Assembly (NCBI GenBank): GCA_026004935.1
Contig: BPKC01000001.1
Location: forward strand, 2,181,381 to 2,245,380
DNA length: 64,000 nt
Source of the DNA: Rhodothalassiaceae bacterium
GTDB taxonomy: Bacteria > Pseudomonadota > Alphaproteobacteria > Sphingomonadales > Rhodothalassiaceae
Reading direction: 5' to 3'
The notes below the pieces were generated by a model. The model saw only the letters and a program-made list of their open reading frames with translations. It made no database searches and was not told where the DNA came from. Every line of letters starts with the position of its first letter. Position 1 is the stretch's first letter. Positions 1 to 64,000 of this stretch are shown here, piece after piece. The position numbers and the translations under genes were made by a program.

Positions 1-206
1 GCGGCCAGCATCTCGTCGCGGCTGGCGGTGCGGCCGTCGGGCAGCGCGGGCTTGTCGGCGGGCGGATCGCCGCAGTCGAGCGGCACGTCCGGGACCCTGG
101 CCGCCGCCTGCGCCAGCGCGGCGGACGGGGCGAACGGGCCGGCGCCGGCCCCGCACACCGCAAGCAGGCCGGCGGCCGCAAGCGCACGCAGGCAGGACTG
201 GATCAC
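1..206 (-). CDS. Secreted hypothetical protein, 3'-truncated by the window edge
   Basis: The gene reads leftward off the window, so only about 68 N-terminal residues are visible. It starts at a GTG (204-206) preceded by an AGGAGGTG-type ribosome binding site; the nearby ATG stops after two codons, which decides the start. The N-terminus (MIQSCLRALAAAGLLAVCGA) is a signal peptide with a hydrophobic core, followed by an Ala-rich cleavage region. The start of a mature part follows, with DCGDPPADKP and TASRDEML. I recognise the general look of small alphaproteobacterial exported proteins of unknown function but cannot assign a family. It is divergent from the portal gene. Confidence 0.55.
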   Translation of the reverse strand, partial: MIQSCLRALAAAGLLAVCGAGAGPFAPSAALAQAAARVPDVPLDCGDPPADKPALPDGRTASRDEMLA

Positions 207-319
207 CGCATCACCTCCTGATCAACCACCGGGCCGGTCGGCCGCGCGCACCCTAGCCGGGCTGAAGCGGCGCTGCCAAGACCCGATCCGGCCCTGACGC
301 CACGCGGAAAGCCATCCTC

Positions 320-2035
320 ATGACGATCTGGACGAGATTGCGGCGGATGCTCCCGCGCGCCGCCCCCCTTGCGGCCGCCGGGCGGCCGCCGGCACGCAAG
401 GACCTTCCCGGCACCGGCGTGCTGTCCTGGATCCCGGGCTGGGACGGCGCCTGGGGCGGGCGCGGGTATGCGGCGCGGGTGGAGACGGGCTACCGGCGCA
501 ACCCGGTGGCCTTCCGCTGCGTGCGGCTGATCGCGGAATGCGCCGCCTCGGTGCCGCTCAGACTCGTGCGCGCCGGCGCGGCGGTGACGCTTCCCGTCCA
601 TGAGCGGCTCCTGCGCCGGCCCAATCCCGCCGTCTCCGGCACCGCCTTCTTCGACCGGCTCTATACCATGCTGCTGCTGGCCGGCGAGGCGTATCTCCTG
701 CGCCTGCCGGAGGAGCGGGCGGACGATCCGCATGAATTCCACCTCCTGCCGCCTGAGCGCATCAGGCGGGAGGGCCGCGGCCGCGGGCCCTGGCCGGCAC
801 GCTACGTGCTGGAGGGCGAGGACGGGCGGCGCGTCTTCGCCCCCGACCCGCTCACCGGCCGCGGCGCGGTGCTGCATCTCGTCGAACCGCATCCGCGCGA
901 TCCGCTCTCGCCGCTTGCGCGCGCGGAGGTCGCGGCGGATGCCGTCGACATCCACAACGCCGCCCAGACCTGGAACAAGGCGCTCTTGGACAACGCGGCG
1001 CGGCCTTCCGGCGCCTTCGTCGTGGAGGCGCGCGACGGCGCACCGGCCAGCCTGTCGGAGGCCCAGTTCGCCCGCCTCAAGGCGGACATCGAGGCCCTCT
1101 TCCAGGGCGCGCGCAACGCCGGCCGGCCGCTGCTGCTCGAAGGCGGGCTCAAGTGGCAGCCGATGGCCTTCTCGCCGGCGGACATGGACTTCATCAACCT
1201 CAAGCACACCGCCGCGCGCGACATCGCGCTGGCCTTCGGCGTGCCGCCGATGCTGCTCGGGATTCCGGGCGACAACACCTATTCCAATTATCAGGAGGCG
1301 AACCGCGCCTTCTGGCGGCTGACCGTGCTGCCGCTGCTGCGGCGGGTGGCCGACGAGCTCACCGCCTGGCTGGCCGACGCCCTGCCCGCCGGCGCAACCC
1401 TCGAGCCCGACCGCGACGAGATCGCGCGCCGCACCGGCGAGCGCGACAGCTTCTGGCGCGAGCTCGATCAGCTCTCCTTCCTCACCGCGGCCGAAAAGCG
1501 CCAACTCGCCGGGATCGAGGGGCTGTTTTCCTCCCGGACGCCGTCAGATCCCGCACCGCACGCGGCCAAAGGGCTTCTTCTGCGGGAACCCACCCGGGAG
1601 GAGCGTAACGGAGTTTGCAACAGGCTTTCTGCAGAACTCTATGCCCTCAACAAGAACGCTGAGGACATCATCGAGACCGTCCTCCGACTGAGCGACGAAC
1701 TTGAAAGGGAAACGGCCGACGCCGATTCCGAGGTTCAAAACGCCCTTCTGAAATTCGTCAAAGACATCGTGGATGGCGCTTTGACTGTTCGAGAGCTGCT
1801 CCAGAACCCGGCATCGATTGCACGATTGGGTACTCTTGCCGCAGGAAGCATCTTCAGCCTGGTATCGCTTATCAGCGCCAATAACGCGGTCTTGCAATAT
1901 ATTCAGCGTAACAGGCGCATCGAAGCCCTTGTCAACGACATTGATTATCATCTGGGAAAATTGAGAGAAATGCGCGATATGGCATTACAGAAATTGAAGG
2001 AAATGCAAAGTATGGGGTGTCCTTTGACTTTCTGA
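320..2035 (+). CDS. GTA-type phage portal protein (g3-like) with a foreign C-terminal extension
   Basis: Residues 1 to about 400 are an HK97/GTA-family portal, the dodecameric ring through which DNA enters the capsid. Family features are a GYRRNPVAFRCVRLIAE segment near residue 55, the central WNKALLDNAARPSGAFV region, and PPMLLGIPGDNTYSNYQEAN. GTA portals normally end shortly after the EKRQLAG motif, reached here near residue 400. The frame instead continues for about 170 residues of unrelated sequence coded by visibly lower-GC DNA, predicted as coiled coil with one hydrophobic stretch (LGTLAAGSIFSLVSLISANN). The normal next gene (g3.5-like) follows only 2.5 kb later. The portal body looks intact. 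Whether the extra tail permits ring assembly is unknown. Confidence 0.85.
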   Translation: MTIWTRLRRMLPRAAPLAAAGRPPARKDLPGTGVLSWIPGWDGAWGGRGYAARVETGYRRNPVAFRCVRLIAECAASVPLRLVRAGAAVTLPVHERLLRRPNPAVSGTAFFDRLYTMLLLAGEAYLLRLPEERADDPHEFHLLPPERIRREGRGRGPWPARYVLEGEDGRRVFAPDPLTGRGAVLHLVEPHPRDPLSPLARAEVAADAVDIHNAAQTWNKALLDNAARPSGAFVVEARDGAPASLSEAQFARLKADIEALFQGARNAGRPLLLEGGLKWQPMAFSPADMDFINLKHTAARDIALAFGVPPMLLGIPGDNTYSNYQEANRAFWRLTVLPLLRRVADELTAWLADALPAGATLEPDRDEIARRTGERDSFWRELDQLSFLTAAEKRQLAGIEGLFSSRTPSDPAPHAAKGLLLREPTREERNGVCNRLSAELYALNKNAEDIIETVLRLSDELERETADADSEVQNALLKFVKDIVDGALTVRELLQNPASIARLGTLAAGSIFSLVSLISANNAVLQYIQRNRRIEALVNDIDYHLGKLREMRDMALQKLKEMQSMGCPLTF

Positions 2036-2040
2036 AGTGG
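1530..2040 (+). other. Low-GC foreign segment fused to the portal gene
   Basis: Base composition drops to roughly 50-55% GC from about 1590 to 2040, against about 70% on both sides. The encoded residues (about 405-571 of the fused protein) have no portal character and are rich in Asn, Ile, Leu and Glu. I infer an insertion or illegitimate recombination that replaced the last codons of the portal. I do not recognise its source. Confidence 0.55.
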
Positions 2041-2046
2041 CCCCCG

Positions 2047-3192
2047 TCATGGAAACAGCGGCCGCAACAGGGTAAACGGCGCCACTGGTGGGTGGATCGG
2101 GTCCGGAGCCGGCCAGTCGTCCAGGAGCGTCCGGACGGAAGACGGCAGACGGGCCTCCCGCGCGCGCGCTTCCGCTTCCGCCGCCCTGTCACCCAGGCGG
2201 CCAAGATGCTTCGTCCAGTAATAGAGCGCCCAGTCCCGCCTTTCATAGACCGCCCCGGCCTTCAGGATCGCCACGACGCGGCGCATCGCCTTGCGGTTCG
2301 CCCGCACCGCCTCGTCGACGAGCAGGGAAAAGGCGCGCAGAAAGTCGGGCTCGCCCGGGTGACAGGGCGGCCAGTTCTGCGGCCGGGGCCTGCCGGATTC
2401 GCTGAACAGGGCCGCTCCATAGAGCAGTCTCGCCTGATGGGCATCGGGCAAGAGCGTCAAGGCGCGCAGGAGGTCTAGTGCGCCAGCCCGCAGGGGGCAG
2501 GAGCGCGCGTGCAGCCGGCGCGAGGCCAGACGGGCCATTCGCGGCGGATCCTGTTGCGCCAGAGTCCGCAGATGGCGCAGTTTCCGATTGAAATACCTGA
2601 AATTGATCTCCCGGTCCGAAAGAAGGGCGAAACGCGGCCGGTCGCCGGAAATCGGCAGCCCCCGCGCCGCGGCGCGGATGCGCCGGGCGATCAGCAAGAA
2701 GGCCGCCGTTTCCGCCAGACGGCGCGCCTGTCGGCGGTCCTGTCTGGTTCCGCGGCCGGACCATTTCAGCGCACCCAGCAGAACCGCCGCTTCGGGAAGC
2801 AGGGGATCGCGCGTCAGAGCGGCATCGAGAAGGCGGGCGGCGCGTCGGGGATCCCGGGGTGCGCAGATTCCGGTCATGTGCATCTCGGCGGCGAGCAGCA
2901 GCCTGTCGGGCCGTCGAGGGGTGTCCCCGCTCAATCCCGCAAGCGCGCGTCCCTCGGCACAGCGCCCCGCCCCGAGAGCGGCGATCGCGGCATCCCGGCG
3001 GGCCTGCTCCTCTTCCGCCGCCCGGGCGAGGCGGGCCAGATCCCGGCAGGCCGACCCCGCCGGCGCGGCAGGTGCCGGCGGAAGATCGCCCTGCCGAAGG
3101 AGCGCACAGGGATCGTGCTCCTGCGCCGCCGGGTGATGGCCGGCCTGAAAGAATGCCAGCAGAACCCCCGCTATCGTGCCCCCGAGCGTCAT
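2047..3192 (-). CDS. Hypothetical exported protein, Sel1/TPR-like helical repeats
   Basis: This 381-residue protein lies on the strand opposite to the structural cluster, between the portal and the g3.5-like gene. The N-terminus (MTLGGTIAGVLLAFF) is hydrophobic and fits a signal peptide or anchor. Residues about 80-140 (LLLAAEMHMTGICAPRDPRRAARLLDAALTRDPLLPEAAVLLG) have the spacing of a Sel1/TPR helix pair, and the rest is Ala/Arg/Leu-rich and helical. I do not recognise a specific family. Its antisense position inside a conserved phage-type operon marks it as an acquired cargo gene or one brought by rearrangement. Its stop is about 10 bp from the convergent portal stop. Confidence 0.5.
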   Translation of the reverse strand: MTLGGTIAGVLLAFFQAGHHPAAQEHDPCALLRQGDLPPAPAAPAGSACRDLARLARAAEEEQARRDAAIAALGAGRCAEGRALAGLSGDTPRRPDRLLLAAEMHMTGICAPRDPRRAARLLDAALTRDPLLPEAAVLLGALKWSGRGTRQDRRQARRLAETAAFLLIARRIRAAARGLPISGDRPRFALLSDREINFRYFNRKLRHLRTLAQQDPPRMARLASRRLHARSCPLRAGALDLLRALTLLPDAHQARLLYGAALFSESGRPRPQNWPPCHPGEPDFLRAFSLLVDEAVRANRKAMRRVVAILKAGAVYERRDWALYYWTKHLGRLGDRAAEAEARAREARLPSSVRTLLDDWPAPDPIHPPVAPFTLLRPLFP

Positions 3193-3370
3193 GCGCCGAT
3201 GCTAGTCCGAAGTCCGGCTCCGGCGCAACGGGCGGACGCGAGGGGCGGAAGACGCAAGAGCGCGGCCGACCCCACCGCCGCACCGGCCGGCACTTGTCCC
3301 GGCCGACACCCGCCGACGCCCGTCTCCCTCGTGGCCGGCGGGCCTCACCGGCGAGTCCAGGCTCTTCCCT

Positions 3371-3856
3371 CGTCATCCGCCGGCTTGACCGGCGGATCCA
3401 CCCCCCTTCCCTCGTCATCCGCCGGCTTGACCGGCGGATCCAGCGGGAAGGGGAACAACATCAGGCATCGGAGCTGCCTTCACCGCCCGATGGGTTCGCC
3501 GGTCAAGCCGGCGAACGACGCGAGGGGAGAGGCACCGCTGGTGCGCCTGCACCAGCCACTGACGACGGATGCCCCACAACCGATGACTGACGACTGATGA
3601 CCGACCCCTGAATCGTCATCCGCCGGCTTGACCGGCGGATCCACCCCCCTTCCCTCGTCATCCGCCGGCTTGACCGGCGGATCCAGCGGAAAGCGGAACA
3701 ACATCAGGCATCGGAGCTGCCTTCACCGCCCGATGGGTTCGCCGGTCAAGCCGGCGAACGACGCGAGGGGAGAGGCACCGCTGGTGCGCCTGCACCAGCC
3801 ACTGGCGACGGATGCCCCACAACCGATGACTGACGACTGATGACCGACCCCTGAAT
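3371..3856. repeat. Tandem direct repeat, 243-bp unit, two copies
   Basis: The segment 3371-3613 is repeated almost identically at 3614-3856. Each unit holds two REP palindromes, one inverted partner and a short 7-mer-like tract ending GACTGATGACCGACCCC. The few differences (for example GGGAAGGGG against GGAAAGCGG) show recent duplication. Confidence 0.85.
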
Positions 3857-4350
3857 CGTCATCCGCCGGCTTGACCGGCGGATCCAGCGGAAAGCGGAGC
3901 AACCACGAGCGCCGGGATCGCCCCTGGCAGCGGCTGGATTCGCCGCTTTCGCGGCGAATGACGAAGAAAGAGAGCGTCACCCGCCGGTACCATCTTTTCG
4001 TCATCCGCCGGCAGATGCGGCGGGTCCACCCCCCTTCCCTCGTCATCCGCCGGCTTGACCGGCGGATCCAGCGGAAAGCGGAGCAATCACGAGCACCGGG
4101 ATCGTCCCTGGCAGCGGCTGGATTCGCCGCTTTCGCGGCGAATGACGAAGAAAGAGAGCGTCACCCGCCGGTACCATCCTTTCGTCATCCGCCGGCTTGA
4201 TCGGCGGGTCCCCCCCCTTCCCTCGTCATCCGCCGGCTTGACCGGCGGATCCAGCGGAAAGCGGAGCAACCACGAACGCCGGGATCGTCCCTGGCAGCGG
4301 CTGGATTCGCCGCTTTCGCGGCGAATGACGCGGAAAGGAGACCGTCATCG
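3857..4350. repeat. Tandem direct repeat, about 184-bp unit, nearly three copies
   Basis: Units begin at 3857, 4041 and 4224. Each holds a REP palindrome, a spacer with CTGGCAGCGGCTGGATTCG, and the inverted partner TTCGCCGCTTTCGCGGCGAA followed by TGACG. The third unit is cut short. It differs from the 243-bp unit in its spacer and in the inverted partner. Confidence 0.8.
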
Positions 4351-4390
4351 CCGTCACGGCATCCGGCGGCCGACAGCCGACAAGCGCTCT

Positions 4391-4511
4391 CTGATCACCG
4401 ATCACCGATTACCGATCACCGATTACCGATCACCGATTACCGATCACCGATTACCGATCACCGATTACCGATTACCGATTACTGATGACTGATGACCGAT
4501 GACCGATGTCT
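4391..4511. repeat. Short tandem repeat of ACCGATT/ACCGATC heptamers
   Basis: About 120 bp of alternating ACCGATC and ACCGATT heptamers (14-bp unit) decays into ACTGATG/ACCGATG at the right end, stopping 9 bp before the next start codon. Similar tracts edge the other REP arrays. Confidence 0.85.
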
Positions 4512-4519
4512 GAACCGCC

Positions 4520-4849
4520 ATGGCGAACCGCGACCCGCTGCCCGATCGTGAGCTCCTCGTGCTCGCCGCCCTTGCCGAGCAGGCGCGTCTGCAGGGCATG
4601 ACCGTGGCGACGCTGGAGGCCCTCATCCAGCGCGCATCCGAGGAGGGCGCGCGCCGGGCCTTGAAGCGCATCGGGCTCGCCGATCCCCATGCGGGCGACG
4701 ACATCCGCGAGCTGCGCACGCTGCTGGATGCCTGGCGCACGGTCCGGCGCACCGCGCGCGAGACCGTGATCCGCTGGCTCGTCACCCTCATGCTCTGCGC
4801 GCTCGCAGCCGGGCTCGCCCTGCGCTTCAGGCTCTGGCCGCCCGGCTGA
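4520..4849 (+). CDS. GTA g3.5-like small protein (DUF6127-like)
   Basis: This 109-residue protein sits between portal and prohead protease, as the g3.5 gene does in alphaproteobacterial GTA clusters. A helical body includes MTVATLEALIQRASEEGARRALKRIGL and ends in a single membrane segment (about 85-105, VIRWLVTLMLCALAAGLALRF). I assign it to the DUF6127-type family from sequence look and position. The biochemical role is unknown. The protease gene follows 29 bp downstream in the same orientation. Confidence 0.65.
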   Translation: MANRDPLPDRELLVLAALAEQARLQGMTVATLEALIQRASEEGARRALKRIGLADPHAGDDIRELRTLLDAWRTVRRTARETVIRWLVTLMLCALAAGLALRFRLWPPG

Positions 4850-4878
4850 CTCCGCATCTTCAGCGACGGACCAACGCC

Positions 4879-5568
4879 ATGCCGACCGACACCGGATCCA
4901 CGGACCGGCTCACCGTGCCCTTTGCCGCCGAGGCGCCCACGCCGGGCGGCGTGATCGAGGGCTATGCGAGCGTCTTCAGAACCCCCGACGACGGCCGCGA
5001 CATCGTCCTGCCCGGCGCCTTCCGCCGCACGCTCGCGCGCCGCAGCCCGCGCGAGGTGAAGCTCCTGTGGCAGCACGACCCGAAGGAGCCCATCGGCGTC
5101 GTCGAGGAATTGCGCGAGGACGCGCGCGGCCTTCACGTGCGCGCGCGGCTGCTGCCCGCGCTCGCGCGCGCCCGCGAGGCGCTGGCGCTGATCGCCGCCG
5201 GTGCGCTGGACGGCCTGTCCATCGGCTACCGCACGGTGAAGGCGCGCACCGATCCCGAGACCGGCATGCGGCTCATCAGCGAGGTCGATCTGTGGGAGAT
5301 CTCGCTGGTCACCTTCCCGATGCAGCCGGCGGCCCGCATCCGCGCGCTGAAAAGATGCGCGCCGCACCGCGCGCTGCGCCAGTTCGAGACCTTCCTGCGC
5401 GAGGCAGGCGGGTTCTCGCGATCCGAGGCCAAGGCCATCGCGGGCCGCGGCCTTGCCGTGCTCGGCCGGCGCGAGGCCGGCTCCGGGCCCACCGACCCCC
5501 GCGCCTGGGCCGCCGCCGCGCGTGCGGCCCGCGCGCTGATCACCAGCATGAAGGAGAACATGCGATGA
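4879..5568 (+). CDS. HK97-family prohead protease (GTA g4-like)
   Basis: This 229-residue protease of the U35 family is expected to process the major capsid protein during head maturation. The visible catalytic set is His66 in LLWQHD, Ser114 in DGLSIGY and an acidic residue in DLWEISLVTFPM (Glu140). These are the expected motifs in the expected order. An Arg/Ala-rich helical C-terminus follows the catalytic domain. The stop overlaps the capsid start (ATGA at 5565-5568), implying translational coupling. The gene appears intact. Confidence 0.88.
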   Translation: MPTDTGSTDRLTVPFAAEAPTPGGVIEGYASVFRTPDDGRDIVLPGAFRRTLARRSPREVKLLWQHDPKEPIGVVEELREDARGLHVRARLLPALARAREALALIAAGALDGLSIGYRTVKARTDPETGMRLISEVDLWEISLVTFPMQPAARIRALKRCAPHRALRQFETFLREAGGFSRSEAKAIAGRGLAVLGRREAGSGPTDPRAWAAAARAARALITSMKENMR

Positions 5569-6815
5569 CCGCCTTCACCGAGACCACCGAATCCACGCCG
5601 CTCGAGGTCAAGGCCCTCGTCGAGGAGCTGCACCGGCGCTTCGAGGAGTTCAAGGAGACCCACGACGCCGCCGCGCTCGAGGAGCGGCTCAAGGGCCACG
5701 CCGACCGGCTGCTCGAGGAGAAGATGGAGCGGCTGTCGCGCGAGATGAGCCGCATCGAGCGCGAGATCCGCGCGCTCGCCGCCGCCCCCCAGCGCCCCGG
5801 CCTCGACGGGACGGCGGCACGCGGCCCGCAGGACGCCGAATACAAGCGGGCCTTCCTCGACGGCTACGTCCGCCGCGGCCTCGAGCGGCCGCTGAAGGAG
5901 CTGGAGGCCAAGGCGCTCAGCACCGGCGTGCCGGCCGAGGGCGGCTATGCCGTGCCCGAGGAGATCGACCGCCGCATCGCCGCGCTCGCCCGCGAGCTGT
6001 CCCCCATCCGCGCGCATGCGACCGTCGTCCAGGTGGGCTCGGGCGACTTCAGGAAGCTCGTGGCCATCGGCGCGCCGGCCTCCGGCTGGGTGTCGGAGAC
6101 GGCGGCGCGCATCGAAACGGCCACCCCCCAGTTCGCCGAGGTGGCACCCCCCATCGGCGAGATCTACGCCAATCCGGCGGCCACCCAGACGATGCTGGAC
6201 GACTCCTTCTTCGACGTCGAGGCCTGGCTCGCGGGCGAGCTGGCGCGCGAGTTCTCGGCCAAGGAGGGCGCCGCCTTCGTCGCCGGCGACGGCGTGGACA
6301 AGCCGCAGGGGCTCCTGAGCTACCCCACGAGCGCGGCCGATGACGCCTCGCGGCCCTTCGGCACCATCCAGCATCTGGCCACCGGGGTGGACGGCGGCTT
6401 CCCGGCGAGCGATCCGGCGGATCTGCTGGTCGATCTCGTCTATTCTCTGAAGGCGGGCTACCGCACGAACGCCCGATTCCTCATGAACGCCGCAACCCTT
6501 GCCCGGGTACGCAAGTTCAAGGATGCGGACGGCGACTATCTGTGGAAGCCCGGGCTGGAGGCCGGCCAGCCCAGCACGCTGATGGGCTTTCCCGTCGTCG
6601 AGGTGCCGGACATGCCGGACATCGGCCCGGGTGCGCTCGCGATCGCCTTCGGCAATCTGGCCGAGGCCTATCTCGTGGCCGACCGCTTCGGCACGCGGGT
6701 GCTGCGCGATCCCTATTCCAACAAGCCCTTCGTCCATTTCTACGCGACGAAGCGGGTGGGCGGCGCGCTCGTGAATTCCGAGGCCGTCAAGTTCATCAAG
6801 TTCGCGCTGAGCTGA
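5565..6815 (+). CDS. HK97-fold major capsid protein (GTA g5-like)
   Basis: This 416-residue protein forms the icosahedral shell. Residues about 1-100 are a coiled-coil, charged delta domain (LVEELHRRFEEFKET, EEKMERLSREMSRIEREIR) normally removed by the protease. The shell domain starts near the GGYAVPEEIDRRI motif and contains GAAFVAGDGVDKPQGLL, FLMNAATLARVRKFKD and DPYSNKPFVHFYATKRVGGAL, all typical of GTA/HK97 capsids. I chose the ATG at 5565, not earlier codons in the frame, because it overlaps the protease stop and gives the family length. It is intact and is the last left-hand GTA gene before the prophage. Confidence 0.9.
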   Translation: MTAFTETTESTPLEVKALVEELHRRFEEFKETHDAAALEERLKGHADRLLEEKMERLSREMSRIEREIRALAAAPQRPGLDGTAARGPQDAEYKRAFLDGYVRRGLERPLKELEAKALSTGVPAEGGYAVPEEIDRRIAALARELSPIRAHATVVQVGSGDFRKLVAIGAPASGWVSETAARIETATPQFAEVAPPIGEIYANPAATQTMLDDSFFDVEAWLAGELAREFSAKEGAAFVAGDGVDKPQGLLSYPTSAADDASRPFGTIQHLATGVDGGFPASDPADLLVDLVYSLKAGYRTNARFLMNAATLARVRKFKDADGDYLWKPGLEAGQPSTLMGFPVVEVPDMPDIGPGALAIAFGNLAEAYLVADRFGTRVLRDPYSNKPFVHFYATKRVGGALVNSEAVKFIKFALS

Positions 6816-6852
6816 GCGGCGCCATCGTCCGCTGACAGACCGAACGCCCTTC

Positions 6853-6878
6853 GCCGGCCCCCTTCGCGGGGTGCCGGC
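6853..6878 (+). terminator. Stem-loop after the capsid gene
   Basis: GCCGGCCCCC, a TTCG-type loop and CGGGGTGCCGGC form a GC-rich hairpin 38 bp after the capsid stop. There is no T-run, so it could be a processing or attenuation hairpin and not a true intrinsic terminator. Confidence 0.4.
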
Positions 6879-6949
6879 GGGCGGCGGCGGAGCGCGGCGA
6901 CCGGAGACCCCTGCCCCTCCCTTCCCCGTCCCCTTTGTTGTTCCTCCCG

Positions 6950-7001
6950 TGTACGTCAGCAGAATAAATGGGACACTTCAGCAAAATGAATTGAGACACC
7001 G
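6950..7001 (-). other. Transposon-type end with two tandem transposase-site-like repeats
   Basis: The sequence begins TGTACG and contains two related about 21-bp blocks, CAGCAGAATAAATGGGACAC and CAGCAAAATGAATTGAGAC, in direct order. A TGT terminus followed by iterated sites is how ends of Mu/TnsB-class elements look. It is AT-rich against its surroundings and lies outward of the last prophage gene. I read it as the prophage right end. A solo end of an unrelated Tn7/Tn402-like element is the main alternative. No inverted mate was seen near 36.5 kb. Confidence 0.55.
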
Positions 7002-7008
7002 GACGTGG

Positions 7009-7023
7009 GTGCCATATTGGCAC
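7009..7023. promoter_or_regulatory. Perfect palindrome GTGCCATATTGGCAC
   Basis: Six-base arms flank a TAT centre, 8 bp inside the end repeats. TGCC/GGCA half-sites are also present in the palindrome between repressor and ner (33102-33119), with one base different spacing. This could be a binding site for a phage regulator near the end. Function is inferred only from symmetry. Confidence 0.3.
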
Positions 7024-7177
7024 GTCGCCGCTCCGAGCACGACATCACGGGACCCCATGAATGGCTTGGCATGACCACACTCGCGGGATCGACTGACATG
7101 AGACGGGTTCCTTCTCGTCAATTTACTCCTGCCTGAATCCCTGCAGCATCAATGGTGACACCATGGTCGTGGTCACA

Positions 7178-8446
7178 TCACGACCTATCTGCCGCGACGA
7201 ACGAGTAGCCCGCCGTTGTGCTGATCACCAGAGATGTATTGCTTTTGGGCCGGGCCTCCAAGGTGATCGTGCCGTTCGTGAATGCGAGCTCACCGGGATC
7301 AAGGGCCTGCGAAAGCGACCCTTGCACTATGAGCTTCTGCCAGCCTGCGATCCATGATCCGATGTTGAGCGGCGTGTTGTTGTTGTCGGCGAGCCAGTAG
7401 CCCACAGATATCTTGGGGCTCGTCTGATCGGGCGTTACGGTCCAGCGGAATTCGACGTCATCAAGTCCGCCGACAGAGAGCTCGGCGTCAGAGTCGGTAT
7501 ACCACGCAAGCTGTTTGAAGTTTCCCTCCACCGTAGTGAGAGTTCCATGCTTGCTGCTTGGCTCTTGCACCCACTTCCATTCCGCCGCCGCGCCGAGAAG
7601 CTGTGAGAGGCTGATCGGCGGCGAGACCGGCACGGAGTTGTTGGCTGAGATGTCCGGCACATAGGTCCCGCCTCGGACATAATCCGTCAGGTGTGCAGGC
7701 GGATCGGAATAGGGCGTCTTGTATGGGCCGAAGAGGCGGCGGACATCGCCTCGCAGTTTGAGCGGGAAAGACGACGGCAGGTAAATCAGCGGAGCCGTGG
7801 AGTCCGCCTTCGTGGTGATTGACCACGTATCTGTTACTCCTCCTATGTTCAGCGTGGTGCTTACAGTGGTGCTGAAGGAGGTCGATGCGGTCATCTTCAG
7901 CCGCACAACATCGCCCTGATTGACGGTGCCGGACGCGGTTGTCCACGCCCCGTCATTGACCTGATATTCTCCGGAACCAGAGATGCTGATCGAGGTCGAA
8001 CCACCTATGCCGGTCACCGTGATGTAGTTGGAGTAGTGAGTCGTTTCACGCCCAACCCCCGTCAGATCAACGAAAGTGAATGGATCGGGCGTGGTATCAA
8101 CGACATTGACATCGACCTGAATCGTGGGGCGGGAGCTTGTCAGTGTCTCCTTGACGCATTGATCCTGCGCATTGAACATCCCCCACTCGTCAAAGGTCTC
8201 GACCCCGTAGATGTAGCTCCCGTCGGCGACGGTTTCGGAGTAAGAGGTCCGGCCGTTCGGAGACTGATGATTGGCAGTGCGGGTTTCCGACCAGATCGAG
8301 ACGCCATTACGATACACCCGCCACGTCCGATGCGGGTAATCGTAGGGCGACGGCTGGCACTCATTCAGGGGGAGCGAGGTATTTGTCCACGTGAGCGTCA
8401 CCGTATTGCCTGAGACGGAAGCGGCGAGATTGCTTATGCCCATCAC
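7178..8446 (-). CDS. Prophage tail-associated / receptor-binding protein
   Basis: This 422-residue, beta-rich, Ser/Thr/Asn-rich protein is the last gene of the late operon. Its start overlaps the end of the large fiber gene by 4 bp, indicating coupling. The N-terminus (MMGISNLAASVSGNTVTLTWTN) resembles a fibronectin-type strand pattern, and the remainder looks like repeated beta-sandwich domains. Codon use and GC (about 55-58%) differ from the phage head genes, as expected for an exchangeable host-range module. I do not recognise a specific family. Its role as an accessory fiber or tip protein is inferred from position and composition. Confidence 0.55.
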   Translation of the reverse strand: MMGISNLAASVSGNTVTLTWTNTSLPLNECQPSPYDYPHRTWRVYRNGVSIWSETRTANHQSPNGRTSYSETVADGSYIYGVETFDEWGMFNAQDQCVKETLTSSRPTIQVDVNVVDTTPDPFTFVDLTGVGRETTHYSNYITVTGIGGSTSISISGSGEYQVNDGAWTTASGTVNQGDVVRLKMTASTSFSTTVSTTLNIGGVTDTWSITTKADSTAPLIYLPSSFPLKLRGDVRRLFGPYKTPYSDPPAHLTDYVRGGTYVPDISANNSVPVSPPISLSQLLGAAAEWKWVQEPSSKHGTLTTVEGNFKQLAWYTDSDAELSVGGLDDVEFRWTVTPDQTSPKISVGYWLADNNNTPLNIGSWIAGWQKLIVQGSLSQALDPGELAFTNGTITLEARPKSNTSLVISTTAGYSFVAADRS

Positions 8447-11400
8447 AACCCTCCCGCCGCCAGTCTGGCTTCGATGGCATCCAATCTCGCCTTCTGCTGA
8501 TCGATCTGATCCTGCTGCTCCTTGATCGCCTCGATCAGCAGCCCGACGACCGCGCCGTAGTCGATGGTCAGGATGCCATCGCCACGCTCATGCACGACCT
8601 CGGGAAGATAGGGCTGGACCTCTTGCGCTATCAGGCCGATCCGATCAGGTCCCTGCGGATTACCAGACACACCCTTCCATTGGAATTTGACGCCTCGGAG
8701 CTGAAGCAAAGTCGAGAGGGCATCCGTGATGGTGCGGATATTCGTCTTCAGGCTTTCGTCTGATGTGGCAGTGACCTCCACGCCTGTGATAGTGCCTTGG
8801 ACGTCAAGAAGATCACCCTTCAGTATGGCAGTCTTCCTGCCGGCCCAGCCGCTGCCCCAGTTGTCCGGCGACGAGTTGACTTCGAGCCCGCCTTCAGCGT
8901 TGATATAGACTGCTTCTCCCGTCTGGCCGGTCGCGTAGCTGTGGGACTCACCGGCGTTGATGACGACCTGCTGGCCGCCAGACGCCGCCCCGCCGCGGAT
9001 TTCCTTGCACTCAAGAAAGGAATCGATGCGGGCTGTGCCGCCTACGTGAAGTTTGCTTGATGGCGACGACGTCCCGATGCCTACGTTGCCCCCGAGAAGC
9101 CAGCTCGTGCCGCTCGTGTGAAGTTGCACGCTGGTCGTGCCGGACGCCGCTTTCATGTTCAGCAGCGCGTTGCCGTTGGCGTCTGTCTGAAGTCCGGAAG
9201 TCCCGCCGCCGTTGTTCAGTCGGACATACCACCTGTTTGTGGTGTTGCCCGTGCAGTCGATCATGCCGCCGTTCAGGGTCAGGACGCCGCCGGTATAGGT
9301 GGCGTTGGAGTCTGCCCGCAGGAACTGCGAGCTTTCCAGTCCGTCCAATTTGTCCGCATCGAGCCCGGAGCCGGCCCCGTCATTGCCGGCGTGCCATACC
9401 AGATTCCAGTTGGAGCCGTCCCACAGCTCGATCTTTGTGGCAGAGGGCGTTGAGCCGCTGACGTAAAAACGAAGACAATCGACCGTCCCGTTCGCCGAAT
9501 TTGCTGACCAATAGTGGTGGCCAGCCCAAGCGGTGTGGTAATAGCGCCCGAACCATGTGCCGTTATATAGGACGCCGGAATACACAAAAGCGCCATTTGA
9601 CGTACGCCAGAGCGTCTTGTAGTCGGTTGAGCTTGTTCCGCTCGTATCGGAGCGCAAATCAAGCGGACCATCAATGCGGGCATCTCCAGCCACGTGGAAG
9701 GCCGCCGAAGGGGCGCTAGTGAAGACGCCGACCTTATCCGCCTTTAGCGTCAGGGTTGGAGTACCGCTTGTCGTATTCACCCTCACGGCCAGCATCTGCG
9801 AGCTGTTGCTGAACTGCGTGAAGAAGCCGTCGTCGGTATCGAACAGCGTAAGCTGACTGTGCGCCCCCCTGATTGAACAGTGTGAGGAGTCTCTATCTGG
9901 CGAGTTGTTGACCTGTAGCGCCCCGGCGCTCAAACTGACGACGCCCCCTTCCGCGTTCAGGTTAAGAGCGGAGACGGCCCCGTTGTTCCGGGCCATGATC
10001 TCATTGTTGTCGATGGCAACATTCGCTCCTGTGTCGGAACCGACCTGAAACCCGTGCAGAGTGGATGTGGCGCTCAGGTCGCTACCGGTTGTGATGCGCA
10101 ACCGCTCAACAGTCAGAGTGCCGGCGGCGCTGATGTCCGACGGGCTGTGCGTATGCGCCGCCGGCGTGAAGGTGCTGGGCTTGCCGGTCACCTCTGACCA
10201 TGTCGGCCAGCGTGTAGCCGTGGCGGGAGCATTGCCGTCATGCCAGACCTTGTAGGTCCCGGAGGGCGTCGACAGAGACCAGCGGTCGTTCGCCTCGTCC
10301 CAATAAAATTTTACGTTGATCTGGTTGCCGCGTTCGATCTCGATGCCCGCATCCAGGGTGGGCGCCGAGGTGTCCGGCAGGCCGGCGTTGAGCCTTACGA
10401 TGTTGTCGCCGATGTCCACCTGCCGGGAGCTGACGGTCACGAGATTGCCCGAGACGGTCAGATCTCCACTTACCGCCAGATTGCCGGTGATCGTGCCTCC
10501 CGTGACGGGAAGATAGGTTCCGCCCGTGCCCTGCTGCGCACTCGTGCCCGAGACCACGAAGCCGCCGCCGGTGTTGTCCGTCAGCGTCAGCTCGCGCCCG
10601 ACCGGCCGCGAGCAGGTCACCCGGTATTCCCACATCCCCGCGGGGACCGTTTCCGTGGCGGCGACTTCCAGGCCGTTTTCCGCAACCACGACGTCATAGG
10701 AAATCGTGATCGTCCCGCCGCCGAGCCGCGGCTCGGGGTCAGTCAGATCGATGCTGGAGACCTGGTACTGCCCGGCCCCCGGCGAGGTGCTCGTCTTGGT
10801 AAAAGTTGCGGTGGCCACCTGCGTCCATGTCGAGCCTCCCACCTGGCGGCGCTGGATCGTCAAAGTGACGGTCGAGGGGTAGGAACCCGCGGGCGCAGTG
10901 GTTCTGTTCTTCAGCGAAATCGTCGCCCTGGCCGTGACCGAGGACTGGACCGTGAGCTCAACCTGCTTGATGTCGTTGTCGTCGGCACAGGAGACGACGT
11001 AGGGGTTGATCCCTATTGGTGCGGATTCCGCCGCTTGCGTCTGCGCGAGGCCGGTAAACTTCGTGCCGTCGAAGACGAGATTGCCCGCCGCATCGTAGAT
11101 TTCGGGAGCGATCAGCTTCGCCTTGCCTGCAGAATCGACGCAGAAGGGTGCGTCCTGCGGCGTTTCCGCACCAACCCACAGCCGAAAGCCGGACCATACG
11201 GCGTCATTGCCGGAGATGTGGATGGGATTGGTGGAGCCGATTTCGACCTTCGTCGTTTTGCGCAGGGCGTCGCCTACGACGACGTCGGCGCTTAGGTCGG
11301 AGATCGCCGTGATCCGGTCCTTGAAGCCCAGCGCCTTTACGCCGAGACCACTTGCCGTCGCCCGCCCCAGCACGGTGCCGGTCGCAATCTTCAGCGTCCC

Positions 11401-12519
11401 GTCGTTCTGAAGCACGAGCATGTCGTTGCGGATCTTGTCCGCCGGCAGCGTGATGCCGCTATCCTTCAGATGCCCGGCGGCGATGTCCACGTCGTCCCGA
11501 TCCGCCAGCAGGCCGGTGTTGAGTGAGCCGACCTCGATCCATGCCGAGCCGTCCCAGCGCTTGAGGCGCTTCGCAGTGGTGTCATACCAGAGATCGTTGA
11601 GGGTCGGCTCCGCGGGTGCGCTCGCTTGGACGACGACGCGGCTCTTGGTTGCTCCGGCTTCCACGCCGTCCAGCTTGCTGCCGCGCACCGGGTCGAGCTC
11701 CAGCAGGTTCGCGGGCGCGCGCTTCACCCACTGGTTGCTCTGGGCATCCCACTGATACCAGACGGGCGGGATGCCGTCGCCAGGATCGTCGAGGATGAGA
11801 AGCTGGCCGTCGTGCGTGCCCTGGGCCGGCAGCTGCGCCACCGTGATGTCCTTGACGAGCAGCATCGTGTTGCTGACAGGTGTACCGTCGGGCAGCGTCA
11901 CGTTGCCGGTGCCCGTGCCGTCGTCCACCACGGCACCCTTCGTGGCCCCCGGCTCGGCGGGCCGCAGCGCCTCGACCGGCGTGCCGTCGGCGTAGGGGAT
12001 GTCGCCGGCGGCGCGGGGTACGCGGTCGCGGGCCTGGATGACGACCGGCGAGTAGCCACCGAGCGTGCCCTCCCAGGTCTCCGCGCGTACACGCCAGTGC
12101 CAGGCCGCGTCGTCCTCCACCGGCAGATAGAGCTTGGCTCCCCTGGTCCGTCCCTTCTCGCTCCAAGGGCCGGTCGCGCCTGGCGCCCGCTCGACCACAT
12201 AGACCGTGTCCGGCCGATTGTCGGCCGGAATGTCCCACTCCACCGTCACCCCGTCGGGCGACGGTGTCGTGGTGATCGTCGTGGGCGGGCTCGGCACGAC
12301 GCTGACGCCGCCCACGGTCACCGTGACCGGCACCCATGCGCTCGCCTGCCCGTCGGCGCCGATGGCGCGCGCCTCCACGTCATACGCCACGCTGCGGTCG
12401 AGGCCCGTCAGCGTGATGGCCGGCCCGTCCGAGGCGGCGAAGCGCCGCGTCCGCCACGGCGCGCCGGAGCCCGTGGGGCGCCATCTCACGTCGTACGCCG
12501 TGATCCTGCCGCAGGCCAT
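8443..12519 (-). CDS. Tail fiber with Fn3-like N-terminus and C-terminal S74 chaperone
   Basis: This 1358-residue protein sits directly after the tail-tip gene. The N-terminal 250 residues look like two fibronectin type III modules (ITAYDVRWRPTGS, PSPPTTITTTPSPDGVTVEWDIP). The middle is long, repetitive and beta-rich with several VWHDGN/VWHAGN repeats common in phage fibers. The C-terminus is an intramolecular chaperone of endosialidase (peptidase S74) that trimerises and self-cleaves: the ATSDESLKTNI cleavage region, then IGLIAQEV, LTIDYGAVVGLLIEAIKEQ and a closing coiled coil. The part from about 8.4 to 11.6 kb is lower in GC, suggesting acquisition of the receptor-binding part. The frame is intact. 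Confidence 0.8.
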   Translation of the reverse strand: MACGRITAYDVRWRPTGSGAPWRTRRFAASDGPAITLTGLDRSVAYDVEARAIGADGQASAWVPVTVTVGGVSVVPSPPTTITTTPSPDGVTVEWDIPADNRPDTVYVVERAPGATGPWSEKGRTRGAKLYLPVEDDAAWHWRVRAETWEGTLGGYSPVVIQARDRVPRAAGDIPYADGTPVEALRPAEPGATKGAVVDDGTGTGNVTLPDGTPVSNTMLLVKDITVAQLPAQGTHDGQLLILDDPGDGIPPVWYQWDAQSNQWVKRAPANLLELDPVRGSKLDGVEAGATKSRVVVQASAPAEPTLNDLWYDTTAKRLKRWDGSAWIEVGSLNTGLLADRDDVDIAAGHLKDSGITLPADKIRNDMLVLQNDGTLKIATGTVLGRATASGLGVKALGFKDRITAISDLSADVVVGDALRKTTKVEIGSTNPIHISGNDAVWSGFRLWVGAETPQDAPFCVDSAGKAKLIAPEIYDAAGNLVFDGTKFTGLAQTQAAESAPIGINPYVVSCADDNDIKQVELTVQSSVTARATISLKNRTTAPAGSYPSTVTLTIQRRQVGGSTWTQVATATFTKTSTSPGAGQYQVSSIDLTDPEPRLGGGTITISYDVVVAENGLEVAATETVPAGMWEYRVTCSRPVGRELTLTDNTGGGFVVSGTSAQQGTGGTYLPVTGGTITGNLAVSGDLTVSGNLVTVSSRQVDIGDNIVRLNAGLPDTSAPTLDAGIEIERGNQINVKFYWDEANDRWSLSTPSGTYKVWHDGNAPATATRWPTWSEVTGKPSTFTPAAHTHSPSDISAAGTLTVERLRITTGSDLSATSTLHGFQVGSDTGANVAIDNNEIMARNNGAVSALNLNAEGGVVSLSAGALQVNNSPDRDSSHCSIRGAHSQLTLFDTDDGFFTQFSNSSQMLAVRVNTTSGTPTLTLKADKVGVFTSAPSAAFHVAGDARIDGPLDLRSDTSGTSSTDYKTLWRTSNGAFVYSGVLYNGTWFGRYYHTAWAGHHYWSANSANGTVDCLRFYVSGSTPSATKIELWDGSNWNLVWHAGNDGAGSGLDADKLDGLESSQFLRADSNATYTGGVLTLNGGMIDCTGNTTNRWYVRLNNGGGTSGLQTDANGNALLNMKAASGTTSVQLHTSGTSWLLGGNVGIGTSSPSSKLHVGGTARIDSFLECKEIRGGAASGGQQVVINAGESHSYATGQTGEAVYINAEGGLEVNSSPDNWGSGWAGRKTAILKGDLLDVQGTITGVEVTATSDESLKTNIRTITDALSTLLQLRGVKFQWKGVSGNPQGPDRIGLIAQEVQPYLPEVVHERGDGILTIDYGAVVGLLIEAIKEQQDQIDQQKARLDAIEARLAAGGL

Positions 12520-12527
12520 GCCTCACC

Positions 12528-15053
12528 TCATCGCAGCTGCTCGCGACCGAACCAGCGCACCCCGCCCACGGGAGGCGTGTGGCCGGCGGGCGGCGGCACA
12601 TGCACATGTACGCTCGGGCTGGTGTCACCCTGATCGGTGCCGTCGTCATGCTGCTGGTCGCTGATCACCACGGTGATCTGGGGCGCACAGGGCGGCGGGC
12701 TGAAGCGGCGGCCCGTGATCTGGCTGGTCACCGCGGCAGGCGGATCGGCCCAGTACTGGGCCACCTCCGGCCTGTATTCCACCGCGCGGATGCGCGCGCC
12801 GAGATCCTCGATGGGTTCGACGGCGGTGATCAGCAGATCCATGACATCCCGCGTCGTCTCGCCGACGACGAGGATGTCGCCCGGGCCGACGCCGGCCGGC
12901 GGCGCGGCGGCGAGCGTGAGCGTGTGCTCGTCCACGATCGCGCTCACGGCCGCCGTCCACTCCGGCCCGCCGTCGCCGGGGCGGATGCGCACGCTGTAGC
13001 TGGTCTGCGGATCGAGTGCCAGCGTCTCGTCGATGCTCACCTGCTGCCCGGAGATGCCCGTGATCCGGCCCCAGGCGTCGCCCCACTCGGTCACGTCATG
13101 GGCCACCCGGACCTTGTCCCCCCTCAGACAGGTCAGCGCCGCCACGTCCGTCTCCCATTCATACACGGTATGGCGGAAGCGGGCCTGGGCGAGGTGGAAC
13201 CGCGCCACCTGCCAGGCCTGGATGGGGTCCGTCACGGCCTTGAGCTCCAGCGTCTCGAATTCCGTGGCCTCGGGGTCGCTGGTGGGATTGCCACGCGCAT
13301 CCAGCCCGGCGACGGCATGGCCGTCGTCCGGCACCAGAATCTCGTCCACCTGCCAGTCGGCGGCCGCATTTACGAAGCGCACCCGCAGCGCGTGCGGCCG
13401 GCGCGGGAAGGGGCGGGAAAGACGGAATCCGCGCATCTCCAGCGGCGTGAACAGCTGCGCGGTCAGCTGCTGGCCGTCGTCCCAGATCACCGTATAGCGG
13501 CCGTCCCGGATCGCCAGCGCGCCGAGACCGGCACCCAGCACCTCGTCCACCACCTCCCTGAGCGGCCGGCGCTGATCGAGAACCAGCGAGGCGCCAAGTC
13601 CCTGCTGGTCGCACCAGGCGGCGAAGGCGGCGAAGGCGTCGAGATCCATGCGCGCGGCCGGCACATGGATGCTGACCGAAGGTGCCTGGGTCAGCAGCCA
13701 CCAGGCGAGCCAGGCCGGATTCCGGCTGGCCCGGGTGGTCCAGGTCTGCGTCGCGGGATCATAGACCGGCACCTGCTGCTGCACGCGGCAGCTGACGGTA
13801 TCGAGCACGCCCTCCAGCTGGTCACTGGCGCGGATGCGCAGCGCGAGCTTGGTGGTCCCGGTGGTGCTCGGGTTGCCCTTTCTGATGCCGCGCAGCACCG
13901 ACCAGGCGAGATCGCCGATCTGATTGGGCGAATCGCTGCCGTCCCAGTCGGTCGCGATCCGCCGCACGCGCACGTCATACTGCCCGCGCGTCACCCCCCA
14001 GCTCACGGCGGCCGCAAAGGGGCGCTGATCCTGCCCCGTCACGCGCCACTGTCCGCCCGCGTATGCGATGCTGCTTGCGCGCGCGGTGACACCGGCGGTC
14101 ACCGTCCCCGGAGCGGGCGCTGCGGTCCAGCCCGTGCCGCCCGCGGGCCGGTAGTCGATGGCGAGCGTCACGGCGGGCCGCTTGCGCTTGCCCTTGTTCG
14201 TGAGGCCGAACAGTCCGCGCGGGAACAGCAGATCGAGGCTGATCTCGTCGACGTCTGGGCTCGTCGTGCGGATCACCTCGTCGCCGTCGGCGTTGAGAGC
14301 CGCGCCGATCTGCACCTCCGCGACGTCGTCGCGATAGAGCGTCGGGCTGGTCGTCACCTCCCACTCGACATCCTCGTATTGCGCGATCGGCGTGTCGCCG
14401 ATCTTGAGATCGCTCACCACGAGATCCCCATGCCCCAGATCCAGCAGCACATGCTGATACTGCTCGTCGCCGAGCGTCTCGGTGTAGGGGATCGCGGCAT
14501 GCGCCGGGAAGAAACGCATCTCGCCCAGCACCTGCGGGATCGGGCCGTAGGGCAGCAGCTGGTTGCGGCTGCCCGTCAGCTGATGGAAGCCGCGCGCCGG
14601 CTCGTCTGGCTTCGGCGGCGGCGGCGGGATCAGGGCATTGATGGCGAGGGCGCCCAATGTGACGAGGGCCCCTTGGATGAGCAGAGTCCCAAACCGGCCG
14701 GCCACCCCGAGGAAGTTGGCGAGTGTCGACCCATAGGCGTTCGCCGCCGCAATGACGGCAATCATAAGCACCGTGCGCAGGATCTTCTTGCCCGTGCGCC
14801 CGGACGGCCGGCCGGTCACCCTGATCACGGACTCCGGCCCCGGCCGCAGGCGTGTCCAGGCCTCGCGCGGCACCGCGCGACCGTCCACCTCCACGATCAG
14901 GGCGTCCGATATCCCCGCGCCGGCCGCCGCGTGCTGCAGCATTTCCATGATCGTCAGCCCGGCCGGCACCGGCACCACCCCCGCATCCGGCACCAGCGGA
15001 TGCGGCCTGAGCCACAGATGCTGCCGGCCGCACCGCCCCTCACAGCGCGACAT
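12528..15053 (-). CDS. Tail tip attachment protein J-like (host specificity)
   Basis: This 841-residue protein of the lambda-J/TipJ type forms the distal baseplate hub of siphophages. An N-terminal domain is followed by a hydrophobic patch (IAAANAYGSTLANFLGVAG ... LVTLGALAINALIPPPPPKP). Then come the conserved entry LTGSRNQLLPYGPIPQVLGEMRFFPAHAA and HVLLDLGHGDLVVSDLKIGDTPI, and hub domains with WLLTQAPSVSIHVPAARMDLDAFAAFAAWCD. The start overlaps the peptidase gene by 14 bp. No frameshift was seen. It is the bridge between tail tube and fibers, and with the fibers sets host range. Confidence 0.82.
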   Translation of the reverse strand: MSRCEGRCGRQHLWLRPHPLVPDAGVVPVPAGLTIMEMLQHAAAGAGISDALIVEVDGRAVPREAWTRLRPGPESVIRVTGRPSGRTGKKILRTVLMIAVIAAANAYGSTLANFLGVAGRFGTLLIQGALVTLGALAINALIPPPPPKPDEPARGFHQLTGSRNQLLPYGPIPQVLGEMRFFPAHAAIPYTETLGDEQYQHVLLDLGHGDLVVSDLKIGDTPIAQYEDVEWEVTTSPTLYRDDVAEVQIGAALNADGDEVIRTTSPDVDEISLDLLFPRGLFGLTNKGKRKRPAVTLAIDYRPAGGTGWTAAPAPGTVTAGVTARASSIAYAGGQWRVTGQDQRPFAAAVSWGVTRGQYDVRVRRIATDWDGSDSPNQIGDLAWSVLRGIRKGNPSTTGTTKLALRIRASDQLEGVLDTVSCRVQQQVPVYDPATQTWTTRASRNPAWLAWWLLTQAPSVSIHVPAARMDLDAFAAFAAWCDQQGLGASLVLDQRRPLREVVDEVLGAGLGALAIRDGRYTVIWDDGQQLTAQLFTPLEMRGFRLSRPFPRRPHALRVRFVNAAADWQVDEILVPDDGHAVAGLDARGNPTSDPEATEFETLELKAVTDPIQAWQVARFHLAQARFRHTVYEWETDVAALTCLRGDKVRVAHDVTEWGDAWGRITGISGQQVSIDETLALDPQTSYSVRIRPGDGGPEWTAAVSAIVDEHTLTLAAAPPAGVGPGDILVVGETTRDVMDLLITAVEPIEDLGARIRAVEYRPEVAQYWADPPAAVTSQITGRRFSPPPCAPQITVVISDQQHDDGTDQGDTSPSVHVHVPPPAGHTPPVGGVRWFGREQLR

Positions 15054-15474
15054 GGCGGTACACCCCCTCCAGCCGGCGCGCCCATGCCGGGCTGGAGATA
15101 TCCTCGATGCGGCTCGTCCCGCCGCGGCCGCCCGGTCCCGGCTCCGGCGCGTGCAGAAAGCGCCGCGCGTCCACCATCACGCCCATGTGCCGCGGCCGCG
15201 CGCACACGCGGAAGACGACGAGATCGAATGCCCGCGGCCGCTCGGCCGCCCTGAGCGGCCGCCAGTGCCGCGGCAGCCGGGCGGCGATCCCGGTCGCGAT
15301 GCCGGCATGGTCGCCGCCGCCGGCGTAGTCGCCCGCATAGGACGGCATCACGATCCCGGCCTGCTCGGCGAGCACCAGGCGGATCAGCCCCCAGCAGTCG
15401 ATGCCGTCGCGATCGCGTCCCAGATCGCGATACGGGATGCCGATATACCGCTCCGCCCAGTGCATCTGCATCAC
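15040..15474 (-). CDS. NlpC/P60-type tail peptidase
   Basis: This 144-residue cysteine peptidase is of the lambda-K type, thought to cut peptidoglycan during DNA injection. The catalytic Cys27 lies in GIDCWGL, His96 in RHMGV, and His108 follows in FLHAP, the usual Cys-His-polar order. A second Met at position 3 is an equally good start. The gene overlaps both neighbours by a few bases. It is distinct from the GTA peptidase at 38916, so the locus carries two tail peptidases from two different particles. Confidence 0.8.
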   Translation of the reverse strand: MMQMHWAERYIGIPYRDLGRDRDGIDCWGLIRLVLAEQAGIVMPSYAGDYAGGGDHAGIATGIAARLPRHWRPLRAAERPRAFDLVVFRVCARPRHMGVMVDARRFLHAPEPGPGGRGGTSRIEDISSPAWARRLEGVYRHVAL

Positions 15475-15950
15475 GCGAACATCCCCGCGCTGTTGCCGGG
15501 CGTGTAGGTCTGGGCCGGCACCGCCTGGTCCAGCAGCGCCTCCTCGTGGCCCAGCGTGATGTCCAGTGCGAGCGCGTCCGCCTCCACGCTGCGCACGCTC
15601 ATCACCCAGGGGCCCGCCTCCACGAGGTCCGGCTGGCTGGCGAGCACCACCTCGATCGTCACCGTCGGCGGGCCGTCCAGCGCCCGGATGGCGGCCAGCA
15701 CCTGCCGGTCGATGTTGTCCACACGCAGCCGCACCTGCGGCTCGGCGGCATCCGAATCCTCCGGCAGGACGGCCTCGAAGGGATAGGGATCCCAGGTGCC
15801 GCCGCTGCGCACCACGGGCTCGGTGTCGTTCGCGATGCGGATCGGCTGGACGAGCGAGGGATGGTCGATCGTCACCAGCACGACGAAGACCTCCTCGCTG
15901 TCGGAGGCGAGGATGGCCTGGGCGGCGGTCGGGCTCAGCACGCGCGGCAT
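15471..15950 (-). CDS. Minor tail protein, DUF1833 family
   Basis: This 159-residue protein has the family signature of an N-terminal VLVTIDHPSLVQPIRIAND strand pattern and a central RLRVDNIDRQVLAAI. DUF1833 proteins occupy the lambda-L position in Mu-like siphophages, between the M-like minor tail protein and the tail peptidase, exactly as here. It is probably part of the distal tail. It is intact. Confidence 0.72.
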   Translation of the reverse strand: MPRVLSPTAAQAILASDSEEVFVVLVTIDHPSLVQPIRIANDTEPVVRSGGTWDPYPFEAVLPEDSDAAEPQVRLRVDNIDRQVLAAIRALDGPPTVTIEVVLASQPDLVEAGPWVMSVRSVEADALALDITLGHEEALLDQAVPAQTYTPGNSAGMFA

Positions 15951-15960
15951 CGGCGGCTCC

Positions 15961-16314
15961 TCATGGCAGAATCTCGAGCGGCAGGCTCACCTGCCACCAC
16001 GGCCCGCCGAGCGGGGTGATCTGCGGCGGCGCGCGGAATCGCCAAGTGGCCGGCGGCTCCGCCGGATCGCGCCAGTCCCGCCACGTGAACGTCCCGGCCT
16101 CGCCCAGCGTGTCGCGATACCAGGTCAGAAAGGTCGCCAGCTCCGCCTGCGTCATCAGCATCTGCAGATCGGCTTCCTCCGCCACCGCCGAATACCGCCG
16201 GCGCTGCTTCGCCACGCCGGCCTCGAACGTCGTGCGGATGACGTTCGAAGCGCGCACAAACCGCGCTCCTTCGCGCAGGGGACGCTGGGGCAGACCGGCG
16301 GGCCAGCTCGTCAT
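15961..16314 (-). CDS. Minor tail protein (lambda-M-like position)
   Basis: This 117-residue protein lies between tape measure and the DUF1833 protein. Sequence such as LATFLTWYRDTLGEAGTFTWRDWRDP and the closing WWQVSLPLEILP match small distal-tail proteins that follow tape measures in siphophages. The fold assignment is by position and general look. It starts 5 bp after the tape measure stop. Confidence 0.65.
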   Translation of the reverse strand: MTSWPAGLPQRPLREGARFVRASNVIRTTFEAGVAKQRRRYSAVAEEADLQMLMTQAELATFLTWYRDTLGEAGTFTWRDWRDPAEPPATWRFRAPPQITPLGGPWWQVSLPLEILP

Positions 16315-16318
16315 CGCC

Positions 16319-19300
16319 TCAACCTCTCGTCCCGGCCGCGGGCGTCAGCCCGAACCGGCCCTGGATGGCGCGGCCGGTGGAGCCCATCTGGGCGATCCGG
16401 CGGTCCACCTCGCTCACCGCGGCATCGATGATGACGCGGATGATCCGCCCGCCATCGGGTCCATCCTGCTCCTCCACGCGCGCCGGCGGCCCGCCGTTGT
16501 TCTCGACGATCACGGTGACCGGCGCGCCGGCCGCGCGCGCCTCCACGCCGAGCCGCCCGTCCGGCCCGCGCCTGAGCGGCAGGATCGCCTCGGGCCCGGC
16601 CTCGCCCATCAGCCCCAGCCCGCCGCACGCGAAGCGCGTGGCATAGCGGAACAGCGTCGGCCGGTCGACGACCCGGCCGCTGTGATCGCTGATGGTGCCG
16701 CCCGCAACGACGGCACCCCTCGCCGCTATGAGCTGACCGAATCCGGCGGAGGGGCGCGTGCTGGCCGGCTTCGCGGGGGCGGGCCCTCCAAACAGCCGCT
16801 GCAGTGCCGTCGCCAGCGGGCCGATGATCGCTTGGCGGATGGCGAGCCGCGCCAGATCGGCGAGGATCGAATCGACGAGATCCCGGAAGCTGAGCTTGCC
16901 GGTGGTCACGAACTTGACCAGCGCGTCCTCCATGCCCTGGAAGGCGTCCTGCACCGTGCGCCGGGCCAGCTCGAACTGTTGTCCGGCCTCGCCGGCGACG
17001 TCGGCCAGCCCCGCGCGCAACCCGCCGAGCACGCCGCTCTGCTCGCCGGCCTGCAGCAGCTCGGCGATCTGCAGCCTGAGCCCCTCCAGCGCCTGCCGCT
17101 GCTGCGGGTCCGTGACGGCGCGCGCGAGCGCCTCGATCTGGGGGATGAGCTCGCTGCGCAGCGTCTCCGCTTGGCGGCTGATCTCGCGCCGCACGCGCGC
17201 GCGGGCCTCGGCCTCGCTCTCCAGCCCCAGCCGCACGCGCGCATCCGCCGCCTGCTCGATCTCCGCGATCAGCCGGCGTGCCGCGTCGATGCGGCCGCGG
17301 ATGTCGCTGATGGCCTCATCCGCCACATCGCCGACGGTCCGGGATGCCACCCGCTCGCGCTCGCGCATCAGATTGGTGAGGTCGGCCCCGAGCCGCGCGA
17401 TCTCGGCCTGCGCGCGGGCGCGGGTGTCCGCATCCGCGGCATCGAGCAGCGCGCTCTCGCGCTCGATGGCGCGCTCGGTGGCCGCGATCTCCTCGTCCAG
17501 CGCCTGCAGCCGCAGCGCCGTGCGGCGGCGGAAGAACTCGGCATACGAGATCAGCCGCCGGTCCAGAGACTGCTGCAGCATCTCCTCGGCCCGCCGCTGA
17601 TCGGCCTCGCGCACACGCCGCGCGGCCTCGTCGTCGGCCGCCGCCAGCTCGCGCGCGCGCCGGGCCTCCTGGGCCTCCTCTTCGGCCAGCACCTTCGCGC
17701 GCACCGCCGCCTGGGCAGCCGCGATCTCGGCCGGGCTCTTGCCGGCCTGCCGCCCGAGCTGCGCGATGCGCTGCAGCTCACCCTTGAGCCGCTCCTCGCG
17801 GGTCCTGAGCCCCGCGATCAGCTCGTCCCACTGCCGCAGGGCGAGCTCGCGGGCGATATTGCCGCCGGCGGCCGTCTCCTCGTCGGCACGATCCAGCGCC
17901 GCGCGCAGCTCGGCCAGCTGCCGCTGCAGCTCGCGCCGGCGCGCCTGGATCGCGGCATCGCCGATGGGCAGCAGCCCGCGCCGGATGCGCGCCTCGTTCT
18001 GCGCCTGGATGCGCGCGGCCTCCTCATCGAGTCTGCGCAGCTCGCGCTCGATATCGGCGATGCCGGCGCGCAGGATGCCCGCCTCGCCGCCGCCGAACCG
18101 GCCGCGCTGCCCGATCTGCCGGGCGATATCCAGCGCCGCTTCCCGCGCGCGGGCACCAGCATCTTCCGCGCGCCGGCCGTACAGCGCCCAGGCGGCCGCG
18201 CCCGCGGTGACGAGCGTCAGCACCAGTCCCAGCGGCCCGCCCGCCAGCGCCAGTGCGCGGCTGGCGATGCCGGCGGCGACCCCGGTGCCCGCGAGCGCCG
18301 CGTTGTAGGCGGCCTGCGCCGCCGCCAGCCGCTGCTGAGCCGGGATGACCGCACTCTCCACCGCGATCAGCCGTGCCATGCCGCTGGTCGCGGCCGCCGC
18401 CGCCTGGGCAGCCGCCAGCTCGGCCTCCGCATAGGAGACGACGAGCCTGAGATGCTCCGCGCGCACCAGCGCCGCCTGGCGTTCGGTCGCGATCTCGGCC
18501 GCCAGCTGCCGCACCCGCGCCCAGCCGGCCGCCGTCAGCACGCCGATCTGCCGGCCCAGCAGCCCCACACCGATGACCGCGACCGTGCCGAGCACGGTCC
18601 CGAGATGCGCCGCCAGCGCGTCCAGCGATCGCACGAGGGCGTCGGTCACGCCGCCGGCATTGGCCACCTGATCGATCCACGCACTGAAGGCGTTGCGCGC
18701 CGCCTCTACGGCCTGGCCCACCGTGCGCGGCATCGCGGCCGCCTCGCGGCGCAGCGTGGCGGCCTGGGCCGCGAGCGCGCGCACCACCAGCCCGGTCGTC
18801 AGCTGGCCCTGCTCGGCCATGGCGCGCAGCTCGCCGACCGTCACGCCCAGCGCCTCGGCCAGCGCCAGCGCGATCCGCGAGCCGTTCTCCATCACCGCCC
18901 GGAACTCGTCGCCGCGCAGCACGCCGGAGGCCAGCGCCTGGCTCAGCTGCAGGGTGACGGAGGCGGCCTCGGCCGTGTTGGCACCCGAGATCCGGAGCGC
19001 GTCGACCACCGCGCCCGTCACCGTCGCGATGTCGCGCATGTCTATGCCGAGCTGACGCGCGCCGAGGGCGAGCCGCGCATAGAGCTGCGCGACGGAGGCA
19101 TACGCGACGCCGCTGCGCTGCGCGATCTCGAGCGCCTCGGCCTGGGCGGCGGCGAAGGCCCGCTGGCTGCCCGCCGCCTGGCGGAGCCGCGCATTCACGA
19201 GCCGGATCTCGTCGGCCGTGCGCACCGCCTCGCGGGCGAGGCGGCCGATCTGCAGCACCCCGAAGGCGCCGACCGCCTGTGAGCGCATGCGCTCCAGCGC

Positions 19301-19402
19301 CCGGCTGATGCTCTCCACCCCGGCCCGCGTCCGCCCGAGCGCCTTGCTCGCGCGGTCATCCGCGACTATCTTGAGTCCGACGACGAGACTGGAGCCGGCC
19401 AT
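16319..19402 (-). CDS. Tape measure protein
   Basis: This 1027-residue protein sets tail length and is expelled at infection. The N-terminal 250 residues carry the tape-measure N-terminal domain (LVNARLRQAAGSQRAFAAAQ, ALRISGANTAEAASVTLQLSQALASGVLRGDEFRAVMENG). A hydrophobic segment lies near residues 370-410 (GVAAGIASRALALAGGPLGLVLTLVTAGAAAWALYG), followed by long Ala/Glu/Arg-rich coiled coil. A C-terminal domain contains LSFRDLVDSILADLARLAIRQAIIGPLATALQRLFGG, typical of the family. At about 0.15 nm per residue, the ruler predicts a tail near 150 nm, which is an inference. Confidence 0.88.
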   Translation of the reverse strand: MAGSSLVVGLKIVADDRASKALGRTRAGVESISRALERMRSQAVGAFGVLQIGRLAREAVRTADEIRLVNARLRQAAGSQRAFAAAQAEALEIAQRSGVAYASVAQLYARLALGARQLGIDMRDIATVTGAVVDALRISGANTAEAASVTLQLSQALASGVLRGDEFRAVMENGSRIALALAEALGVTVGELRAMAEQGQLTTGLVVRALAAQAATLRREAAAMPRTVGQAVEAARNAFSAWIDQVANAGGVTDALVRSLDALAAHLGTVLGTVAVIGVGLLGRQIGVLTAAGWARVRQLAAEIATERQAALVRAEHLRLVVSYAEAELAAAQAAAAATSGMARLIAVESAVIPAQQRLAAAQAAYNAALAGTGVAAGIASRALALAGGPLGLVLTLVTAGAAAWALYGRRAEDAGARAREAALDIARQIGQRGRFGGGEAGILRAGIADIERELRRLDEEAARIQAQNEARIRRGLLPIGDAAIQARRRELQRQLAELRAALDRADEETAAGGNIARELALRQWDELIAGLRTREERLKGELQRIAQLGRQAGKSPAEIAAAQAAVRAKVLAEEEAQEARRARELAAADDEAARRVREADQRRAEEMLQQSLDRRLISYAEFFRRRTALRLQALDEEIAATERAIERESALLDAADADTRARAQAEIARLGADLTNLMRERERVASRTVGDVADEAISDIRGRIDAARRLIAEIEQAADARVRLGLESEAEARARVRREISRQAETLRSELIPQIEALARAVTDPQQRQALEGLRLQIAELLQAGEQSGVLGGLRAGLADVAGEAGQQFELARRTVQDAFQGMEDALVKFVTTGKLSFRDLVDSILADLARLAIRQAIIGPLATALQRLFGGPAPAKPASTRPSAGFGQLIAARGAVVAGGTISDHSGRVVDRPTLFRYATRFACGGLGLMGEAGPEAILPLRRGPDGRLGVEARAAGAPVTVIVENNGGPPARVEEQDGPDGGRIIRVIIDAAVSEVDRRIAQMGSTGRAIQGRFGLTPAAGTRG

Positions 19403-19547
19403 GTCCGCCCTCGATTACATCCTGCTGCTCGTCGGGCTCTTCGCGGCCGGCCTGATCTGGCCGTGGGTGTGGCCCGCCGCGATCCCTCTCGCCGTCATCG
19501 GCTTCTGCCTTCTCGGCTCAGCGCGAGGAGAGTCTCGCGCTCCATGA
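19401..19547 (+). CDS. Possible 48-residue two-helix membrane protein, antisense
   Basis: A short plus-strand frame starts at the CATG that also holds the tape-measure start on the other strand. It has GGAG six bases upstream. It encodes two hydrophobic helices around a WPWVWP turn (YILLLVGLFAAGLIW and AIPLAVIGFCLLG) and a short charged tail. Such a strongly hydrophobic product is unusual for random antisense frames here, but the overlap makes chance quite possible. Confidence 0.22.
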   Translation: MSALDYILLLVGLFAAGLIWPWVWPAAIPLAVIGFCLLGSARGESRAP

Positions 19548-19824
19548 GGCATATCGCCTCCCACATCCGCGCGCGGTCGCGGATGCCGGCCATCTCGATC
19601 GCCGCGGCGACGCCCGCGTAATTCAGCCCCGTGGGCTGACCGGCCGGGTCGATGCGCCACTGCGTCTGGACGGCCAGCCACATCTGCACGGCCGCGACAT
19701 TCTCCGGCCAGATCTCGAGCGCCGGCTCGCTCTCCGCGATCCGACCCGCGTCGAGCCCGAAGGCGGCCGCGGCCTCCGCCGTCTCGTCCCGGCCGCGCCG
19801 GGCGACGAGCGCCCGGGCGACCAC
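19495..19824 (-). CDS. Tail assembly chaperone -1 frame extension (DUF1799-like, T of G-T)
   Basis: This frame of about 109 residues contains EIWPENVAAVQMWLAVQTQWRIDPAGQPTGLNYAGV, the DUF1799 signature. It lies in the -1 frame of the upstream tail chaperone and has no convincing ribosome binding site of its own. The heptamer A AAA AAC just before the upstream stop would join the two frames. I read it as the T part of a G-T fusion made by programmed frameshifting, as in lambda-like phages. If made separately it would start at the GTG at 19822-19824. Confidence 0.72.
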   Translation of the reverse strand: MVARALVARRGRDETAEAAAAFGLDAGRIAESEPALEIWPENVAAVQMWLAVQTQWRIDPAGQPTGLNYAGVAAAIEMAGIRDRARMWEAICLMERETLLALSREGRSR

Positions 19825-19826
19825 GA

Positions 19827-20171
19827 TCAGTTTTTTCGGGCGCCCTCGCCGCTGTGTGCGGCAAACCAGGCCTGAATGAGGGCCGGCACGACCTCCGGGA
19901 TATCAATGAGGCGATCCAGTGCATCCCGCGAGAAGGCGAGCGCGCCGCCGTCGGCATCCTGCACATCCCGCCAGTCGAGCACGACCTCGTGCAGCAGCCC
20001 GTCATCATCGAGCTCTCCCGTCGTCAGCCGATCGGCGATCGAGCGGAACTCGGCGCGGCCCACGCGGCGCAGCCGCACATGGAAGCGGTGGGTCCGCCGC
20101 CTGCCCGTCTCGTCCGGCAGCGAGACGTCGACGGGCATCCACACGGCATCCGGCGGGGCCAGGGTCAGCAT
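19827..20171 (-). CDS. Tail assembly chaperone (G-like)
   Basis: This 114-residue protein lies between tail tube and tape measure, the invariant place of siphophage tail chaperones that coat the tape measure during assembly. It has an N-terminal beta part (VWMPVDVSLPDETGRRRTHRFHVRLRR) and a helical C-terminus (ALDRLIDIPEVVPALIQAWFAAH). It ends in a slippery sequence that would yield a longer product by a -1 shift into the DUF1799 frame. Confidence 0.72.
   Translation of the reverse strand: MLTLAPPDAVWMPVDVSLPDETGRRRTHRFHVRLRRVGRAEFRSIADRLTTGELDDDGLLHEVVLDWRDVQDADGGALAFSRDALDRLIDIPEVVPALIQAWFAAHSGEGARKN
19830..19836 (-). other. Slippery heptamer A AAA AAC for -1 translational frameshifting
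   Basis: On the minus strand the upstream chaperone reads CGA AAA AAC TGA. A -1 slip on A AAA AAC continues into CTG ATC GTG GTC GCC, the DUF1799 frame. The heptamer is in the correct phase, and the stop of the zero frame follows at once. Confidence 0.7.
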
Positions 20172-20183
20172 CCATCACGCTCC

Positions 20184-21155
20184 TCATGCATGCACGATGA
20201 TGATCTCGTCGTCGCCGCTCTGTGGCACGAGCCGCAGATCGTACTGGGTGAGCAGCAGCCCCTCCTGATCCACATTCTGAGGCTGCGTCAGCTGCGCGGC
20301 CGGGGCGTGGACGAGAATCGTCGCCCCGGGCTGTGTGCCCACCGAGAATCCGACGGCGCTCGTGCCGTTCGCGATCACCTGATCATAGAGCGACTTGCGC
20401 TCGGCGTCGCTCAGGTCGAGCGCGACCTGCCCGGTAACCGTCCGAGCGCGGATGATCACCTCCTCGCCACCGATGAGCGGCACATGCGCGACCTCGTTGC
20501 CCAGATTGATCTGGATCCCCCGGCTCGGCCAGGCCGTGCCGCCGCTGAGCGCGCCATTGGCATAGCCCGCCCCCAGCAGAAGATTGCCGGTCTGTCCGGG
20601 CGCCACCGGCACCGGCTTCCGCCAGGCGCCGTAATCCGCGGCCGGCGGTGCGCCCGTCACGACGCCGGCATCCAGACCGGTCAGCGTGATGCGGGCCGTC
20701 GGCCGCTGGCCGATGGTCATGTCGATCTCGGCGGTGCCCCGGGCACCGACGATCTTGTGCACCACGCCGCCGCCGTACCAGTGAATGGTGAGGCTCTCGA
20801 AGCCGTCCGAGACCGGCGTGTATTCGACGCGCGGCGTGATCCCGGTGCCGGCCGGCACCACCGTCTCGGCGTATCCGCAGGCGCGCAGCAGCGCACCCCA
20901 GGCCGGCGGCTGATCCGGCGTGCCGGAGCCGGCGAGCTCGACGGTGAAGGCGATCTCGACCCGTCTCGTGCCGACCAGCTGCTCGGACGCCCCGAGGTAC
21001 GGGCGGATCAGCTCGCGATCGATGGAGTCCGCCTGCAGCCTGGGCGGCTCGAGGTTCGAGACGAGGATCGCATCCGCCGCACCCGGCGCGGCGTCGGTGC
21101 CGTAGCTCGCCTCGATCTTCGCCAGCACCACGGACTTGCGGATCAGGAAGGTCAT
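20184..21155 (-). CDS. Major tail tube protein
   Basis: This 323-residue beta-rich protein sits upstream of the tail chaperone. The start MTFLIRKSVVLAKIEASYGTDAAPGAADAIL and the later GTAEIDMTIGQRPTARITLTG are typical of tail tube proteins of Mu-like siphophages. No sheath gene exists, so the tail should be non-contractile, unlike Mu itself. The start overlaps the stop of the preceding 53-residue gene by a few bases. Confidence 0.75.
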   Translation of the reverse strand: MTFLIRKSVVLAKIEASYGTDAAPGAADAILVSNLEPPRLQADSIDRELIRPYLGASEQLVGTRRVEIAFTVELAGSGTPDQPPAWGALLRACGYAETVVPAGTGITPRVEYTPVSDGFESLTIHWYGGGVVHKIVGARGTAEIDMTIGQRPTARITLTGLDAGVVTGAPPAADYGAWRKPVPVAPGQTGNLLLGAGYANGALSGGTAWPSRGIQINLGNEVAHVPLIGGEEVIIRARTVTGQVALDLSDAERKSLYDQVIANGTSAVGFSVGTQPGATILVHAPAAQLTQPQNVDQEGLLLTQYDLRLVPQSGDDEIIIVHA

Positions 21156-21313
21156 TTCTCGTCATCCTTGCGCTGCCTGGTGGCGGCGGCCTGCTGCCGG
21201 CGCAACTGTTCCTCGCGCCACTGCGCCTCGGGCACCAGCCGGCCCGCCGTGGTCATGATCCAGCGCCCGCCGCGAGGCGGGCCGCCGGTATGGATGCGGT
21301 CGTCTTCCCTCAT
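21152..21313 (-). CDS. Small conserved-position protein, 53 residues
   Basis: A short gene read as MREDDRIHTGGPPRGGRWIM and onward to QRKDDEK ends in an ATGA-type overlap with the tail tube start and begins 13 bp after the DUF1834 gene. The tight fit on both sides supports it. It sits where Mu has gp38 (DUF2635), but I see no clear sequence match. It is charged and hydrophilic; function unknown. Confidence 0.5.
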   Translation of the reverse strand: MREDDRIHTGGPPRGGRWIMTTAGRLVPEAQWREEQLRRQQAAATRQRKDDEK

Positions 21314-21325
21314 TTCGGTCTCCCG

Positions 21326-21736
21326 TCAGATGCCGCGGGTCACCCGCGTCTCCCACTCGTCCCGCCAGCTCGCCCAGCCGGCCTCCAGCTGCACCAGCCG
21401 CCCCTGCCGGTGCTCGAGCGGCTCGTCCGCCCAGGCGGGCTGCCAGCCGGCGAGCGCCGCCATCAGCTCCCCGCGCACGGCCTCCAGCTCGTCGGCCGCA
21501 CCCTCGCCCCGGCGCGGGGAGCGCGCGGCCGTGACGATGATCTCGCTCGCGATCCGCACCACCGCGCGCTGGATCACCGGTCCCAGGGCCGCCGGCGGCT
21601 CGCTGTCCTCGGCCAGCGGATAGACGTAGACCGCCGGCGTGCGCGCCGGCACGTCCGCCTCCAGCCCGTGGGCGACGATCCGTGCCGCCGGCACCTGATC
21701 GCGGATCCGCTGGACGACGTCGGCCAGTGCCAGCAT
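21326..21736 (-). CDS. DUF1834 / Mu gp37-like tail completion protein
   Basis: This 136-residue protein contains AVYVYPLAEDSEPPAALGPVIQRAVVRIASEIIVTA, fitting the DUF1834 (gp37) family, which likely acts as tail terminator. I chose the internal start MLALADVV because upstream residues in the frame are Gly/Arg-rich and overlap DUF1320 needlessly. It is intact. Confidence 0.65.
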   Translation of the reverse strand: MLALADVVQRIRDQVPAARIVAHGLEADVPARTPAVYVYPLAEDSEPPAALGPVIQRAVVRIASEIIVTAARSPRRGEGAADELEAVRGELMAALAGWQPAWADEPLEHRQGRLVQLEAGWASWRDEWETRVTRGI

Positions 21737-21753
21737 CCGCCGTCCCCTTCCGA

Positions 21754-22164
21754 TCAGAACTCCGCCGGGGGCATGACCCGTCCCGGTGCGGCCCATGCCG
21801 GCCCGGCTCCGGCCGCCTGCGGCGCGCTCACGGGCAGGCGATGCCTGCCGTCCGCGATCTCGCGCAGCAGCCGCACCGCATCCTCATAGCGCTGACGCAC
21901 CTCCTCCGGCGCACGGTCATCCCACAGGCGGTAGCGTGCGATGTCGGTAGCGAGCCGCGTCAGCACCGCCGGCACGGGGCTCAGCGGCAGGTCGTAGCGC
22001 GCCGCCAAATAGCCGTCGATCTCCGCATCGGCGTCCGCGAGCGCCCGCTCCGCCACGGATGCGTCGATGGCGCCCGCCGGCGGATCGGCCCGGTCGGTGA
22101 GCTCGGTGATCTCACGTGCGCCGACCCGGTCGATCAGATCCTGCAGCTGGGCGTAGACGGCCAT
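21754..22164 (-). CDS. DUF1320 / Mu gp36-like head-tail connector
   Basis: This 136-residue protein has the DUF1320 pattern: YAQLQDLIDRVGAREITELTD at the start, then ALADADAEIDGYLAARYDLPL and RLATDIARYRLWDD. It is the adaptor linking the portal to the tail in Mu-like phages. Its start overlaps the stop of the upstream small gene. It is intact. Confidence 0.82.
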   Translation of the reverse strand: MAVYAQLQDLIDRVGAREITELTDRADPPAGAIDASVAERALADADAEIDGYLAARYDLPLSPVPAVLTRLATDIARYRLWDDRAPEEVRQRYEDAVRLLREIADGRHRLPVSAPQAAGAGPAWAAPGRVMPPAEF

Positions 22165-22334
22165 CAGCCGGCGTCCTCGCTCCCCTTCGTGCCGCGCGCT
22201 GTCTTCGCCGCGCGGCGCACCGCGCCGATGCGCTCGAGCTCGCGCGCCTGCGCGGCGTCGAGCTCGATCACATCACCCGCTTTGCACGGCTTGCCGTCAT
22301 GCCTGAGATGGTTGATCAGGACCTCGCATTTCAT
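22164..22334 (-). CDS. Small head-region protein, DUF7210-like, 56 residues
   Basis: The protein starts MKCEVLINHLRHDGKPCKAG and continues VIELDAAQARELERIGAVRR. This short beta-barrel-like pattern with a final charged tail recurs in Mu-like phages between capsid and DUF1320. I chose the start by its fit between capsid stop (22346) and DUF1320 start. Function unknown. Confidence 0.55.
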   Translation of the reverse strand: MKCEVLINHLRHDGKPCKAGDVIELDAAQARELERIGAVRRAAKTARGTKGSEDAG

Positions 22335-22345
22335 CGGCTGTTCCC

Positions 22346-23281
22346 TCAGGCGACGACGTTCTGCGCCAGGAATCCGGCGTCCGCACCGACGACCAGCGGT
22401 TGGAACGCATCGTGCACCGGATACTTCCAGCTGTTGGTATCGCGATCGAGCCAACCGCCGCCGACGAGGGGACGGTCATTCAGGCGATATGTGTAGGCGA
22501 AGGTTGGCGCCCCCTGGTCGGCAAGGGACGCGGGGATGGTGTAGGCGAGGATCACGTCCTTGCCCCACATGTCGACCATCTGTCCGCCGGATTCGTAGAC
22601 GGCCTCGCCCACCAGGACCTTCTGAATCCCGAAGAGCTGGGCGAGGATGTCCGCCGTCACGCTGTCGCGTGTCGTGTACTTCATCCGGTCAAGAATGACC
22701 GGATGCTCGGCCAACGCAGCGAAGACGGCCGCACCCATGACCATGGTATTGGGCCGCCGGCCGATGCTCGACCGGATGACTTCGGCCCAGGCACGCACGT
22801 CCTTCGTGGGAGTCGAGGCGGAATAATCCGACCACTGGCTGGTGCCGGACAGCACCTGCTTGTGATTGCTGTCATAGCGAGTGGGATCCCGCACCGCGGT
22901 CGCCAAATCGAATTCCAACCTTTGGAACATGATGTCCTGCACGACGCGCACAGCGCGCGCGGCAAGATCCACATTCGGCACGGCCCGGGCCTCTTCGAGG
23001 TGCTCTACGGGCACCTTCGCCTGCAGAGCGTGGTCCACGAGCGCATAGGTATTCGCACCGTAGCCGAGCTGCAGCTCCGGGATGCGCGTGCCGGGCGCAC
23101 GCGCTGTGTCATAGATCCGGAACGCTTCCTTGCCGAACTGGATCATTTTGCCACCGCGCTGTCCCACCCGCACTTCCGGGGCCAGCTGCAGGCCGACATG
23201 ACCCTCCGGACGGTATCCCCGCGCGATCTCCGTCAGCACGGGGTCGATGACGCGGGCCTCCGCCGGTGTCATCTGGGGCAT
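22346..23281 (-). CDS. Major capsid protein of the Mu-like prophage
   Basis: This 311-residue capsid protein is unrelated in sequence to the GTA capsid at 5565. Features are a long N-terminal arm (PEARVIDPVLTEIARGYRPEG-like opening), GGKMIQFGKEAFRIYDTARAPGT, a central LEFDLATAVRDPTRYDS, and a closing WKYPVHDAFQPLVVGADAGFLAQNVV. It lies after protease/scaffold and decoration genes, the standard Mu-like order. GC is somewhat lower than its neighbours. It is intact, so the locus holds two complete but unrelated major capsid genes. Confidence 0.78.
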   Translation of the reverse strand: MPQMTPAEARVIDPVLTEIARGYRPEGHVGLQLAPEVRVGQRGGKMIQFGKEAFRIYDTARAPGTRIPELQLGYGANTYALVDHALQAKVPVEHLEEARAVPNVDLAARAVRVVQDIMFQRLEFDLATAVRDPTRYDSNHKQVLSGTSQWSDYSASTPTKDVRAWAEVIRSSIGRRPNTMVMGAAVFAALAEHPVILDRMKYTTRDSVTADILAQLFGIQKVLVGEAVYESGGQMVDMWGKDVILAYTIPASLADQGAPTFAYTYRLNDRPLVGGGWLDRDTNSWKYPVHDAFQPLVVGADAGFLAQNVVA

Positions 23282-23314
23282 GGTCTCATCTCCTCTCTTG
23301 TCCGGTGACCGGTC

Positions 23315-23656
23315 TTATCCGGCGACCGGCGTCAGGAACGCCTCGACGAGCTCGCCGGCTGCGGCATCCGTGAGCGCCACCGCGACCTTCGTACCGGTCG
23401 CGGCCGGAACGGCCTGGCCGGCGGCATCCGTCTCCAGCGCCTGGCCGGCGGTGATCGCGGCCCCGGCGGTTACCAGCGCCGTGCCCAGCGTGATCACCGG
23501 CACGAGGCCGCCGGCCGGCGCATCGCTCTCGGTCACCCCCAGCACCGCGGCCCCGGCGGCCGGCACGGCGCCGGTCGCGGTGACGAAGCGGCTCTTCGTG
23601 AGCGCCGCGGCGGCGGTCATCGTGATCGTCTGTGCGGGTCGGGACGTCCAGGCCAT
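23315..23656 (-). CDS. Capsid decoration/cement protein (DUF2190-like)
   Basis: This 113-residue protein is rich in Ala, Gly, Thr and Val, with alternating short strands (FVTATGAVPAAGAAVLGVTESDAPAGG). Its N-terminus is like small capsid cement proteins placed between protease and capsid genes. Assignment rests on position and composition. It ends 33 bp before the capsid start. Confidence 0.62.
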   Translation of the reverse strand: MAWTSRPAQTITMTAAAALTKSRFVTATGAVPAAGAAVLGVTESDAPAGGLVPVITLGTALVTAGAAITAGQALETDAAGQAVPAATGTKVAVALTDAAAGELVEAFLTPVAG

Positions 23657-23657
23657 C

Positions 23658-24182
23658 TCACGCCTCCCTCTTGCGGCCGAGCCGCTGCTCGGCGATCGTC
23701 ACCGCCGTCTGATAGTCGGTGCCGGGATGCGCGGCCATCCAGGCGACCGCCGCCTCATGCAGCGCCACCCGCTCCGGGTCGGCGCGATAGCCGGCCGGCA
23801 GGCCAAGCCGCACGCTCACCGGCTGCTCGTCTCCGCCACGCACCATCTCGCCCAGCTGCACCCGCTCAGGCAGGGACTTGAGCACCGCCATCAGCACCTC
23901 GGCCGGGCGGCGCTCGCCCTCGGCGCAGCGCACCGTGCCGTCATGCTGCTCCAGCACCGTGAGCACGCCCGCGAGGTCTTCCACCTGGGATGCCGCGATC
24001 CGTCCGTCCCGGGCGAGCTGCTCCAGCTCGACCTTCGCGCGCTGGCGCGCGAGCTCCGCCTCGCGGCGCGCCAGCTCGTCTGCGCGGCGTTTGGCCTCGG
24101 CCTCGCGACGCTCGAGCTCCGCCTGCCGGCGCTCGAGCTCGGCCAGCCGTTCCGCCAGCTTGACATCATCATCCTTGGGCAT
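23658..24182 (-). CDS. Nested scaffold protein (Mu gpZ-like), internal start
   Basis: Inside the protease frame an ATG at 24180-24182 is preceded by AAGGAG with a six-base gap, stronger than any other signal nearby. It would give a 174-residue product starting MPKDDDVKLAERLAELERRQ, almost all coiled coil. Mu and related phages make a scaffold from an in-frame internal start of the protease gene. Translation here is inferred. Confidence 0.5.
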   Translation of the reverse strand: MPKDDDVKLAERLAELERRQAELERREAEAKRRADELARREAELARQRAKVELEQLARDGRIAASQVEDLAGVLTVLEQHDGTVRCAEGERRPAEVLMAVLKSLPERVQLGEMVRGGDEQPVSVRLGLPAGYRADPERVALHEAAVAWMAAHPGTDYQTAVTIAEQRLGRKREA

Positions 24183-24728
24183 GTCGGTCTCCTTCTTCCT
24201 GCCCTCCGCGGGATCGCCCCGCTCGCTCATCGTCACGACCACCACATCGCCGCCATGCTCGGCCGCGTCGATACGCACCGGCGTCAGACCCTTGACCGCC
24301 GGCGGCTGTGCGCCGAGGAATCCCAGATGTCTGAGCGACCACACCCCCGGCACCGGATTGCCGGCGGCGGTCGGCGTCCAGAGCGCGACCGAGACGGCGC
24401 GATACCGCCCCTCGCGCACCAGCTCCGCCATCTCCGGCAGCAGCTCGACATCCAGCCACAGCCCGTCGTCGCGCGCGCTCGCCGCCGTCACCCAGCCCCA
24501 GGCCGGATCGTCTGTTTTGGGATGGCCGATCACGACCGGAGCCTGATAGCGCTCCGGGTCATACGCCGCCGCGATGGCCTGGATATCGGCGATAGTCACC
24601 TCCAGCGGCATCGGATCGGCCTGAAACCGACCGGGCCGCAGCGCATGCACGCGCGCCCGCACCAGCCGCCGCTCCGGCGTCGGCGCGGGCGGGTGTGCAG
24701 ACTCGATCTGAATGGGCGCCGTCCGCAT
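23658..24728 (-). CDS. Mu gpI-like head maturation protease with fused scaffold
   Basis: This 356-residue protein has an N-terminal protease part of Mu protein-I type (QADPMPLEVTIADIQAIAAAYDPE, APVVIGHPKTDDPAWGWV, YRAVSVALW). A Glu/Arg/Ala-rich coiled coil (about 190-250) and a C-terminal scaffold-like region follow. An internal ATG with a strong Shine-Dalgarno sequence suggests the scaffold is also made separately. It is expected to guide and process capsid assembly. The frame is intact. Confidence 0.72.
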   Translation of the reverse strand: MRTAPIQIESAHPPAPTPERRLVRARVHALRPGRFQADPMPLEVTIADIQAIAAAYDPERYQAPVVIGHPKTDDPAWGWVTAASARDDGLWLDVELLPEMAELVREGRYRAVSVALWTPTAAGNPVPGVWSLRHLGFLGAQPPAVKGLTPVRIDAAEHGGDVVVVTMSERGDPAEGRKKETDMPKDDDVKLAERLAELERRQAELERREAEAKRRADELARREAELARQRAKVELEQLARDGRIAASQVEDLAGVLTVLEQHDGTVRCAEGERRPAEVLMAVLKSLPERVQLGEMVRGGDEQPVSVRLGLPAGYRADPERVALHEAAVAWMAAHPGTDYQTAVTIAEQRLGRKREA

Positions 24729-24862
24729 GGCGGCGAGTATAGGGCGCGCGGCGTGCGCGCTTCAGGATGACGGGTGTCCTATGCCGGACAAGCCGCACAA
24801 TATGCGGCACACTCCAAGTGTATGCGGATACCCGGCTCGCCCGGCTGGTACCTCAGAAAGGA

Positions 24863-25112
24863 TCACCAGCGCCGGTAACAGTAGATGTACCCATCGTCCC
24901 ACCCGCGCTGGTATTCTTCATCGTGCGCTCGGATTGACGGCGTGATCGCCGCTGGCACATCCATGCCGCCACCCCTCCAGGTAGCTGTCGGTGCCGCTGA
25001 CCTTCGCCTTCTTCGCGATCAGTCCGTAATATTCGCGCTCGGCGGCACCGGCACACCCGGCAAGTGCTGAAAGCACCAGGAGGCCCGCGACGGCGATTCG
25101 GCGATGGATCAT
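24863..25112 (-). pseudogene. Small phage lipoprotein, apparently frameshifted
   Basis: The frame opens MIHRRIAVAGLLVLSALAGC, a lipoprotein signal with a lipobox Cys, and runs through REYYGLIAKKAKVSG and SYLEGWRHGCASGDHAVNPSA to a stop at 24918. Directly after, the next frame reads HDEEYQRGWDDGYIYCYRRW and stops at 24863. The GWxxG...GWDDGYxYC repeat suggests these are two parts of one protein split by a single-base change near 24925, this time not in a homopolymer. The alternative is that the short form is the natural protein. Role unknown. Confidence 0.45.
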
Positions 25113-25248
25113 GCTTCATTCTCCCTCCGGTGCACTCCTATGGTGCGATACAACCGCCGGTCAAGTGCCTCTCTCGCGGCCTCAGGCGGCCGCTCATGGC
25201 CGATGCGTGTCTTCTGGTGTTCCCCCCGAAAAAATTCTTCAAACGATT

Positions 25249-25264
25249 TTTAAACGGGTTTAAA
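25249..25264. promoter_or_regulatory. AT-rich perfect palindrome upstream of the lipoprotein gene
   Basis: TTTAAAC GG GTTTAAA lies in the 188-bp gap between the gpG-like gene and the lipoprotein gene, within an AT-rich stretch unusual for this genome. It may be an operator or part of a late promoter. No -35/-10 pair is convincing. Confidence 0.3.
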
Positions 25265-25300
25265 TGGGGTCTGCGTCAATGTTTCGCGTCCGGATGCGGC

Positions 25301-25837
25301 TCACCGCGCGGCCGCGGCGATATGCCGCGCGATGATCCGCACCACCAGCGTCCGGTCGCGATCGTCGAGACCGAGGAAGGGCCGCGGCGGGATGTCGCCC
25401 CAGGGGATCGGTGCGCCATGGCGCGTGCGCCCGAAGGCGCCCTTGCGGGCGCCGAACTGCTGCACGGCCGAGTAGACGAGGCTCGATCCAATCTCGACCT
25501 CCCGAGCGGAGGCCGCATGATGGATCTCCGATGACAGTCTCTTCGTCTCGCCGATGAGAGGCCGTTTCGACGCGGCCAGCCTCGCGCCGCGGCGCGTCAG
25601 CACGCCGTCACGCCGGCGCGCGCCGCGGAAGCGCGAGAGGAAGCGCGCCACCGTCACCGGGCTGTTCGGCACCCACGGCCGCCCGTCCGGACCGCGGCCG
25701 GCGGCGAAGCGCCGGCGCGTCGTCTCGGCCAGCGCCTCGCCGATCGCCTCCATCGCCGGCCGCGGAGCCGCGACGGCCGCCTGCAAGCGCCGCAGCGCGG
25801 CGATCACCGCTTCGTCCTCGACCTCGATGCGGATCAC
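25301..25837 (-). CDS. Virion morphogenesis protein, Mu gpG-like
   Basis: This 178-residue protein has the phage virion morphogenesis family pattern: FAAGRGPDGRPWVPNSPVT near residue 50, SLVYSAVQQFGARKGAFGRTRHG, then IPPRPFLGLDDRD at the C-terminus. Its position after MuF is the same as in Mu. It is probably a tail-completion or head-tail joining factor. It is intact. Confidence 0.75.
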   Translation of the reverse strand: MIRIEVEDEAVIAALRRLQAAVAAPRPAMEAIGEALAETTRRRFAAGRGPDGRPWVPNSPVTVARFLSRFRGARRRDGVLTRRGARLAASKRPLIGETKRLSSEIHHAASAREVEIGSSLVYSAVQQFGARKGAFGRTRHGAPIPWGDIPPRPFLGLDDRDRTLVVRIIARHIAAAAR

Positions 25838-26031
25838 CGGCGCAGCTCCTCCGCGATGCGCAGCAGCGCTTCCGCCTCCTCCAGCGCCGCCGCCAGCCCG
25901 CCGTCGTCAGGTGCCGACCCGGCCTCGCGACGCAGTGCGTCGCGCCAGGCGCGGATCTCGCCGACGGACGAGGACGGGCGCACGGGCGGATCCACCAGCG
26001 TCCAGCGCCGCCATCGCGTCAGGCCGTCCAT
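25834..26031 (-). CDS. Small hypothetical phage protein, 65 residues
   Basis: The protein starts MDGLTRWRRWTLVDPPVRPS and ends in a Leu/Glu/Ala helix (LEEAEALLRIAEELRR). The start overlaps the MuF stop and the end overlaps the gpG-like start by 4 bp, so it fits the operon exactly. No family recognised. Confidence 0.5.
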   Translation of the reverse strand: MDGLTRWRRWTLVDPPVRPSSSVGEIRAWRDALRREAGSAPDDGGLAAALEEAEALLRIAEELRR

Positions 26032-27337
26032 CACCGCAGGGTCTCCACAATCGCCGCGGCCACTTCGTCCACCCAGGCGGGCGGGATGGCCATGCCGTAC
26101 ACAGTATAGGCGATGAGGCCGGCGCGGGCCAGTCCCAGGTTGATCGCATGCTGCTCCCAGCGAGTCAGCTCCGCTTCCGGCACGCGGCCCTCGAGCCGGA
26201 CCAGCACCGCCAGAGCCGCGCGCATGGCTTTCGTCCACGCATCTTCGAGTTGGGCCGCATCCAGCACGCGCGCGGCATATCGCGTGCCGTCATGCCCGAC
26301 TGCGATCACGCGCGCCAGCCCCGCCGTCGCCGCCATCCTGAGGTCCTGGAACGAAAGAGAGGTCGAGCCGGGATGGTTGTGCACCGCGACGATGCCGGGC
26401 GCCAGTTCCGAGGGGGTCACGGTCACCCGGCGCGTCCCGCCGGCGCGCCACAGTACGCGCTCTCCGCGCTCGTCGACGAGAGCGAGATATTCGGTCTCGT
26501 CGGCCGCCGCGCGCCCGGCCGCCAGCACGTCGGCCTCGGCCTCCCGCACCGCCTGCCAGACGGCCCGGCCCGCCGCCAGATCCGCAAGGAGGGCGGAGCC
26601 GATCTGATCCGGCATCCGTCTCGCGCGGGCCGTGATGCGCTGCACCAGATCGGCTCGCGAGGCGCCGGGCTGATAGTCCCAGCCCTCGTCGATGCCGACT
26701 GGCGCGCCGGTGCGCGGATCGATCCGCCGCCAGGCGGGGTCGATCGGTTTGTCGGGATCGCCGCCCAGCGCCCGGGCATCCTCCGGCCGTTCGAGGCCCA
26801 CGACGCGGCATTTGCACCCCCAGCCATTGGGGGGTAGTGGCTCTGCCACCACGGATGGTCGGCCGGCAGCACCAGCCCGTCCCAGGCCAGATGCAGCGGG
26901 CGCGGATGCAGGACGCTGTCCGAGTGCTTGTACATCCACCAGCCGAGGCCGCCGGCCTTCAGCTGCGCCAGCCGCCCGGCCGCATAGCTGGTGGCGGCGT
27001 TGGTGCCGTAGATCACGCGCGTGCGCCAGTTGCGCTCGCCGCGGTAGTCCCAGCCGTGGCGGGCGACGATCTCGTCGAAGCGCCTCCGGAAGCTCTCGAT
27101 TCCCTCGCCGTCGGCGATCGCGGCATCCACCGCGGCCGCAAGATCGGCGAGCAGCTCGGCCTTCATCGCGCCGGCCACGACGAAGGCCCTGTCATGCGCC
27201 TCGCGCATCAGGTCGCGCCAGGTCTCCGTCGGAATCCGCCGCCGCATCTTCGCCCGCCAGAAGGCGAGCTGCTCCGGGAACGGCCGGCGGAAGACGCCGG
27301 CGATCTCCGGATCACGCGCCGCCGTCGGCCCCGCCAT
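26031..27337 (-). pseudogene. MuF head morphogenesis protein (Mu gp30-like) with JAMM-like domain, frameshifted
   Basis: The N-terminal frame (27337 leftward) has the MuF fold: FRRPFPEQLAFWRAK, FDEIVARHGWDYRG, WRTRVIYGTNAATSYAAGR and HPWWQSHYPP. The expected continuation NGWGCKCRVVGLERPED lies in another frame, requiring one extra base at the G6 run 26829-26834. The C-terminal part (to 26031) adds a domain with EYLALVDERGERVL and VHNHPGSTSLSFQD, resembling a RadC/JAMM metallopeptidase site with a loop one residue shorter than the classical spacing. MuF is a minor head protein. The extra domain is unusual and may be injected or act on host proteins. The break may be real or a sequencing error. 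Confidence 0.72.
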
Positions 27338-28809
27338 CGCCGCTCTCCCGGATCAGGTCGTATCGGCCGACGATCTCGGCGGTGGCGAACGCCATCGCCA
27401 GCAGGTCCGCCAGCTGCTCGGTCGGCAGATCCCGATACGCGGCGGCGATGCGCCGCTGGAGGTCCTCCATGGACGCGGCCGCGTCCACCATCGCCCGCAG
27501 CGGTGCGAACAGCGCATCCAGCGCCGGCACCGCTTGCTCCATGAGCGCCTCCGTGATCGGCTCGACCGGGGTCACGTCCTCGCCCGCCGATTCCGCGGCG
27601 CGCTCGGCCGCCTGCACGCTGTCAGGGCCGGCGGCGGCCGTCCGCGCATCCGGCGTAGCACCCGTGCGTCGCTCGTACCCCTCGCCATAGATCCGCCGCA
27701 CCGCATCCGCGCTGAGCGCCCAGCCCATGGCATACAGCCGCTGATCGCGCTCCGCGCGGCGGTCCAGATCGTCCGGATAGTCCAGATCCCGCCAGACCTG
27801 CGGATATGCGGCACCCGGCAGCACCAGATCGATCAGCCAGCGCACCCATGTGCGGTTGGCCGCGCCGCAGACGAGGTCGGCGTCCGCCTGCACGATGTCG
27901 CGGCGCACCTCGTAGTGCACCTGCGCCTGGGCACGTGAGGACCCGTCCTCGGTCGTCATCGTCTGGCCCAGGATCACCTTGGCGATCGCACGATCCCAGT
28001 AGCCCAGGAACTCCGCGTATGTCGCGGTGCCGGACCGCGTCGCCTCCAGCAGCGTCACATCCATGTCCTTCGGCAGTGCGACGCCGGCGTCGGTCTGCAC
28101 AGCGCGCAGGGCCTCGAGCAGCGGCGAGACCTGCTCGTCGGACGTCGTGGCGGGGTCGAAGCGGCCCAGCGCCGTCGGTGAGCCGAACTTCTCCAAGTAT
28201 ACCGACCAGAACCGCGCACCGTGCCGCTTGAACCACACGGGCCAGTACAGACTATGGGCGAGTCCCCGCCCATAGAGCATCTCGTGATGCGCACCGCCCG
28301 ATCGCAGCACCCAGAACTTGCGCGCCGGCAGCTCTTCGCCCTCCGGACGGGCGAAGGTGCGCAGCACCAGCCGGCCGTCGGAACGGAACGCGAACCGCTG
28401 CGGGTCGCGCGGGCGGATGTCGGCCAGTACCAGGCCGCCGCCTTCGGCCTTCCAGATGAGCTCGGCGACAGCCCAGCCGTAGAAGACGGCGTGCAGCATC
28501 TGGTCGGTCACGCGATCCCAGTCGATCCGGTCCAGGGTGGCGCGCAGCAGGTCGGCGGCCCGCCGGTCGATGCGGCGATCTCCGCCCGGGGATCACCTCC
28601 CACGGCCGGCTCACAACCGCCAGGCGGCGCTGCGCGAAACAGGCGGCCACCTGATCGTCGCGCAGAATCTCCTGGTATCCGGCCCATCCGCGCACGGCGA
28701 GCACCTCGTCGCGCGGCGGCACCCATGGCAGAGCGTCCAGATACCCCTGCGTGATGTCCCGCCCGTCGCGGGTGGTTGCGATCTCGCGCGTCAGATCCGC
28801 CTTCGCCAT
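27312..28809 (-). pseudogene. Portal protein, Mu gp29-like (DUF935), frameshifted
   Basis: The first frame from 28809 reads MAKADLTREIATTRDGRDI and on to FAQRRLAVVSRPWEVIP, then loses sense. Removing one base in the CCC/GGGG run at 28585-28591 restores GGDRRIDRRAADLLRATLDR and joins the long second frame. That frame has HAVFYGWAVAELIWKAEGG, PRDPQRFAFRSDGRLVL, KFGSPTALGRFD and IAKVILGQTMTTEDGSSRAQAQVH, all DUF935 signatures. The rest is complete to the stop at 27312. Without frameshift suppression no full portal is made. The GTA portal at 320 is from another family. Confidence 0.75.
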
Positions 28810-28810
28810 C

Positions 28811-30167
28811 TCACCACTCCCGCCTGACGCTGCCCCATCCGGCCGCCGTCACGGAGGTGTCGGCCAGCAACCCGGTCGCGCTCGTGCCCGCGCTGCGCCA
28901 GGCGCCATGGTCCACTGACCGGTCGGCCGCCGCCCCGCAGGCGAGTGCCAGCGCCCAGAACCGGTCGGCGTGGCCCGCCGCCGCGCGCGCGGCCACCAGC
29001 CGCGGGGCCCCGGTCGGCCCCGTCTCGCGCCTGACGCTGTGCAGATCGTCGCGCAGCTCCGGATTCCGCGGCAGCAGCAGGCGCCGGTCCTCGATCCGCT
29101 GGCGCAGGGGCCGTCGCCAGATCGAGCCGGCGCGGCGGCGTGAACAGGACACCCTCGACCCTGAGCTGACCGTGGCGCCGGCGCGCCTCCTCCACCACCA
29201 TCTCGCCCATGCCGGTCTGATCCAGTGCCGCGCGCACCACCCGGTACTGCCGCATCACGCGGTCGAGTGCGAAGAGCTGCCCGGCGAAGCTCTCGCCACG
29301 CATCTCCACGAGCTCGCGCAACACCAGGACGCCCCCCATATCCTCCGCCACGGCGATCACCGTCAGATCGCCGCGGGCTGCGATGTCCATCCCGACATAT
29401 GCGGGGCCGCCCTGGTAGAGATGCGGCAGACCGGCGCGCTCGTCCTCGCAGGCGATGATCAGATCATAGGGCAGCCAGGCGCTCGCCCCCTCGATGAAGG
29501 CGCACTCGAACTCCTGGGCCCAGGCCACGGGGTCGACGAGCGCCCACCTGAGCTCCTCGATGTCGCGATCGAGGCCGGCGGCGACGGCATCCTGGATGGT
29601 CACGGTATAGCGATGGCCGCTGAACGGCATCGCCGGATCCGTCATGATCTGATGGAACATGTCGCCGACGCCGGCCGGCGTCGAGATCACGCGCACCCGG
29701 CGGTCCGGCCGCGAGACGATGGGCAGCACCGCCTGCCAGATCGCCCGGTTGTCCCTGTGATGCGCGAATTCGTCGAGGATCAGATTGTCGCTCATCCCGC
29801 GCGCCGTCTCGGGCCGCGCAGCGACGGCGCGGATGTAGCTGCCGCCCGGCAGCCGCACGACGTGCGCCGGCTCGTCCGCCTCCAGCGGCTCATCCAGGGC
29901 CTCGAATGCCGCCCGAAACGCCCGCAAATGCCGTTTGACACCGTTTTCCATCGCATCCAGCGCACGGTCGCGCGAGACCGACATGATCGTCCACGGGCTC
30001 ACCCGCCCGGCCGCCTCCGCCTCCAGCACGTCGATCACGGCCTCCAAGGTCGTCGTGAATGTCTTGCCGGTCTGGCGCGCCCAGCACGCCGCCTTCCACT
30101 TGTGGGCGTCCGCCAGATACCGGCGCTGATACTCCAGCAGCACGGGCATGGGCGCCGCGTCAGCCAT
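28811..30167 (-). pseudogene. Large terminase subunit, Mu gp28-like, frameshifted
   Basis: The start at 30165-30167 (MADAAPMPVLLEYQRRYLAD) overlaps the small terminase stop. The ATPase part has WARQTGKTFTTTLEAV (Walker A-like), NLILDEFAHH (Walker B) and RVISTPAG. The nuclease part has AYVGMDIAARGDLTVIAV and ALDQTGMGEMVVEEA. After RRLDLATA the frame becomes Arg/Gly-rich nonsense. Removing one base from the G4 run at 29107-29110 gives LRQRIEDRRLLLPRNPELRDDLHSV and HADRFWALALAC, the normal terminase end, stopping at 28811. The break removes about the last 110 residues, including nuclease elements. Confidence 0.78.
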
Positions 30168-30687
30168 AGAGCGCCTCCCTGACGGTCCGCAGGGTTTCCG
30201 CATCCAGCCGCTTGCGTCCGCGTGCCGCGCGCCGCTCCAGCTCGTCGAGACGCCGGCGGACCTCGTCCTGCCAGCGCCGCTGGCTGATCGAGGCGCGGCT
30301 CGCCTCGGCGATCGCACGGGCCGCCTGCGACAGCAGCTTCACCCGCCCGGCCTGGTCCGTGGTCTCTTCGGCCTCGCCGAGCGCGACGAGCGCCTCGAAC
30401 AGCTCGGATTGGACCAGCGAGATCACGGCCTGCGAGCGCAGATCCTCGTCGTCCGGCGCGGCCTCGGCTATCAGCCGCGCGGCCTCGGTGCTGGCGCGGA
30501 TCGCCTCCAGCTTGCGCTGCAGGCGCCGGCCGTAGCGGTGCACGGACGCGTGCGAGATGTCGACGCCGGTCCTCTGACGGATGAGGGCGGCGAGCTCCTG
30601 ATAGCCGCGCCAGCCGCGCTCGATGAGCGCCCGGTCGATCCAGCGCCGCACCTCCGGCGGCATCGCCTCGATCTTGGACCGGCCCAT
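30160..30687 (-). CDS. Small terminase subunit, Mu gp27-like (DUF3486)
   Basis: This 175-residue protein starts MGRSKIEAMPPEVRRWIDRA, followed by LALIRQRTGVDISHASVHRYGR-like helix-turn-helix sequence and a helical C-terminus. DUF3486 proteins recognise DNA for packaging with the gp28-type large subunit, whose gene overlaps here. Earlier Met codons in the frame precede Arg-rich nonsense, so I chose the MGRSKIE start. It is intact. Confidence 0.8.
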   Translation of the reverse strand: MGRSKIEAMPPEVRRWIDRALIERGWRGYQELAALIRQRTGVDISHASVHRYGRRLQRKLEAIRASTEAARLIAEAAPDDEDLRSQAVISLVQSELFEALVALGEAEETTDQAGRVKLLSQAARAIAEASRASISQRRWQDEVRRRLDELERRAARGRKRLDAETLRTVREALYG

Positions 30688-30697
30688 GCCCTGGCCC

Positions 30698-31006
30698 TCA
30701 CCACTGCGGCGGGCGTGCGATGCCGGCCGGCGCGGGCGCGCGGTATTCCACGACATCCTCGCCCGCCGGCATGATCTCCGCATGCCAGAGCGGCGCATCC
30801 TGGCGGATCGTCACGAGTCCGCGGCCGGCGAGAGACTTCAGCTCGCGGCGCACCTGATCGGGCGTGACGCGCAGTGGGATGTCCTGAGCCGTGCGCAGCA
30901 GCACGTACTCGCTCGTGCCGTAGGGCCGCGCGTGCCACAGCGCCAGCAGCAGCACCCATCTGAGCGTCTCGCGTTCCGCACGCGCCATGTCAATCGGATG
31001 CGACAT
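30698..31006 (-). CDS. Mu-like phage small protein, VpaChn25_0724-type
   Basis: This 102-residue protein starts MSHPIDMARAERETLRWVLL and has a winged-helix-like pattern (LRVTPDQVRRELKSLAGRGLVTIR). Proteins of this size and look lie just upstream of small terminase in many Mu-like phages. Function unknown. It overlaps the membrane coiled-coil gene by 17 bp. Confidence 0.62.
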   Translation of the reverse strand: MSHPIDMARAERETLRWVLLLALWHARPYGTSEYVLLRTAQDIPLRVTPDQVRRELKSLAGRGLVTIRQDAPLWHAEIMPAGEDVVEYRAPAPAGIARPPQW

Positions 31007-31292
31007 GCCGGTTCCCCATCATCAGCTCATAGAGGCGATCGAGCTTCGCGTTGATCGCCGTATACTCCCTGATACTGTCCTCGCGGCGCTGGTAGTACAT
31101 CGGCAGCTCCGCGCGCAGCCGGTCCAGCTCCGCGCGCAGCGCCCGCGCGTCCGCCAGATCGGCCTCGATCCGGCCGAAGCGCTCGTCCAGCTCGCGCATG
31201 AGCCGCGCCAGCAGCGCCCGGACCAGCCACACGGCCCCGCCGGCGATCGCGCCGACGATGCTGATCACGAGCGCCCCGGCATCGAGCGTCAT
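30990..31292 (-). CDS. Membrane-anchored coiled-coil protein (DUF2730-like)
   Basis: This 100-residue protein has one N-terminal membrane helix (ALVISIVGAIAGGAVWLVRALL) and a long heptad-patterned coil (ELDERFGRIEADLADARALRAELDRLRAEL). It sits next to the holin and lysozyme, so it may be a spanin-like or holin-regulating lysis accessory. DUF2730 proteins at this position in Mu-like phages look the same. It starts 2 bp after the holin stop. Confidence 0.6.
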   Translation of the reverse strand: MTLDAGALVISIVGAIAGGAVWLVRALLARLMRELDERFGRIEADLADARALRAELDRLRAELPMYYQRREDSIREYTAINAKLDRLYELMMGNRHVASD

Positions 31293-31293
31293 C

Positions 31294-31692
31294 TCACTTC
31301 TCCCGCGCCACGCCGGCGCGCTTTTCGTAGGTGCGCAGCCCGGCCATGCCGAGCATGGCGAGCACGAGCTCCATCAGCCGGTCGCTTTCGACCTCGGGGA
31401 TCGGCGTGCCGGGCGCCCAGATCGCCACCGCCCATTCGGCCACATGCTGCCCCAGAAAGGCCCAGGCGATCGCCACCCCGCACACCCAGCCGATGAAGGG
31501 CCGCCAGCCGGCCACGTACAGGCTCTTGTGCGCCGCCTCCTGCTGGTTCACGGCGATCTGCGCCATGTCCAGCTGGAACAGCTGGCCCTGGATCTCGGCC
31601 TTGAGCTTGCGTTTGAGGTCCGTGTCGCCCACGAGGTCGTCGATGGGCTTGGCGATCGCCTGGATGATGTCGGAGATGACGGGGATGCCCAT
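31294..31692 (-). CDS. Holin, GTA_holin_3TM-like
   Basis: This 132-residue protein contains AHKSLYVAGWRPFIGWVCGVAIAWAFLGQHVAEW, the WRPF(I)GW hallmark of three-TM holins of GTA and alphaproteobacterial phages, then a second hydrophobic segment (LMELVLAMLGMAGLRTYEK). It forms membrane holes to release the endolysin encoded 3 bp upstream. It is intact. Confidence 0.78.
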   Translation of the reverse strand: MGIPVISDIIQAIAKPIDDLVGDTDLKRKLKAEIQGQLFQLDMAQIAVNQQEAAHKSLYVAGWRPFIGWVCGVAIAWAFLGQHVAEWAVAIWAPGTPIPEVESDRLMELVLAMLGMAGLRTYEKRAGVAREK

Positions 31693-31695
31693 GGT

Positions 31696-32295
31696 TCAGC
31701 TCCCGATGCGGGTTGCGATGGCGAGTGCCGCGGCCGCATCCACGGCCTCCTGCGGCAGCAGCGCGACAAGCCTGTTCTGCCAGCCGCGCGCGAAGACGCC
31801 CTGGGCGGGATCGGCCGCGATCAGCCGCTCGAGATCCAGCGCGCGCAGCAGCAGCAGGAGCGCCGCGGCCCGCGGGCCGAGCCGCGCGGCAAGCCGCCCG
31901 GCCGCGGCGATGGTGCGCGGGCCGATGATGCCGTCGATGCCGCCGACGTCGCCCACGGCTGCGGCCAGCAGCCGCTGCAGCAGCCGGATGGCGCGCACGC
32001 GACCCATGTGCACCGCCGCATCCAGCATCACCTCCTGAAGCGCGCTCGGCAGGCGGTCGATCCCGGGCTCCGCGAAGAAGCGGGCGCGATAGATCGCCCG
32101 CGCCTCGTCGGCCTCGAGCCGCGCGACCTCGTCAGGCCCCACCGGCCGGCCGCGCCAGGCGGACAGGGTCGCTCGGGTGATGCCGTATTTCGTGGGACCG
32201 CCCCGGTCCGCCGCATGCGCCACATAGCCGCCCTCGCGGGCGAGGAGGGCGTCGAGCATGTCGTCTACGCTGTTGCTGTCGGACGGCCGGCGCAT
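31696..32295 (-). CDS. Endolysin, glycoside hydrolase family 108
   Basis: This 199-residue N-acetylmuramidase has a GH108 domain with the catalytic Glu in AREGGYVAHAADRGGPTKYGIT (Glu21), a DEARAIYRARFF segment and LQEVMLDAAVHMGRVRAIRLLQ. A C-terminal peptidoglycan-binding-type part (GIDGIIGPRTIAAA) follows. It is the first gene of the late operon, followed by holin. Met13 is an alternative start. No signal peptide is seen, so export depends on the holin. It is intact. Confidence 0.82.
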   Translation of the reverse strand: MRRPSDSNSVDDMLDALLAREGGYVAHAADRGGPTKYGITRATLSAWRGRPVGPDEVARLEADEARAIYRARFFAEPGIDRLPSALQEVMLDAAVHMGRVRAIRLLQRLLAAAVGDVGGIDGIIGPRTIAAAGRLAARLGPRAAALLLLLRALDLERLIAADPAQGVFARGWQNRLVALLPQEAVDAAAALAIATRIGS

Positions 32296-32331
32296 GCACC
32301 GATGATAGCGCCGGGCCCGCCGCAGCCGTCA

Positions 32332-32349
32332 GGTGGACGGATGTCCACC
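32332..32349. promoter_or_regulatory. Palindrome at the head of the late operon
   Basis: GGTGGAC GGAT GTCCACC, with seven-base perfect arms, lies 37 bp upstream of the endolysin start, in the gap between the repressor region and the 25-kb late operon. I propose it as a binding site for the late activator. No activator gene remains in the window. Confidence 0.4.
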
Positions 32350-32380
32350 CATCGGAAGCGGCGCGCCCGGCCGGCGCCAT

Positions 32381-32446
32381 CTACTCCGGCGTCACCTCGA
32401 CCGTGATTCCACGCCCGGTGAGCCGGGTCAACGACTCGTCGATCAT
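32381..32446 (-). CDS. Possible 21-residue leader-like peptide after the repressor
   Basis: The frame reads MIDESLTRLTGRGITVEVTP and one more residue, and its ATG overlaps the repressor stop codon. The overlap suggests coupling. The short length makes chance possible. Confidence 0.25.
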   Translation of the reverse strand: MIDESLTRLTGRGITVEVTPE

Positions 32447-33066
32447 CACCGCACCGTCCGCCCCACCCACACCACGCGTCCGATGATCTCGGCCTCGCCG
32501 TCCTCTCCCAGCCGCACATCCATCGGCGGGTAGGCGGGATTGTCGCTGATCAGTCGCACACGCCGCCGACCCAGCGGCTGCACGCGCTTGGCCATCGCCA
32601 GGTCACCAATCCTGACGATATAGATGCCGTCCCGAGGCTCTTGGTGACGAGCCCTCATATCCACCAGGACGGCATCGCCATGGGATAAGGTTGGCTCCAT
32701 CGAATCACCGACGATACGGACGACGATTGCTTGATTCGGCGTGCCTACCTGCCGGCGCAACCAATCGGAACGGAACCCTAGCCAATCGACCACCTTTTCG
32801 CTGTCGATCAGTGCACCGCCGCCAGCCGCAGCCTCAACGTCTATCACAGGGACGCGGACAAGTCCCCCAGACCGAACGCCGGTAAGCACGTAATGGATAT
32901 CCACACCGGCCGACGCCAAGGACCTCAACGCATCCCCACCAGGAACGCGCCTCCCCAACTCATATCCTACCAATGTGGCCTTCGGAATGCCGGCAGCAGC
33001 CGCCAGCGCGGCCTGACTGAGACCCAGCCGTGTGCGTTCCTCCTTCAGGCGATCTCCCATTGTCAT
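32446..33066 (-). CDS. Phage repressor, HTH_XRE plus LexA-like S24 peptidase
   Basis: This 206-residue protein has an N-terminal helix-turn-helix (LKEERTRLGLSQAALAAAAGIPKATLVGYE) and a C-terminal S24 autoprotease. Ser122 lies in VGDSMEPT, Lys160 in MAKRV, and a candidate cleavage site in DVEAAAGGG near residue 81. It should keep the early promoter off and be cleaved through RecA during SOS. I chose MTMGDRL over an upstream Met because the latter lies in the operator. It is divergent from ner. It is intact. Confidence 0.85.
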   Translation of the reverse strand: MTMGDRLKEERTRLGLSQAALAAAAGIPKATLVGYELGRRVPGGDALRSLASAGVDIHYVLTGVRSGGLVRVPVIDVEAAAGGGALIDSEKVVDWLGFRSDWLRRQVGTPNQAIVVRIVGDSMEPTLSHGDAVLVDMRARHQEPRDGIYIVRIGDLAMAKRVQPLGRRRVRLISDNPAYPPMDVRLGEDGEAEIIGRVVWVGRTVR

Positions 33067-33095
33067 TTGAATGTCCAGAGTTCGCCAGTTGGCTG

Positions 33096-33124
33096 TTGAC
33101 AATATGCCAATCGGCATATATGCT
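33096..33124 (+). promoter_or_regulatory. Early promoter with embedded operator
   Basis: TTGACA (33096-33101), a 17-bp spacer and TATGCT (33119-33124) form a good sigma-70-type promoter 7 bp before the ner start. The spacer is itself the palindrome ATATGCC AATC GGCATAT (33102-33119). A repressor or Ner bound there would directly block RNA polymerase. Confidence 0.7.
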
Positions 33125-33131
33125 GTTGTCC

Positions 33132-33374
33132 ATGCGTATAGAGACTAGCACAAATTCCCACGACTGGCACCCCGCAGATGTGATCGCGGAGCTGCACAAG
33201 CGCGGCTGGTCGCTGCGCGCCCTCGGCCGGGCCAACGGCTACTCTCCCAATTCACTGCGCCGCGCGCTCAGACATCCCTGGCCGAAGGCCGAGCGCATCA
33301 TCGCAGAGGCCATAGGTTTGCCCCCGCAGGAGATCTGGCCCAGCCGCTACCTGGGCCGGGAGCATGCGTCATGA
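33132..33374 (+). CDS. Ner-like early regulator
   Basis: This 80-residue protein of the Ner/Nlp family has HDWHPADVIAELHKRGWSLRALGRANGYSPNSLRRALRHPWPKAERIIAEAIGLPPQEIWPSRY split over its whole length, with the helix-turn-helix in the middle. Ner represses early transcription in Mu once transposition begins. It is the first gene of the rightward operon, directly after the promoter/operator. Its stop overlaps an ATG in the transposase frame. Confidence 0.85.
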   Translation: MRIETSTNSHDWHPADVIAELHKRGWSLRALGRANGYSPNSLRRALRHPWPKAERIIAEAIGLPPQEIWPSRYLGREHAS

Positions 33375-33583
33375 GCGTGCATCTCTCCCCGCTCGAGCTC
33401 CTCTCGGACGGCTCCCTGCCGCCACCATGTGCCGCCCGCGCCGCGCATCCTCTCCCGCGGCGCATGGGCCGCGAGCCCCTTCCCGTCGCGGCCCGGGCCG
33501 GCTGGGCCGTCGCCACGCCGGGACCCATGCCCCCCCGCGCGGCGGGCGGCGGCCCGCCGCCCGAACGGCTCGGAGGTGGCGCC

Positions 33584-35497
33584 ATGAAGGAGTGGTGGAC
33601 GGCCCGCGAGCTGGCCTCGGCCCGGCTGCCCGGGCTGCCCACATCACTCCGTCGCCTGCGCGATCACATGCGCCGCCATGGTTGGGATACGGCCGTCGGG
33701 CCGGATGGCGCACCGCTTTCCCGCCCGCGCACGGGTCGCGGCGGCGGCCGCGAATACCACATCTCGCTGCTGCCGCCGGCCGCCCGCCGGCACCTCGATG
33801 ACGGGAAAGACGCAGATGCACAGCCCGCCAGAGCCACAGTCGACTGGGCCCTGTGGGAGCGCGCGAGCGAGCGCGAGCGCGCCATCGCGGCCCGCCGCGC
33901 CGAGCTCTGTCGTCGCGTCGCCGAGATGGCGGTTGCCGGCGCGCCGGTGCGCGGCGCGATCGCCGAGGTGGCGGCCGGCGAGCCGGGCGTGAGCGCCGCG
34001 AGCCTGCGGCGCTGGTGGTACGGCGACGGCCGGCGGCCTCCTCTCGCAGCGCTGCCGCGCGGCGACTGGCCCGTGGTGCTGCTGCCGCACCGGCGGGGCG
34101 GCGCCGGCGCGCCGCGCGCCGACATCCACCCGGAGCTCTGGGAGATCCTCAAGGCCGACTGGCTGCGACCAGAACAGCCCAGCATCGCCGCCTGCTGGCG
34201 GCGGCTGAAGCGCGTGGCCGAACAGCGCGGCTGGCCCGTCCCCTCCTATGATACCGTCAGGCGACGTCTCGCCGAGCTGCCCTGGCAGGTCGTGGTGCTG
34301 GCGCGCGAGGGCGAGGAGGCGCTCAAGCGCCGGCTCGATCATGTCACCCGCTCGCGCGCGCATCTCGCCCCGCTCGATGCCGTCACCGCCGACGGCCACA
34401 CCATTGACCTCAGGGTGCGGCTGCCGTCCGGGCGGATCGGCCGGCCGGTGCTGATCGCCTGGCAGGACCTGTATTCCGGCATGATCCTGGCCTGGCGGCT
34501 GGGCGAGGCCCCGTCCGCCCATCTCGTGCGCCTGTCATTCTGGGACATGGCGCGCGCGCACGGCGTCCCGCGCGCCGTGTATCTGGACAACGGCCGCGAG
34601 TTCACGGCCAAATGGCTCTCCGGCGGCGTCCCGCACCGCTACCGCTGGCGCGTGCGCGACGAGGATCCGGTCGGTCTCTTCCGCCTGCTCGACATTTCGG
34701 TGCACTGGACGACGCCCTATCACGGGCAGGCTAAGCCCATCGAGCGCGCCTTCGGCACGCTGGCCGAAGAGATCTCGCGCCATCCGGATGCGCGCGGCGC
34801 CTACACCGGACCGGCGCCGCACAAAAAACCCCACGACTATGGCCGCCGCGTGCTGGAGTGGGAGACTCTCCAGCGCATCGTCACACACGGCATCCATACA
34901 TATAATGAGACGCCCGGCCGCCGCACCGAAACCGCCCGCGGCCGCAGCTTCGGGCAGACCTTCCGCGACGCGCTGCCGACGGCCGTCATCCGCCGCGCCA
35001 GCGAGGAGCAGCTGCGGCTGTGCATGCTGGCCTGCGAGGGCGTGCGCGTGCGCCGCTGCGGCGGCGTCTTCCTGGCGCGCAACCGCTACTGGGCGGACTT
35101 CCTGCCTCCGCTCATCGGCCGCGAGGTCGTCCTGCGCTTCGACCCGGACGACCTCGCCGCACCCGTCCATGTCTATCTGCCGGACGGACGCTATCTGGGC
35201 GCCGCGGCCCGCACGGCGGCTGCCTTCGACGACATCGCGAGCGCCCGGGCCGTCACCCGCGCGCGCCGGCGGCGCATCCGTGCGGCGAAGGAGATGCTGG
35301 CCGCCCAGCGCGAGGAATCCGCTCTAGCCGCGCTCGCGGCGCCGGATCGGGACGAGGCCGCCGATGCGAGACCCGCCGCCGTCGAGCTCATCCGGCCCGC
35401 GCCGCCCCGCCGCGAGAGCGAGGCCGACCTGGATTACGTCCGTGCGGCCGACGCCATCGTGCTGTCGATGGCCCGGGCGCGGGCCGCCGAGGCCTGA
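33584..35497 (+). CDS. MuA-type DDE transposase
   Basis: This 637-residue transposase cuts and joins phage ends. It has an N-terminal Mu DNA-binding domain (MKEWWTARELASARLPGLPTS). The catalytic core has Asp270 in VTADG, Asp335 in VYLDNGREF and Glu387 in GQAKPIERAFG, spacing almost equal to MuA. A beta-barrel with RYWADFLPPLIGREVVLRFDPDD follows, then a basic/Ala-rich C-terminus for MuB contact. I chose the ATG at 33584 because a GGAGGT site precedes it. The frame is open back to 33371, overlapping the ner stop, so a 708-residue form is possible. It is intact. Confidence 0.88.
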   Translation: MKEWWTARELASARLPGLPTSLRRLRDHMRRHGWDTAVGPDGAPLSRPRTGRGGGREYHISLLPPAARRHLDDGKDADAQPARATVDWALWERASERERAIAARRAELCRRVAEMAVAGAPVRGAIAEVAAGEPGVSAASLRRWWYGDGRRPPLAALPRGDWPVVLLPHRRGGAGAPRADIHPELWEILKADWLRPEQPSIAACWRRLKRVAEQRGWPVPSYDTVRRRLAELPWQVVVLAREGEEALKRRLDHVTRSRAHLAPLDAVTADGHTIDLRVRLPSGRIGRPVLIAWQDLYSGMILAWRLGEAPSAHLVRLSFWDMARAHGVPRAVYLDNGREFTAKWLSGGVPHRYRWRVRDEDPVGLFRLLDISVHWTTPYHGQAKPIERAFGTLAEEISRHPDARGAYTGPAPHKKPHDYGRRVLEWETLQRIVTHGIHTYNETPGRRTETARGRSFGQTFRDALPTAVIRRASEEQLRLCMLACEGVRVRRCGGVFLARNRYWADFLPPLIGREVVLRFDPDDLAAPVHVYLPDGRYLGAAARTAAAFDDIASARAVTRARRRRIRAAKEMLAAQREESALAALAAPDRDEAADARPAAVELIRPAPPRRESEADLDYVRAADAIVLSMARARAAEA

Positions 35498-35516
35498 GAA
35501 AGGGAAGGAGGTCATC

Positions 35517-36476
35517 ATGCCCAACGCAGACGTCGTCACCATCACCCGCGACCGCCCCGATGAGATCATCGAGGCTGTGAAGGCCGAGATCGCGCGCAGC
35601 GGCGCGACCCAGGCACAGGTGGCGCGCGAGGCCGGCGTCAGTCCCACCACGCTGACCCAGCTGCTGTCCGGCACCTATGCGGCCGACCCGTCGCGGATGA
35701 CGGCCCGGCTCGCCCAGTGGCTCGCCCGCCGCCGCGAGCAGCAGTCCCGGCCGGCGATGCCGGCCGCGCCGGCCTGGTGCGAGACGGAGACGGCATCGCG
35801 CATCATGGCCGCACTCGCCTACGCACACATGGCCGGCGACATCGCGCTCATCTACGGCGCGGCCGGGGTCGGCAAGACGATGACGGCCCGCGCCTATCAG
35901 GCGCGCTACCCGCAGGTCTGGATCGCCACCATGTCACCGGCCACATCCGGCGTCGCCACGGCGCTGGAGGAGGTCTGTCTCGCGCTCGGTCTGCGCGAGC
36001 CGCCGCAGTCGGCCGCCAGGATGATGCGCGAGATCGTCTCCCGCACCCGCGACACGGGCGGCCTTCTCATCATCGACGAGGCCCAGCATCTGGGCCACGC
36101 GGCGCTGGATGCCCTGCGCGCGATCCACGACGAGGCCGGCATCGGGCTGGCACTGATGGGCAACGACCTCGTCTACACGCGCATGACGGGCGGCACCCGC
36201 GCCGCCTGGCTGGACCGGCTGTGGTCCCGGATCGGCCGGCGTCTGAGGATCGGTGGCACCACGCCCAGCGATATCAAGGCCCTGGCCAGCGCCTGGGGGC
36301 TGCAGGATGACGCGGCCCACAAGCGCCTCGCACGGATCTGCCGTGGCCCCGGCGGGCTCCGGAGCGCCGTCAAATGCCTGCGGCTGGCCCAGCTCATGGC
36401 CGACGGCCGCCAGGAGACGCTCGCCGATGCACACATCCGCGAGGCCTGGCGGGATCTGACGGGCGAAGCAGCCTGA
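35517..36476 (+). CDS. MuB-type transposition ATPase / target selector
   Basis: This 319-residue AAA+ protein activates MuA and delivers target DNA. It has an N-terminal helix-turn-helix (TQAQVAREAGVSPTTLTQLLSG), Walker A GAAGVGKT (114-121) and Walker B LLIIDEAQ (183-190). A C-terminal region has SRIGRRLRIGGTTPSDI. GGAAGGAGG lies just before the start, which rules out upstream codons. Length is close to Mu B (312). It is intact. Confidence 0.88.
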   Translation: MPNADVVTITRDRPDEIIEAVKAEIARSGATQAQVAREAGVSPTTLTQLLSGTYAADPSRMTARLAQWLARRREQQSRPAMPAAPAWCETETASRIMAALAYAHMAGDIALIYGAAGVGKTMTARAYQARYPQVWIATMSPATSGVATALEEVCLALGLREPPQSAARMMREIVSRTRDTGGLLIIDEAQHLGHAALDALRAIHDEAGIGLALMGNDLVYTRMTGGTRAAWLDRLWSRIGRRLRIGGTTPSDIKALASAWGLQDDAAHKRLARICRGPGGLRSAVKCLRLAQLMADGRQETLADAHIREAWRDLTGEAA

Positions 36477-36492
36477 GAGGAGGAGACCGGCC

Positions 36493-37137
36493 ATGAGACC
36501 TGAGATCGTCATCACGCACGGCGAGGAGCTGCAGACGGGCCTCGATCGCGCGGCCCGCCGTCTCGCCGGGCGCTTCGACGGCGCGAAGGTGACGGCGCTC
36601 GTCGTGCTGTGGGACCGGCCCGAGCTCGGCGCGCTCGTCATCAAGGAGGCCCGCATCGGCCGCATCCGCCAGGAGGGCGGGCGCTTCGAGGCCGAGCTGC
36701 GCGGCCTGCTCGATGCGCTGGAGACGGCCGCCGGCGAAACCTTCACGCCCTTCTGCCGCGCCGAGCTCGGGGATGCGCGCTGCAAGCGGGGCCTCAGGGC
36801 CTTCACCCGCGAGACCACGGTGGCCGCCGTCCCCGGCCCGCAGCAGCTCACGCTTGCGGCGCTCACGGATCCCGACCACTGGTACGACTTCGGGCGGCTG
36901 CGGTTCCACACCGGCGCGAACGCCGGTCTGGATGCCGAGATCGTCGAGCAGATCGGCGCGACGCTTACCCTGCTCACCCCGCCGCCCGCACCGGTGGCGG
37001 TCGGCGACGTCGTGGAGGTGGAGGCCGGCTGCGACAAGCGGCTTGAGACCTGCCGCGACAAGTTCGACAATCTCGAAAACTTCCGCGGCGAGCCCTTTCT
37101 GCCCGGTATCGATCGCCTGTTCGATTATCGCACGTGA
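36493..37137 (+). CDS. Chimeric frame: phage early-gene start fused to GTA g13 (DUF2163)
   Basis: The first about 26 residues (MRPEIVITHGEELQTGLDRA) begin 16 bp after MuB with a good GGAGGAG site and look like the start of a phage early gene. From GRFDGAKVTALVVLWDRPELG onward the frame is DUF2163. It has IGRIRQEGGRFEAELRGLL, FCRAELGDARC and NLENFRGEPFLPGIDRLFDY, the conserved hub C-terminus with its Cys residues. About 100 N-terminal residues of DUF2163 are missing. The fusion near 36571 is in frame. It marks a deletion that removed the prophage left end, and probably the missing GTA genes with it. Any product would be a truncated hub. Confidence 0.75.
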   Translation: MRPEIVITHGEELQTGLDRAARRLAGRFDGAKVTALVVLWDRPELGALVIKEARIGRIRQEGGRFEAELRGLLDALETAAGETFTPFCRAELGDARCKRGLRAFTRETTVAAVPGPQQLTLAALTDPDHWYDFGRLRFHTGANAGLDAEIVEQIGATLTLLTPPPAPVAVGDVVEVEAGCDKRLETCRDKFDNLENFRGEPFLPGIDRLFDYRT

Positions 37138-37146
37138 CGGCGGCGA

Positions 37147-38012
37147 CGGGCTGTCGGCGACCGGACATCGGCCATCGGTGCTCAGACATCACGGGGGCTC
37201 GACCGGCGGGTCCGGCGCCCCCTCGCCATCCGCCGGTACATTTTTCTTCGTCACCCGCCCACTTGATCGGCGGGTCCAGCCCCCTTCCCTCGTCATCCGC
37301 GGTTTCGACCGGCGGGGCCGGCGCACAATTTCGTCATCCGCGGTTTCGACCGGCGGGGCCGGCCCCCAATTTCGTCATCCGCCGACTTGATCGGCGGATC
37401 CAGCAGGAAGCGGAGCAAACACCAGCGCCCGGAATGTCTTCACCGCCCGATGGGTTCGCCGCTTCCGCGGCGAATGACGAAGAAGGAGAGCGTCACCCGC
37501 CGGTACACCATCCTCGCGTCATCCGCCGACTTGATCGGCGGATCCAGCAGACAGCAGAGCCGATCTCCGGCGTCGGTGCTGCCCCACCGCCGGCTGGGTT
37601 CGCCGGTCAAGCCGGCGAACGACGCATTGGGGAGGGCGTCATCCCCCGCGGCACACCTCCAATCGTCACCCGCCGGCTGAACCGGCGGAGCCTTTCCCTT
37701 CCCTCGTCATCCGCGGTTTCGACCGGCGGGGCCGGCCCCTATTTCGTCATCCGCCGGCTTGACGGACGGATCCAGCAGGCAACATGGCAACCTCAATCGT
37801 CGGGAGTTGCCGCACCTTGCGGCTGGATTCGCCGCTTTCGCGGCGAATGACGAAGAAAGAGAGCGTCATCCGCCGGCTTGACCGGCGGATCCAGCGGGAA
37901 GCGGAGCAAACACCAGCGCCCGGAATGTCATCACCGCCGGCTGGGTTCGCCGGTCAGGCCGGCGAACGACGAGTCAGGGATCAGTCATCAGTCATCGGTG
38001 ATCAGCAACCGC
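37147..38012. repeat. REP/BIME-like palindromic repeat array 2
   Basis: About 870 bp of noncoding DNA lies between the truncated g13 and an antisense gene. It has copies of CGTCATCCGCCGACTTGATC-type and CGTCATCCGCGGTTTCGACC-type palindromes (for example at 37322, 37374, 37526, 37866) and inverted partners (TTCGCCGCTTCCGCGGCGAA, TTCGCCGGTCAAGCCGGCGA). A degenerate heptamer tract opens it (37147-37190), and another closes it (37968-38010, TCAGTCATCAGTCATCGG). No gene is supported inside. Confidence 0.82.
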
Positions 38013-38082
38013 AAAGGAGAGCGTCACGCGCCGGTGCGCCCCGCGCCCGCCCCTCTACCAACGACCGAGGTGACCGCCCCGC

Positions 38083-38823
38083 TCAGCCGCCGGGGGCCTT
38101 TTCGGCCTCGGCGGTGCCGGCGGCGGCTTCCTGCGCGGGCCCGGCTTCGGCCTCCTGCTCGGCGGCGAGCGCGGCCGCGGCGGCGACCTCCTCGGTGCCG
38201 GGCAGCTCGACGGAGCCGAGATCGGCACCCGGCGCGTTCGACTGCACCTGCGCCGCCTGCCCGCCCGCCTGGGCCGCCTGCTGCTGGCGGGCCTGCGGCG
38301 GGATGATCTGGTTCAGCAGATACTCGGCGCGCCGGCCGATCTCCTCGATCGCCTTGGCGAGATTCTGCATGTTGTAGCCGACGCCGCGGAAGACGAAGAT
38401 CTTCGTCTCTGTATCGTACAGACGATAGATTCCTTCGTCCTTGAGGCCGGGGATGTTCAGCGCCCGCGCCGGGCCGACGAAGTCGAAGAGAACCTGATCG
38501 CCCTGGGTCCGCTTCAGCCAGTCGTCGAATTTTTCGTCCGCATGGTCCCACAGCTCGACGAAGCGGCGGTCGCCGAGGGCGTGGCTTTCGGGCAGCCCCA
38601 GCTTCTCGCGCAGGATCTCGCCGCGACGCCGCGCCCGTGCGCGCGGCGGCCACAGCAGCGCGGCGACCTGGGCGGCCGAGGTCAGCGCCGCCTGGGCGGC
38701 GAACAGCGCGCCGTTCCACTGCTTCTCCTGGAGCGCCTGATTGAAGATCTGGAAGGCCGCGCGCGTGAACAGGCACTGCGAGCGGATCTCGTGCATGTAG
38801 ATGACGAAGCGGTTGATGTCCAT
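38083..38823 (-). CDS. Hypothetical protein, antisense gene between GTA g13 and g14
   Basis: This 246-residue protein starts MDINRFVIYMHEIRSQCLFT, is largely helical, has GDQVLFDFVGPARALNIPGLKDEGIYRLYDT in the middle, and ends in an Ala/Glu/Gln/Gly-rich low-complexity tail of about 80 residues. No family recognised. Natural amino-acid composition (IYM, FVFRGVGYNMQNL) supports a real gene. Its place on the opposite strand inside the structural cluster parallels the gene at 2047-3192. The role may be cargo or moron; this is an inference. Confidence 0.5.
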   Translation of the reverse strand: MDINRFVIYMHEIRSQCLFTRAAFQIFNQALQEKQWNGALFAAQAALTSAAQVAALLWPPRARARRRGEILREKLGLPESHALGDRRFVELWDHADEKFDDWLKRTQGDQVLFDFVGPARALNIPGLKDEGIYRLYDTETKIFVFRGVGYNMQNLAKAIEEIGRRAEYLLNQIIPPQARQQQAAQAGGQAAQVQSNAPGADLGSVELPGTEEVAAAAALAAEQEAEAGPAQEAAAGTAEAEKAPGG

Positions 38824-38915
38824 GTCGCCCTCTCGTCCTTGCCCGGATCGCGATCCCTGCGGACGGCCGCAGCGCCCGCCGCGCCGGCCACCCCGGTCCT
38901 GCCGATAGCATCCCG

Positions 38916-39500
38916 ATGCCCGTCTTGAGAAGCCCGCAGCCGGCGCCCGCTTCGCCGCATCCCGGCGCGTGCGCCGCCCATCCGCTCGCCCATCGGATTC
39001 TGGCCCGGGCGCGCATGCTCATCGGCACGCCCTTCCATCATCAGGGCCGGGTGCCGGGGCGGGGGCTCGACTGCGTCGGGCTGGTGCTCGTGATCGCCCG
39101 GGATCTGGGGCTGACCGCCTTCGACTGCACCAGCTATCCGCGCGAGCCGCGCCCGGCGCTGCTGTTCGCCCACGCGCGCCAAGCCGGCTTCGTGGAAAAG
39201 CCGCTCGCCCGCGCGGCCGGTGGCGACGTGCTCGTGATGCGCTTTTTCGAGGATCCCTGCCATGTCGCGATCGCAACCGAGGGGCTTGCCGGCATCATTC
39301 ACGCCTGCGCGCGGCGCGGACGGGTGATCGAACACCGGCTGGACCGCCGCTGGCGCCGGCGGATCACCGGCTGCCTCGCCTTCCCGCCGCCAGACGGGTC
39401 CGCCGGTCAGGCCCGCCCGGGACTCGACCCGGGCCCGCCGAACGACGCGAACGCGGGAGGTCACCCGCCGACAACTTTTGTGCGTCACCCGCCGGCTTGA
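38916..39500 (+). CDS. GTA g14-like NlpC/P60 peptidase with repeat-derived C-terminus
   Basis: The peptidase (residues 1-160) has Cys53 in GLDCVGLVL, His116 in CHVAI and His129 in IIHA. This is the catalytic order of GTA cell-wall peptidases that open peptidoglycan for DNA entry. The native family end is at CLAFPPP near 39396. After it, the frame runs for 34 residues through REP repeat DNA (GSAGQARPGLDPG and on) to a chance stop. The original stop was evidently lost when the repeat arrived. It lies upstream of the g15-like hub, as in GTAs. Confidence 0.78.
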   Translation: MPVLRSPQPAPASPHPGACAAHPLAHRILARARMLIGTPFHHQGRVPGRGLDCVGLVLVIARDLGLTAFDCTSYPREPRPALLFAHARQAGFVEKPLARAAGGDVLVMRFFEDPCHVAIATEGLAGIIHACARRGRVIEHRLDRRWRRRITGCLAFPPPDGSAGQARPGLDPGPPNDANAGGHPPTTFVRHPPA

Positions 39501-40130
39501 CCCGCGGGTCCAGCCCGATTCGGCGTCCGCCCCAAGCGCCGGGACCGTTGCGCACGGTGGCTGGATTCGCCGCTTTCGCGGCGAATGACGAAGAAAAAGA
39601 GCGTCACCCGCCGGTACACCATCCTCGCGTCATCCGCCGACTTGATCGGCGGATCCAGCGGGAAGCGGAGCAAACACCAGCGCCCGGAATGTCTTCACCT
39701 CCCGATGGGTTCGCCGGTCAAGCCGGCGAACGACGCGAAAGGAGAGCGCCATGCGCCGCGGTGCACCTCCAATCGTCACCCGCCGACTTGATCGGCGGGT
39801 CCAGCCGGATGCGGGCTCGGCCCCAAGCGCCGGGACCGTTGCGCACGGTGGCTGGATTCGCCGCTTTCGCGGCGAATGACGAAGAAAAAGAGCGTCACCC
39901 GCCGGGGAAGCTTTCGCCCTTCGCGCGCCGGCTTGACCGGCGGGTCCAGCACACTCCCGCGTCACCCGCCGACTTGATCGGCGGGTCCAGCCGGATGCGG
40001 GCTCGGCCCCAAGCGCCGGGACCGTTACGCACGGTGGCTGGATTCGCCGCTTTCGCGGCGAATGACGAAGAAAAAGAGCGTCACCCGCCGGCTTGACCGG
40101 CGGGTCCAACGGGATGCGGAGCCGCTCACC
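39394..40130. repeat. REP/BIME-like palindromic repeat array 3
   Basis: About 740 bp between the peptidase domain and the hub gene consists of BIME-like pairs. A unit with CGTCACCCGCCGACTTGATC, a spacer CCCCAAGCGCCGGGACCGTT and the inverted partner TTCGCCGCTTTCGCGGCGAA occurs near 39480 (variant), 39775 and 39962. A second unit at 39628 matches the unit at 37374 in array 2. No gene is supported beyond 39500. Confidence 0.82.
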
Positions 40131-40132
40131 GG

Positions 40133-40185
40133 CTCGCGACCGACGACCGATGACCGACGACTGACGACCGACCGCAACCCCGGAG
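40133..40185. repeat. Degenerate heptamer tandem tract
   Basis: CGACCGACGACCGATGACCG and following heptamer variants (GACCGAC, GACTGAC) end 10 bp before the hub start. This matches the tract at 4391-4511, which ends 9 bp before the g3.5-like start. Confidence 0.65.
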
Positions 40186-40195
40186 ACGCGACTGC

Positions 40196-42439
40196 ATGGC
40201 GACCCTCATCCTCGGCAACATCGGCGGGCGCATCGGCGGACCGCTCGGCGCCCTCATTGCCGCCCAGCTCGGCAACCGGCTCGACCGCCGCCTGCTCGGC
40301 GGCCGCCCGCGCCGTCAGCCGCTTGACGACAACCGCCTGTTCCTCGACTCCTCCTACGGCGCCCCGATCCCGCTGGTCTACGGCCGGGCGCGGGTGGCCG
40401 GGCACGTCGTCTGGGCGAGCAGGATCGACGAGCGCCGACGCGACCGCCCGCGCCGCGGCAAGGGCGGCGGCGGAGGCGGCGGCGGGAACACGAAGCGGTC
40501 CTACTTCGTCTCGCTCGCGGTGGCGGTAAGCGCCCGGCCGATCCTGCGGATCGAGCGGATCTGGGCCGACGGCAAGCTGCTGGTCGATGCCGACGGCGGC
40601 CGGCTCATGCCCTTCGAGATGACGGTGCACCCGGGCGGCGAGGAGGCGCTCGCCGATCCCGTGATCCAGGGCTTCGAGGGCGCGGAGAACACCCCGCCCA
40701 TGCGCGGGCTCGCCCATGTCGTGCTCGAGGATCTGCCGCTCGCCGAATTCGGCAACCGGATCCCCAATCTTTCCTTCGAGGTCGTGGCGGACGAGACGCT
40801 GGAGCTCGGCGCGCTGCTCGTCGATCTCGCCGCGCGAGGCGGTGTCGCGGCCACGGCCTCGCCGGCGCTCGCCCGCCCCGTCACGGGGCTTGCGATCGTC
40901 TCGGACGTGCCGCTCAGGGCCGCGCTGGAGGCGGTGATCGAGGCGGCCGACGTGCTCGTCGCCGAGCGGCCCGGCGCGCTCGCCTTCCTTGCGCCGGAGG
41001 ATGCCGAACCGGTCGCCCCGCCCGCACACGCCTTCGGTGCGGGTGTCGAGGGCGGGGCGGCGGCCTCCGCCGTCAGCCGCATGCGCCGCGACGGGGCGCG
41101 GCTTCCCGTCGGCATCGATCTCGCCTTTCTCGATCCCGCGCGCGACTACCAGCGCGCCGTGGAACGCGCGCGCCGCCGCCAGGCCGGAGCGCGCAGGGTC
41201 GAGACGCTCGACACCGCGCTCGTGCTCGAGGCGTCCCGGGCGCGTGCCGAAGCCCACCGGATTCTCGCCGCGCGTGTGCGCGAGGCGGAGCGGATCACAA
41301 CCGTGCTGCCGCTGGCCGACGCGCTCGCGGTCGAGGTCGGCGACCGCCTCGCCCTGCCCGACGGCGGCGAGATGCTCGTCATGGGGCTGGAGGCGGAAGC
41401 TGGCCGGATGATGCTGGAGGGCGCGCCCGCGGTGCTGCCGGCGGCCGCCGCCGCCCCGCCGCCGCCCGCCACACCCGGCTTTCCGCCGCTGCTGCTGCCG
41501 GCTCCGGGCCCGACGCGCGCGCATCTTCTGGACTTTCCGGGCTTCGTGCGCGAGGAGGACGAGCCGGTGCTGCCGGTGGCGCTGGCCGGGCCTTCGGCGG
41601 GCTGGCGCAGCGGCGCGCTCTTCGCCTCATTGGACGGCGGCGAAAGCTTCGCGGTCGTCGCCGAGACGGCCGCGCCCGCCGTCATCGGCGATGTCGAGGT
41701 GCCGCCGGGTCCCGGCCCCACCGCCTTCTGGGACGAGGCGAACAGCCTCGTCGTGCGTCTGCTGCGCGCCGACATGACGCTCGAATCCCGCAGCGCGCTG
41801 GCGGTGCTCAACGGCGCCAATCTCGCGATGGCGGGCGCGGAGCTCCTCCAGTTCCGCAACGCGGTGCTGCAGGCCGACGGCAGCTACCTTCTCACCGGTC
41901 TGCTGCGCGGACGCCAGGGCAGCGAACACGCCGTCGCGTCCCACGTCGCGGGCGAGCCCTTCGTGCTGGTGGACGGCGGCGGGCTGGCCGATGCGCGCAT
42001 CCCGCTCGTGCTCGCGGGAACGAAGGTGCTGGCGAAGCCGGTCTCCGACAGCGACGATCCCGATGCCGTCGCCCCCGTCGAAATCCCGGTCGCGCTGAAT
42101 GCCCTGAAGCCGCTCTCGCCCGTTCATGTGAAGGCGCGGCGGCTCGCGGGCGGCGATGTCGAGATCACCTGGATCCGGCGCACGCGCCGCGGCGGCGCCT
42201 GGCTGGACGGCACGGATGTCCCGCTCGGCGAGGAATGCGCCTGCTACGAGGTCGAAATCCTCGACGGCGCGGGTGCGGTGCGCCGCGTCCTGTCGGCGAG
42301 CGGCGAGTCCGTCACCTACACGGCCGCCGCCCAGCAGGCCGATTTCGGCGCGCTGCCGGCAAGCCTCGCCGTGCGCGTCTACCAGCTCAGCACCCGCATC
42401 GGCCGCGGCCGGCCGGCCGAGACCGTGCTGGCGCTCTGA
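40196..42439 (+). CDS. GTA g15-like tail hub / host specificity protein without TIM barrel
   Basis: This 747-residue protein starts MATLILGNIGGRIGGPLGAL, then has PIPLVYGRARVAGHVVWASR, a Gly-rich loop, and RSYFVSLAVAVSARPILRIERIWADGKLL, the GTA megatron N-terminus. The middle has tail-hub domains (LPLADALAVEVGDRLALPDGGEMLV). The C-terminus has LLTGLLRGRQGSEHAVASH and a fibronectin-like end with HVKARRLAGGDVEITWIRRTR. GTA g15 proteins are usually about 1300 residues and carry an inner GTA_TIM glycosidase-like domain, which I do not find here. It is uninterrupted. Confidence 0.75.
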   Translation: MATLILGNIGGRIGGPLGALIAAQLGNRLDRRLLGGRPRRQPLDDNRLFLDSSYGAPIPLVYGRARVAGHVVWASRIDERRRDRPRRGKGGGGGGGGNTKRSYFVSLAVAVSARPILRIERIWADGKLLVDADGGRLMPFEMTVHPGGEEALADPVIQGFEGAENTPPMRGLAHVVLEDLPLAEFGNRIPNLSFEVVADETLELGALLVDLAARGGVAATASPALARPVTGLAIVSDVPLRAALEAVIEAADVLVAERPGALAFLAPEDAEPVAPPAHAFGAGVEGGAAASAVSRMRRDGARLPVGIDLAFLDPARDYQRAVERARRRQAGARRVETLDTALVLEASRARAEAHRILAARVREAERITTVLPLADALAVEVGDRLALPDGGEMLVMGLEAEAGRMMLEGAPAVLPAAAAAPPPPATPGFPPLLLPAPGPTRAHLLDFPGFVREEDEPVLPVALAGPSAGWRSGALFASLDGGESFAVVAETAAPAVIGDVEVPPGPGPTAFWDEANSLVVRLLRADMTLESRSALAVLNGANLAMAGAELLQFRNAVLQADGSYLLTGLLRGRQGSEHAVASHVAGEPFVLVDGGGLADARIPLVLAGTKVLAKPVSDSDDPDAVAPVEIPVALNALKPLSPVHVKARRLAGGDVEITWIRRTRRGGAWLDGTDVPLGEECACYEVEILDGAGAVRRVLSASGESVTYTAAAQQADFGALPASLAVRVYQLSTRIGRGRPAETVLAL

Positions 42440-42466
42440 CCCGCCCGACCGGAAGGAGACTCCCCG

Positions 42467-42967
42467 ATGTCCACGACGCCCCGGCTGCTCCTGCCCTACA
42501 TCATCACCAGCCAGGCCCAGAAGGAGGTCACCCACAACGAGGCGCTGAACCGCATCGATGCGCTGCTGCTGCCGGCCGTCGAAAGCGCCGACCTCTCAAC
42601 CCCGCCCGCAACCCCGGCCGAAGGCGCTCTCTACATCGTGCCGGCGGGTGCGACGGGGGCCTTCGCCGGCCAGGACGGGCGTCTTGCGCATTTCATCGGC
42701 GGCGCCTGGCAGTTCTTCGATGCCCCCGATGGCGCACAGGTCTTCGTGAAGGATCGGGACGTCGGCGCGCTGCGGCTCGCCGGCGCCTGGGTCGTGGGCG
42801 AGCTGCGCGCGGACCGCCTCGTGGTGGCGGGGGTGCAGGTGGTCGGCGCCCCGCAGCCGGCGATCTCCGATCCCGCCGGCGGCACCACCGTGGACAGCGA
42901 GGCGCGTCAGGCGATCACCGCGATCCTTGGCGCCCTGCGCGCCCACGGCCTCATCGCGACCGTCTGA
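42467..42967 (+). CDS. DUF2793 protein, GTA-associated
   Basis: This 166-residue protein has the DUF2793 opening TPRLLLPYIITSQAQKEVTH, NEALNRIDALL, and a central FAGQDGRLAHFIGGAWQFFDAPDG. DUF2793 genes often follow the GTA hub gene and may encode a fiber-tip or attachment protein. A GGAAGGAG site precedes the start. It is the last gene of the cluster and is intact. Confidence 0.8.
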   Translation: MSTTPRLLLPYIITSQAQKEVTHNEALNRIDALLLPAVESADLSTPPATPAEGALYIVPAGATGAFAGQDGRLAHFIGGAWQFFDAPDGAQVFVKDRDVGALRLAGAWVVGELRADRLVVAGVQVVGAPQPAISDPAGGTTVDSEARQAITAILGALRAHGLIATV

Positions 42968-42984
42968 TCCGCCGGCCCTACCCG

Positions 42985-43060
42985 ATATTCTTTTCCCCCT
43001 TTTCCCTCCTTCCTTCTCCCCTCTTTTTCTCCCCCCCCGCACGTCCTTTCCCCCTGCTCC
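42985..43060. other. Polypyrimidine tract
   Basis: About 75 bp of nearly pure C/T on the plus strand (TTTTCCCCCTTTTCCCTCCT and onward, with a C8 run) lies between convergent genes. It could assist transcription termination. It has no stem. Confidence 0.4.
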
Positions 43061-43079
43061 CAAGCGGTCCGGCACCGGC

Positions 43080-43964
43080 TCAGTTTGCGCGCGCGGCCGC
43101 GTCCAGCCGGGCCAGAAACGCATCGATGGCGGCCACCGCCTCCGGCTCGTCCAGAAGCGGCGGGTGCCCCCGGTTCGGCACCGTGACGGCGGTGCAGTCC
43201 GGATGCCGGCGCGCCATCTCTTCCAGCGTTTCGGCCGCGAGGATGTCCGAGGTCTCGCCCCGCAACACCAGCAGCGGGATGGGGGCGAGCCCGTCGAAGA
43301 CCGCCCACAGGTCCGGTGCCGCGGTCTCGCGGGCCTCGGTGAAGTTGCGGCGGATCGCCGGGTCATAGGCGAACCGCCAGCGCCCGTCGGCGTCCCGCAC
43401 CAGCAGCCGGCGCGCATAGCGCTCCCAGGCCGCATCGTCGAGATCCGGATAGAACGGCTCGTTGATGGCGCGGATCGCCGCCACCGCCTCGGCAAGATCG
43501 GCGAACGGCTCCTCGCGCGCGCCGACATAGCCGGAGATGCGCCTCACCCCGGCCTCCTCCACCTTCGGGCCGATGTCGTTCAGGATGATGCCGGCGATGA
43601 GCTCCGGCCGGGCGGCGCCCATCATCATGCTCATGATTCCGCCCATGGAGGTGCCGAGCAGCACGACGCGATCCAGTCCCTCATGCGCAAGCAGCTTGAA
43701 GGCATCCGCCACATAGGTGCCGGGGTGGTAGCGCCGCCAGTCCGGGTCCCGGTCGGATTGACCGCGCCCGCGCACGTCCATCGCCAGCACCCGGCGGCGG
43801 CGCGCCAGATGCGGGGCGATGGGCTCGAAATCCGCGCTGTTGCGGGTCAGCCCGTGCAGGCAGAGCACGGGCAGCCCGCCGCCCGTCTCCGGCCCCGGAT
43901 AGTCGCGGTAGAAGATCTCGATTCCCGGCTCGACCGCGAGCCTTCGCCCCTGCCAGTCCGCCAT
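43080..43964 (-). CDS. Alpha/beta-fold hydrolase
   Basis: This 294-residue cytoplasmic hydrolase has the oxyanion motif LCLHGLTRNS, the nucleophile elbow GTSMGG (Ser106), and the C-terminal histidine in NRGHPPLLDEPE. AMDVRGRGQSDRD fits the family. Substrate is unknown; closest in look are esterase/epoxide-hydrolase-like enzymes. I chose MADWQGRRL because an AAGGAGGG site lies 10 bases upstream. It stands alone after a hairpin that separates it from the TonB receptor gene. Confidence 0.75.
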   Translation of the reverse strand: MADWQGRRLAVEPGIEIFYRDYPGPETGGGLPVLCLHGLTRNSADFEPIAPHLARRRRVLAMDVRGRGQSDRDPDWRRYHPGTYVADAFKLLAHEGLDRVVLLGTSMGGIMSMMMGAARPELIAGIILNDIGPKVEEAGVRRISGYVGAREEPFADLAEAVAAIRAINEPFYPDLDDAAWERYARRLLVRDADGRWRFAYDPAIRRNFTEARETAAPDLWAVFDGLAPIPLLVLRGETSDILAAETLEEMARRHPDCTAVTVPNRGHPPLLDEPEAVAAIDAFLARLDAAARAN

Positions 43965-44031
43965 CCCGCATCCCTCCTTGCCTTGTCCGGTTTGCGCCCC
44001 CCGAACCTGCCGCACGAGCCTGCGGGCGCAC

Positions 44032-44061
44032 AAGGGGGAGCGGCCGCAGCCGCTCCCCCTT
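44032..44061 (-). terminator. Perfect hairpin downstream of the TonB receptor gene
   Basis: AAGGGGGAGCGGC, a CGCA loop and GCCGCTCCCCCTT form a 13-bp perfect stem 22 bp after the receptor stop. The T-run is only two bases, so termination would be partial or Rho-aided. Confidence 0.5.
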
Positions 44062-44083
44062 CCCGTTCCGACCCGCGCGGGCC

Positions 44084-46825
44084 TCAGAACCGCAGCTTCA
44101 CCGTGCCGGAGACGGTGCGCGGGTTGCCGTAGAAGGCGGTGGCGACGCCTTCAAGCCCCAGCGTCGGCGCACCCGTCGCATCGTCGATGAAGTCCCAGCC
44201 CGCGATGATGTAGCGCTTGTCGGTGAGGTTGCGTCCGTGCACCCCGAGCTCCCAGCGCCCGTCGTCGGAGGTCCACACCAGCGAGATGTCGACGAGCGCG
44301 TATTCCGGCTGATCGAGGAAGGCGCTGTCCACCTCGAACTGGTGGGTGAGGCTGCGGTAGGCGACGCGCGGCAGGAACTGCAGCCGCCCCTGGGCTCCCA
44401 GGATCGTGAGCGGGGCCGCCGCCACCAGCCCCACGCTCGCCGTCCAGCGCGGCGTGTTCTGGAAGCGGGCGACATCCGAGATGTCCTGGCCGAAGGCGTT
44501 GATGAACTGTTTGTAGTCGGCATCGATGTAGCCCAGCGACCAGTTGAGCCGGATCTCCCCGCCCGGCGCGAACGCATCGGGCAGCAGCAGCGCGTCCGCC
44601 TCCCACTCGATGCCGCGGATGCGCGCCCGCGCGGCGTTGGTGGTGACCCCGATGAAGGTGTCGTTGACGCCGTCGCCGTTCGTGTCCACGCCGACCGAAC
44701 CCGGGATCTGGACATCCTTGTAGGGGCTCCAGAAGGCGGCGAGGCTGTGCCGGAAGCGCCCGTCGGCGAACCGGCCCTTGTGGCCGACCTCGTAGCTGAT
44801 GATCCGCTCCGGCTTGAACAGCAGGAACTGGAAGACGTCCTCCGGATCGGCGGCGCCGGCGATGCCGTCGCCGTCGAGATCCGGTGCGGCGGTGGCCGAG
44901 CCCCGGGGGTCGAAGCCGCCGCCCTTGAAGCCCTGGCTGACGCTCACGTAGAAATTGTGGTCGTCATTGGGGTGCCAGGAGACCGACCCGCGCGAGGTGT
45001 ACTTCTCGAAGGTCTTGGCCCCCGTGAAATCCGTCGCCGTGAGAATCGGCGAACGCTCCGGCCCGCCGAAGAAGGGGGAGAACCCGCCGAGGAAGGTCTG
45101 GCGGCGGATTTCCGCCTTGCGCCGGTCGCTCGTGAAACGGCCACCGTAGGAAATGTCGATCTCGGGGGTGAGCGCATAGGTCGCATCGAAGAACAGCGCC
45201 CAGGTGTCCGTCTTCACGCGTCCGAAGGTGAAGGCATTGAGCCCCGGCAGACCGATGAGATCGCCCAGCTCGCCGAGCACCACGTCGAAGACGTTGAAGG
45301 CGCTGGCGTTCATGTAGAAGAAGCCGGCCACCCCCGACCACTTGCCGGACTGGAAGAGCAGCTGCAGCTCCTCGGTGACCTGATGGTCCTTGTAGGTCAC
45401 CGGCACGTCGACGTCGACGACGGGCAGGCTGTCGAAGTCGAGCGGCTGGTCGGAGCGGTTGTCGCGGTAGGCCAGGATGTTCTTCAGCGTGAACCGCTCG
45501 TCGATCGTCCACTCGATGAGACCCGAGATGCCACGGTTGACGGTGTCGGCCTGAGGCGTGTTGAGGCCTGCGCGGGTGTCGAAGACATTCTTCAGCACGG
45601 GCGCGCCCGAGAACAGCCCGGGGATCAGGCGGTGGCCCTGGCGCGGGTCGGAGTTGTCATCCGTCCAGTCGCCGGCAATGCGCACGAAGACGTCGGGATC
45701 CGGCGTCCACTCGAAGCTCAGCCGGCCGCCCAGAATGTCCTTGTCGTAGTTCTCCAGCCCCACGAGATTGAGGTTGCGGCCGAAGCCGTTGCGGGTGAAG
45801 CGGGCGACGGCGCCGCCCATGCGGAAGGTGTCGGTGAGCGGCAGGGTGAAGGTGCCGACGGCATCGAACTGGCGATAGTTGCCGCCGGTGAGCCGGATCT
45901 CTGCCGAAGGCTCCTCGCCGAGCCGGCGGGTGACATATTTCACGGCGCCGCCGATGGTGTTGCGGCCGTAGAGCGTGCCCTGGGGGCCGCGCAGCACCTC
46001 GATGCGTTCGACATCGTAGAGATCCAGCACGGCGCCCTGCGGGCGGTTGAGGTAGACGTCGTCGATGTAGATGCCCACACCCTGCTCGAAGCCGGCCACC
46101 GGATCCTGCTGGCCGACGCCGCGGATGAAGGCGGTCAGCGTCGTGTTCGTGCCGCGCGAGACCTCGATGGTCACGTTCGGCACGAAAAGATTGATATCGG
46201 TGAGGTCGACGGCACCCAGATCCTCGAGCTGCTGGCCCGAAAACGCGCTCACCGAGATCGGCACGGACAGGAGCGACTCCTCGCGCCGCCGCGCGGTGAC
46301 CACGATCTCTTCCATGGTGAACTCGGGCGTCGCCGGCGCGCTCTGTGGCGCCTTTGCCTGCTGCAGCAGAGCGGGATCCGGCCGCGCCGCGGGATCGGCA
46401 AGCCAGGAGGTCTTCACCACCCCCGCCCGGCGCTCCCGCTTCGGCACGATGGAAACCGTGCCCTGGCCCACGACCTTGAAGTCGAGATCCGTGCCGGAGA
46501 GCATGTAGCGCAGCGCCTCGAGCGGCGTCATCCGCCCCTCTATGGCCGGCGCCTGATGGCCGGCCGTAAGATCCCGGGCCGCGACCACCGCAAGCCCCGT
46601 CTGACGCGAGAGTTGCAGCAGCGCGCTCGACAGCGGCTGCGGGGCGAGCCGCACCTCCACCTCGCGCCGCAACGCCGGAGCGTCCTCGTCCCGGGCCTGG
46701 GCGGCGGGCGCGGCCAGCGCCGTCGCGGCCACCGAAAGCATGAGCCCGGCGAGCAGCGCGCCGCCTGTCCGGCTACCGGGACCGCGGCCGCGGCGATATT
46801 CCTGCAAGTGCCATGCGCGCATCAT
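44084..46825 (-). CDS. TonB-dependent receptor with N-terminal STN signalling domain
   Basis: This 913-residue outer membrane transporter has a signal peptide (LLAGLMLSVAATALAAPAAQA) and an STN domain (about 50-130, LAPQPLSSALLQLSRQTGLAVV). A TonB box region (EEIVVTARRRE) and a plug (VPNVTIEVSRGTNTTLTAFIRGVGQQ, RIEVLRGPQGTLYGRNTIGGAV) follow, then a beta-barrel ending in the expected aromatic residue (GTVKLRF). The STN domain passes ligand-binding signals to the FecR-type anti-sigma factor encoded upstream. Barrel sequence resembles the broad iron/pesticin-type receptors; the ligand is unknown. It is intact. Confidence 0.86.
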   Translation of the reverse strand: MMRAWHLQEYRRGRGPGSRTGGALLAGLMLSVAATALAAPAAQARDEDAPALRREVEVRLAPQPLSSALLQLSRQTGLAVVAARDLTAGHQAPAIEGRMTPLEALRYMLSGTDLDFKVVGQGTVSIVPKRERRAGVVKTSWLADPAARPDPALLQQAKAPQSAPATPEFTMEEIVVTARRREESLLSVPISVSAFSGQQLEDLGAVDLTDINLFVPNVTIEVSRGTNTTLTAFIRGVGQQDPVAGFEQGVGIYIDDVYLNRPQGAVLDLYDVERIEVLRGPQGTLYGRNTIGGAVKYVTRRLGEEPSAEIRLTGGNYRQFDAVGTFTLPLTDTFRMGGAVARFTRNGFGRNLNLVGLENYDKDILGGRLSFEWTPDPDVFVRIAGDWTDDNSDPRQGHRLIPGLFSGAPVLKNVFDTRAGLNTPQADTVNRGISGLIEWTIDERFTLKNILAYRDNRSDQPLDFDSLPVVDVDVPVTYKDHQVTEELQLLFQSGKWSGVAGFFYMNASAFNVFDVVLGELGDLIGLPGLNAFTFGRVKTDTWALFFDATYALTPEIDISYGGRFTSDRRKAEIRRQTFLGGFSPFFGGPERSPILTATDFTGAKTFEKYTSRGSVSWHPNDDHNFYVSVSQGFKGGGFDPRGSATAAPDLDGDGIAGAADPEDVFQFLLFKPERIISYEVGHKGRFADGRFRHSLAAFWSPYKDVQIPGSVGVDTNGDGVNDTFIGVTTNAARARIRGIEWEADALLLPDAFAPGGEIRLNWSLGYIDADYKQFINAFGQDISDVARFQNTPRWTASVGLVAAAPLTILGAQGRLQFLPRVAYRSLTHQFEVDSAFLDQPEYALVDISLVWTSDDGRWELGVHGRNLTDKRYIIAGWDFIDDATGAPTLGLEGVATAFYGNPRTVSGTVKLRF

Positions 46826-46959
46826 GGGTTGTCCTCCCGTCCGACCTCTGTCATCCGGGACCGGCCGCGGATCCGCGCGAAGGCGGTTGGCCTGCCGCCG
46901 GTCCCGTTGCCTAGGACGAACGGACCCGCCGATCCCTCAATCGATCGCCGCTAGCGGCG

Positions 46960-47982
46960 TCACGAGGCCGGCGGCGCCTGGTCGGCGAACAGAAGCGTCG
47001 TGCCGTTCTCGAGCCGCAGCGCCTTGACAGGAAGCGCCGCGGTCAGGGCCTGGACGATGGCCTCCCGGTCCTCCAGCCGCACCACCGCCGTGACCTTGAG
47101 ATCGGCGATGCCGGCATCGGCGATGCGGACGGGACGGGGGAGATAGCGGTTGATGCTCTCCACCACCTCGGAGAGCGGGCTGCCGTCGAAGACGAGATAG
47201 CCCTCGCGCCAGGAGATGAGGCGCTCCGGATCCCCCACGCGCCGCTCCCTGACGCCGGCCGCATCGATCGTCGCCATCTCGCCCGGCGTGAGCGACAGCG
47301 GCGCGGCCTTCGGTGCCGCGGCGGCCGCCGGGGTCACCGCCACCTCGCCCTCGACCACCACGACCTGCATCCGGCCGCGATCCCCGTCCAGCGCCACGTC
47401 GAAGCGCGTGCCGACCACCCGCACGGTGCCGAGCGCGCCTTCGACGAGGAAGGGCCGGGACGGGTCGTGGGTCACCTCGAACAGCGCCTCGCCCGCCTTC
47501 AGCCGCACGGTGCGCCGATGGGCGGTCATCCGCACGGCAAGCCGCGTTGCGGTATTCAGGTAGACGGTTGTGCCGTCTTCGAGCATCAGCGTGCGCTGCT
47601 CGCCGCGCGCCGTCTCCACCCGCTCCCACTGCCACGGCGCCTCGCCCAGCGCGTGCAGGGTCCCGCCCGCGATGAGCAGCAGACCGGCGACCGCGGCGGC
47701 AAAGCGCGTCGCAAGCCGCAACTCCCTGCGCGCGGGCTGCGGACCGGGCCGCTCGCCGGTCTCCACCGGCGCAAGCCCGCCCAGCTGTTCCCAGATCTCC
47801 TGAAGCTCGCCATAGGCCCGGCGATTGGCAAGCCCCGCATCGAGCCAGGCCCGGAAGGCCGCGAGAAGCTCCGGATCGCGCGGCCGCTCCCGCAGGCGTG
47901 CGAACCAGCGCGCGGCTTCCTCGGCCGCCTCGTCGGCGGCCGCCGCGATCCTCTCCCGGTCGTGTTCGTGCCGGCCCATCAT
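46960..47982 (-). CDS. FecR-type anti-sigma / sigma regulator
   Basis: This 340-residue inner membrane regulator has an N-terminal cytoplasmic DUF4880 part (ARWFARLRERPRDPELLAAFRAWLD), one membrane helix near residue 90 (FAAAVAGLLLIAGGTLHAL) and a periplasmic FecR domain (EDGTTVYLNTATRLAV, VRVVGTRFDVALDGD). A C-terminal DUF4974 part completes it. It receives the signal from the STN domain and controls the sigma factor, whose stop codon overlaps its start by 4 bp. It is intact. Confidence 0.85.
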   Translation of the reverse strand: MMGRHEHDRERIAAAADEAAEEAARWFARLRERPRDPELLAAFRAWLDAGLANRRAYGELQEIWEQLGGLAPVETGERPGPQPARRELRLATRFAAAVAGLLLIAGGTLHALGEAPWQWERVETARGEQRTLMLEDGTTVYLNTATRLAVRMTAHRRTVRLKAGEALFEVTHDPSRPFLVEGALGTVRVVGTRFDVALDGDRGRMQVVVVEGEVAVTPAAAAAPKAAPLSLTPGEMATIDAAGVRERRVGDPERLISWREGYLVFDGSPLSEVVESINRYLPRPVRIADAGIADLKVTAVVRLEDREAIVQALTAALPVKALRLENGTTLLFADQAPPAS

Positions 47983-48731
47983 CGCCTGCGGTCCTTCGTC
48001 CGGGGCCGCCCGGACGCGGTTTCACCCTTCATGGACGATCGAGCGCGCCCTTGCCTCAGGTCCGGGTCCTGCGCAACCGGGGCGGCGATCGCGACCCGGG
48101 AGGCGAGAAGTTCGGCCAGCGCCTGCCCGCCCTCGACGGTCGCGGCCGTCACCCGGGCCCTGCGCCGTGCCTCGCGGCAGGCGAGCAGCGCCGTCATGAT
48201 GTATTTTTCGACGCTGCTGACCGACAGACCGAGGCGACGCGCGATCTCGCCATAGGACAGGCCGTGGAAGCGATGCCAGATGAAGGCCTGGCGCACCCTG
48301 GGATCCAGCGCGTTGATCGCCGCCGCGAGCGCCATCAGCTCGCTCAGGGCATCGAGCCGCCGTTCACCCGCGGGCTCCACCACCGTGAGCGCAACCGGGC
48401 CATGCACGCCCGGACGGCGCGGTGGTCCGGCATGCGTCTTCTGCTCGGCGATCTGCTCCAGCTTCTCGCGGGCGCAGCCGTCGCGCCGGCGCCGGTCGAT
48501 TGCGAGGTTGCGGGCGACGCGGAAGAGATAGGAGACCCAGGAGCGCACCTCGCCGTCGCCGGCGGGCGCATGGGCGAGGCAGCGAAGATAGGCCTCCTGC
48601 GCCACCTCCTCGGCATCGGCCCGGCTTTTCAGGCGCCGCGTCAGGCCGCCGACGAGCCGGTCATGGTGCCGGCGATAGAGCTCCTCGAGAATCCTCCGGC
48701 GCCTGCGCCCCGACACCCCAGCGTCCTCCAC
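47979..48731 (-). CDS. FecI-like ECF sigma factor
   Basis: The sigma factor has region 2 (HHDRLVGGLTRRLKSRADAEEVAQEAYLRCLA, SWVSYLFRVARNLAIDRRRR) and region 4 (ALDPRVRQAFIWHRFHGLSYGEIARRLGLSVSSVEKYI). The start is uncertain: the GTG at 48729-48731 (VEDAGVSGRR) is my choice because upstream codons lack sigma character and approach the ctaA promoter region. A C-terminal extension of about 60 residues, rich in Arg and Ala, is longer than in typical FecI. It likely directs transcription of the receptor gene. Confidence 0.78.
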   Translation of the reverse strand: MEDAGVSGRRRRRILEELYRRHHDRLVGGLTRRLKSRADAEEVAQEAYLRCLAHAPAGDGEVRSWVSYLFRVARNLAIDRRRRDGCAREKLEQIAEQKTHAGPPRRPGVHGPVALTVVEPAGERRLDALSELMALAAAINALDPRVRQAFIWHRFHGLSYGEIARRLGLSVSSVEKYIMTALLACREARRRARVTAATVEGGQALAELLASRVAIAAPVAQDPDLRQGRARSSMKGETASGRPRTKDRRR

Positions 48732-48874
48732 GACCCACCGCCCGCATCGCCCGCGGACGCCGTGAATGCTGGCACGCAGGCGCGGCTGCTGGCAAGCCCC
48801 CGCCGCGGGCATCGGCATCCGTGGCCGTGCGATGCGCTTGCGAGTTCCGGCGGCTCGGGCTACCACTTCGGTCC

Positions 48875-49945
48875 ATGCGCTATACGACCACGATCCGCCG
48901 CTACCGGCCGAGCCGCCAGCTGCCGCTCTCGCGGGGGCCCGCGCCGGAGCGTGTGGGGCGCTGGCTGCTGCTGATCGCCGTTCTCATCGGCCTCATGGTG
49001 GTCGTGGGCGGCATCACGCGGCTGACGGAATCGGGGCTCTCCATCGTCGAGTGGAAGCCGGTGACCGGCGTCATCCCGCCGCTGAGCGAGGAGGCCTGGC
49101 AGAAGGAGTTCGCCGCCTACCGGCAGAGCCCGGAATACCGCCTGGTCAACCGCGGCATGACGCTCGATGAGTTCAAGCGCATCTACTGGTGGGAATATAT
49201 CCACCGCCTGCTGGGACGCCTCATCGGCCTCGCCTATCTGCTGCCGCTGATCGGTTTCTGGGCGCGCGGGTTGATTCCCAAGGGCTACCGCGGGCGCCTC
49301 GTCCTCATCTTCCTGCTCGGAGGGGTCCAGGGGCTCATCGGCTGGCTGATGGTGAAATCCGGCCTCCAGAGCGAGCCGGAGGTCAGCCACTACCGGCTGA
49401 TGCTGCATCTTCTGTTCGCGCTGTTCCTGTTCTCCTTCGTGCTGTGGACGGCTCTCGACCTTCTGCATCCGCGCCACGGCTCGCGTCAGCGCCGATGGCG
49501 GATACTGGGCCGCGTCTTTCTCGCGGTCCTCGTCGTGCAGATCGCGCTCGGCGCGCTCATGGCGGGATTGAAGGCGGGTTATGCCTTCGACACCTGGCCG
49601 AAGATGGGAGAAAGCTGGATCCCGCCGGGTCTCCTCATGCTGGAGCCGGCCTGGCGCAACGTCTTCGACAATGCGGTGATGGTGCATTTCCTCCACCGCA
49701 GCACCGCCTGGCTCGTGGCGGGGCTCGCTCTGCTGCAGCTCGTGCTGGCCTGGACCCACGATGCGCCGGGGCCGACGAAGTTCGCCGTGCTGGTGATCGC
49801 GCTGCTGACGGCGCTGCAGTTCACGCTGGGCGTGGTGACCGTCACCCATGGCGTGCCCATCCTGTGGGCCGTGTTGCACCAGGCGGGTGCGGTGCTGCTG
49901 CTTGCGGCCACCCTTCACCATCTCCACATGCATCGCCGGACGTGA
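48875..49945 (+). CDS. ctaA: Heme A synthase (CtaA/Cox15)
   Basis: This 356-residue inner membrane enzyme oxidises heme O to heme A for cytochrome c oxidase. It has eight predicted membrane helices. Conserved elements are VGGITRLTESGLSIVEWKP, EYIHRLLGR, GWLMVKSGL, HLLFALFLFS, FDTWPKMGESWIP, VHFLHRSTAW and ILWAVLHQAGAVLLL, with the paired histidines expected to bind heme. It is divergent from the sigma factor and followed by cutA. It is intact. Confidence 0.92.
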   Translation: MRYTTTIRRYRPSRQLPLSRGPAPERVGRWLLLIAVLIGLMVVVGGITRLTESGLSIVEWKPVTGVIPPLSEEAWQKEFAAYRQSPEYRLVNRGMTLDEFKRIYWWEYIHRLLGRLIGLAYLLPLIGFWARGLIPKGYRGRLVLIFLLGGVQGLIGWLMVKSGLQSEPEVSHYRLMLHLLFALFLFSFVLWTALDLLHPRHGSRQRRWRILGRVFLAVLVVQIALGALMAGLKAGYAFDTWPKMGESWIPPGLLMLEPAWRNVFDNAVMVHFLHRSTAWLVAGLALLQLVLAWTHDAPGPTKFAVLVIALLTALQFTLGVVTVTHGVPILWAVLHQAGAVLLLAATLHHLHMHRRT

Positions 49946-49976
49946 GCGCAGGGCCCGGATCGGCGGAGAGGCTGCC

Positions 49977-50315
49977 ATGGATGGTGTGACGGTCTACACG
50001 ACGGTCCCGAGCGAGGCGGATGCCCGCCGCATCGCCCGCACGCTCGTGGAGGAACGGCTTGCCGCCTGTGTCAACATTCTCGGGCCGGGCCGCTCCTGCT
50101 ACCGCTGGCAGGGCGAGATCTGCGAGGACGAGGAGTGGGTGCTGTTCATCAAGACCGGCCGCCACCGCGTGCCCGCCATCGAGAAGCGCTTCGCCACGCT
50201 CCATCCCTATTCGGTGCCGGCTCTCGTGGTGCTGGGCTGGGAGGGGGCGTCGCCCGCCTACGAGGCCTGGGTGGAGGCCGAAACCGGCGACGTGCCGCCG
50301 GATGCGGTTGCATGA
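49977..50315 (+). CDS. cutA: Divalent cation tolerance protein CutA
   Basis: This 112-residue protein of the CutA1 family forms trimers and is linked to metal tolerance, though its exact function is unsettled. The family pattern is VTVYTTVPSEADARRIARTLVEERLAACVNI, CYRWQGEICEDEEWVLFIKT, and HPYSVPALVVLGWEGASPAYEAW. GGAGAG precedes the start. It begins 31 bp after ctaA, possibly co-transcribed. Confidence 0.9.
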   Translation: MDGVTVYTTVPSEADARRIARTLVEERLAACVNILGPGRSCYRWQGEICEDEEWVLFIKTGRHRVPAIEKRFATLHPYSVPALVVLGWEGASPAYEAWVEAETGDVPPDAVA

Positions 50316-50356
50316 TACCACACGGATAACTTCCCTGACGGGATGCGGAAATTCCC

Positions 50357-50385
50357 TTGACTTGCCATCCCGCGCTGGCTAAGGG
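50357..50385 (+). promoter_or_regulatory. Probable rplM promoter
   Basis: TTGACT (50357-50362), 17 bp and TAAGGG (50380-50385) lie about 85 bp upstream of rplM. TTGACTTGCC with a GGCTA-type -10 is a look often seen before alphaproteobacterial ribosomal genes. Confidence 0.5.
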
Positions 50386-50471
50386 CGGCGCGGAGCGCGG
50401 AACCGGCGCGGTGTGCGGCCGGGTGATGCGCGGTGACATGAAGTTGATGATGCTGTCGGGAGCGACTTCCC

Positions 50472-50930
50472 ATGAAGACCTATTCGGCCAAACCTGAGGA
50501 GGTCGAGCGCCGCTGGTTCGTGATCGACGCGGACGGCGTCGTGCTCGGGCGGCTGGCTGCGGAGATCGCGCGCATCCTGCGCGGCAAGCACAAGGCGATC
50601 TACACGCCGCATGTCGACTGCGGCGACCATGTGATCGTGGTCAACGCGGAAAAGGTGAAGCTGACCGGCCGCAAGCGCGGGCAGAAGCTGTACTACCGCC
50701 ATACCGGCTATCCGGGCGGCATCAAGAGCCAGACGGCCGCCGAGATCCTGGATGGCCCTTATCCTGAGCGCGTGATCCAGAAGGCGGTGCAGCGGATGAT
50801 CCCGAAGGGACCGCTCGGCCGGCGCCAGCTCAAGAAGCTGAAGGTCTACAAGGGTCCCGAGCATCCCCACGCCGCCCAGAACCCGACGCCCATCGACATG
50901 GCGGCGCGCAATCCGAAGAACAAGAGGTAA
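50472..50930 (+). CDS. rplM: 50S ribosomal protein L13
   Basis: This 152-residue core protein of the large subunit, acting early in assembly, has the family motifs [55 protein letters not shown] and [21 protein letters not shown]. It is followed after 6 bp by rpsI, the usual L13-S9 operon. It is intact. Confidence 0.97.
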
Positions 50931-50936
50931 GCGACC

Positions 50937-51425
50937 ATGAGCGAGACGGAGCTGCACAGCCTGGAGGAGCTCGGCAAGGCCCTGCCGCCGGAAGCGGATG
51001 CCGACGAGCCGGAGGAGCGCAAGCCGGTGCGCGACGAATTCGGCCGCGCCTATGCGACGGGCAAGCGCAAGAACGCCGTCGCGCGCGTGTGGATCAAGCC
51101 GGGCAGCGGGCGGATCACGGTCAACGGCAAGGACTACACCGCCTATTTCGCCCGCGCGACGCTGAGGCTTCTGGTCGACCAGCCTTTCGAGATCGCGGGC
51201 CGCAAGGGGCAGTACGACGTCATGGCCACCGTGCGTGGCGGCGGGCTCTCGGGTCAGGCCGGCGCGCTGCGTCACGGCATCGCCAAGGCGCTGCAGAACT
51301 TCGAGCCGGAGCTCCGCGCACCGCTGAAGCAGGCCGGGCTCCTGACGCGCGACGCCCGTGTCGTCGAGCGCAAGAAGTACGGCCGCCACAAGGCCCGCCG
51401 CGGCCACCAGTTCTCCAAGCGCTGA
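50937..51425 (+). CDS. rpsI: 30S ribosomal protein S9
   Basis: This 162-residue protein has an acidic N-terminal extension (about 35 residues, [20 protein letters not shown]) common in alphaproteobacteria, then the S9 core ([26 protein letters not shown]). The basic end RRGHQFSKR reaches into the decoding-site region of the 30S subunit. It shares the operon with rplM. Confidence 0.97.
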
Positions 51426-51461
51426 GCCGCGCGGCTTACTCCGCAGACAGGACGAAACGCG

Positions 51462-51493
51462 ACAGCCCGCCGACACATCGGCGGGCTGTTTTT
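51462..51493 (+). terminator. Intrinsic terminator of rplM-rpsI
   Basis: ACAGCCCGCCGA, a CACA loop and TCGGCGGGCTGT form a perfect 12-bp stem followed by TTTT, 36 bp after the rpsI stop. It also separates the operon from the convergent chemoreceptor gene. Confidence 0.88.
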
Positions 51494-51536
51494 CTCGGGC
51501 GGAAACCGCGGGCGTGGTGCGGCACGCCCGCTCCGC

Positions 51537-52928
51537 TCACGCACTGGCGCGGATCTCGTTGAGGAAGGCGCCGACCCGGCCGTTGAGCTGCTCGACGAGC
51601 TCGAACAGGCTTTCGGCGTGCTCGTTGACCTGATCCATGGACCCGCCGACCTGATGCGCGCGCTCGGTCACCTGGGTGATGTGGCGGGACACATCCTCCG
51701 ATCGGCGCGCCGCATCGGTGACCGCGCGCGTGATCTCCGAAACGGCCTGTGTCTGCTCGTCGATCATGCCCGAGATCTCGTCGGCGATGCTGCTGACATC
51801 GGTGATTCGCTTGCCCAGTCGCCCGTTCGCCTCCACGGCCTGGTGGGTGATGTCCTGGACGAGCGCGATCTGCTCGGCGATCTGCTTGGTGGCCTGGGCG
51901 GTCTGCCCCGCCAGCGCCTTCACCTCGCTTGCCACCACCGCGAAGCCGCGGCCTGCTTCGCCGGCGCGGGCGGCCTCGATCGTGGCGTTGAGCGCGAGCA
52001 AGTTGGTCTGGCTTGCGATGTCGTCGATGAGTTTGACCACATGACCGATCTTTTCGGAGAAGCCCTCCAGCGATTCGATCACTTTGCGCGAGGACTCGGC
52101 CTCGCTCAACGCCGCCTGGGCGGCCTCGGCGGTGCGCTTGATCTGCTGGGCCATCGAGGCCATGGACGACGTCAGCTCCTCGGCCGCCGCAGCGGCCGCA
52201 CGCACGTTGTCGGCGCTGGAGCTTGCCGCGCTCGCCACCTCGTCGCCGGCGGAGCTCATCACATGCAGCGCTTCGCGGGTGCGCTCGGCAAGATGGCGCA
52301 GCTCCTCGGCCGCCGCGATGACGCCCGTGAGGCTGCCGCCCACCTCGTTCTCGAAGCGGTCGCCGTGCTCGGTAAGCTTGCCGGCCGCCTCCCGGCGCAC
52401 AAGTTCGTGATGCGTCGCCGCCATGATCTCGTTCATCATGAAGTTGAGCCGGTTGACCGCCACCAAGGTGCGGCGGAGGGTCTGGGGCTCGTCGGCGAAA
52501 TGCTCCACACAGGCCGCGATGAAGCCGTCGAAGATCTCGGCATAGGCGGGCAGATAATGGCGCGGCTCCAGCCCCGCGCGGTGCATGAAGGCTCCGCGCT
52601 CGGAGATCACGCGCCCGTAGCGCCGGTCGATGGGGTGATTGAAGAGAAAATGCCAGTATTCGAGCTGACGCTTCTTCAGCTCCTCGGGATCACGCCCGTG
52701 GATCGCCTCCAGGACCTCCCGGCGGCTGAAGAGCGTATCGAAGAAGCGGTCGATGATCGCACGGATGTGCGGCGCGATCGCCGGCCAGGCGGTTCTCAGA
52801 TCGTCATGCAGCCGGCCGCCGAAGGCGAAGCCGGATATGCGGTCCTCCATCTCCAGATCGGCGCTGATCTCGGTCAGCTGATCCAGAATGCCCGTGCGCT
52901 CGATGACAAGATCGGTTTCGGCGTTCAT
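51537..52928 (-). CDS. Globin-coupled methyl-accepting chemotaxis protein
   Basis: This 463-residue soluble chemoreceptor has an N-terminal protoglobin-type sensor (about 25-190) with the likely proximal His116 in [20 protein letters not shown]. No membrane helices are seen. The C-terminal signalling domain has the hairpin [40 protein letters not shown]. By family it likely senses oxygen or another gas via heme and talks to CheA/CheW. GGGGGAG before MNAETDLV decides the start. It is intact. Confidence 0.85.
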
Positions 52929-53095
52929 GAACTCCCCCTCGCGATTGGGCGTGCCGGCCGCCGCCGGGCGGCCGGCCCCGGGTCCTGCTGTTCCCGCAGC
53001 CGGTATGCCCATGCGAGGGTAAATTTCCGGTAAAAGCCGCCCGCAGCGGTGGTGCCGCGCGACCGGGGCGCGGTTTCACCCCCGGGGATCTGCTT

Positions 53096-54109
53096 TCAGA
53101 CGCCGTAGAATTCCCGATACCAGGCGACGAAGCGGGGAATGCCTTCCTCGATCGGCGTAGAGGGCTCGAAGCCGATCCAGTCCTTGAGCCGCGCGACATC
53201 GGCGAAGGTCGCCGGCACGTCGCCGGGCTGCATGGGCTCCAGCCTCCTCTCGGCGCGCCGCCCGGTCGCCTCCTCGATCAGGGCGACGAAGCGCTCCAGC
53301 GTCACCGGCGTGTGGTTCCCGATGTTGAAGACGCGCCACGGCGCGCTCGACGTGGCGGGATCCGGGTCGGCGGAATCAAAGGCCGGATCGGGTGTCGCCG
53401 GCTTGAACACGCAGCGCACGACCGCCTCGGCCACGTCATCTATATAGGTGAAGTCCCGCTGCATGCGGCCTTCGTTGTAGAGCGGGATCGGGCGGCCTTC
53501 GAGGATCGCCTTCGTGAAGATGAAGAGCGCCATGTCCGGCCGCCCCCACGGCCCGTAGACGGTAAAGAAGCGCAGGCCCGTCGTCGGCAGGCCGTAGAGA
53601 TGGCTGTAGGTATGCGCCATCAGCTCGTTCGCCTTCTTGGTGGCGGCATAGAGGCTGATGGGGTGGTCGATGTTGTCGCCTTCCGAAAACGGCATCCGGG
53701 TGTTGCCGCCGTAGACCGAGGAGCTCGAGGCGTAGACGAGATGGCGCACGCCATGATGCCGGCAGCCTTCGAGGATGTTCACGAAGCCCACCAGATTGGC
53801 GTCGACGTAGGCATGGGGGTTCTCGAGCGAATAGCGCACGCCCGCCTGGGCGGCGAGATGCACGACATGGGTGATGGGATATGCCGAGAAGAGCCGGGAC
53901 ATGGCGGGACGGTCCGCCACATCGCAGCGCAGAAAGGTGAAGCCATCGTGCGGCTTGAGCCGCGCAAGCCGCGCCTCTTTGAGCGCCGGATCGTAGTAGT
54001 CGTTCAGATTGTCGATGCCGAGAACCCGGTGGCCGGCCGCGAGCAGACGTTCCGCCACATGCATGCCGATGAAGCCGGCGGCGCCGGTCACCAGGATGCT
54101 GCCGGTCAC
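53096..54109 (-). CDS. NAD-dependent UDP-sugar epimerase (UDP-glucuronate 4-epimerase-like)
   Basis: This 337-residue SDR-family enzyme has the NAD site ILVTGAAGFIG, GIDNLNDYYDP, the catalytic Tyr154/Lys158 in SLYAATKKANE, and LRFFTVYGPWGRPDMALF, the pattern of LpsL/Cap1J-type UDP-glucuronate 4-epimerases. Its start overlaps the end of the UDP-glucose dehydrogenase gene, so the pair would make UDP-glucuronate and then UDP-galacturonate for envelope polysaccharide. It is intact. Confidence 0.85.
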   Translation of the reverse strand: MTGSILVTGAAGFIGMHVAERLLAAGHRVLGIDNLNDYYDPALKEARLARLKPHDGFTFLRCDVADRPAMSRLFSAYPITHVVHLAAQAGVRYSLENPHAYVDANLVGFVNILEGCRHHGVRHLVYASSSSVYGGNTRMPFSEGDNIDHPISLYAATKKANELMAHTYSHLYGLPTTGLRFFTVYGPWGRPDMALFIFTKAILEGRPIPLYNEGRMQRDFTYIDDVAEAVVRCVFKPATPDPAFDSADPDPATSSAPWRVFNIGNHTPVTLERFVALIEEATGRRAERRLEPMQPGDVPATFADVARLKDWIGFEPSTPIEEGIPRFVAWYREFYGV

Positions 54110-55515
54110 GACGCCATCCCCTCTCCCGCCATCGGCTCGAGCGCCGACAGCCCCTCGCTGCGCACCCGTGTCGCCAGGCCGTTGCGCCGGCCGATGCCGA
54201 AGCAGGCGAACCCCTGCTCCTCGAGCAGGGCCGGGTCATACTGGTTGCGGCCGTCGAAGACGATCGGATGGCGCATGAGGGTCTTGAGACGCGGCCAGTC
54301 CGGGGCGCGGTAGAGCCGCCATTCCGTGGCCAGGACGATGGCGCTCGCGCCTTCCGCCGCATCATAGGGATCCGCGACGAGGGTGAGTGCGCCGCTCTCG
54401 AGCCAGGCCTCCGGAAAGATGCGCCGCGCCGTACCGGCGGCCGCCGGATCATGCGCGCGCACCTCGGCCCCGCCGGCGACCAGCGCATTGACGACGTCGA
54501 TCGCCGGCGCCTCGCGCATGTCGTCGGTGCCCGGCTTGAAAGCCAGGCCCCAGAGCGCAAAGCGCCGGCCCTTCAGATCATTGCCGAACACCGCCCGGAT
54601 GCGGGCGATGAAGGCGGCGCGCTGCTCGGCATTGCGGGCGGCGACCGCTTCCAGCACCGCCGGGGTCAGATTGGCCTCGCGCGCGGTGGAGATCAGGGCG
54701 CGCACGTCCTTTGGAAAGCAGGAACCGCCGAACCCAAGGCCCGGATAGATGAAGTGGTAGCCGATGCGCGGATCCGCGCCGATGCCCAGCCGCACCGCCT
54801 CCACATCCACACCCAGCCGGTCGCACAGGCTTGCGATCTCGTTGATGAAGCTGATCTTCGTCGCGAGCATCGCGTTGGCGGCGTATTTCGTCATCTCCGC
54901 CTCGCGGATGCCCATGTTGATGATGCGCTCGTGGTTGCGCTGGAAAGGTGCATAGAGCCGGTGCAGCACCTCCCGCGCCTCCACGCTGTCGGTGCCGATG
55001 ACGATGCGGTCGGGCTTCATGAAGTCCTGGACGGCGGCGCCCTCCTTCAGGAACTCCGGGTTGGAGGCGACCCACACGGGCAGGTCGAGACCGCGGGCGG
55101 CGAGCTCCTCCATGAGCGCCGCCCTCGCCTTCTCCGTCGTGCCCACGGGAACAGTGGACTTGGTCGCCACCACGGCCGGCCCTCTCAGATTCCGGCCGAT
55201 CTTGCGTGCGGCGGCCAGCACATGCTTGACATCCGCCGAACCGTCCTCGTCCGCCGGCGTGCCGACCGCGATCAGCACCACCTCGGCGCCGGCGAGACCC
55301 TCGGCATAGTCGGTCGTAAAAGCAAGGCGACCCGCGGCAAGATTGTCCGCCAGAAGCTGCGGCAGACCAGGCTCGTGGATCGGGCACCGGCCCGCCTTGA
55401 GCGCGGCGATCCGTTCCGCATCGATGTCGATGCAGGCGACGTGGTTGCCGACATCCGCCAGGCACGTGGCGGTCACCAGCCCCACATAGCCGCTTCCGAT
55501 GACGGCGACCTTCAT
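54106..55515 (-). CDS. ugd: UDP-glucose 6-dehydrogenase
   Basis: This 469-residue enzyme oxidises UDP-glucose to UDP-glucuronate with two NAD. It has the NAD site MKVAVIGSGYVGLVTATCLA, STVPVGTTEKAR, SNPEFLKEGAAVQDFMKPDR, Lys210 in EMTKYAANAMLATKISFINE and the catalytic Cys266 in GFGGSCFPKD, then GLAFKPGTDDMREAPA. GAGGGGAAG precedes MKVAVIG, and the upstream in-frame codons lack family sequence. It overlaps the epimerase gene by 4 bp. Confidence 0.9.
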   Translation of the reverse strand: MKVAVIGSGYVGLVTATCLADVGNHVACIDIDAERIAALKAGRCPIHEPGLPQLLADNLAAGRLAFTTDYAEGLAGAEVVLIAVGTPADEDGSADVKHVLAAARKIGRNLRGPAVVATKSTVPVGTTEKARAALMEELAARGLDLPVWVASNPEFLKEGAAVQDFMKPDRIVIGTDSVEAREVLHRLYAPFQRNHERIINMGIREAEMTKYAANAMLATKISFINEIASLCDRLGVDVEAVRLGIGADPRIGYHFIYPGLGFGGSCFPKDVRALISTAREANLTPAVLEAVAARNAEQRAAFIARIRAVFGNDLKGRRFALWGLAFKPGTDDMREAPAIDVVNALVAGGAEVRAHDPAAAGTARRIFPEAWLESGALTLVADPYDAAEGASAIVLATEWRLYRAPDWPRLKTLMRHPIVFDGRNQYDPALLEEQGFACFGIGRRNGLATRVRSEGLSALEPMAGEGMAS

Positions 55516-55635
55516 CTTGCTTCCCCTCCGCACGCAACCACGACAGTGCCTGGCCACACCGTCATAGCCTGCGGCGTTAAAGCCGGATTTTCGTCATGTG
55601 ACAAGAGGCTTCCGAATTGGCCTGGGCAGCAAGAG

Positions 55636-55697
55636 CTGCACCGTTCCCCTCTCCGCTCGGCAGCGGGGGGCCGAGACCGGATCGGGAAACGGTGCAG
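55636..55697. other. Large inverted repeat downstream of the metal efflux operon
   Basis: CTGCACCGTT (55636-55645) and AACGGTGCAG (55688-55697) enclose an inner CTCGGC/GCCGAG stem, giving a nested cruciform-like structure 31 bp after the last efflux gene. There is no T-run. It may be a terminator or mRNA 3' stabiliser. Confidence 0.4.
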
Positions 55698-55727
55698 TTC
55701 GAAGACGGTGGGCGGAATCCCGTCGTC

Positions 55728-56054
55728 TTACGTCCGGGGCGAGGGCGCTATGGGAATGGCCTGCTCGACCGGGAGAACATAGATCCACCCAGAAGGGGAG
55801 GCGCCTGTTGCGCCCCGTTCGCGGATGACGTGGACTGCCCCGTCCACCTCGTCATCCGCGCAGACAAGCTCCAGCTTCACCTCGGTGACGACCAGCTCTC
55901 CGAGCTCAAGGGAGAACTCGCGCTCATGCGGATCGATCGCCCGCAGCATGCCCTTGACATCGATCACCGACAGATCGCGGTAACCGGCCTCGCGCAGGGC
56001 ATGCACGACATCGGCGATCCGGCTGCGGTGAACGAACGCCTTGATTTCCTTCAT
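55728..56054 (-). CDS. PII-like protein linked to metal efflux (PII-NG type)
   Basis: This 108-residue PII-fold protein starts MKEIKAFVHRSRIADVVHAL, with REAGYRDLSVIDVKGML, LVVTEVKLELVCADDEVD and GWIYVLPVEQAIPI. It lacks the standard GlnB uridylylation-loop sequence. PII-like proteins of this group are known beside CusABC-type transporters. Its start overlaps the RND pump gene end by 4 bp, so it is co-translated. It may sense a nucleotide or metal state to tune the pump; this is inferred. Confidence 0.75.
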   Translation of the reverse strand: MKEIKAFVHRSRIADVVHALREAGYRDLSVIDVKGMLRAIDPHEREFSLELGELVVTEVKLELVCADDEVDGAVHVIRERGATGASPSGWIYVLPVEQAIPIAPSPRT

Positions 56055-59000
56055 CGACTTTCTCCCGTGCTGATGTCCCGGCCGCGCAGGTCCGCAGCCG
56101 CCCCCTCACGCCGGGCTTCCAGCCATTCATAGAAGATGGGCAGCAGAAGCAGCGTCAGCAGCGTCGAGGTGATCAGACCGCCGACGACCACGGTGGCAAG
56201 CGGTCGCTGTGTCTCCGCGCCCACGCCCCGGGACAGCAGCATGGGCACCAGTCCGAGAATGGCCACGCTTGCCGTCATCAGCACCGGACGCAGGCGCAGC
56301 TCGGCCCCTTTGCGGACGGCGTCGCGCACGCTCAGGCCTCTCGCGCGCAGATCATTGATGAAGGCGACCAGCACGATCCCGTTCAGCATCGCCACACCGA
56401 AGACGGCAATGAAGCCGATCGCCGAGGGGACCGAAAGATACTGGCCTGTCAGCGCCAACGAAAACAGCCCGCCGATCGTGGCAAATGGCACATTCCCGAT
56501 GATCAGTGTCGCAAACCGCACCGAATTGAATGCCGTATACAGCAGGACGAAGATGAAGAAGATCGTGACCGGCACGATGAAGGACAGGCGCTTCAGGGCC
56601 CGTTGCTGGTTCTCGAAGGCGCCACCCCACTCCAGCCAGTAGCCGGGCGGGATGGTCACCTGCTCGGCAATGGCCTTGTCGGCATCCCGCACGAAACCAT
56701 CCACATCGCGGCCGCGGACATCCATCTGGATGACGGCATACCGCTGAAGCTGCTCACGGCGAATGAAGGAATAGCCTTCGGCCACCGAGATGTCGGCCAC
56801 CTGATCCAGACGGATCAGGCTGCCGCCTGCCGTACGCAAGGGCAGACGACGGATCGCCGCCACGGAAGCGCGGGCGTCATCGGCCAGCGGTGCGGTAATC
56901 GCAAACCGCCTGACTCCATCAATCAAGATGGAAACCGCATCATTACCGATACCGTTGCGCACGATGGTCAGGATCTCGTCGGCATTAAGCCCGTAGCGCG
57001 CCAGCTTCTCGCGGTCGACCGCGATCCGGATCTGCGGCTTGCCGATGTTGGCCTCCAGCGAGAGATCCGCCACACCCGGCACGGTGGCGATCGCATCCTT
57101 GATCTCGCGGGCCAGACGATCCAGTTCGCCGAGCTCCGGCCCGTAGATCTTGGCCGCCAATGTCGCCCGCACACCGGAAATCAGTTCCTCCACCCGCATC
57201 TGGATGGGCTGCGTGAACGCCACGACAGCCGTGGGCGCAACGTCCTCGATCGCCTCCCGCATGGCTTCCGCCAGCTCTTCGATGCTGCGCCCGCTTTCCC
57301 ACTCATTCTGCGGCTTCAGATCGGTGTAGATCTCCATGTAATTGACATCGGCGGTCTCTCCATTCTCTGCACGGCCGATCATGGCAAGCGTCGTCCTGAC
57401 CTCCGGGAAGGCGGACAGACGCTCTTCGATACGCTCGGACACGGCGATCGATTCGGACAGAGAGGTGGAAGGCACCATCGTCACCCGCCACATGATCGAG
57501 CCTTCCTGAAGCTGCGGCATGAACTCGCGCCCTAGGAACGGGAAGAGAGCCAGGGCGGCCACGAGCAGCGCCGCCGCCACCCCCACCACCAGCCTCTTTC
57601 GCGCCAGGGCGAAGTCGAGCACGGGCAGATAGCGGCGCTTGATCCACCGCACGAGCAGGGTATCGCGTTCCTCCTTCGGCTTAAGGACGAGGGCCGCAAG
57701 CACGGGTATCACGGTCAGCGCCAGCACGAGCGAACCCGCCATGGCGAAACTGATATTGAAAGCCATGGGCTTGAACAGCTTGCCTTCCAGCCCTTCCAGG
57801 CTGAACAGCGGCAGAAAGACGACGATGATGATCGTGATGGCGAAGGCGATGGGGCCCGCCACCTCGCGGGCTGCGGCCAGAACGGCCGCCGTGCGATCCA
57901 CCGTCCCGCCTGCCGCCTTGCGTTCGGCCATGATCCGGAAGGAATTCTCGACCATCACCACCGCGCCGTCCACCATCATGCCGATGCCGATGGCAAGCCC
58001 GGCCAACGACATCAGATTGGCGGACAATCCTGCCTGCTCCATGAAGATGAAGGCGATCAGCATTGCCAGCGGCAGGGCGGCGATCACCACCGCCGCGGAA
58101 CGCAGTTCACCCAGGAAGAGAAACAGAATGATCGCCACCAGCACCGCCCCCTCGACGAGAGCGCGTTCGGCGGTGGCCACGGCCTTCTTGACGAGATCCG
58201 TGCGATCGTAGATCGGCTTGATGACGACGCCCTCGGGCAGGGCCTTGCGCACGACATCCAGCCGCTCCTTGACCGCATCCACGACGTTCTTGGCGTTCGC
58301 ACCGATCCGCGCGAGCGCCATGCCGAGCACGACCTCCTTGCCATCCCGGGTCACCGCCCCGAAGCGCAAAGCCGGCGCCTGGGTGACGACGGCCACGTCC
58401 CGCACATATACTGGCGTGCCGTCGACCACCTTGAGGACGATGTTCTCGATGTCCCGCTCGTCACGGACAAGGCCGAGCCCGCGCACCAGATACTGTTCCG
58501 CTCCCTGCTCGATATACTGCCCTCCGACCTGGCGATTGTTGTCCATGATCGCCGAGATCACATCGCCATAGGTCAAGCCGTATTTCACGAGCTGGAGAGG
58601 AGAGACCTGCACCTGGAACTGGCGCTCCTGCCCACCCCAGGAGAGCACATCATCCACACCCGGAGCGGTGCGCAGGATCAGGCGCACCGACCAGTCCTGG
58701 AGCGTGCGCAGATCCATGTCGTCAATGGTCCGGCCCGCCGGGTCATCGGCCTGTTCGAGCGTATACCAGAAGACCTGCCCAAGTCCGGAGGTATTGGGCC
58801 CCATCGTGGGCGTGCCGTAGCCTTCCGGAATGCGATCCCGGACTTCGGCCAGCCGCTCCATCACGAGGCGGCGGGCGAAATAGATGTCCATGTCATCCTC
58901 GAAGTAGACGGAGACATAGGACAGGCCAAACACGCTGACCGACCGGATCTCGGTCACGCCGGGCAGACCTGCCATTGCCGATTCCACGGGGAAGGTGATC

Positions 59001-59191
59001 AGCTGCTCGATGTCCTCGGCAGCCAGCCCCGGGGACTCGGTATAGATGTTCACCTGAACCGGCGTCACATCGGGGAAGGCGTCGATCGGCACACGCTGAA
59101 ATGCCTGCCACCCGAGGAAGGCCACGACCACCGCGGCCACCACCACCAGAAACTTGTATTTCAAAGACAGACCGACGAGGCGCTCAAGCAT
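56051..59191 (-). CDS. Heavy-metal efflux RND pump (CzcA/CusA family)
   Basis: This 1046-residue proton-driven inner membrane pump has twelve membrane helices in the 1+5/1+5 plan. It has VPIDAFPDVTPVQVNIYTESPG, SVFGLSYVSVYFEDDMDIYFAR, and in TM4 LAIGIGMMVDGAVVMVENSFR. FINDLRARGLSVRDAV lies near the end. The TM4 motif mixes divalent (Czc) and monovalent (Cus) features, so I do not name the metal. I chose MLERLVGLSLKYKFLVV as start, 10 bp after the adaptor gene. It is intact. Confidence 0.88.
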   Translation of the reverse strand: MLERLVGLSLKYKFLVVVAAVVVAFLGWQAFQRVPIDAFPDVTPVQVNIYTESPGLAAEDIEQLITFPVESAMAGLPGVTEIRSVSVFGLSYVSVYFEDDMDIYFARRLVMERLAEVRDRIPEGYGTPTMGPNTSGLGQVFWYTLEQADDPAGRTIDDMDLRTLQDWSVRLILRTAPGVDDVLSWGGQERQFQVQVSPLQLVKYGLTYGDVISAIMDNNRQVGGQYIEQGAEQYLVRGLGLVRDERDIENIVLKVVDGTPVYVRDVAVVTQAPALRFGAVTRDGKEVVLGMALARIGANAKNVVDAVKERLDVVRKALPEGVVIKPIYDRTDLVKKAVATAERALVEGAVLVAIILFLFLGELRSAAVVIAALPLAMLIAFIFMEQAGLSANLMSLAGLAIGIGMMVDGAVVMVENSFRIMAERKAAGGTVDRTAAVLAAAREVAGPIAFAITIIIVVFLPLFSLEGLEGKLFKPMAFNISFAMAGSLVLALTVIPVLAALVLKPKEERDTLLVRWIKRRYLPVLDFALARKRLVVGVAAALLVAALALFPFLGREFMPQLQEGSIMWRVTMVPSTSLSESIAVSERIEERLSAFPEVRTTLAMIGRAENGETADVNYMEIYTDLKPQNEWESGRSIEELAEAMREAIEDVAPTAVVAFTQPIQMRVEELISGVRATLAAKIYGPELGELDRLAREIKDAIATVPGVADLSLEANIGKPQIRIAVDREKLARYGLNADEILTIVRNGIGNDAVSILIDGVRRFAITAPLADDARASVAAIRRLPLRTAGGSLIRLDQVADISVAEGYSFIRREQLQRYAVIQMDVRGRDVDGFVRDADKAIAEQVTIPPGYWLEWGGAFENQQRALKRLSFIVPVTIFFIFVLLYTAFNSVRFATLIIGNVPFATIGGLFSLALTGQYLSVPSAIGFIAVFGVAMLNGIVLVAFINDLRARGLSVRDAVRKGAELRLRPVLMTASVAILGLVPMLLSRGVGAETQRPLATVVVGGLITSTLLTLLLLPIFYEWLEARREGAAADLRGRDISTGESR

Positions 59192-59201
59192 TGCCTTCTC
59201 C

Positions 59202-60383
59202 CTAGTGCGCGTGGCCTTCGCCAAGCTGCGACTTCAGCAGGATCGATTTGAGGAAAAATGCCCCCCGACCGACGACCTTCTGACCGGCGACAAGACCGTC
59301 ACGCACAGCCACCCAGTCGTCACTGACATCTTCCACGGCCACCGGAACCGGGCGATATCCACCGTCTTCGGCAAGAAAGACAACGGACTCGCCTTCCAGC
59401 ATCGTGATGGCGGACGCCGGCACAGCCAGCACCTCCCGCCCGGCGGCAATCGGTATCGCCACCTCGACATATTCTCCGGGATGCAGACGATCTCCTGCAT
59501 TCGCCACCAGGATCCGCACGGGCAATGTCCGGGTCTGCTCATCAAGTTTGTGATAGATTTGCTGGATCCGTCCGCTGATCGGCTCTCCATCGGGAAGCAG
59601 CACGCGCACCTGCTGCCCAGCCTTCAGGAAAGACGCCTGTTCGGGCCGGATCTGGGCACGCACCCACACCTGCCGCTCATCTGCGATCTCAAGCAGGGAG
59701 CGGCCGGGTTCCACATATTCCCCGAGGATAAAGTCGTCTGCGATGACGGTTCCGTCTCGCGGTGCCAGAAGGTCAAACTCTCCGGTCGCCAGGGCCGGGT
59801 CATCGCGACTGACGAGAGCATCCACCTGTTCCGGGGTCATTCCGAAGGCGAGAACCCTCGCCCGGGCGAGATCGGCTGCCACCTGAGCGGCAATGTAGCG
59901 TCGCTCCGACACCACCTCGCGCCCGAGCGCACGAACACGGCGCCACTCCCGACTGGCCGTGATCAATTGTCCCTGGGCCTCGGCCATCCGGGTGCTTGAG
60001 AGCGTAACCAGCGGCTGGCCGGACCTGACCTCGTCCCCAAGGCGGACATGCCGTGCCACGACCTGGCCTGCAATACGCGGTGCCACGATGGCCGCACGAT
60101 ACTGGTTGAGCCGAACCTCGCCCGGTGCGCGGATGTCATCAGAAATCCGTCGTTTTCCGACGGTCACAACCACGATCTCGGCACCCGCCTTGCGCACCAC
60201 CTCTTCCGGGATGAAGCGCGCCTGCTCCTGCTCATGCTCTTCGGCATGATCTGCCTCCGTCTCATCCGCCCCTGCCGGGCTGATGTTCACCACAAGGACG
60301 GCGGCGATCACCGCGATAAAAAGACCGCCGGTGGTTGAAAACCATTTGCGGATACCTGTCACCGTCTTGTCGTCAGTCTTCAT
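59202..60383 (-). CDS. RND efflux periplasmic adaptor (CzcB/CusB family)
   Basis: This 393-residue membrane fusion protein has an N-terminal membrane anchor (GLFIAVIAAVLVVNISPAGA) and a His/Glu-rich patch (ETEADHAEEHEQEQ) that may bind metal. The lipoyl/beta-barrel parts are APGEVRLNQYRAAIVAPRIAGQVV, FDLLAPRDGTVIADDFILGEYV and IRPEQASFLKAGQQVRV. It bridges pump and outer membrane channel. MKTDDKTVTG is chosen as start, overlapping the channel gene end. Confidence 0.87.
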   Translation of the reverse strand: MKTDDKTVTGIRKWFSTTGGLFIAVIAAVLVVNISPAGADETEADHAEEHEQEQARFIPEEVVRKAGAEIVVVTVGKRRISDDIRAPGEVRLNQYRAAIVAPRIAGQVVARHVRLGDEVRSGQPLVTLSSTRMAEAQGQLITASREWRRVRALGREVVSERRYIAAQVAADLARARVLAFGMTPEQVDALVSRDDPALATGEFDLLAPRDGTVIADDFILGEYVEPGRSLLEIADERQVWVRAQIRPEQASFLKAGQQVRVLLPDGEPISGRIQQIYHKLDEQTRTLPVRILVANAGDRLHPGEYVEVAIPIAAGREVLAVPASAITMLEGESVVFLAEDGGYRPVPVAVEDVSDDWVAVRDGLVAGQKVVGRGAFFLKSILLKSQLGEGHAH

Positions 60384-61642
60384 GATCCATTCTCCAGCCA
60401 CGCCTGAACCCGGGAAGACGTGCCAAGCCATCCAAACCAGCTCGTCCAGAGCTGTTCCTCGACCTGGATCCCCGCTTGCTCGGTTGCGAATGTCTGATTG
60501 ATTTGAAGGATGAATTCGGGCACCCCGATATCGCCGGTCCGCCACAAGCGCCGGAGCAGTTCACGCTGTTCCTCCAGCGGGACCTGGCCTTCCTGCCGCC
60601 AGCCATGCCAGGCCTCGACCGCCAGGCGATAGCGACGGATGCTTTCGGCCACGCGCGCCTGCATCAGACGCAGAGTGTTGGCCAGATTGCGCTCGGCCGA
60701 CAGGGTTCCCGCCCGAGCCGCATCCACCTCCGCCCGGAAGCTGTTGCGCACCGGCAGGGGCACGGACAGGCCGAGACCAAAGGCCGTCGTCCGTTCCCGA
60801 CGCCCCAGGGGATCAAGACCACCCCGCTCACGCCCGAGGTTGAAAGATATGGCCGGATCCGGTACCCGCGCCTTGCGGGCGACACGCCACAGAGCCTGTG
60901 CCGCCTCGGTTTCCGCGCGGGCCAGTGCCACTTCCGGCAGCCGCCGGATCTCCTCCTCCGTCAGGTCAGAAACCTGCTCCGTTGGCGCCGGACCGAGTGG
61001 CGGGGGCGGAAGATCGCTTGGCCCCGTGATCGCTTGGAGAGCCTCGCGGGCCTCGGAAAAGGCCAGCTGCGCCATGCTGTAGCTGGCGCGGGCCTCTGCA
61101 AGGGCAAGCCTTGCGGTCAGCAGAGATGCCTGGGGGATGTCGCCTTCGCGCCAGCGGCGCTCGGCAATGGTCAGGAATTCTTCGTCAAGCGCAAGTCGCC
61201 TGGAAGCCAGATCCCGCCGCTCCCTCGCCGCATGGAACCGGGCAAGAGCATTCAGAAGATTGGTGGTCAGCTGCTTGCGGAGGATCCGGTACCGGGTTTC
61301 TGCAGCCTTGAGCGCGGCAGCGCCGACCGCCTTGCGAGCCGCTCTCTTGCCGACGACATTGAAACGCTGGGTGACACCCACCCGGGCTCCGTTGTCGAGT
61401 GCATTGTCGTATTCGAGATCCAGTTCCGGATTGTACAGGGGTTGACCGGCAGCACGCATGCGCGCCTCAGCCGCGTCGACGTCAGCCCTGGCTGCCAGCA
61501 ATGCAGGATGATTCGCAAGGATCTGGGCCACGTAATCCCGCAGAGCCAGACCAGCTCCCTGTCCGCGGACTTCGGAAACCGGCAAGCCCAGAATGAACAG
61601 ACCCAGAATGATGGCCGAAACGGCCATTCGTATAACCGACAT
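60380..61642 (-). CDS. Outer membrane efflux channel (CzcC/TolC family)
   Basis: This 420-residue channel has a signal peptide (MSVIRMAVSAIILGLFILGLP) and two OEP repeats: LALRDYVAQILANHPALLAARADVDAAEARM with NPELDLEYDNALDNGARVGVTQRF, and EVALARAETEAAQALWRVARKARVPDPAISFNLGRERG. The family pairs with CzcB/CzcA. The frame opens two codons earlier at a TTG; I chose the ATG at 61640-61642. It is intact. Confidence 0.86.
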   Translation of the reverse strand: MSVIRMAVSAIILGLFILGLPVSEVRGQGAGLALRDYVAQILANHPALLAARADVDAAEARMRAAGQPLYNPELDLEYDNALDNGARVGVTQRFNVVGKRAARKAVGAAALKAAETRYRILRKQLTTNLLNALARFHAARERRDLASRRLALDEEFLTIAERRWREGDIPQASLLTARLALAEARASYSMAQLAFSEAREALQAITGPSDLPPPPLGPAPTEQVSDLTEEEIRRLPEVALARAETEAAQALWRVARKARVPDPAISFNLGRERGGLDPLGRRERTTAFGLGLSVPLPVRNSFRAEVDAARAGTLSAERNLANTLRLMQARVAESIRRYRLAVEAWHGWRQEGQVPLEEQRELLRRLWRTGDIGVPEFILQINQTFATEQAGIQVEEQLWTSWFGWLGTSSRVQAWLENGS

Positions 61643-61725
61643 GTCCAAACCCTCGGCTTTGGGAAAATCTATCGATGCGCGAGTCCAACTTCACTCACGC
61701 AACACGACGGAAAAACGGCCAAGGG

Positions 61726-62109
61726 TCAGGAGTTTGGAGGAGGAACGGGAGGAGCGGAAAAGAGCTTCGCAGGCCAGGGATGTCGGGAAGGCGAACCGCG
61801 ATCCGGACCAACGCCATCATGCATGCTGGTAGCGGCGGCCAGCACTGTCATGAAATGGAGGCCATGACAGCCATCATGGCACTCTCCCGTCATAAGGCCG
61901 CCGCCTGTCTGGCCCCGCGGCACAGCGGGAAGCCTGGCCATTTCCATCATCTTCGCGCTTGTCGCCGACACGGTCGGCATGGAGGGTTGCGCCTGCGCCT
62001 GGTTGAAAGCGCGCGGATCCAGCATGGTGACATCCACCAGCTGGAGCATGACGAACAGCGCCATCCAGGCGATCTTGGCAACCTTCGGCAAGCGCAAGGC
62101 TCCTGACAT
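61726..62109 (-). CDS. Small Cys/His-containing protein leading the efflux operon
   Basis: This 127-residue protein has a hydrophobic N-terminal helix (IAWMALFVMLQLVDVTML), a cluster GECHDGCHGLHFMTV with two Cys and three His in 12 residues, and a Pro-rich end (LFSAPPVPPPN). Small exported Cys/His proteins with Pro-rich tails often open metal efflux operons; this one is probably periplasmic and metal-binding. The start is by position and is uncertain. It lies 84 bp before the channel gene. Confidence 0.5.
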   Translation of the reverse strand: MSGALRLPKVAKIAWMALFVMLQLVDVTMLDPRAFNQAQAQPSMPTVSATSAKMMEMARLPAVPRGQTGGGLMTGECHDGCHGLHFMTVLAAATSMHDGVGPDRGSPSRHPWPAKLFSAPPVPPPNS

Positions 62110-62312
62110 CTTCCATTCAGCCCCCCATGGGGATGGGGGCTTCCCGATATCACGACTGGCCGCCTCCCGCAAGGCCGTCCGCCACCTCATGGACCATGAG
62201 CAACCGCAGGAAGCATGTGCCATTCTTGCAAGCACCCGCCCTGGTGGCTAAGGATGCATGATGTGCGGGCGGGGGCCGAACAGGGGAGCAAGAAGGGGAA
62301 AGGGGGCGCAAC

Positions 62313-63479
62313 ATGGGGGCGCCGATCCGCACGCTTGTGGTGGTGGGCACGCGGCCGGAGGCGATCAAGCTTGCGCCCGTGATCCGGCGGCTCCGCGCCG
62401 ATCACCGCTTCGCCCTCACCGTCTGCGCCACGGGTCAGCACCGCGGCCTGCTCGATGACGCGCTTGCGGCCTTCGGGATCAAGCCCGACATCGATCTGGA
62501 CCTCATGACGCCGGACCAGCGGCCGGCGGTGCTGGCGGCGCGGGTGCTCCAGGCGCTCGACGGGCTGCTGGCGCAGCGGCGGTTCGACTGGATGCTCGTG
62601 CAGGGCGACACCGTGACGACGCTGGCGGCCGCCGAGGCCGCCTTCTACGCCCGCGTGCCGCTTGCGCATGTGGAAGCCGGCCTGCGCAGCGGCGACCTCC
62701 GCCAACCCTTCCCGGAGGAGGGCCAGCGCGCGATGGTGGCCCGCATCGCCGACCTGCATTTCGCGCCCACCGAGGAGGCGCGCGGCAATCTGCTGGCCGA
62801 GGGGGTCGACTGGCGGCGCATCCATGTCACCGGCAACACCGGCATCGATGCGCTGCTGACGATGGCCGAGGCCGTGCGTGGGTCGGATGCGTGCGACCGC
62901 GACGATGTCGACGGTGCCCTGCGGCAGGAGCGCGGCCCGGATACGCGGCGCCTGCTGCTTGTCACCGCCCATCGCCGGGAGAACCTGGGTGACGGACTCG
63001 CTCGCATCTGCGTACGGCGCTGCACGCAGTTAGCGGAGCGTACGGATATCGAGATCGTCTGGCCCCTGCATCCCAATCCGGCCGTGGGCAAGGCCGTCCC
63101 GCCCCTTCTCGGCGCCCACCCACGCATCCGGCTGATCGCGCCGCCCGACTACCGCGCCTTCGTGAGGCTGCTGCTTGAGGCCGAGATCGTGCTGACCGAT
63201 TCGGGCGGTCTGCAGGAGGAGGCGCCGGCGCTGGGCAGGCCGGTGCTCGTGCTGCGGGACGTGACCGAACGGCCCGAGGCGGTGGCGGCGGGGGCGGCAC
63301 GGCTCGTCGGCACGGATCCGGACCGCATCCTGGGCGAGGCGATGCGCCTGCTGGACGACCCGGCCGCCTACGCCGCCATGGCCCGCCCGCGCCTCATTTT
63401 CGGCGACGGAAACGCCGCGGAGCGGATCGTCAAGGTGCTGGCGAAGGTCACGGAAGGAAGAGACAGGCTGACGAAGTAG
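62313..63479 (+). CDS. wecB: UDP-N-acetylglucosamine 2-epimerase, non-hydrolysing
   Basis: This 388-residue enzyme converts UDP-GlcNAc to UDP-ManNAc for envelope polysaccharide. It has TLVVVGTRPEAIKLAPVI, VQGDTVTTLAAAEAAFYARVPLAHVEAGLRSG, the FPEEGQR motif, TGNTGIDALL, VTAHRRENLGDG and LTDSGGLQEEAPALGRPVLVLRDVTERPE, all standard. It is divergent from the metal operon with 200 bp between. It is intact. Confidence 0.92.
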   Translation: MGAPIRTLVVVGTRPEAIKLAPVIRRLRADHRFALTVCATGQHRGLLDDALAAFGIKPDIDLDLMTPDQRPAVLAARVLQALDGLLAQRRFDWMLVQGDTVTTLAAAEAAFYARVPLAHVEAGLRSGDLRQPFPEEGQRAMVARIADLHFAPTEEARGNLLAEGVDWRRIHVTGNTGIDALLTMAEAVRGSDACDRDDVDGALRQERGPDTRRLLLVTAHRRENLGDGLARICVRRCTQLAERTDIEIVWPLHPNPAVGKAVPPLLGAHPRIRLIAPPDYRAFVRLLLEAEIVLTDSGGLQEEAPALGRPVLVLRDVTERPEAVAAGAARLVGTDPDRILGEAMRLLDDPAAYAAMARPRLIFGDGNAAERIVKVLAKVTEGRDRLTK

Positions 63480-63525
63480 AATCTCTTTCTGGGCATTTCC
63501 CCGCTAGCCCACCAATTTCAGTTGG

Positions 63526-64000
63526 TTAGTCAAGATTCGTATCATGCTCTTCTAGTTCCCTCATCTCGCCGGTCTCGGGATTCCAGAAAACAAATTGCCA
63601 GTCATCCCCGACCGGCTCCACCTGATCGTGTATGACAAAAGCCCTCCCGTTAGGGCTGTCGGTTTCGTACGCATACGCCAAAATCTTTTCACCATCACCC
63701 AGTAGATCGGCAAAGACGGGCTGCAGAATCCGCCGCTCTACCAATTGGCCCTGAATGCGGACTCCAACCACACTGCCCGGCTTATAAATGGCCAGCCAGC
63801 CTTTGGGAGCCGTTGGGATAGTAACGGGAGGCGCCACCTCGCTGGGAGACAGTGTTGTCGCCCACCGCTGGAGTTTCTCCATAAAATCGCGTGTCAGCAT
63901 AGCGCCTTCCAATGCGAGCTCTGCGCCTTCAGCAAGGTGAGCGAGATAATCCTGAAAATGAAGAAAGACATCCTCTGTAAGTCGTAATCCGCCATAAACC
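63526..64000 (-). CDS. Hypothetical protein, 5'-truncated by the window edge
   Basis: The frame is open from the stop at 63526 through the right edge, giving at least 158 residues. Upstream of the internal MLTRDFMEKLQRW the frame reads sensibly as GGLRLTEDVFLHFQDYLAHL, so the true start is probably outside. The middle has a short beta pattern (GWLAIYKPGSVVGVRIQGQLVERRIL) and the end is acidic (ETGEMRELEEHDTNLD). GC is lower (about 53%) than in neighbouring genes, suggesting acquisition. No family recognised. Confidence 0.5.
   Translation of the reverse strand, partial: VYGGLRLTEDVFLHFQDYLAHLAEGAELALEGAMLTRDFMEKLQRWATTLSPSEVAPPVTIPTAPKGWLAIYKPGSVVGVRIQGQLVERRILQPVFADLLGDGEKILAYAYETDSPNGRAFVIHDQVEPVGDDWQFVFWNPETGEMRELEEHDTNLD

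Follow-up and report, generated by a model that had tools for sequence, protein, structure and literature searches.

A decayed Mu-like prophage with one recognizable end inside the gene-transfer-agent cluster of a Rhodothalassiaceae bacterium

What becomes of a transposable phage that retains its transposition genes and shows only one of its ends? The question is raised by the window, the whole stretch of 64,000 nucleotides of Rhodothalassiaceae DNA analysed here, in which a Mu-like prophage lies within a gene-transfer-agent (GTA) structural cluster, directly after the capsid gene, and stops on its right side inside the GTA gene g13 (Table 1). Mu transposition requires the pairing of both ends. 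A preliminary description of the locus noted a single end with two tandem repeats, and suggested that the loss of the other end alone separates an otherwise intact, permanently trapped phage from mobility. The account that we favor, and hold to be probably correct, goes further. A Mu-like siphophage would have inserted into the GTA cluster, with its right (R) end still in place and its early operon directed outward, and one deletion would have removed the left (L) end together with neighboring genes of both phage and GTA, leaving a grounded, decaying prophage. The element is mostly an ordinary wreck of a known kind, and an instructive one.

Table 1. Features of the prophage and its GTA flanks (window coordinates)
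Feature	Position	Strand	Basis
GTA-side portal gene	320..2035	+	Phage_portal / TIGR01537
GTA-side major capsid gene (HK97), left flank; ORF as listed, true start further in	5067..6815	+	Phage_capsid / TIGR01554
R end of Mu-like prophage, TGT and two tandem ~22-bp transposase-site-like blocks, inward-reading	6950..6999	+	motif score; RcapMu attR1/attR2 annotation; G398 R end
Late block, tail fibre to lysis genes	7178..32295	-	PHROGs families for seven genes; Mu-like phage homologues
Mu F-like head morphogenesis gene, frame change ~26828-26843	26423..27337	-	three relatives match in two frames
Portal (DUF935-like), frame change ~28585-28592	27312..28809	-	two relatives match both parts, in different frames
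Terminase large subunit, frame change ~29107-29112	28791..30317	-	five relatives match in two frames
Repressor c (S24 peptidase fold, HTH)	32446..33117	-	family matches
ner-like regulator, ORF as listed, start uncertain	33030..33374	+	similarity to RcapMu ner region
MuA transposase, open, DDE residues kept	33371..35497	+	DDE_2, HTH_Tnp_Mu_2, Mu-transpos_C
MuB, open	35517..36476	+	Phage-MuB_C, AAA_22; 65% identical to L063
88 bp between MuB stop and GTA homology, without element end (no ACA terminus)	36477..36564	+	
Hybrid ORF, 24 residues fused in frame to g13 (baseplate hub) without its first 88 codons	36493..37137	+	TIGR02218; alignment to G001
GTA g14-like NlpC/P60 gene	38916..39500	+	family match below NCBIfam cut-off
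GTA g15 "megatron", C-terminal part	40196..42439	+	Rcc01698_C; NF048004 positions 759-1298 (below cut-off)

The end at position 6950

As the preliminary description stated for 6950–7001, TGTACG (6950–6955) is followed by two related tandem blocks. Block 1 (TCAGCAGAATAAATGGGACAC, 6956–6976) and block 2 (TCAGCAAAATGAATTGAGACAC, 6978–6999) have 18 letters in common and differ by three mismatches and a gap of one base. Allowing up to three mismatches, block 2 has no other match in the 64-kb window and none in 100 shuffles, and a degenerate form of the block has one exact match in the whole genome, with one more weak site ~1 Mb away when up to three mismatches are allowed. Tandem similarity by itself is within chance: in two scans of the window for a TGT with any two similar blocks behind it, the sites at 33061 and 45391, respectively, equalled or exceeded the tandem score of 6950. 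The 6950 site stands above chance because a motif derived from a relative scores there, not because of tandem similarity. This motif, modelled on the IMG/VR phage record G398, consists of TGT and GATTTGAGACA ending at base 26, repeated ~22 bases further on. The 6950 site scores 20/25 and the runner-up in the window 15; among 200 simulated 64-kb windows, the mean best score was 16.1 and 20 was reached once. The two cores in the window end at bases 26 and 49 counted from the TGT. The site has the GTA capsid gene directly on one side and the outermost phage tail gene on the other; it is oriented toward the phage, 179 bp from the last tail gene.

There is evidence for the same layout in related phages, whose ends the preliminary description had proposed to consult. 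The R end of G398 (locus L061, position 330) has TGT with GATTTGAGACA at 26 and again at +22. At the record ends of RcapMu, RcWaterboi, RR1-B and YPCBV-1, a repeated core ends at base 26 from the TGT and again 22 bases on, and the annotation of RcapMu (NC_016165) gives attR1 and attR2 as two adjacent ~22–24-bp repeats at the tail end, with a single attL1 at the left. The layout is not universal, because among seven complete phage R ends those of Aussie, StopSmel and phiSHP3 fail the tandem-geometry scan, and the end core is absent from the records G396, G400 and L062. A tail protein J query, used to locate R ends in seven IMG/VR records, had no match. Five stretches of viral contigs match the block motif; none has a TGT or a tandem block in the flank inspected, and they were set aside as chance.

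Given its model score, its RcapMu-like layout and its core in the ends of relatives, the 6950 site is confirmed, on sequence grounds, as the genuine tail-side end of a Mu-type phage, and the earlier assignment to the Mu class holds. The same motif (TGT, with a TTGAGACA core at 26 and ~48) defines the end of a little-described clade of Mu-like siphophages and should aid in finding their borders. Could the blocks instead be a lone end from a Tn7-, Tn402- or IS21-like element that has nothing to do with the prophage? Such elements also have TGT ends with short repeats. However, the core and its spacing fit the ends of phages with related MuA, the end faces the phage at short range, and the adjoining gene is a phage tail-fibre-like gene, with neither a transposase of its own beside the end nor a second copy of the end nearby. 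A BLAST search with the end against 72,556 plasmids returned only four short chance matches at E 5, and a search against 50,697 phage records returned none. We therefore regard a solo element, which the preliminary description had named as an alternative, as extremely improbable.

RcapMu and G398 are also informative for the element as a whole. RcapMu is a Mu-like siphophage with homologous capsid, portal, tail J, ner and repressor genes; unlike the window prophage, it has the canonical gene order, both ends and a site core of TTCCGGACG rather than TTGAGACA, and its MuA is only distantly similar (27% over part of the protein). G398 is closer, with 50–55% identity in MuA and 63% in terminase. 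It differs from the window prophage in its canonical order, and no L end was seen within the extent of its record. Three further IMG/VR loci, L059, L060 and L063, have MuA proteins 58–60% identical to that of the window (for L059 and L060 over the core region) and MuB proteins 59–65% identical. In contrast to the window, early and late genes share a strand in L060 and L063; in L059, no late gene is seen.

Search for a second end

Candidate L ends in two of these relatives, L060 (position 570) and L059 (position 1340), consist of TGT and a single ..TTGAGACA core at base 26 upstream of the repressor genes, which is the location expected for L ends. Neither expected border in the window has such an end. 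On the right, there is no ACA in 36477–36564 and no minus-strand TGT in 36436–36700; to the left of the repressor, the sole TGT (32342) lacks a core. On the opposite strand, no match in the window is better than 15/21 for block 1 and 14/22 for block 2, both of them in unrelated places. Across the genome, a search for TGTCYCA-N15..17-ACA found the known R1 and three other places, the inspected flanks of which contain no phage-like end (one place is, by eye, the housekeeping gene ispG), and a search for TGTCTCAAATC-N14..16-ACA had no match. Opposite-strand, motif and border searches thus bear out the preliminary description, which had seen no inverted mate near 36.5 kb.

The genome-wide check for an inverted copy came out less cleanly: none was found by motif, but on a single-core L model R1 itself scores only 10/14, and several places reach that level by chance. 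Because a lone diverged core can be near chance level, the absence of the L end rests mainly on the two expected borders. This low score is the one point in favor of a reading in which the L end is present, too diverged to be seen, and the element is complete. Against it stand not only the two borders but also the loss of Gam, GemA and Mor, and such a hidden end is very unlikely. With no end inverted relative to the R end, the element is a defective remnant rather than a complete member of the Mu-like transposable phages, and the failure to find a mate supports the earlier view that it could not transpose as a unit. The flank that would carry the second copy of a 5-bp target duplication has been lost.

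Prophage genes and their decay

Is the prophage otherwise intact? Its transposition genes appear to be. MuA, MuB, ner and repressor are all in open reading frames, as had been reported; the three domain families of the MuA-type DDE transposase and the two of the MuB ATPase (Table 1) all score above cut-off; and the MuA catalytic residues D271, D336 and E388 are invariant across 15 sequences. MuA is present in a single copy in the genome (E <= 1e-40). Mu-type head genes are present as well, with capsid (phrog_1005), portal (phrog_113) and terminase, but three genes of this group—terminase, portal and the F-like gene—are frameshifted. Gam, GemA and Mor have no homologue in the window, and the same queries do match in the related phage record G396. 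A whole-genome search with the GemA family had no match, and neither did its controls. The 88 bp after MuB have no significant similarity to the post-MuB genes of two relatives (L063 and L059).

To judge from its frameshifted terminase, portal and F-like genes, the prophage is a decayed remnant, and its late genes have apparently begun to decay. The idea that one lost end is all that separates this prophage from a working phage therefore does not stand: the middle genes are missing and head genes are broken. A prophage with a single R end and no further MuA copy in the genome, whose middle genes are missing and whose head genes are broken, should be unable to transpose as a unit or to make particles.

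The broken GTA cluster and a proposed history

The prophage is flanked by genes of an RcGTA-type cluster. Portal, capsid, g13, g14 and g15 occur in order, with g13 truncated and g14 and g15 below NCBIfam cut-offs. The capsid region (window 6089–6817) is 79% identical to contig L039 of the same-genus genome G001, where an intact cluster has portal, capsid, g13 hub (matched through its C-terminal part), NlpC and g15 in the same order. Compared with L039, the window is missing ~8 kb, a stretch that begins downstream of g5 and extends to g13 codon 88. In L039, the distance from the capsid stop (13642) to the g13 codon that matches window 36564 (5645) is 8.0 kb, an interval that contains connector, tail completion, tail tube, tape measure and distal tail genes. 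Connector, tail tube and tape measure are absent as judged from the window gap relative to L039, and the distal tail gene as judged from a genome search. The latter gene was found in 8 of 11 genomes searched (all six other family members and two of the four others of the order); the misses are the genome of the window itself, G007 and G010. Since the distal tail gene was not found in the genome, the GTA stretch appears, on the evidence of this one gene, to have been lost rather than displaced. When the genome was searched with the 8 kb of GTA DNA, in a search with no positive control, nothing matched. A GTA without its connector and tail genes should make no particles. Phage and GTA are both very probably dead.

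In L039, the ORF at 5919–8312 was considered as the tape measure and ruled out, the family search identifying it as a distal tail protein with DUF2460. In this bacterial family, the GTA distal tail protein (797 aa) has a TIM-barrel tail-sheath domain ahead of DUF2460. The window g15 ORF is ~750 aa long, and of the 1299 positions of the megatron model it covers only the C-terminal 540, as though one gene had passed the barrel to another.

At the right junction, residues 24–209 of the hybrid ORF match TIGR02218 positions 66–251 of 266 (E 4.6e-51). Its first 24 residues, compared with the post-MuB genes of L063 and L059, give scores that shuffles reach in 27% and 51% of cases. A ribosome-site-like GGAGGAG is found ahead of its ATG. 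Because the join creates so unusual a hybrid gene, an assembly error might be suspected, in which case both L end and GTA would be intact in the real genome. However, the genome is 100% complete in two contigs, neither the distal tail gene nor an L end was found anywhere in it, and the hybrid ORF keeps its frame; there is little chance that the junction is an artefact.

How might this arrangement have arisen? The repressor–ner–A–B block is directed away from the late genes, which is rare among relatives. A and the late genes are on one strand, with the late genes downstream, in 44 of the 46 informative IMG/VR loci (of 80) with related MuA, the exceptions being L064 and L094, and A and the late genes share a strand in all 10 informative records (of 12) of a separate set. 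L094 (G396) was dropped as a precedent for the window order, since Mor and then the late genes are on the same strand and only the terminase genes are flipped. In this locus, the terminase genes are on the opposite strand, to the left of the repressor, and Mor and sheath genes follow MuA and MuB on the other strand.

The order in the window is so unusual for the MuA clade that inversion followed by deletion is a serious rival. The phage may have had the usual Mu gene order on arrival, with repressor–ner–A–B inverted afterwards in the lysogen, before or with the deletion, making two events rather than one. Besides the 44 of 46 loci, the closest relatives (L060, L061 and L063) speak for such a sequence of events, as they too have the same-strand order. 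Yet outward early genes occur naturally. Stenotrophomonas phage phiSHP3 (MT872956), whose capsid protein is 43% identical to that of the window, has mor, gemA, B and A directed outward, and its regulator, lysis and late genes run in the other direction. Unlike the window prophage, it is complete, with TGT at both record ends, and it is absent among the 40 matches listed for the window MuA. An excerpt of the report on phage KS10 (PMC2628397) describes its first ~17 kb as inverted relative to Mu. Fewer events are required if the order was present on arrival. Inversion in the lysogen is accordingly a tentative possibility.

On the account with a single deletion, a Mu-like siphophage would have transposed into the intergenic space that follows the capsid gene (g5) in the RcGTA-type cluster, with its R end on the left. 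Its early operon (ner–A–B and onward) would on arrival have been directed rightward to the L end, in a phiSHP3-type order. One later deletion would then have taken the end of the early operon (with Gam, GemA and Mor), the L end and the ~8 kb of GTA up to g13 codon 88; loss of phage genes and loss of GTA genes are both explained by one deletion across the phage/GTA border. The hybrid ORF would have been left behind, and the late genes would then have decayed. With the L end gone, MuA could not pair two ends, and the unit would be grounded. Several findings count against this account: the rarity of the phiSHP3-type order, the lack of an assignment for the 88 bp after MuB, the R-end layout not being universal, the near-chance score of a lone diverged L core, and the uncontrolled DNA search for the GTA stretch.

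What are the implications? First, the locus may represent a natural double knock-out, in which a transposable phage was grounded by the loss of its end and a GTA cluster was broken by the same event. Second, a prophage within a GTA cluster fits reported neutral-rate transposition. In the part of a Citromicrobium study that bears on this (PMC12486242), GTA-like genes are described as being hit by Mu-like transposition at a neutral rate, and active competing prophages as hot spots. GTA clusters are, according to an extract of another report (PMC9836097), usually under purifying selection. Among the literature matches listed, which do not extend to subscription papers, none describes a Mu-like prophage that has settled within a GTA cluster. 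Third, it is conceivable, if rather doubtful, that a Mu-like phage ended a GTA lineage by insertion and by deletion from within, and that the host, while the late genes decay, retains an open repressor–ner–A–B block, perhaps because it protects against superinfection by related transposable phages.

The GTA regions on both sides of the prophage share a 31-bp palindromic repeat, GTCATCCGCCGGCTTGACCGGCGGATCCAGC, with 18 copies (up to three mismatches), all on the plus strand, in 3372–4255 and 37250–40110. Eight copies are to the left of the prophage and 10 to the right, with none between. Second, partial sets of GTA-like tail genes are present in two same-family genomes (G003:C14 and G005:C6).

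Follow-up and report, generated by a model that had tools for sequence, protein, structure and literature searches.

Background and overview of the locus

GTA clusters have been pseudogenised or lost in multiple alphaproteobacterial lineages (PMC10883770). The locus described here, found in a 64,000-nucleotide stretch of DNA from a Rhodothalassiaceae bacterium (the window, 64 kb), is one more such loss, with its cause visible. Like the clusters reported earlier, the cluster in the window is partial and non-functional while relatives keep a full one; unlike them, its loss is traced to a prophage and to a deletion that starts inside it. Compared with g13 of the RcGTA-type cluster of Alphaproteobacteria, the window retains the C-terminal half of PF09931 and the whole of PF09356, with g14 and g15 downstream in their usual order, but it lacks the first ~89 g13 codons and all of g6 to g12. 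The prophage shares with Mu-like siphophages (L115/G445 of IMG/VR and Rhodovulum phage vB_RhkS_P1) the genes c, ner, MuA, and MuB, Mu-type head genes, a lambda-type tail, and repeated transposase sites at an end. In contrast to these phages, it is devoid of the left end and of the post-MuB region, its early block diverges from the late block, and its terL, portal, and MuF genes appear frameshifted. Features and coordinates are listed in Table 1.

Table 1. Features of the interrupted GTA cluster and its prophage (window positions)
Feature	Position	Strand	Basis
GTA g5 (major capsid), final intact GTA head gene ahead of the prophage	5565..6815	+	Capsid comparison
Prophage right end, TGTACGT and two repeats	6950..6999	+	CAGCAGAATAAATGGGACAC at 6957 and CAGCAAAATGAATTGAGACAC at 6979, 22 bp apart
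Late block: tail fibres, J, tape measure, capsid, MuF, portal, terL/terS, holin, GH108 endolysin	7178..32295	-	PHROGs, Pfam, tblastn
c repressor (HTH and S24 peptidase)	32446..33060	-	Pfam, phrog_4
Ner-like repressor	33120..33374	+	phrog_769, E 6e-33
MuA transposase	33584..35497	+	phrog_310, E 5e-146; Pfam PF02914
MuB	35517..36476	+	PF09077, E 1.3e-21; phrog_296
Fused frame	36493..37137	+	214 codons; ATG at 36493, stop at 37135-37137
Head of the fused frame, ~25 codons; putative start of a post-MuB gene	36493..36567	+	Position and ribosome site
GTA g13 remnant (DUF2163 baseplate hub), codon ~90 of 281 to the end	36568..37137	+	Pfam; same-genus orthologue, 63%
Unassigned gene in the g13-g14 interval	38083..38823	-	Same place and strand in L024-L027
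GTA g14 (NlpC/P60) and g15, downstream of the join	38916..42439	+	Pfam; orthologues in L024-L027

The GTA cluster has lost its tail genes

In the same-genus genome G001, the prophage-free cluster L024 reads g5, three small genes, g6 to g12, g13, a minus-strand gene, g14, and g15. The window reads g5, prophage, truncated g13, minus-strand gene, g14, and g15; we observe directly that g6 to g12 are missing from the interval, and the GTA loss amounts to ~7.9 kb on the scale of L024. The capsid protein encoded by g5 is 80% identical to the same-genus GTA capsid and 59 to 62% identical to others in the family. DUF2460 (g12) was not found in a genome-wide search, and g13, which belongs between g12 and g14, is followed by g14 and g15 in a genome without g12. 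Because g6 to g12 are missing, and judging from the known RcGTA genes, a GTA particle presumably cannot be built from this cluster, and the genome should not be counted as GTA capable.

The minus-strand gene between g13 and g14 encodes 246 aa and is 48 to 75% identical in four family members (L024 to L027). It has no match in Pfam or PHROGs and may be read as a conserved passenger or partner of the GTA family. In L024, the g5-g6 interval (reverse complement, 937-3026) holds three genes of 454, 129, and 94 aa, and the other family clusters that we examined gave no match to any of them. At the other end of the window cluster, the GTA portal gene g3 (320-2035) has a 571-aa frame. Its final ~160 residues resemble none of the families and relatives checked, with a seemingly lower GC content, and an unrelated minus-strand gene (2047-3192) follows. 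The altered C terminus of g3 is the second lesion of this cluster.

The prophage retains one end

The prophage is Mu-like and carries tail genes of the lambda type (a siphophage). Both MuA and MuB homologues are present, and MuB is 65% identical to that of L115 (G445), which, with 67% identity in terL, is the closest complete-looking relative. Relative to L107 and L115, apparent single frameshifts lie in terL (~29110), portal (~28586), and MuF (~26830), and these are either real decay or sequence errors.

The right end (~6950) lies 134 bp past the g5 stop codon. In G445, as in the window, the right-end sites are a pair 22 bp apart; its left-end sites are a pair 51 bp apart, and both pairs have the core TTGAGACAC of the window repeats. 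G449 likewise shows the 51-bp spacing at the left end. The difference in spacing between the two ends helps to locate the ends of this phage group. The core is confined to the right end in the window, and a weight-matrix scan of all 64 kb detected no paired sites beyond that end. Thus, of the two ends with inverted transposase sites that are expected of a Mu-like prophage, the right is present and the left absent. This agrees with the initial annotation, which had held the phage left end to be missing: the right-end repeats recur nowhere else in the 64 kb. Because the left end is gone, a single flank remains at the insertion, one of the two at which a target-site duplication would be expected. 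The prophage is a defective remnant. Neither the right-end region nor the MuB-g13 join was found in a second copy elsewhere in the genome. The post-MuB early and middle region is absent as well, since 167 ORFs from this region of nine related phages, many of which match each other, gave zero matches in the window at E 1e-3.

The frame downstream of MuB contains a truncated g13

The initial annotation described an open frame that begins 16 bp past MuB with a good ribosome site, carries about 26 residues unrelated to DUF2163, and continues unbroken as DUF2163 from GRFDGAKV onward, the first third of the domain being lost. Each of these points held. The MuB stop at 36476 and a GGAGGAG motif 5' of the ATG agree with the described start. 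In Pfam, residues 24 to 98 of the frame correspond to positions 84 to 158 of the 160 in PF09931, and residues 130 to 206 to positions 2 to 79 of the 80 in PF09356; in PHROGs, the frame matches phrog_778 (tail assembly), starting at profile position 81. Of the two domains that together characterise the g13 hub, PF09931, the N-terminal attachment domain, is therefore cut and PF09356 complete. The g13 of L024 has 281 aa and is 63% identical, and its codon 89, where the alignment opens, corresponds to residue 25 of the window frame; the first ~89 of the 281 g13 codons are gone. At the DNA level, identity to L024 g13 jumps at GRFDG, from 3 to 7 of 15 bases in each earlier five-codon block to 13 of 15 in codons 26 to 30. 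The frame is the sole PF09931 match in a genome-wide profile search, and it is a truncated g13 remnant. A "tail assembly protein" annotated at this position should be regarded as a truncated relic.

Among 40 related genomes searched, 23 have a DUF2163 match. The best orthologues have ~280 aa, and nearly all aligned g13 orthologues are full length. The N terminus of the window frame (MRPEIVITHGEELQTGLDRAARRLAGRF) occurs in none of the 23 matching genomes, nor did these contain a full-length protein with this N terminus in a prophage-free GTA cluster, which the initial annotation had named as the case that would speak against a deletion. Second DUF2163 copies exist in two relatives (G003:C14:26217-26852 and G005:C6:4978-5589) within open frames of 1078 and 932 aa, possibly fusion proteins from another phage.

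The head of the frame is another matter. It had been proposed to derive from a phage early gene, and this was not borne out by similarity: ten post-MuB ORFs of Mu-like phages scored no better than shuffles (p 0.10 to 0.92), including MRITDKAFVYVPADETDIRRTFARVRRRLA of L115, the best-looking counterpart (p 0.35). A search of phage records with the 28-aa head gave no match, and across 385 genomes from the class the best outside match (E 0.02) was in a 73-codon frame; no MuB was found near the seven head-match loci checked, this one among them. Genes after MuB vary strongly among phages, and the phage origin of the head is a putative one, assigned by position. Of the two alignments that were expected to meet near codon 26, the DUF2163 alignment begins at residue ~24 to 25 as expected, whereas the one to a post-MuB gene is absent. 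The breakpoint can be placed no closer than about codons 18 to 26.

Third-position GC of the fused frame is 0.90. The kept codon structure fits a recent event and says nothing in favor of use. Taken alone, the in-frame join is weak evidence, because one-third of joins fall in frame, and at this site more than 150 codons stay open in two of the three reading frames.

Origin of the seam

We consider it probable (about 0.78) that the seam was produced by one deletion running from the gene next to MuB through the phage left end into g13. A Mu-like siphophage would have inserted among the head-tail genes of the GTA, its right end coming to lie 134 bp past g5; a later deletion would have opened ~75 bp inside the gene that follows MuB, spanned what was left of the early and middle region, then the left end of the phage and GTA g6 to g12, and ended at g13 codon ~90. 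The resulting frame would be a non-functional relic in which a short head, assigned to the phage operon by position, reads in frame into the last two-thirds of g13. The initial annotation had likewise proposed that one deletion explains both the g13 truncation and the missing left end. Such a deletion suffices for these two losses but leaves the reversed early block unexplained, and it would have been wider than proposed, as g6 to g12 and the whole post-MuB early and middle region are also gone.

The reversed block concerns the orientation of ner, MuA, and MuB (plus strand), opposite to that of the late block and c (minus strand). The closest phages (L115/L114, L107, L116, and L147; MuB 59 to 65%, terL 62 to 67%) are collinear, and in the window the gap from the endolysin gene to c is merely ~150 bp. 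From these observations it is possible, if rather unlikely, that a collinear ancestor underwent inversion of the c-ner-A-B block, with losses at both block ends. L192, however, shares the layout of the window, with terS, late genes, and c on the minus strand and ner-MuA-MuB plus early genes on the plus strand, and L125 has the same divergent layout; the reversed block by itself therefore does not prove an inversion. Among loci found through c-repressor relatives, none had a layout that could be matched to the window. In L192, MuB is followed by 4 kb or more of early genes, among them what we take to be a DUF3164-like and a GemA-like gene. The divergent layout is either native to the phage or the product of an extra inversion; if the layout was as it is now, as in L192 and L125, one deletion removes exactly what is missing. 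Early-region rearrangements are not unusual, since in KS10, a transposable Burkholderia phage, the first 17 kb are reported to be apparently inverted relative to Mu (PMC2628397). The history of the locus may include an inversion of the early block, before or together with the deletion. Counting against the single-deletion account are the second GTA lesion in the portal C terminus and the prophage frameshifts, from which it follows that the locus was struck by more than one event, as well as the lack of a phage match to the head beyond chance and the collinearity of the phages closest by MuB and terL.

Other explanations concern the frame itself. The join could lie 5' of the ATG, so that the frame uses the start of g13 itself and lost its N-terminal domain by an internal in-frame deletion. 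The g13 genes of G002 and G003 likewise start with MRP (that of G002 with ATGAGACC), and a gapped alignment can put TH and L on conserved columns; the score of the head against g13 N termini is, however, equaled by 770 of 1,000 shuffles, and this origin, which would call for two or more internal deletions, is quite improbable. We regard an assembly misjoin as very improbable: the join is known from assembled sequence, and sequence errors might underlie the frameshifts of terL, portal, and MuF, but the join falls within a 2.9-Mb contig, the genome is rated 100% complete, and our searches found the missing pieces nowhere else in it. That the frame is a native g13 variant with a short N terminus is extremely improbable; it is open, with a ribosome site and the high third-position GC given above, yet the orthologues are of full length almost without exception, and g12, its upstream neighbor in relatives, is absent.

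Under the single-deletion reading, the fused frame is a product of commonplace decay, of prophage and GTA alike, and no new kind of gene. We give hardly any credence to the idea that the fusion was retained as useful, as a chimeric protein expressed from the prophage early operon, for example one whose hub fragment blocks infecting phages or residual GTA parts. The locus would instead illustrate a route of GTA loss, in which a transposable phage inserts and a deletion from within the phage strips the tail genes and disarms the phage simultaneously.

An inverted-repeat-like element, CCGGCTTGACCGGCGG, occurs in 25 copies (up to two mismatches), with 0.33 expected. It appears to be a REP-like dispersed repeat that fills gaps within and around the GTA cluster, with copies at 3380-4248, 37382-37962, and 39400-40103.
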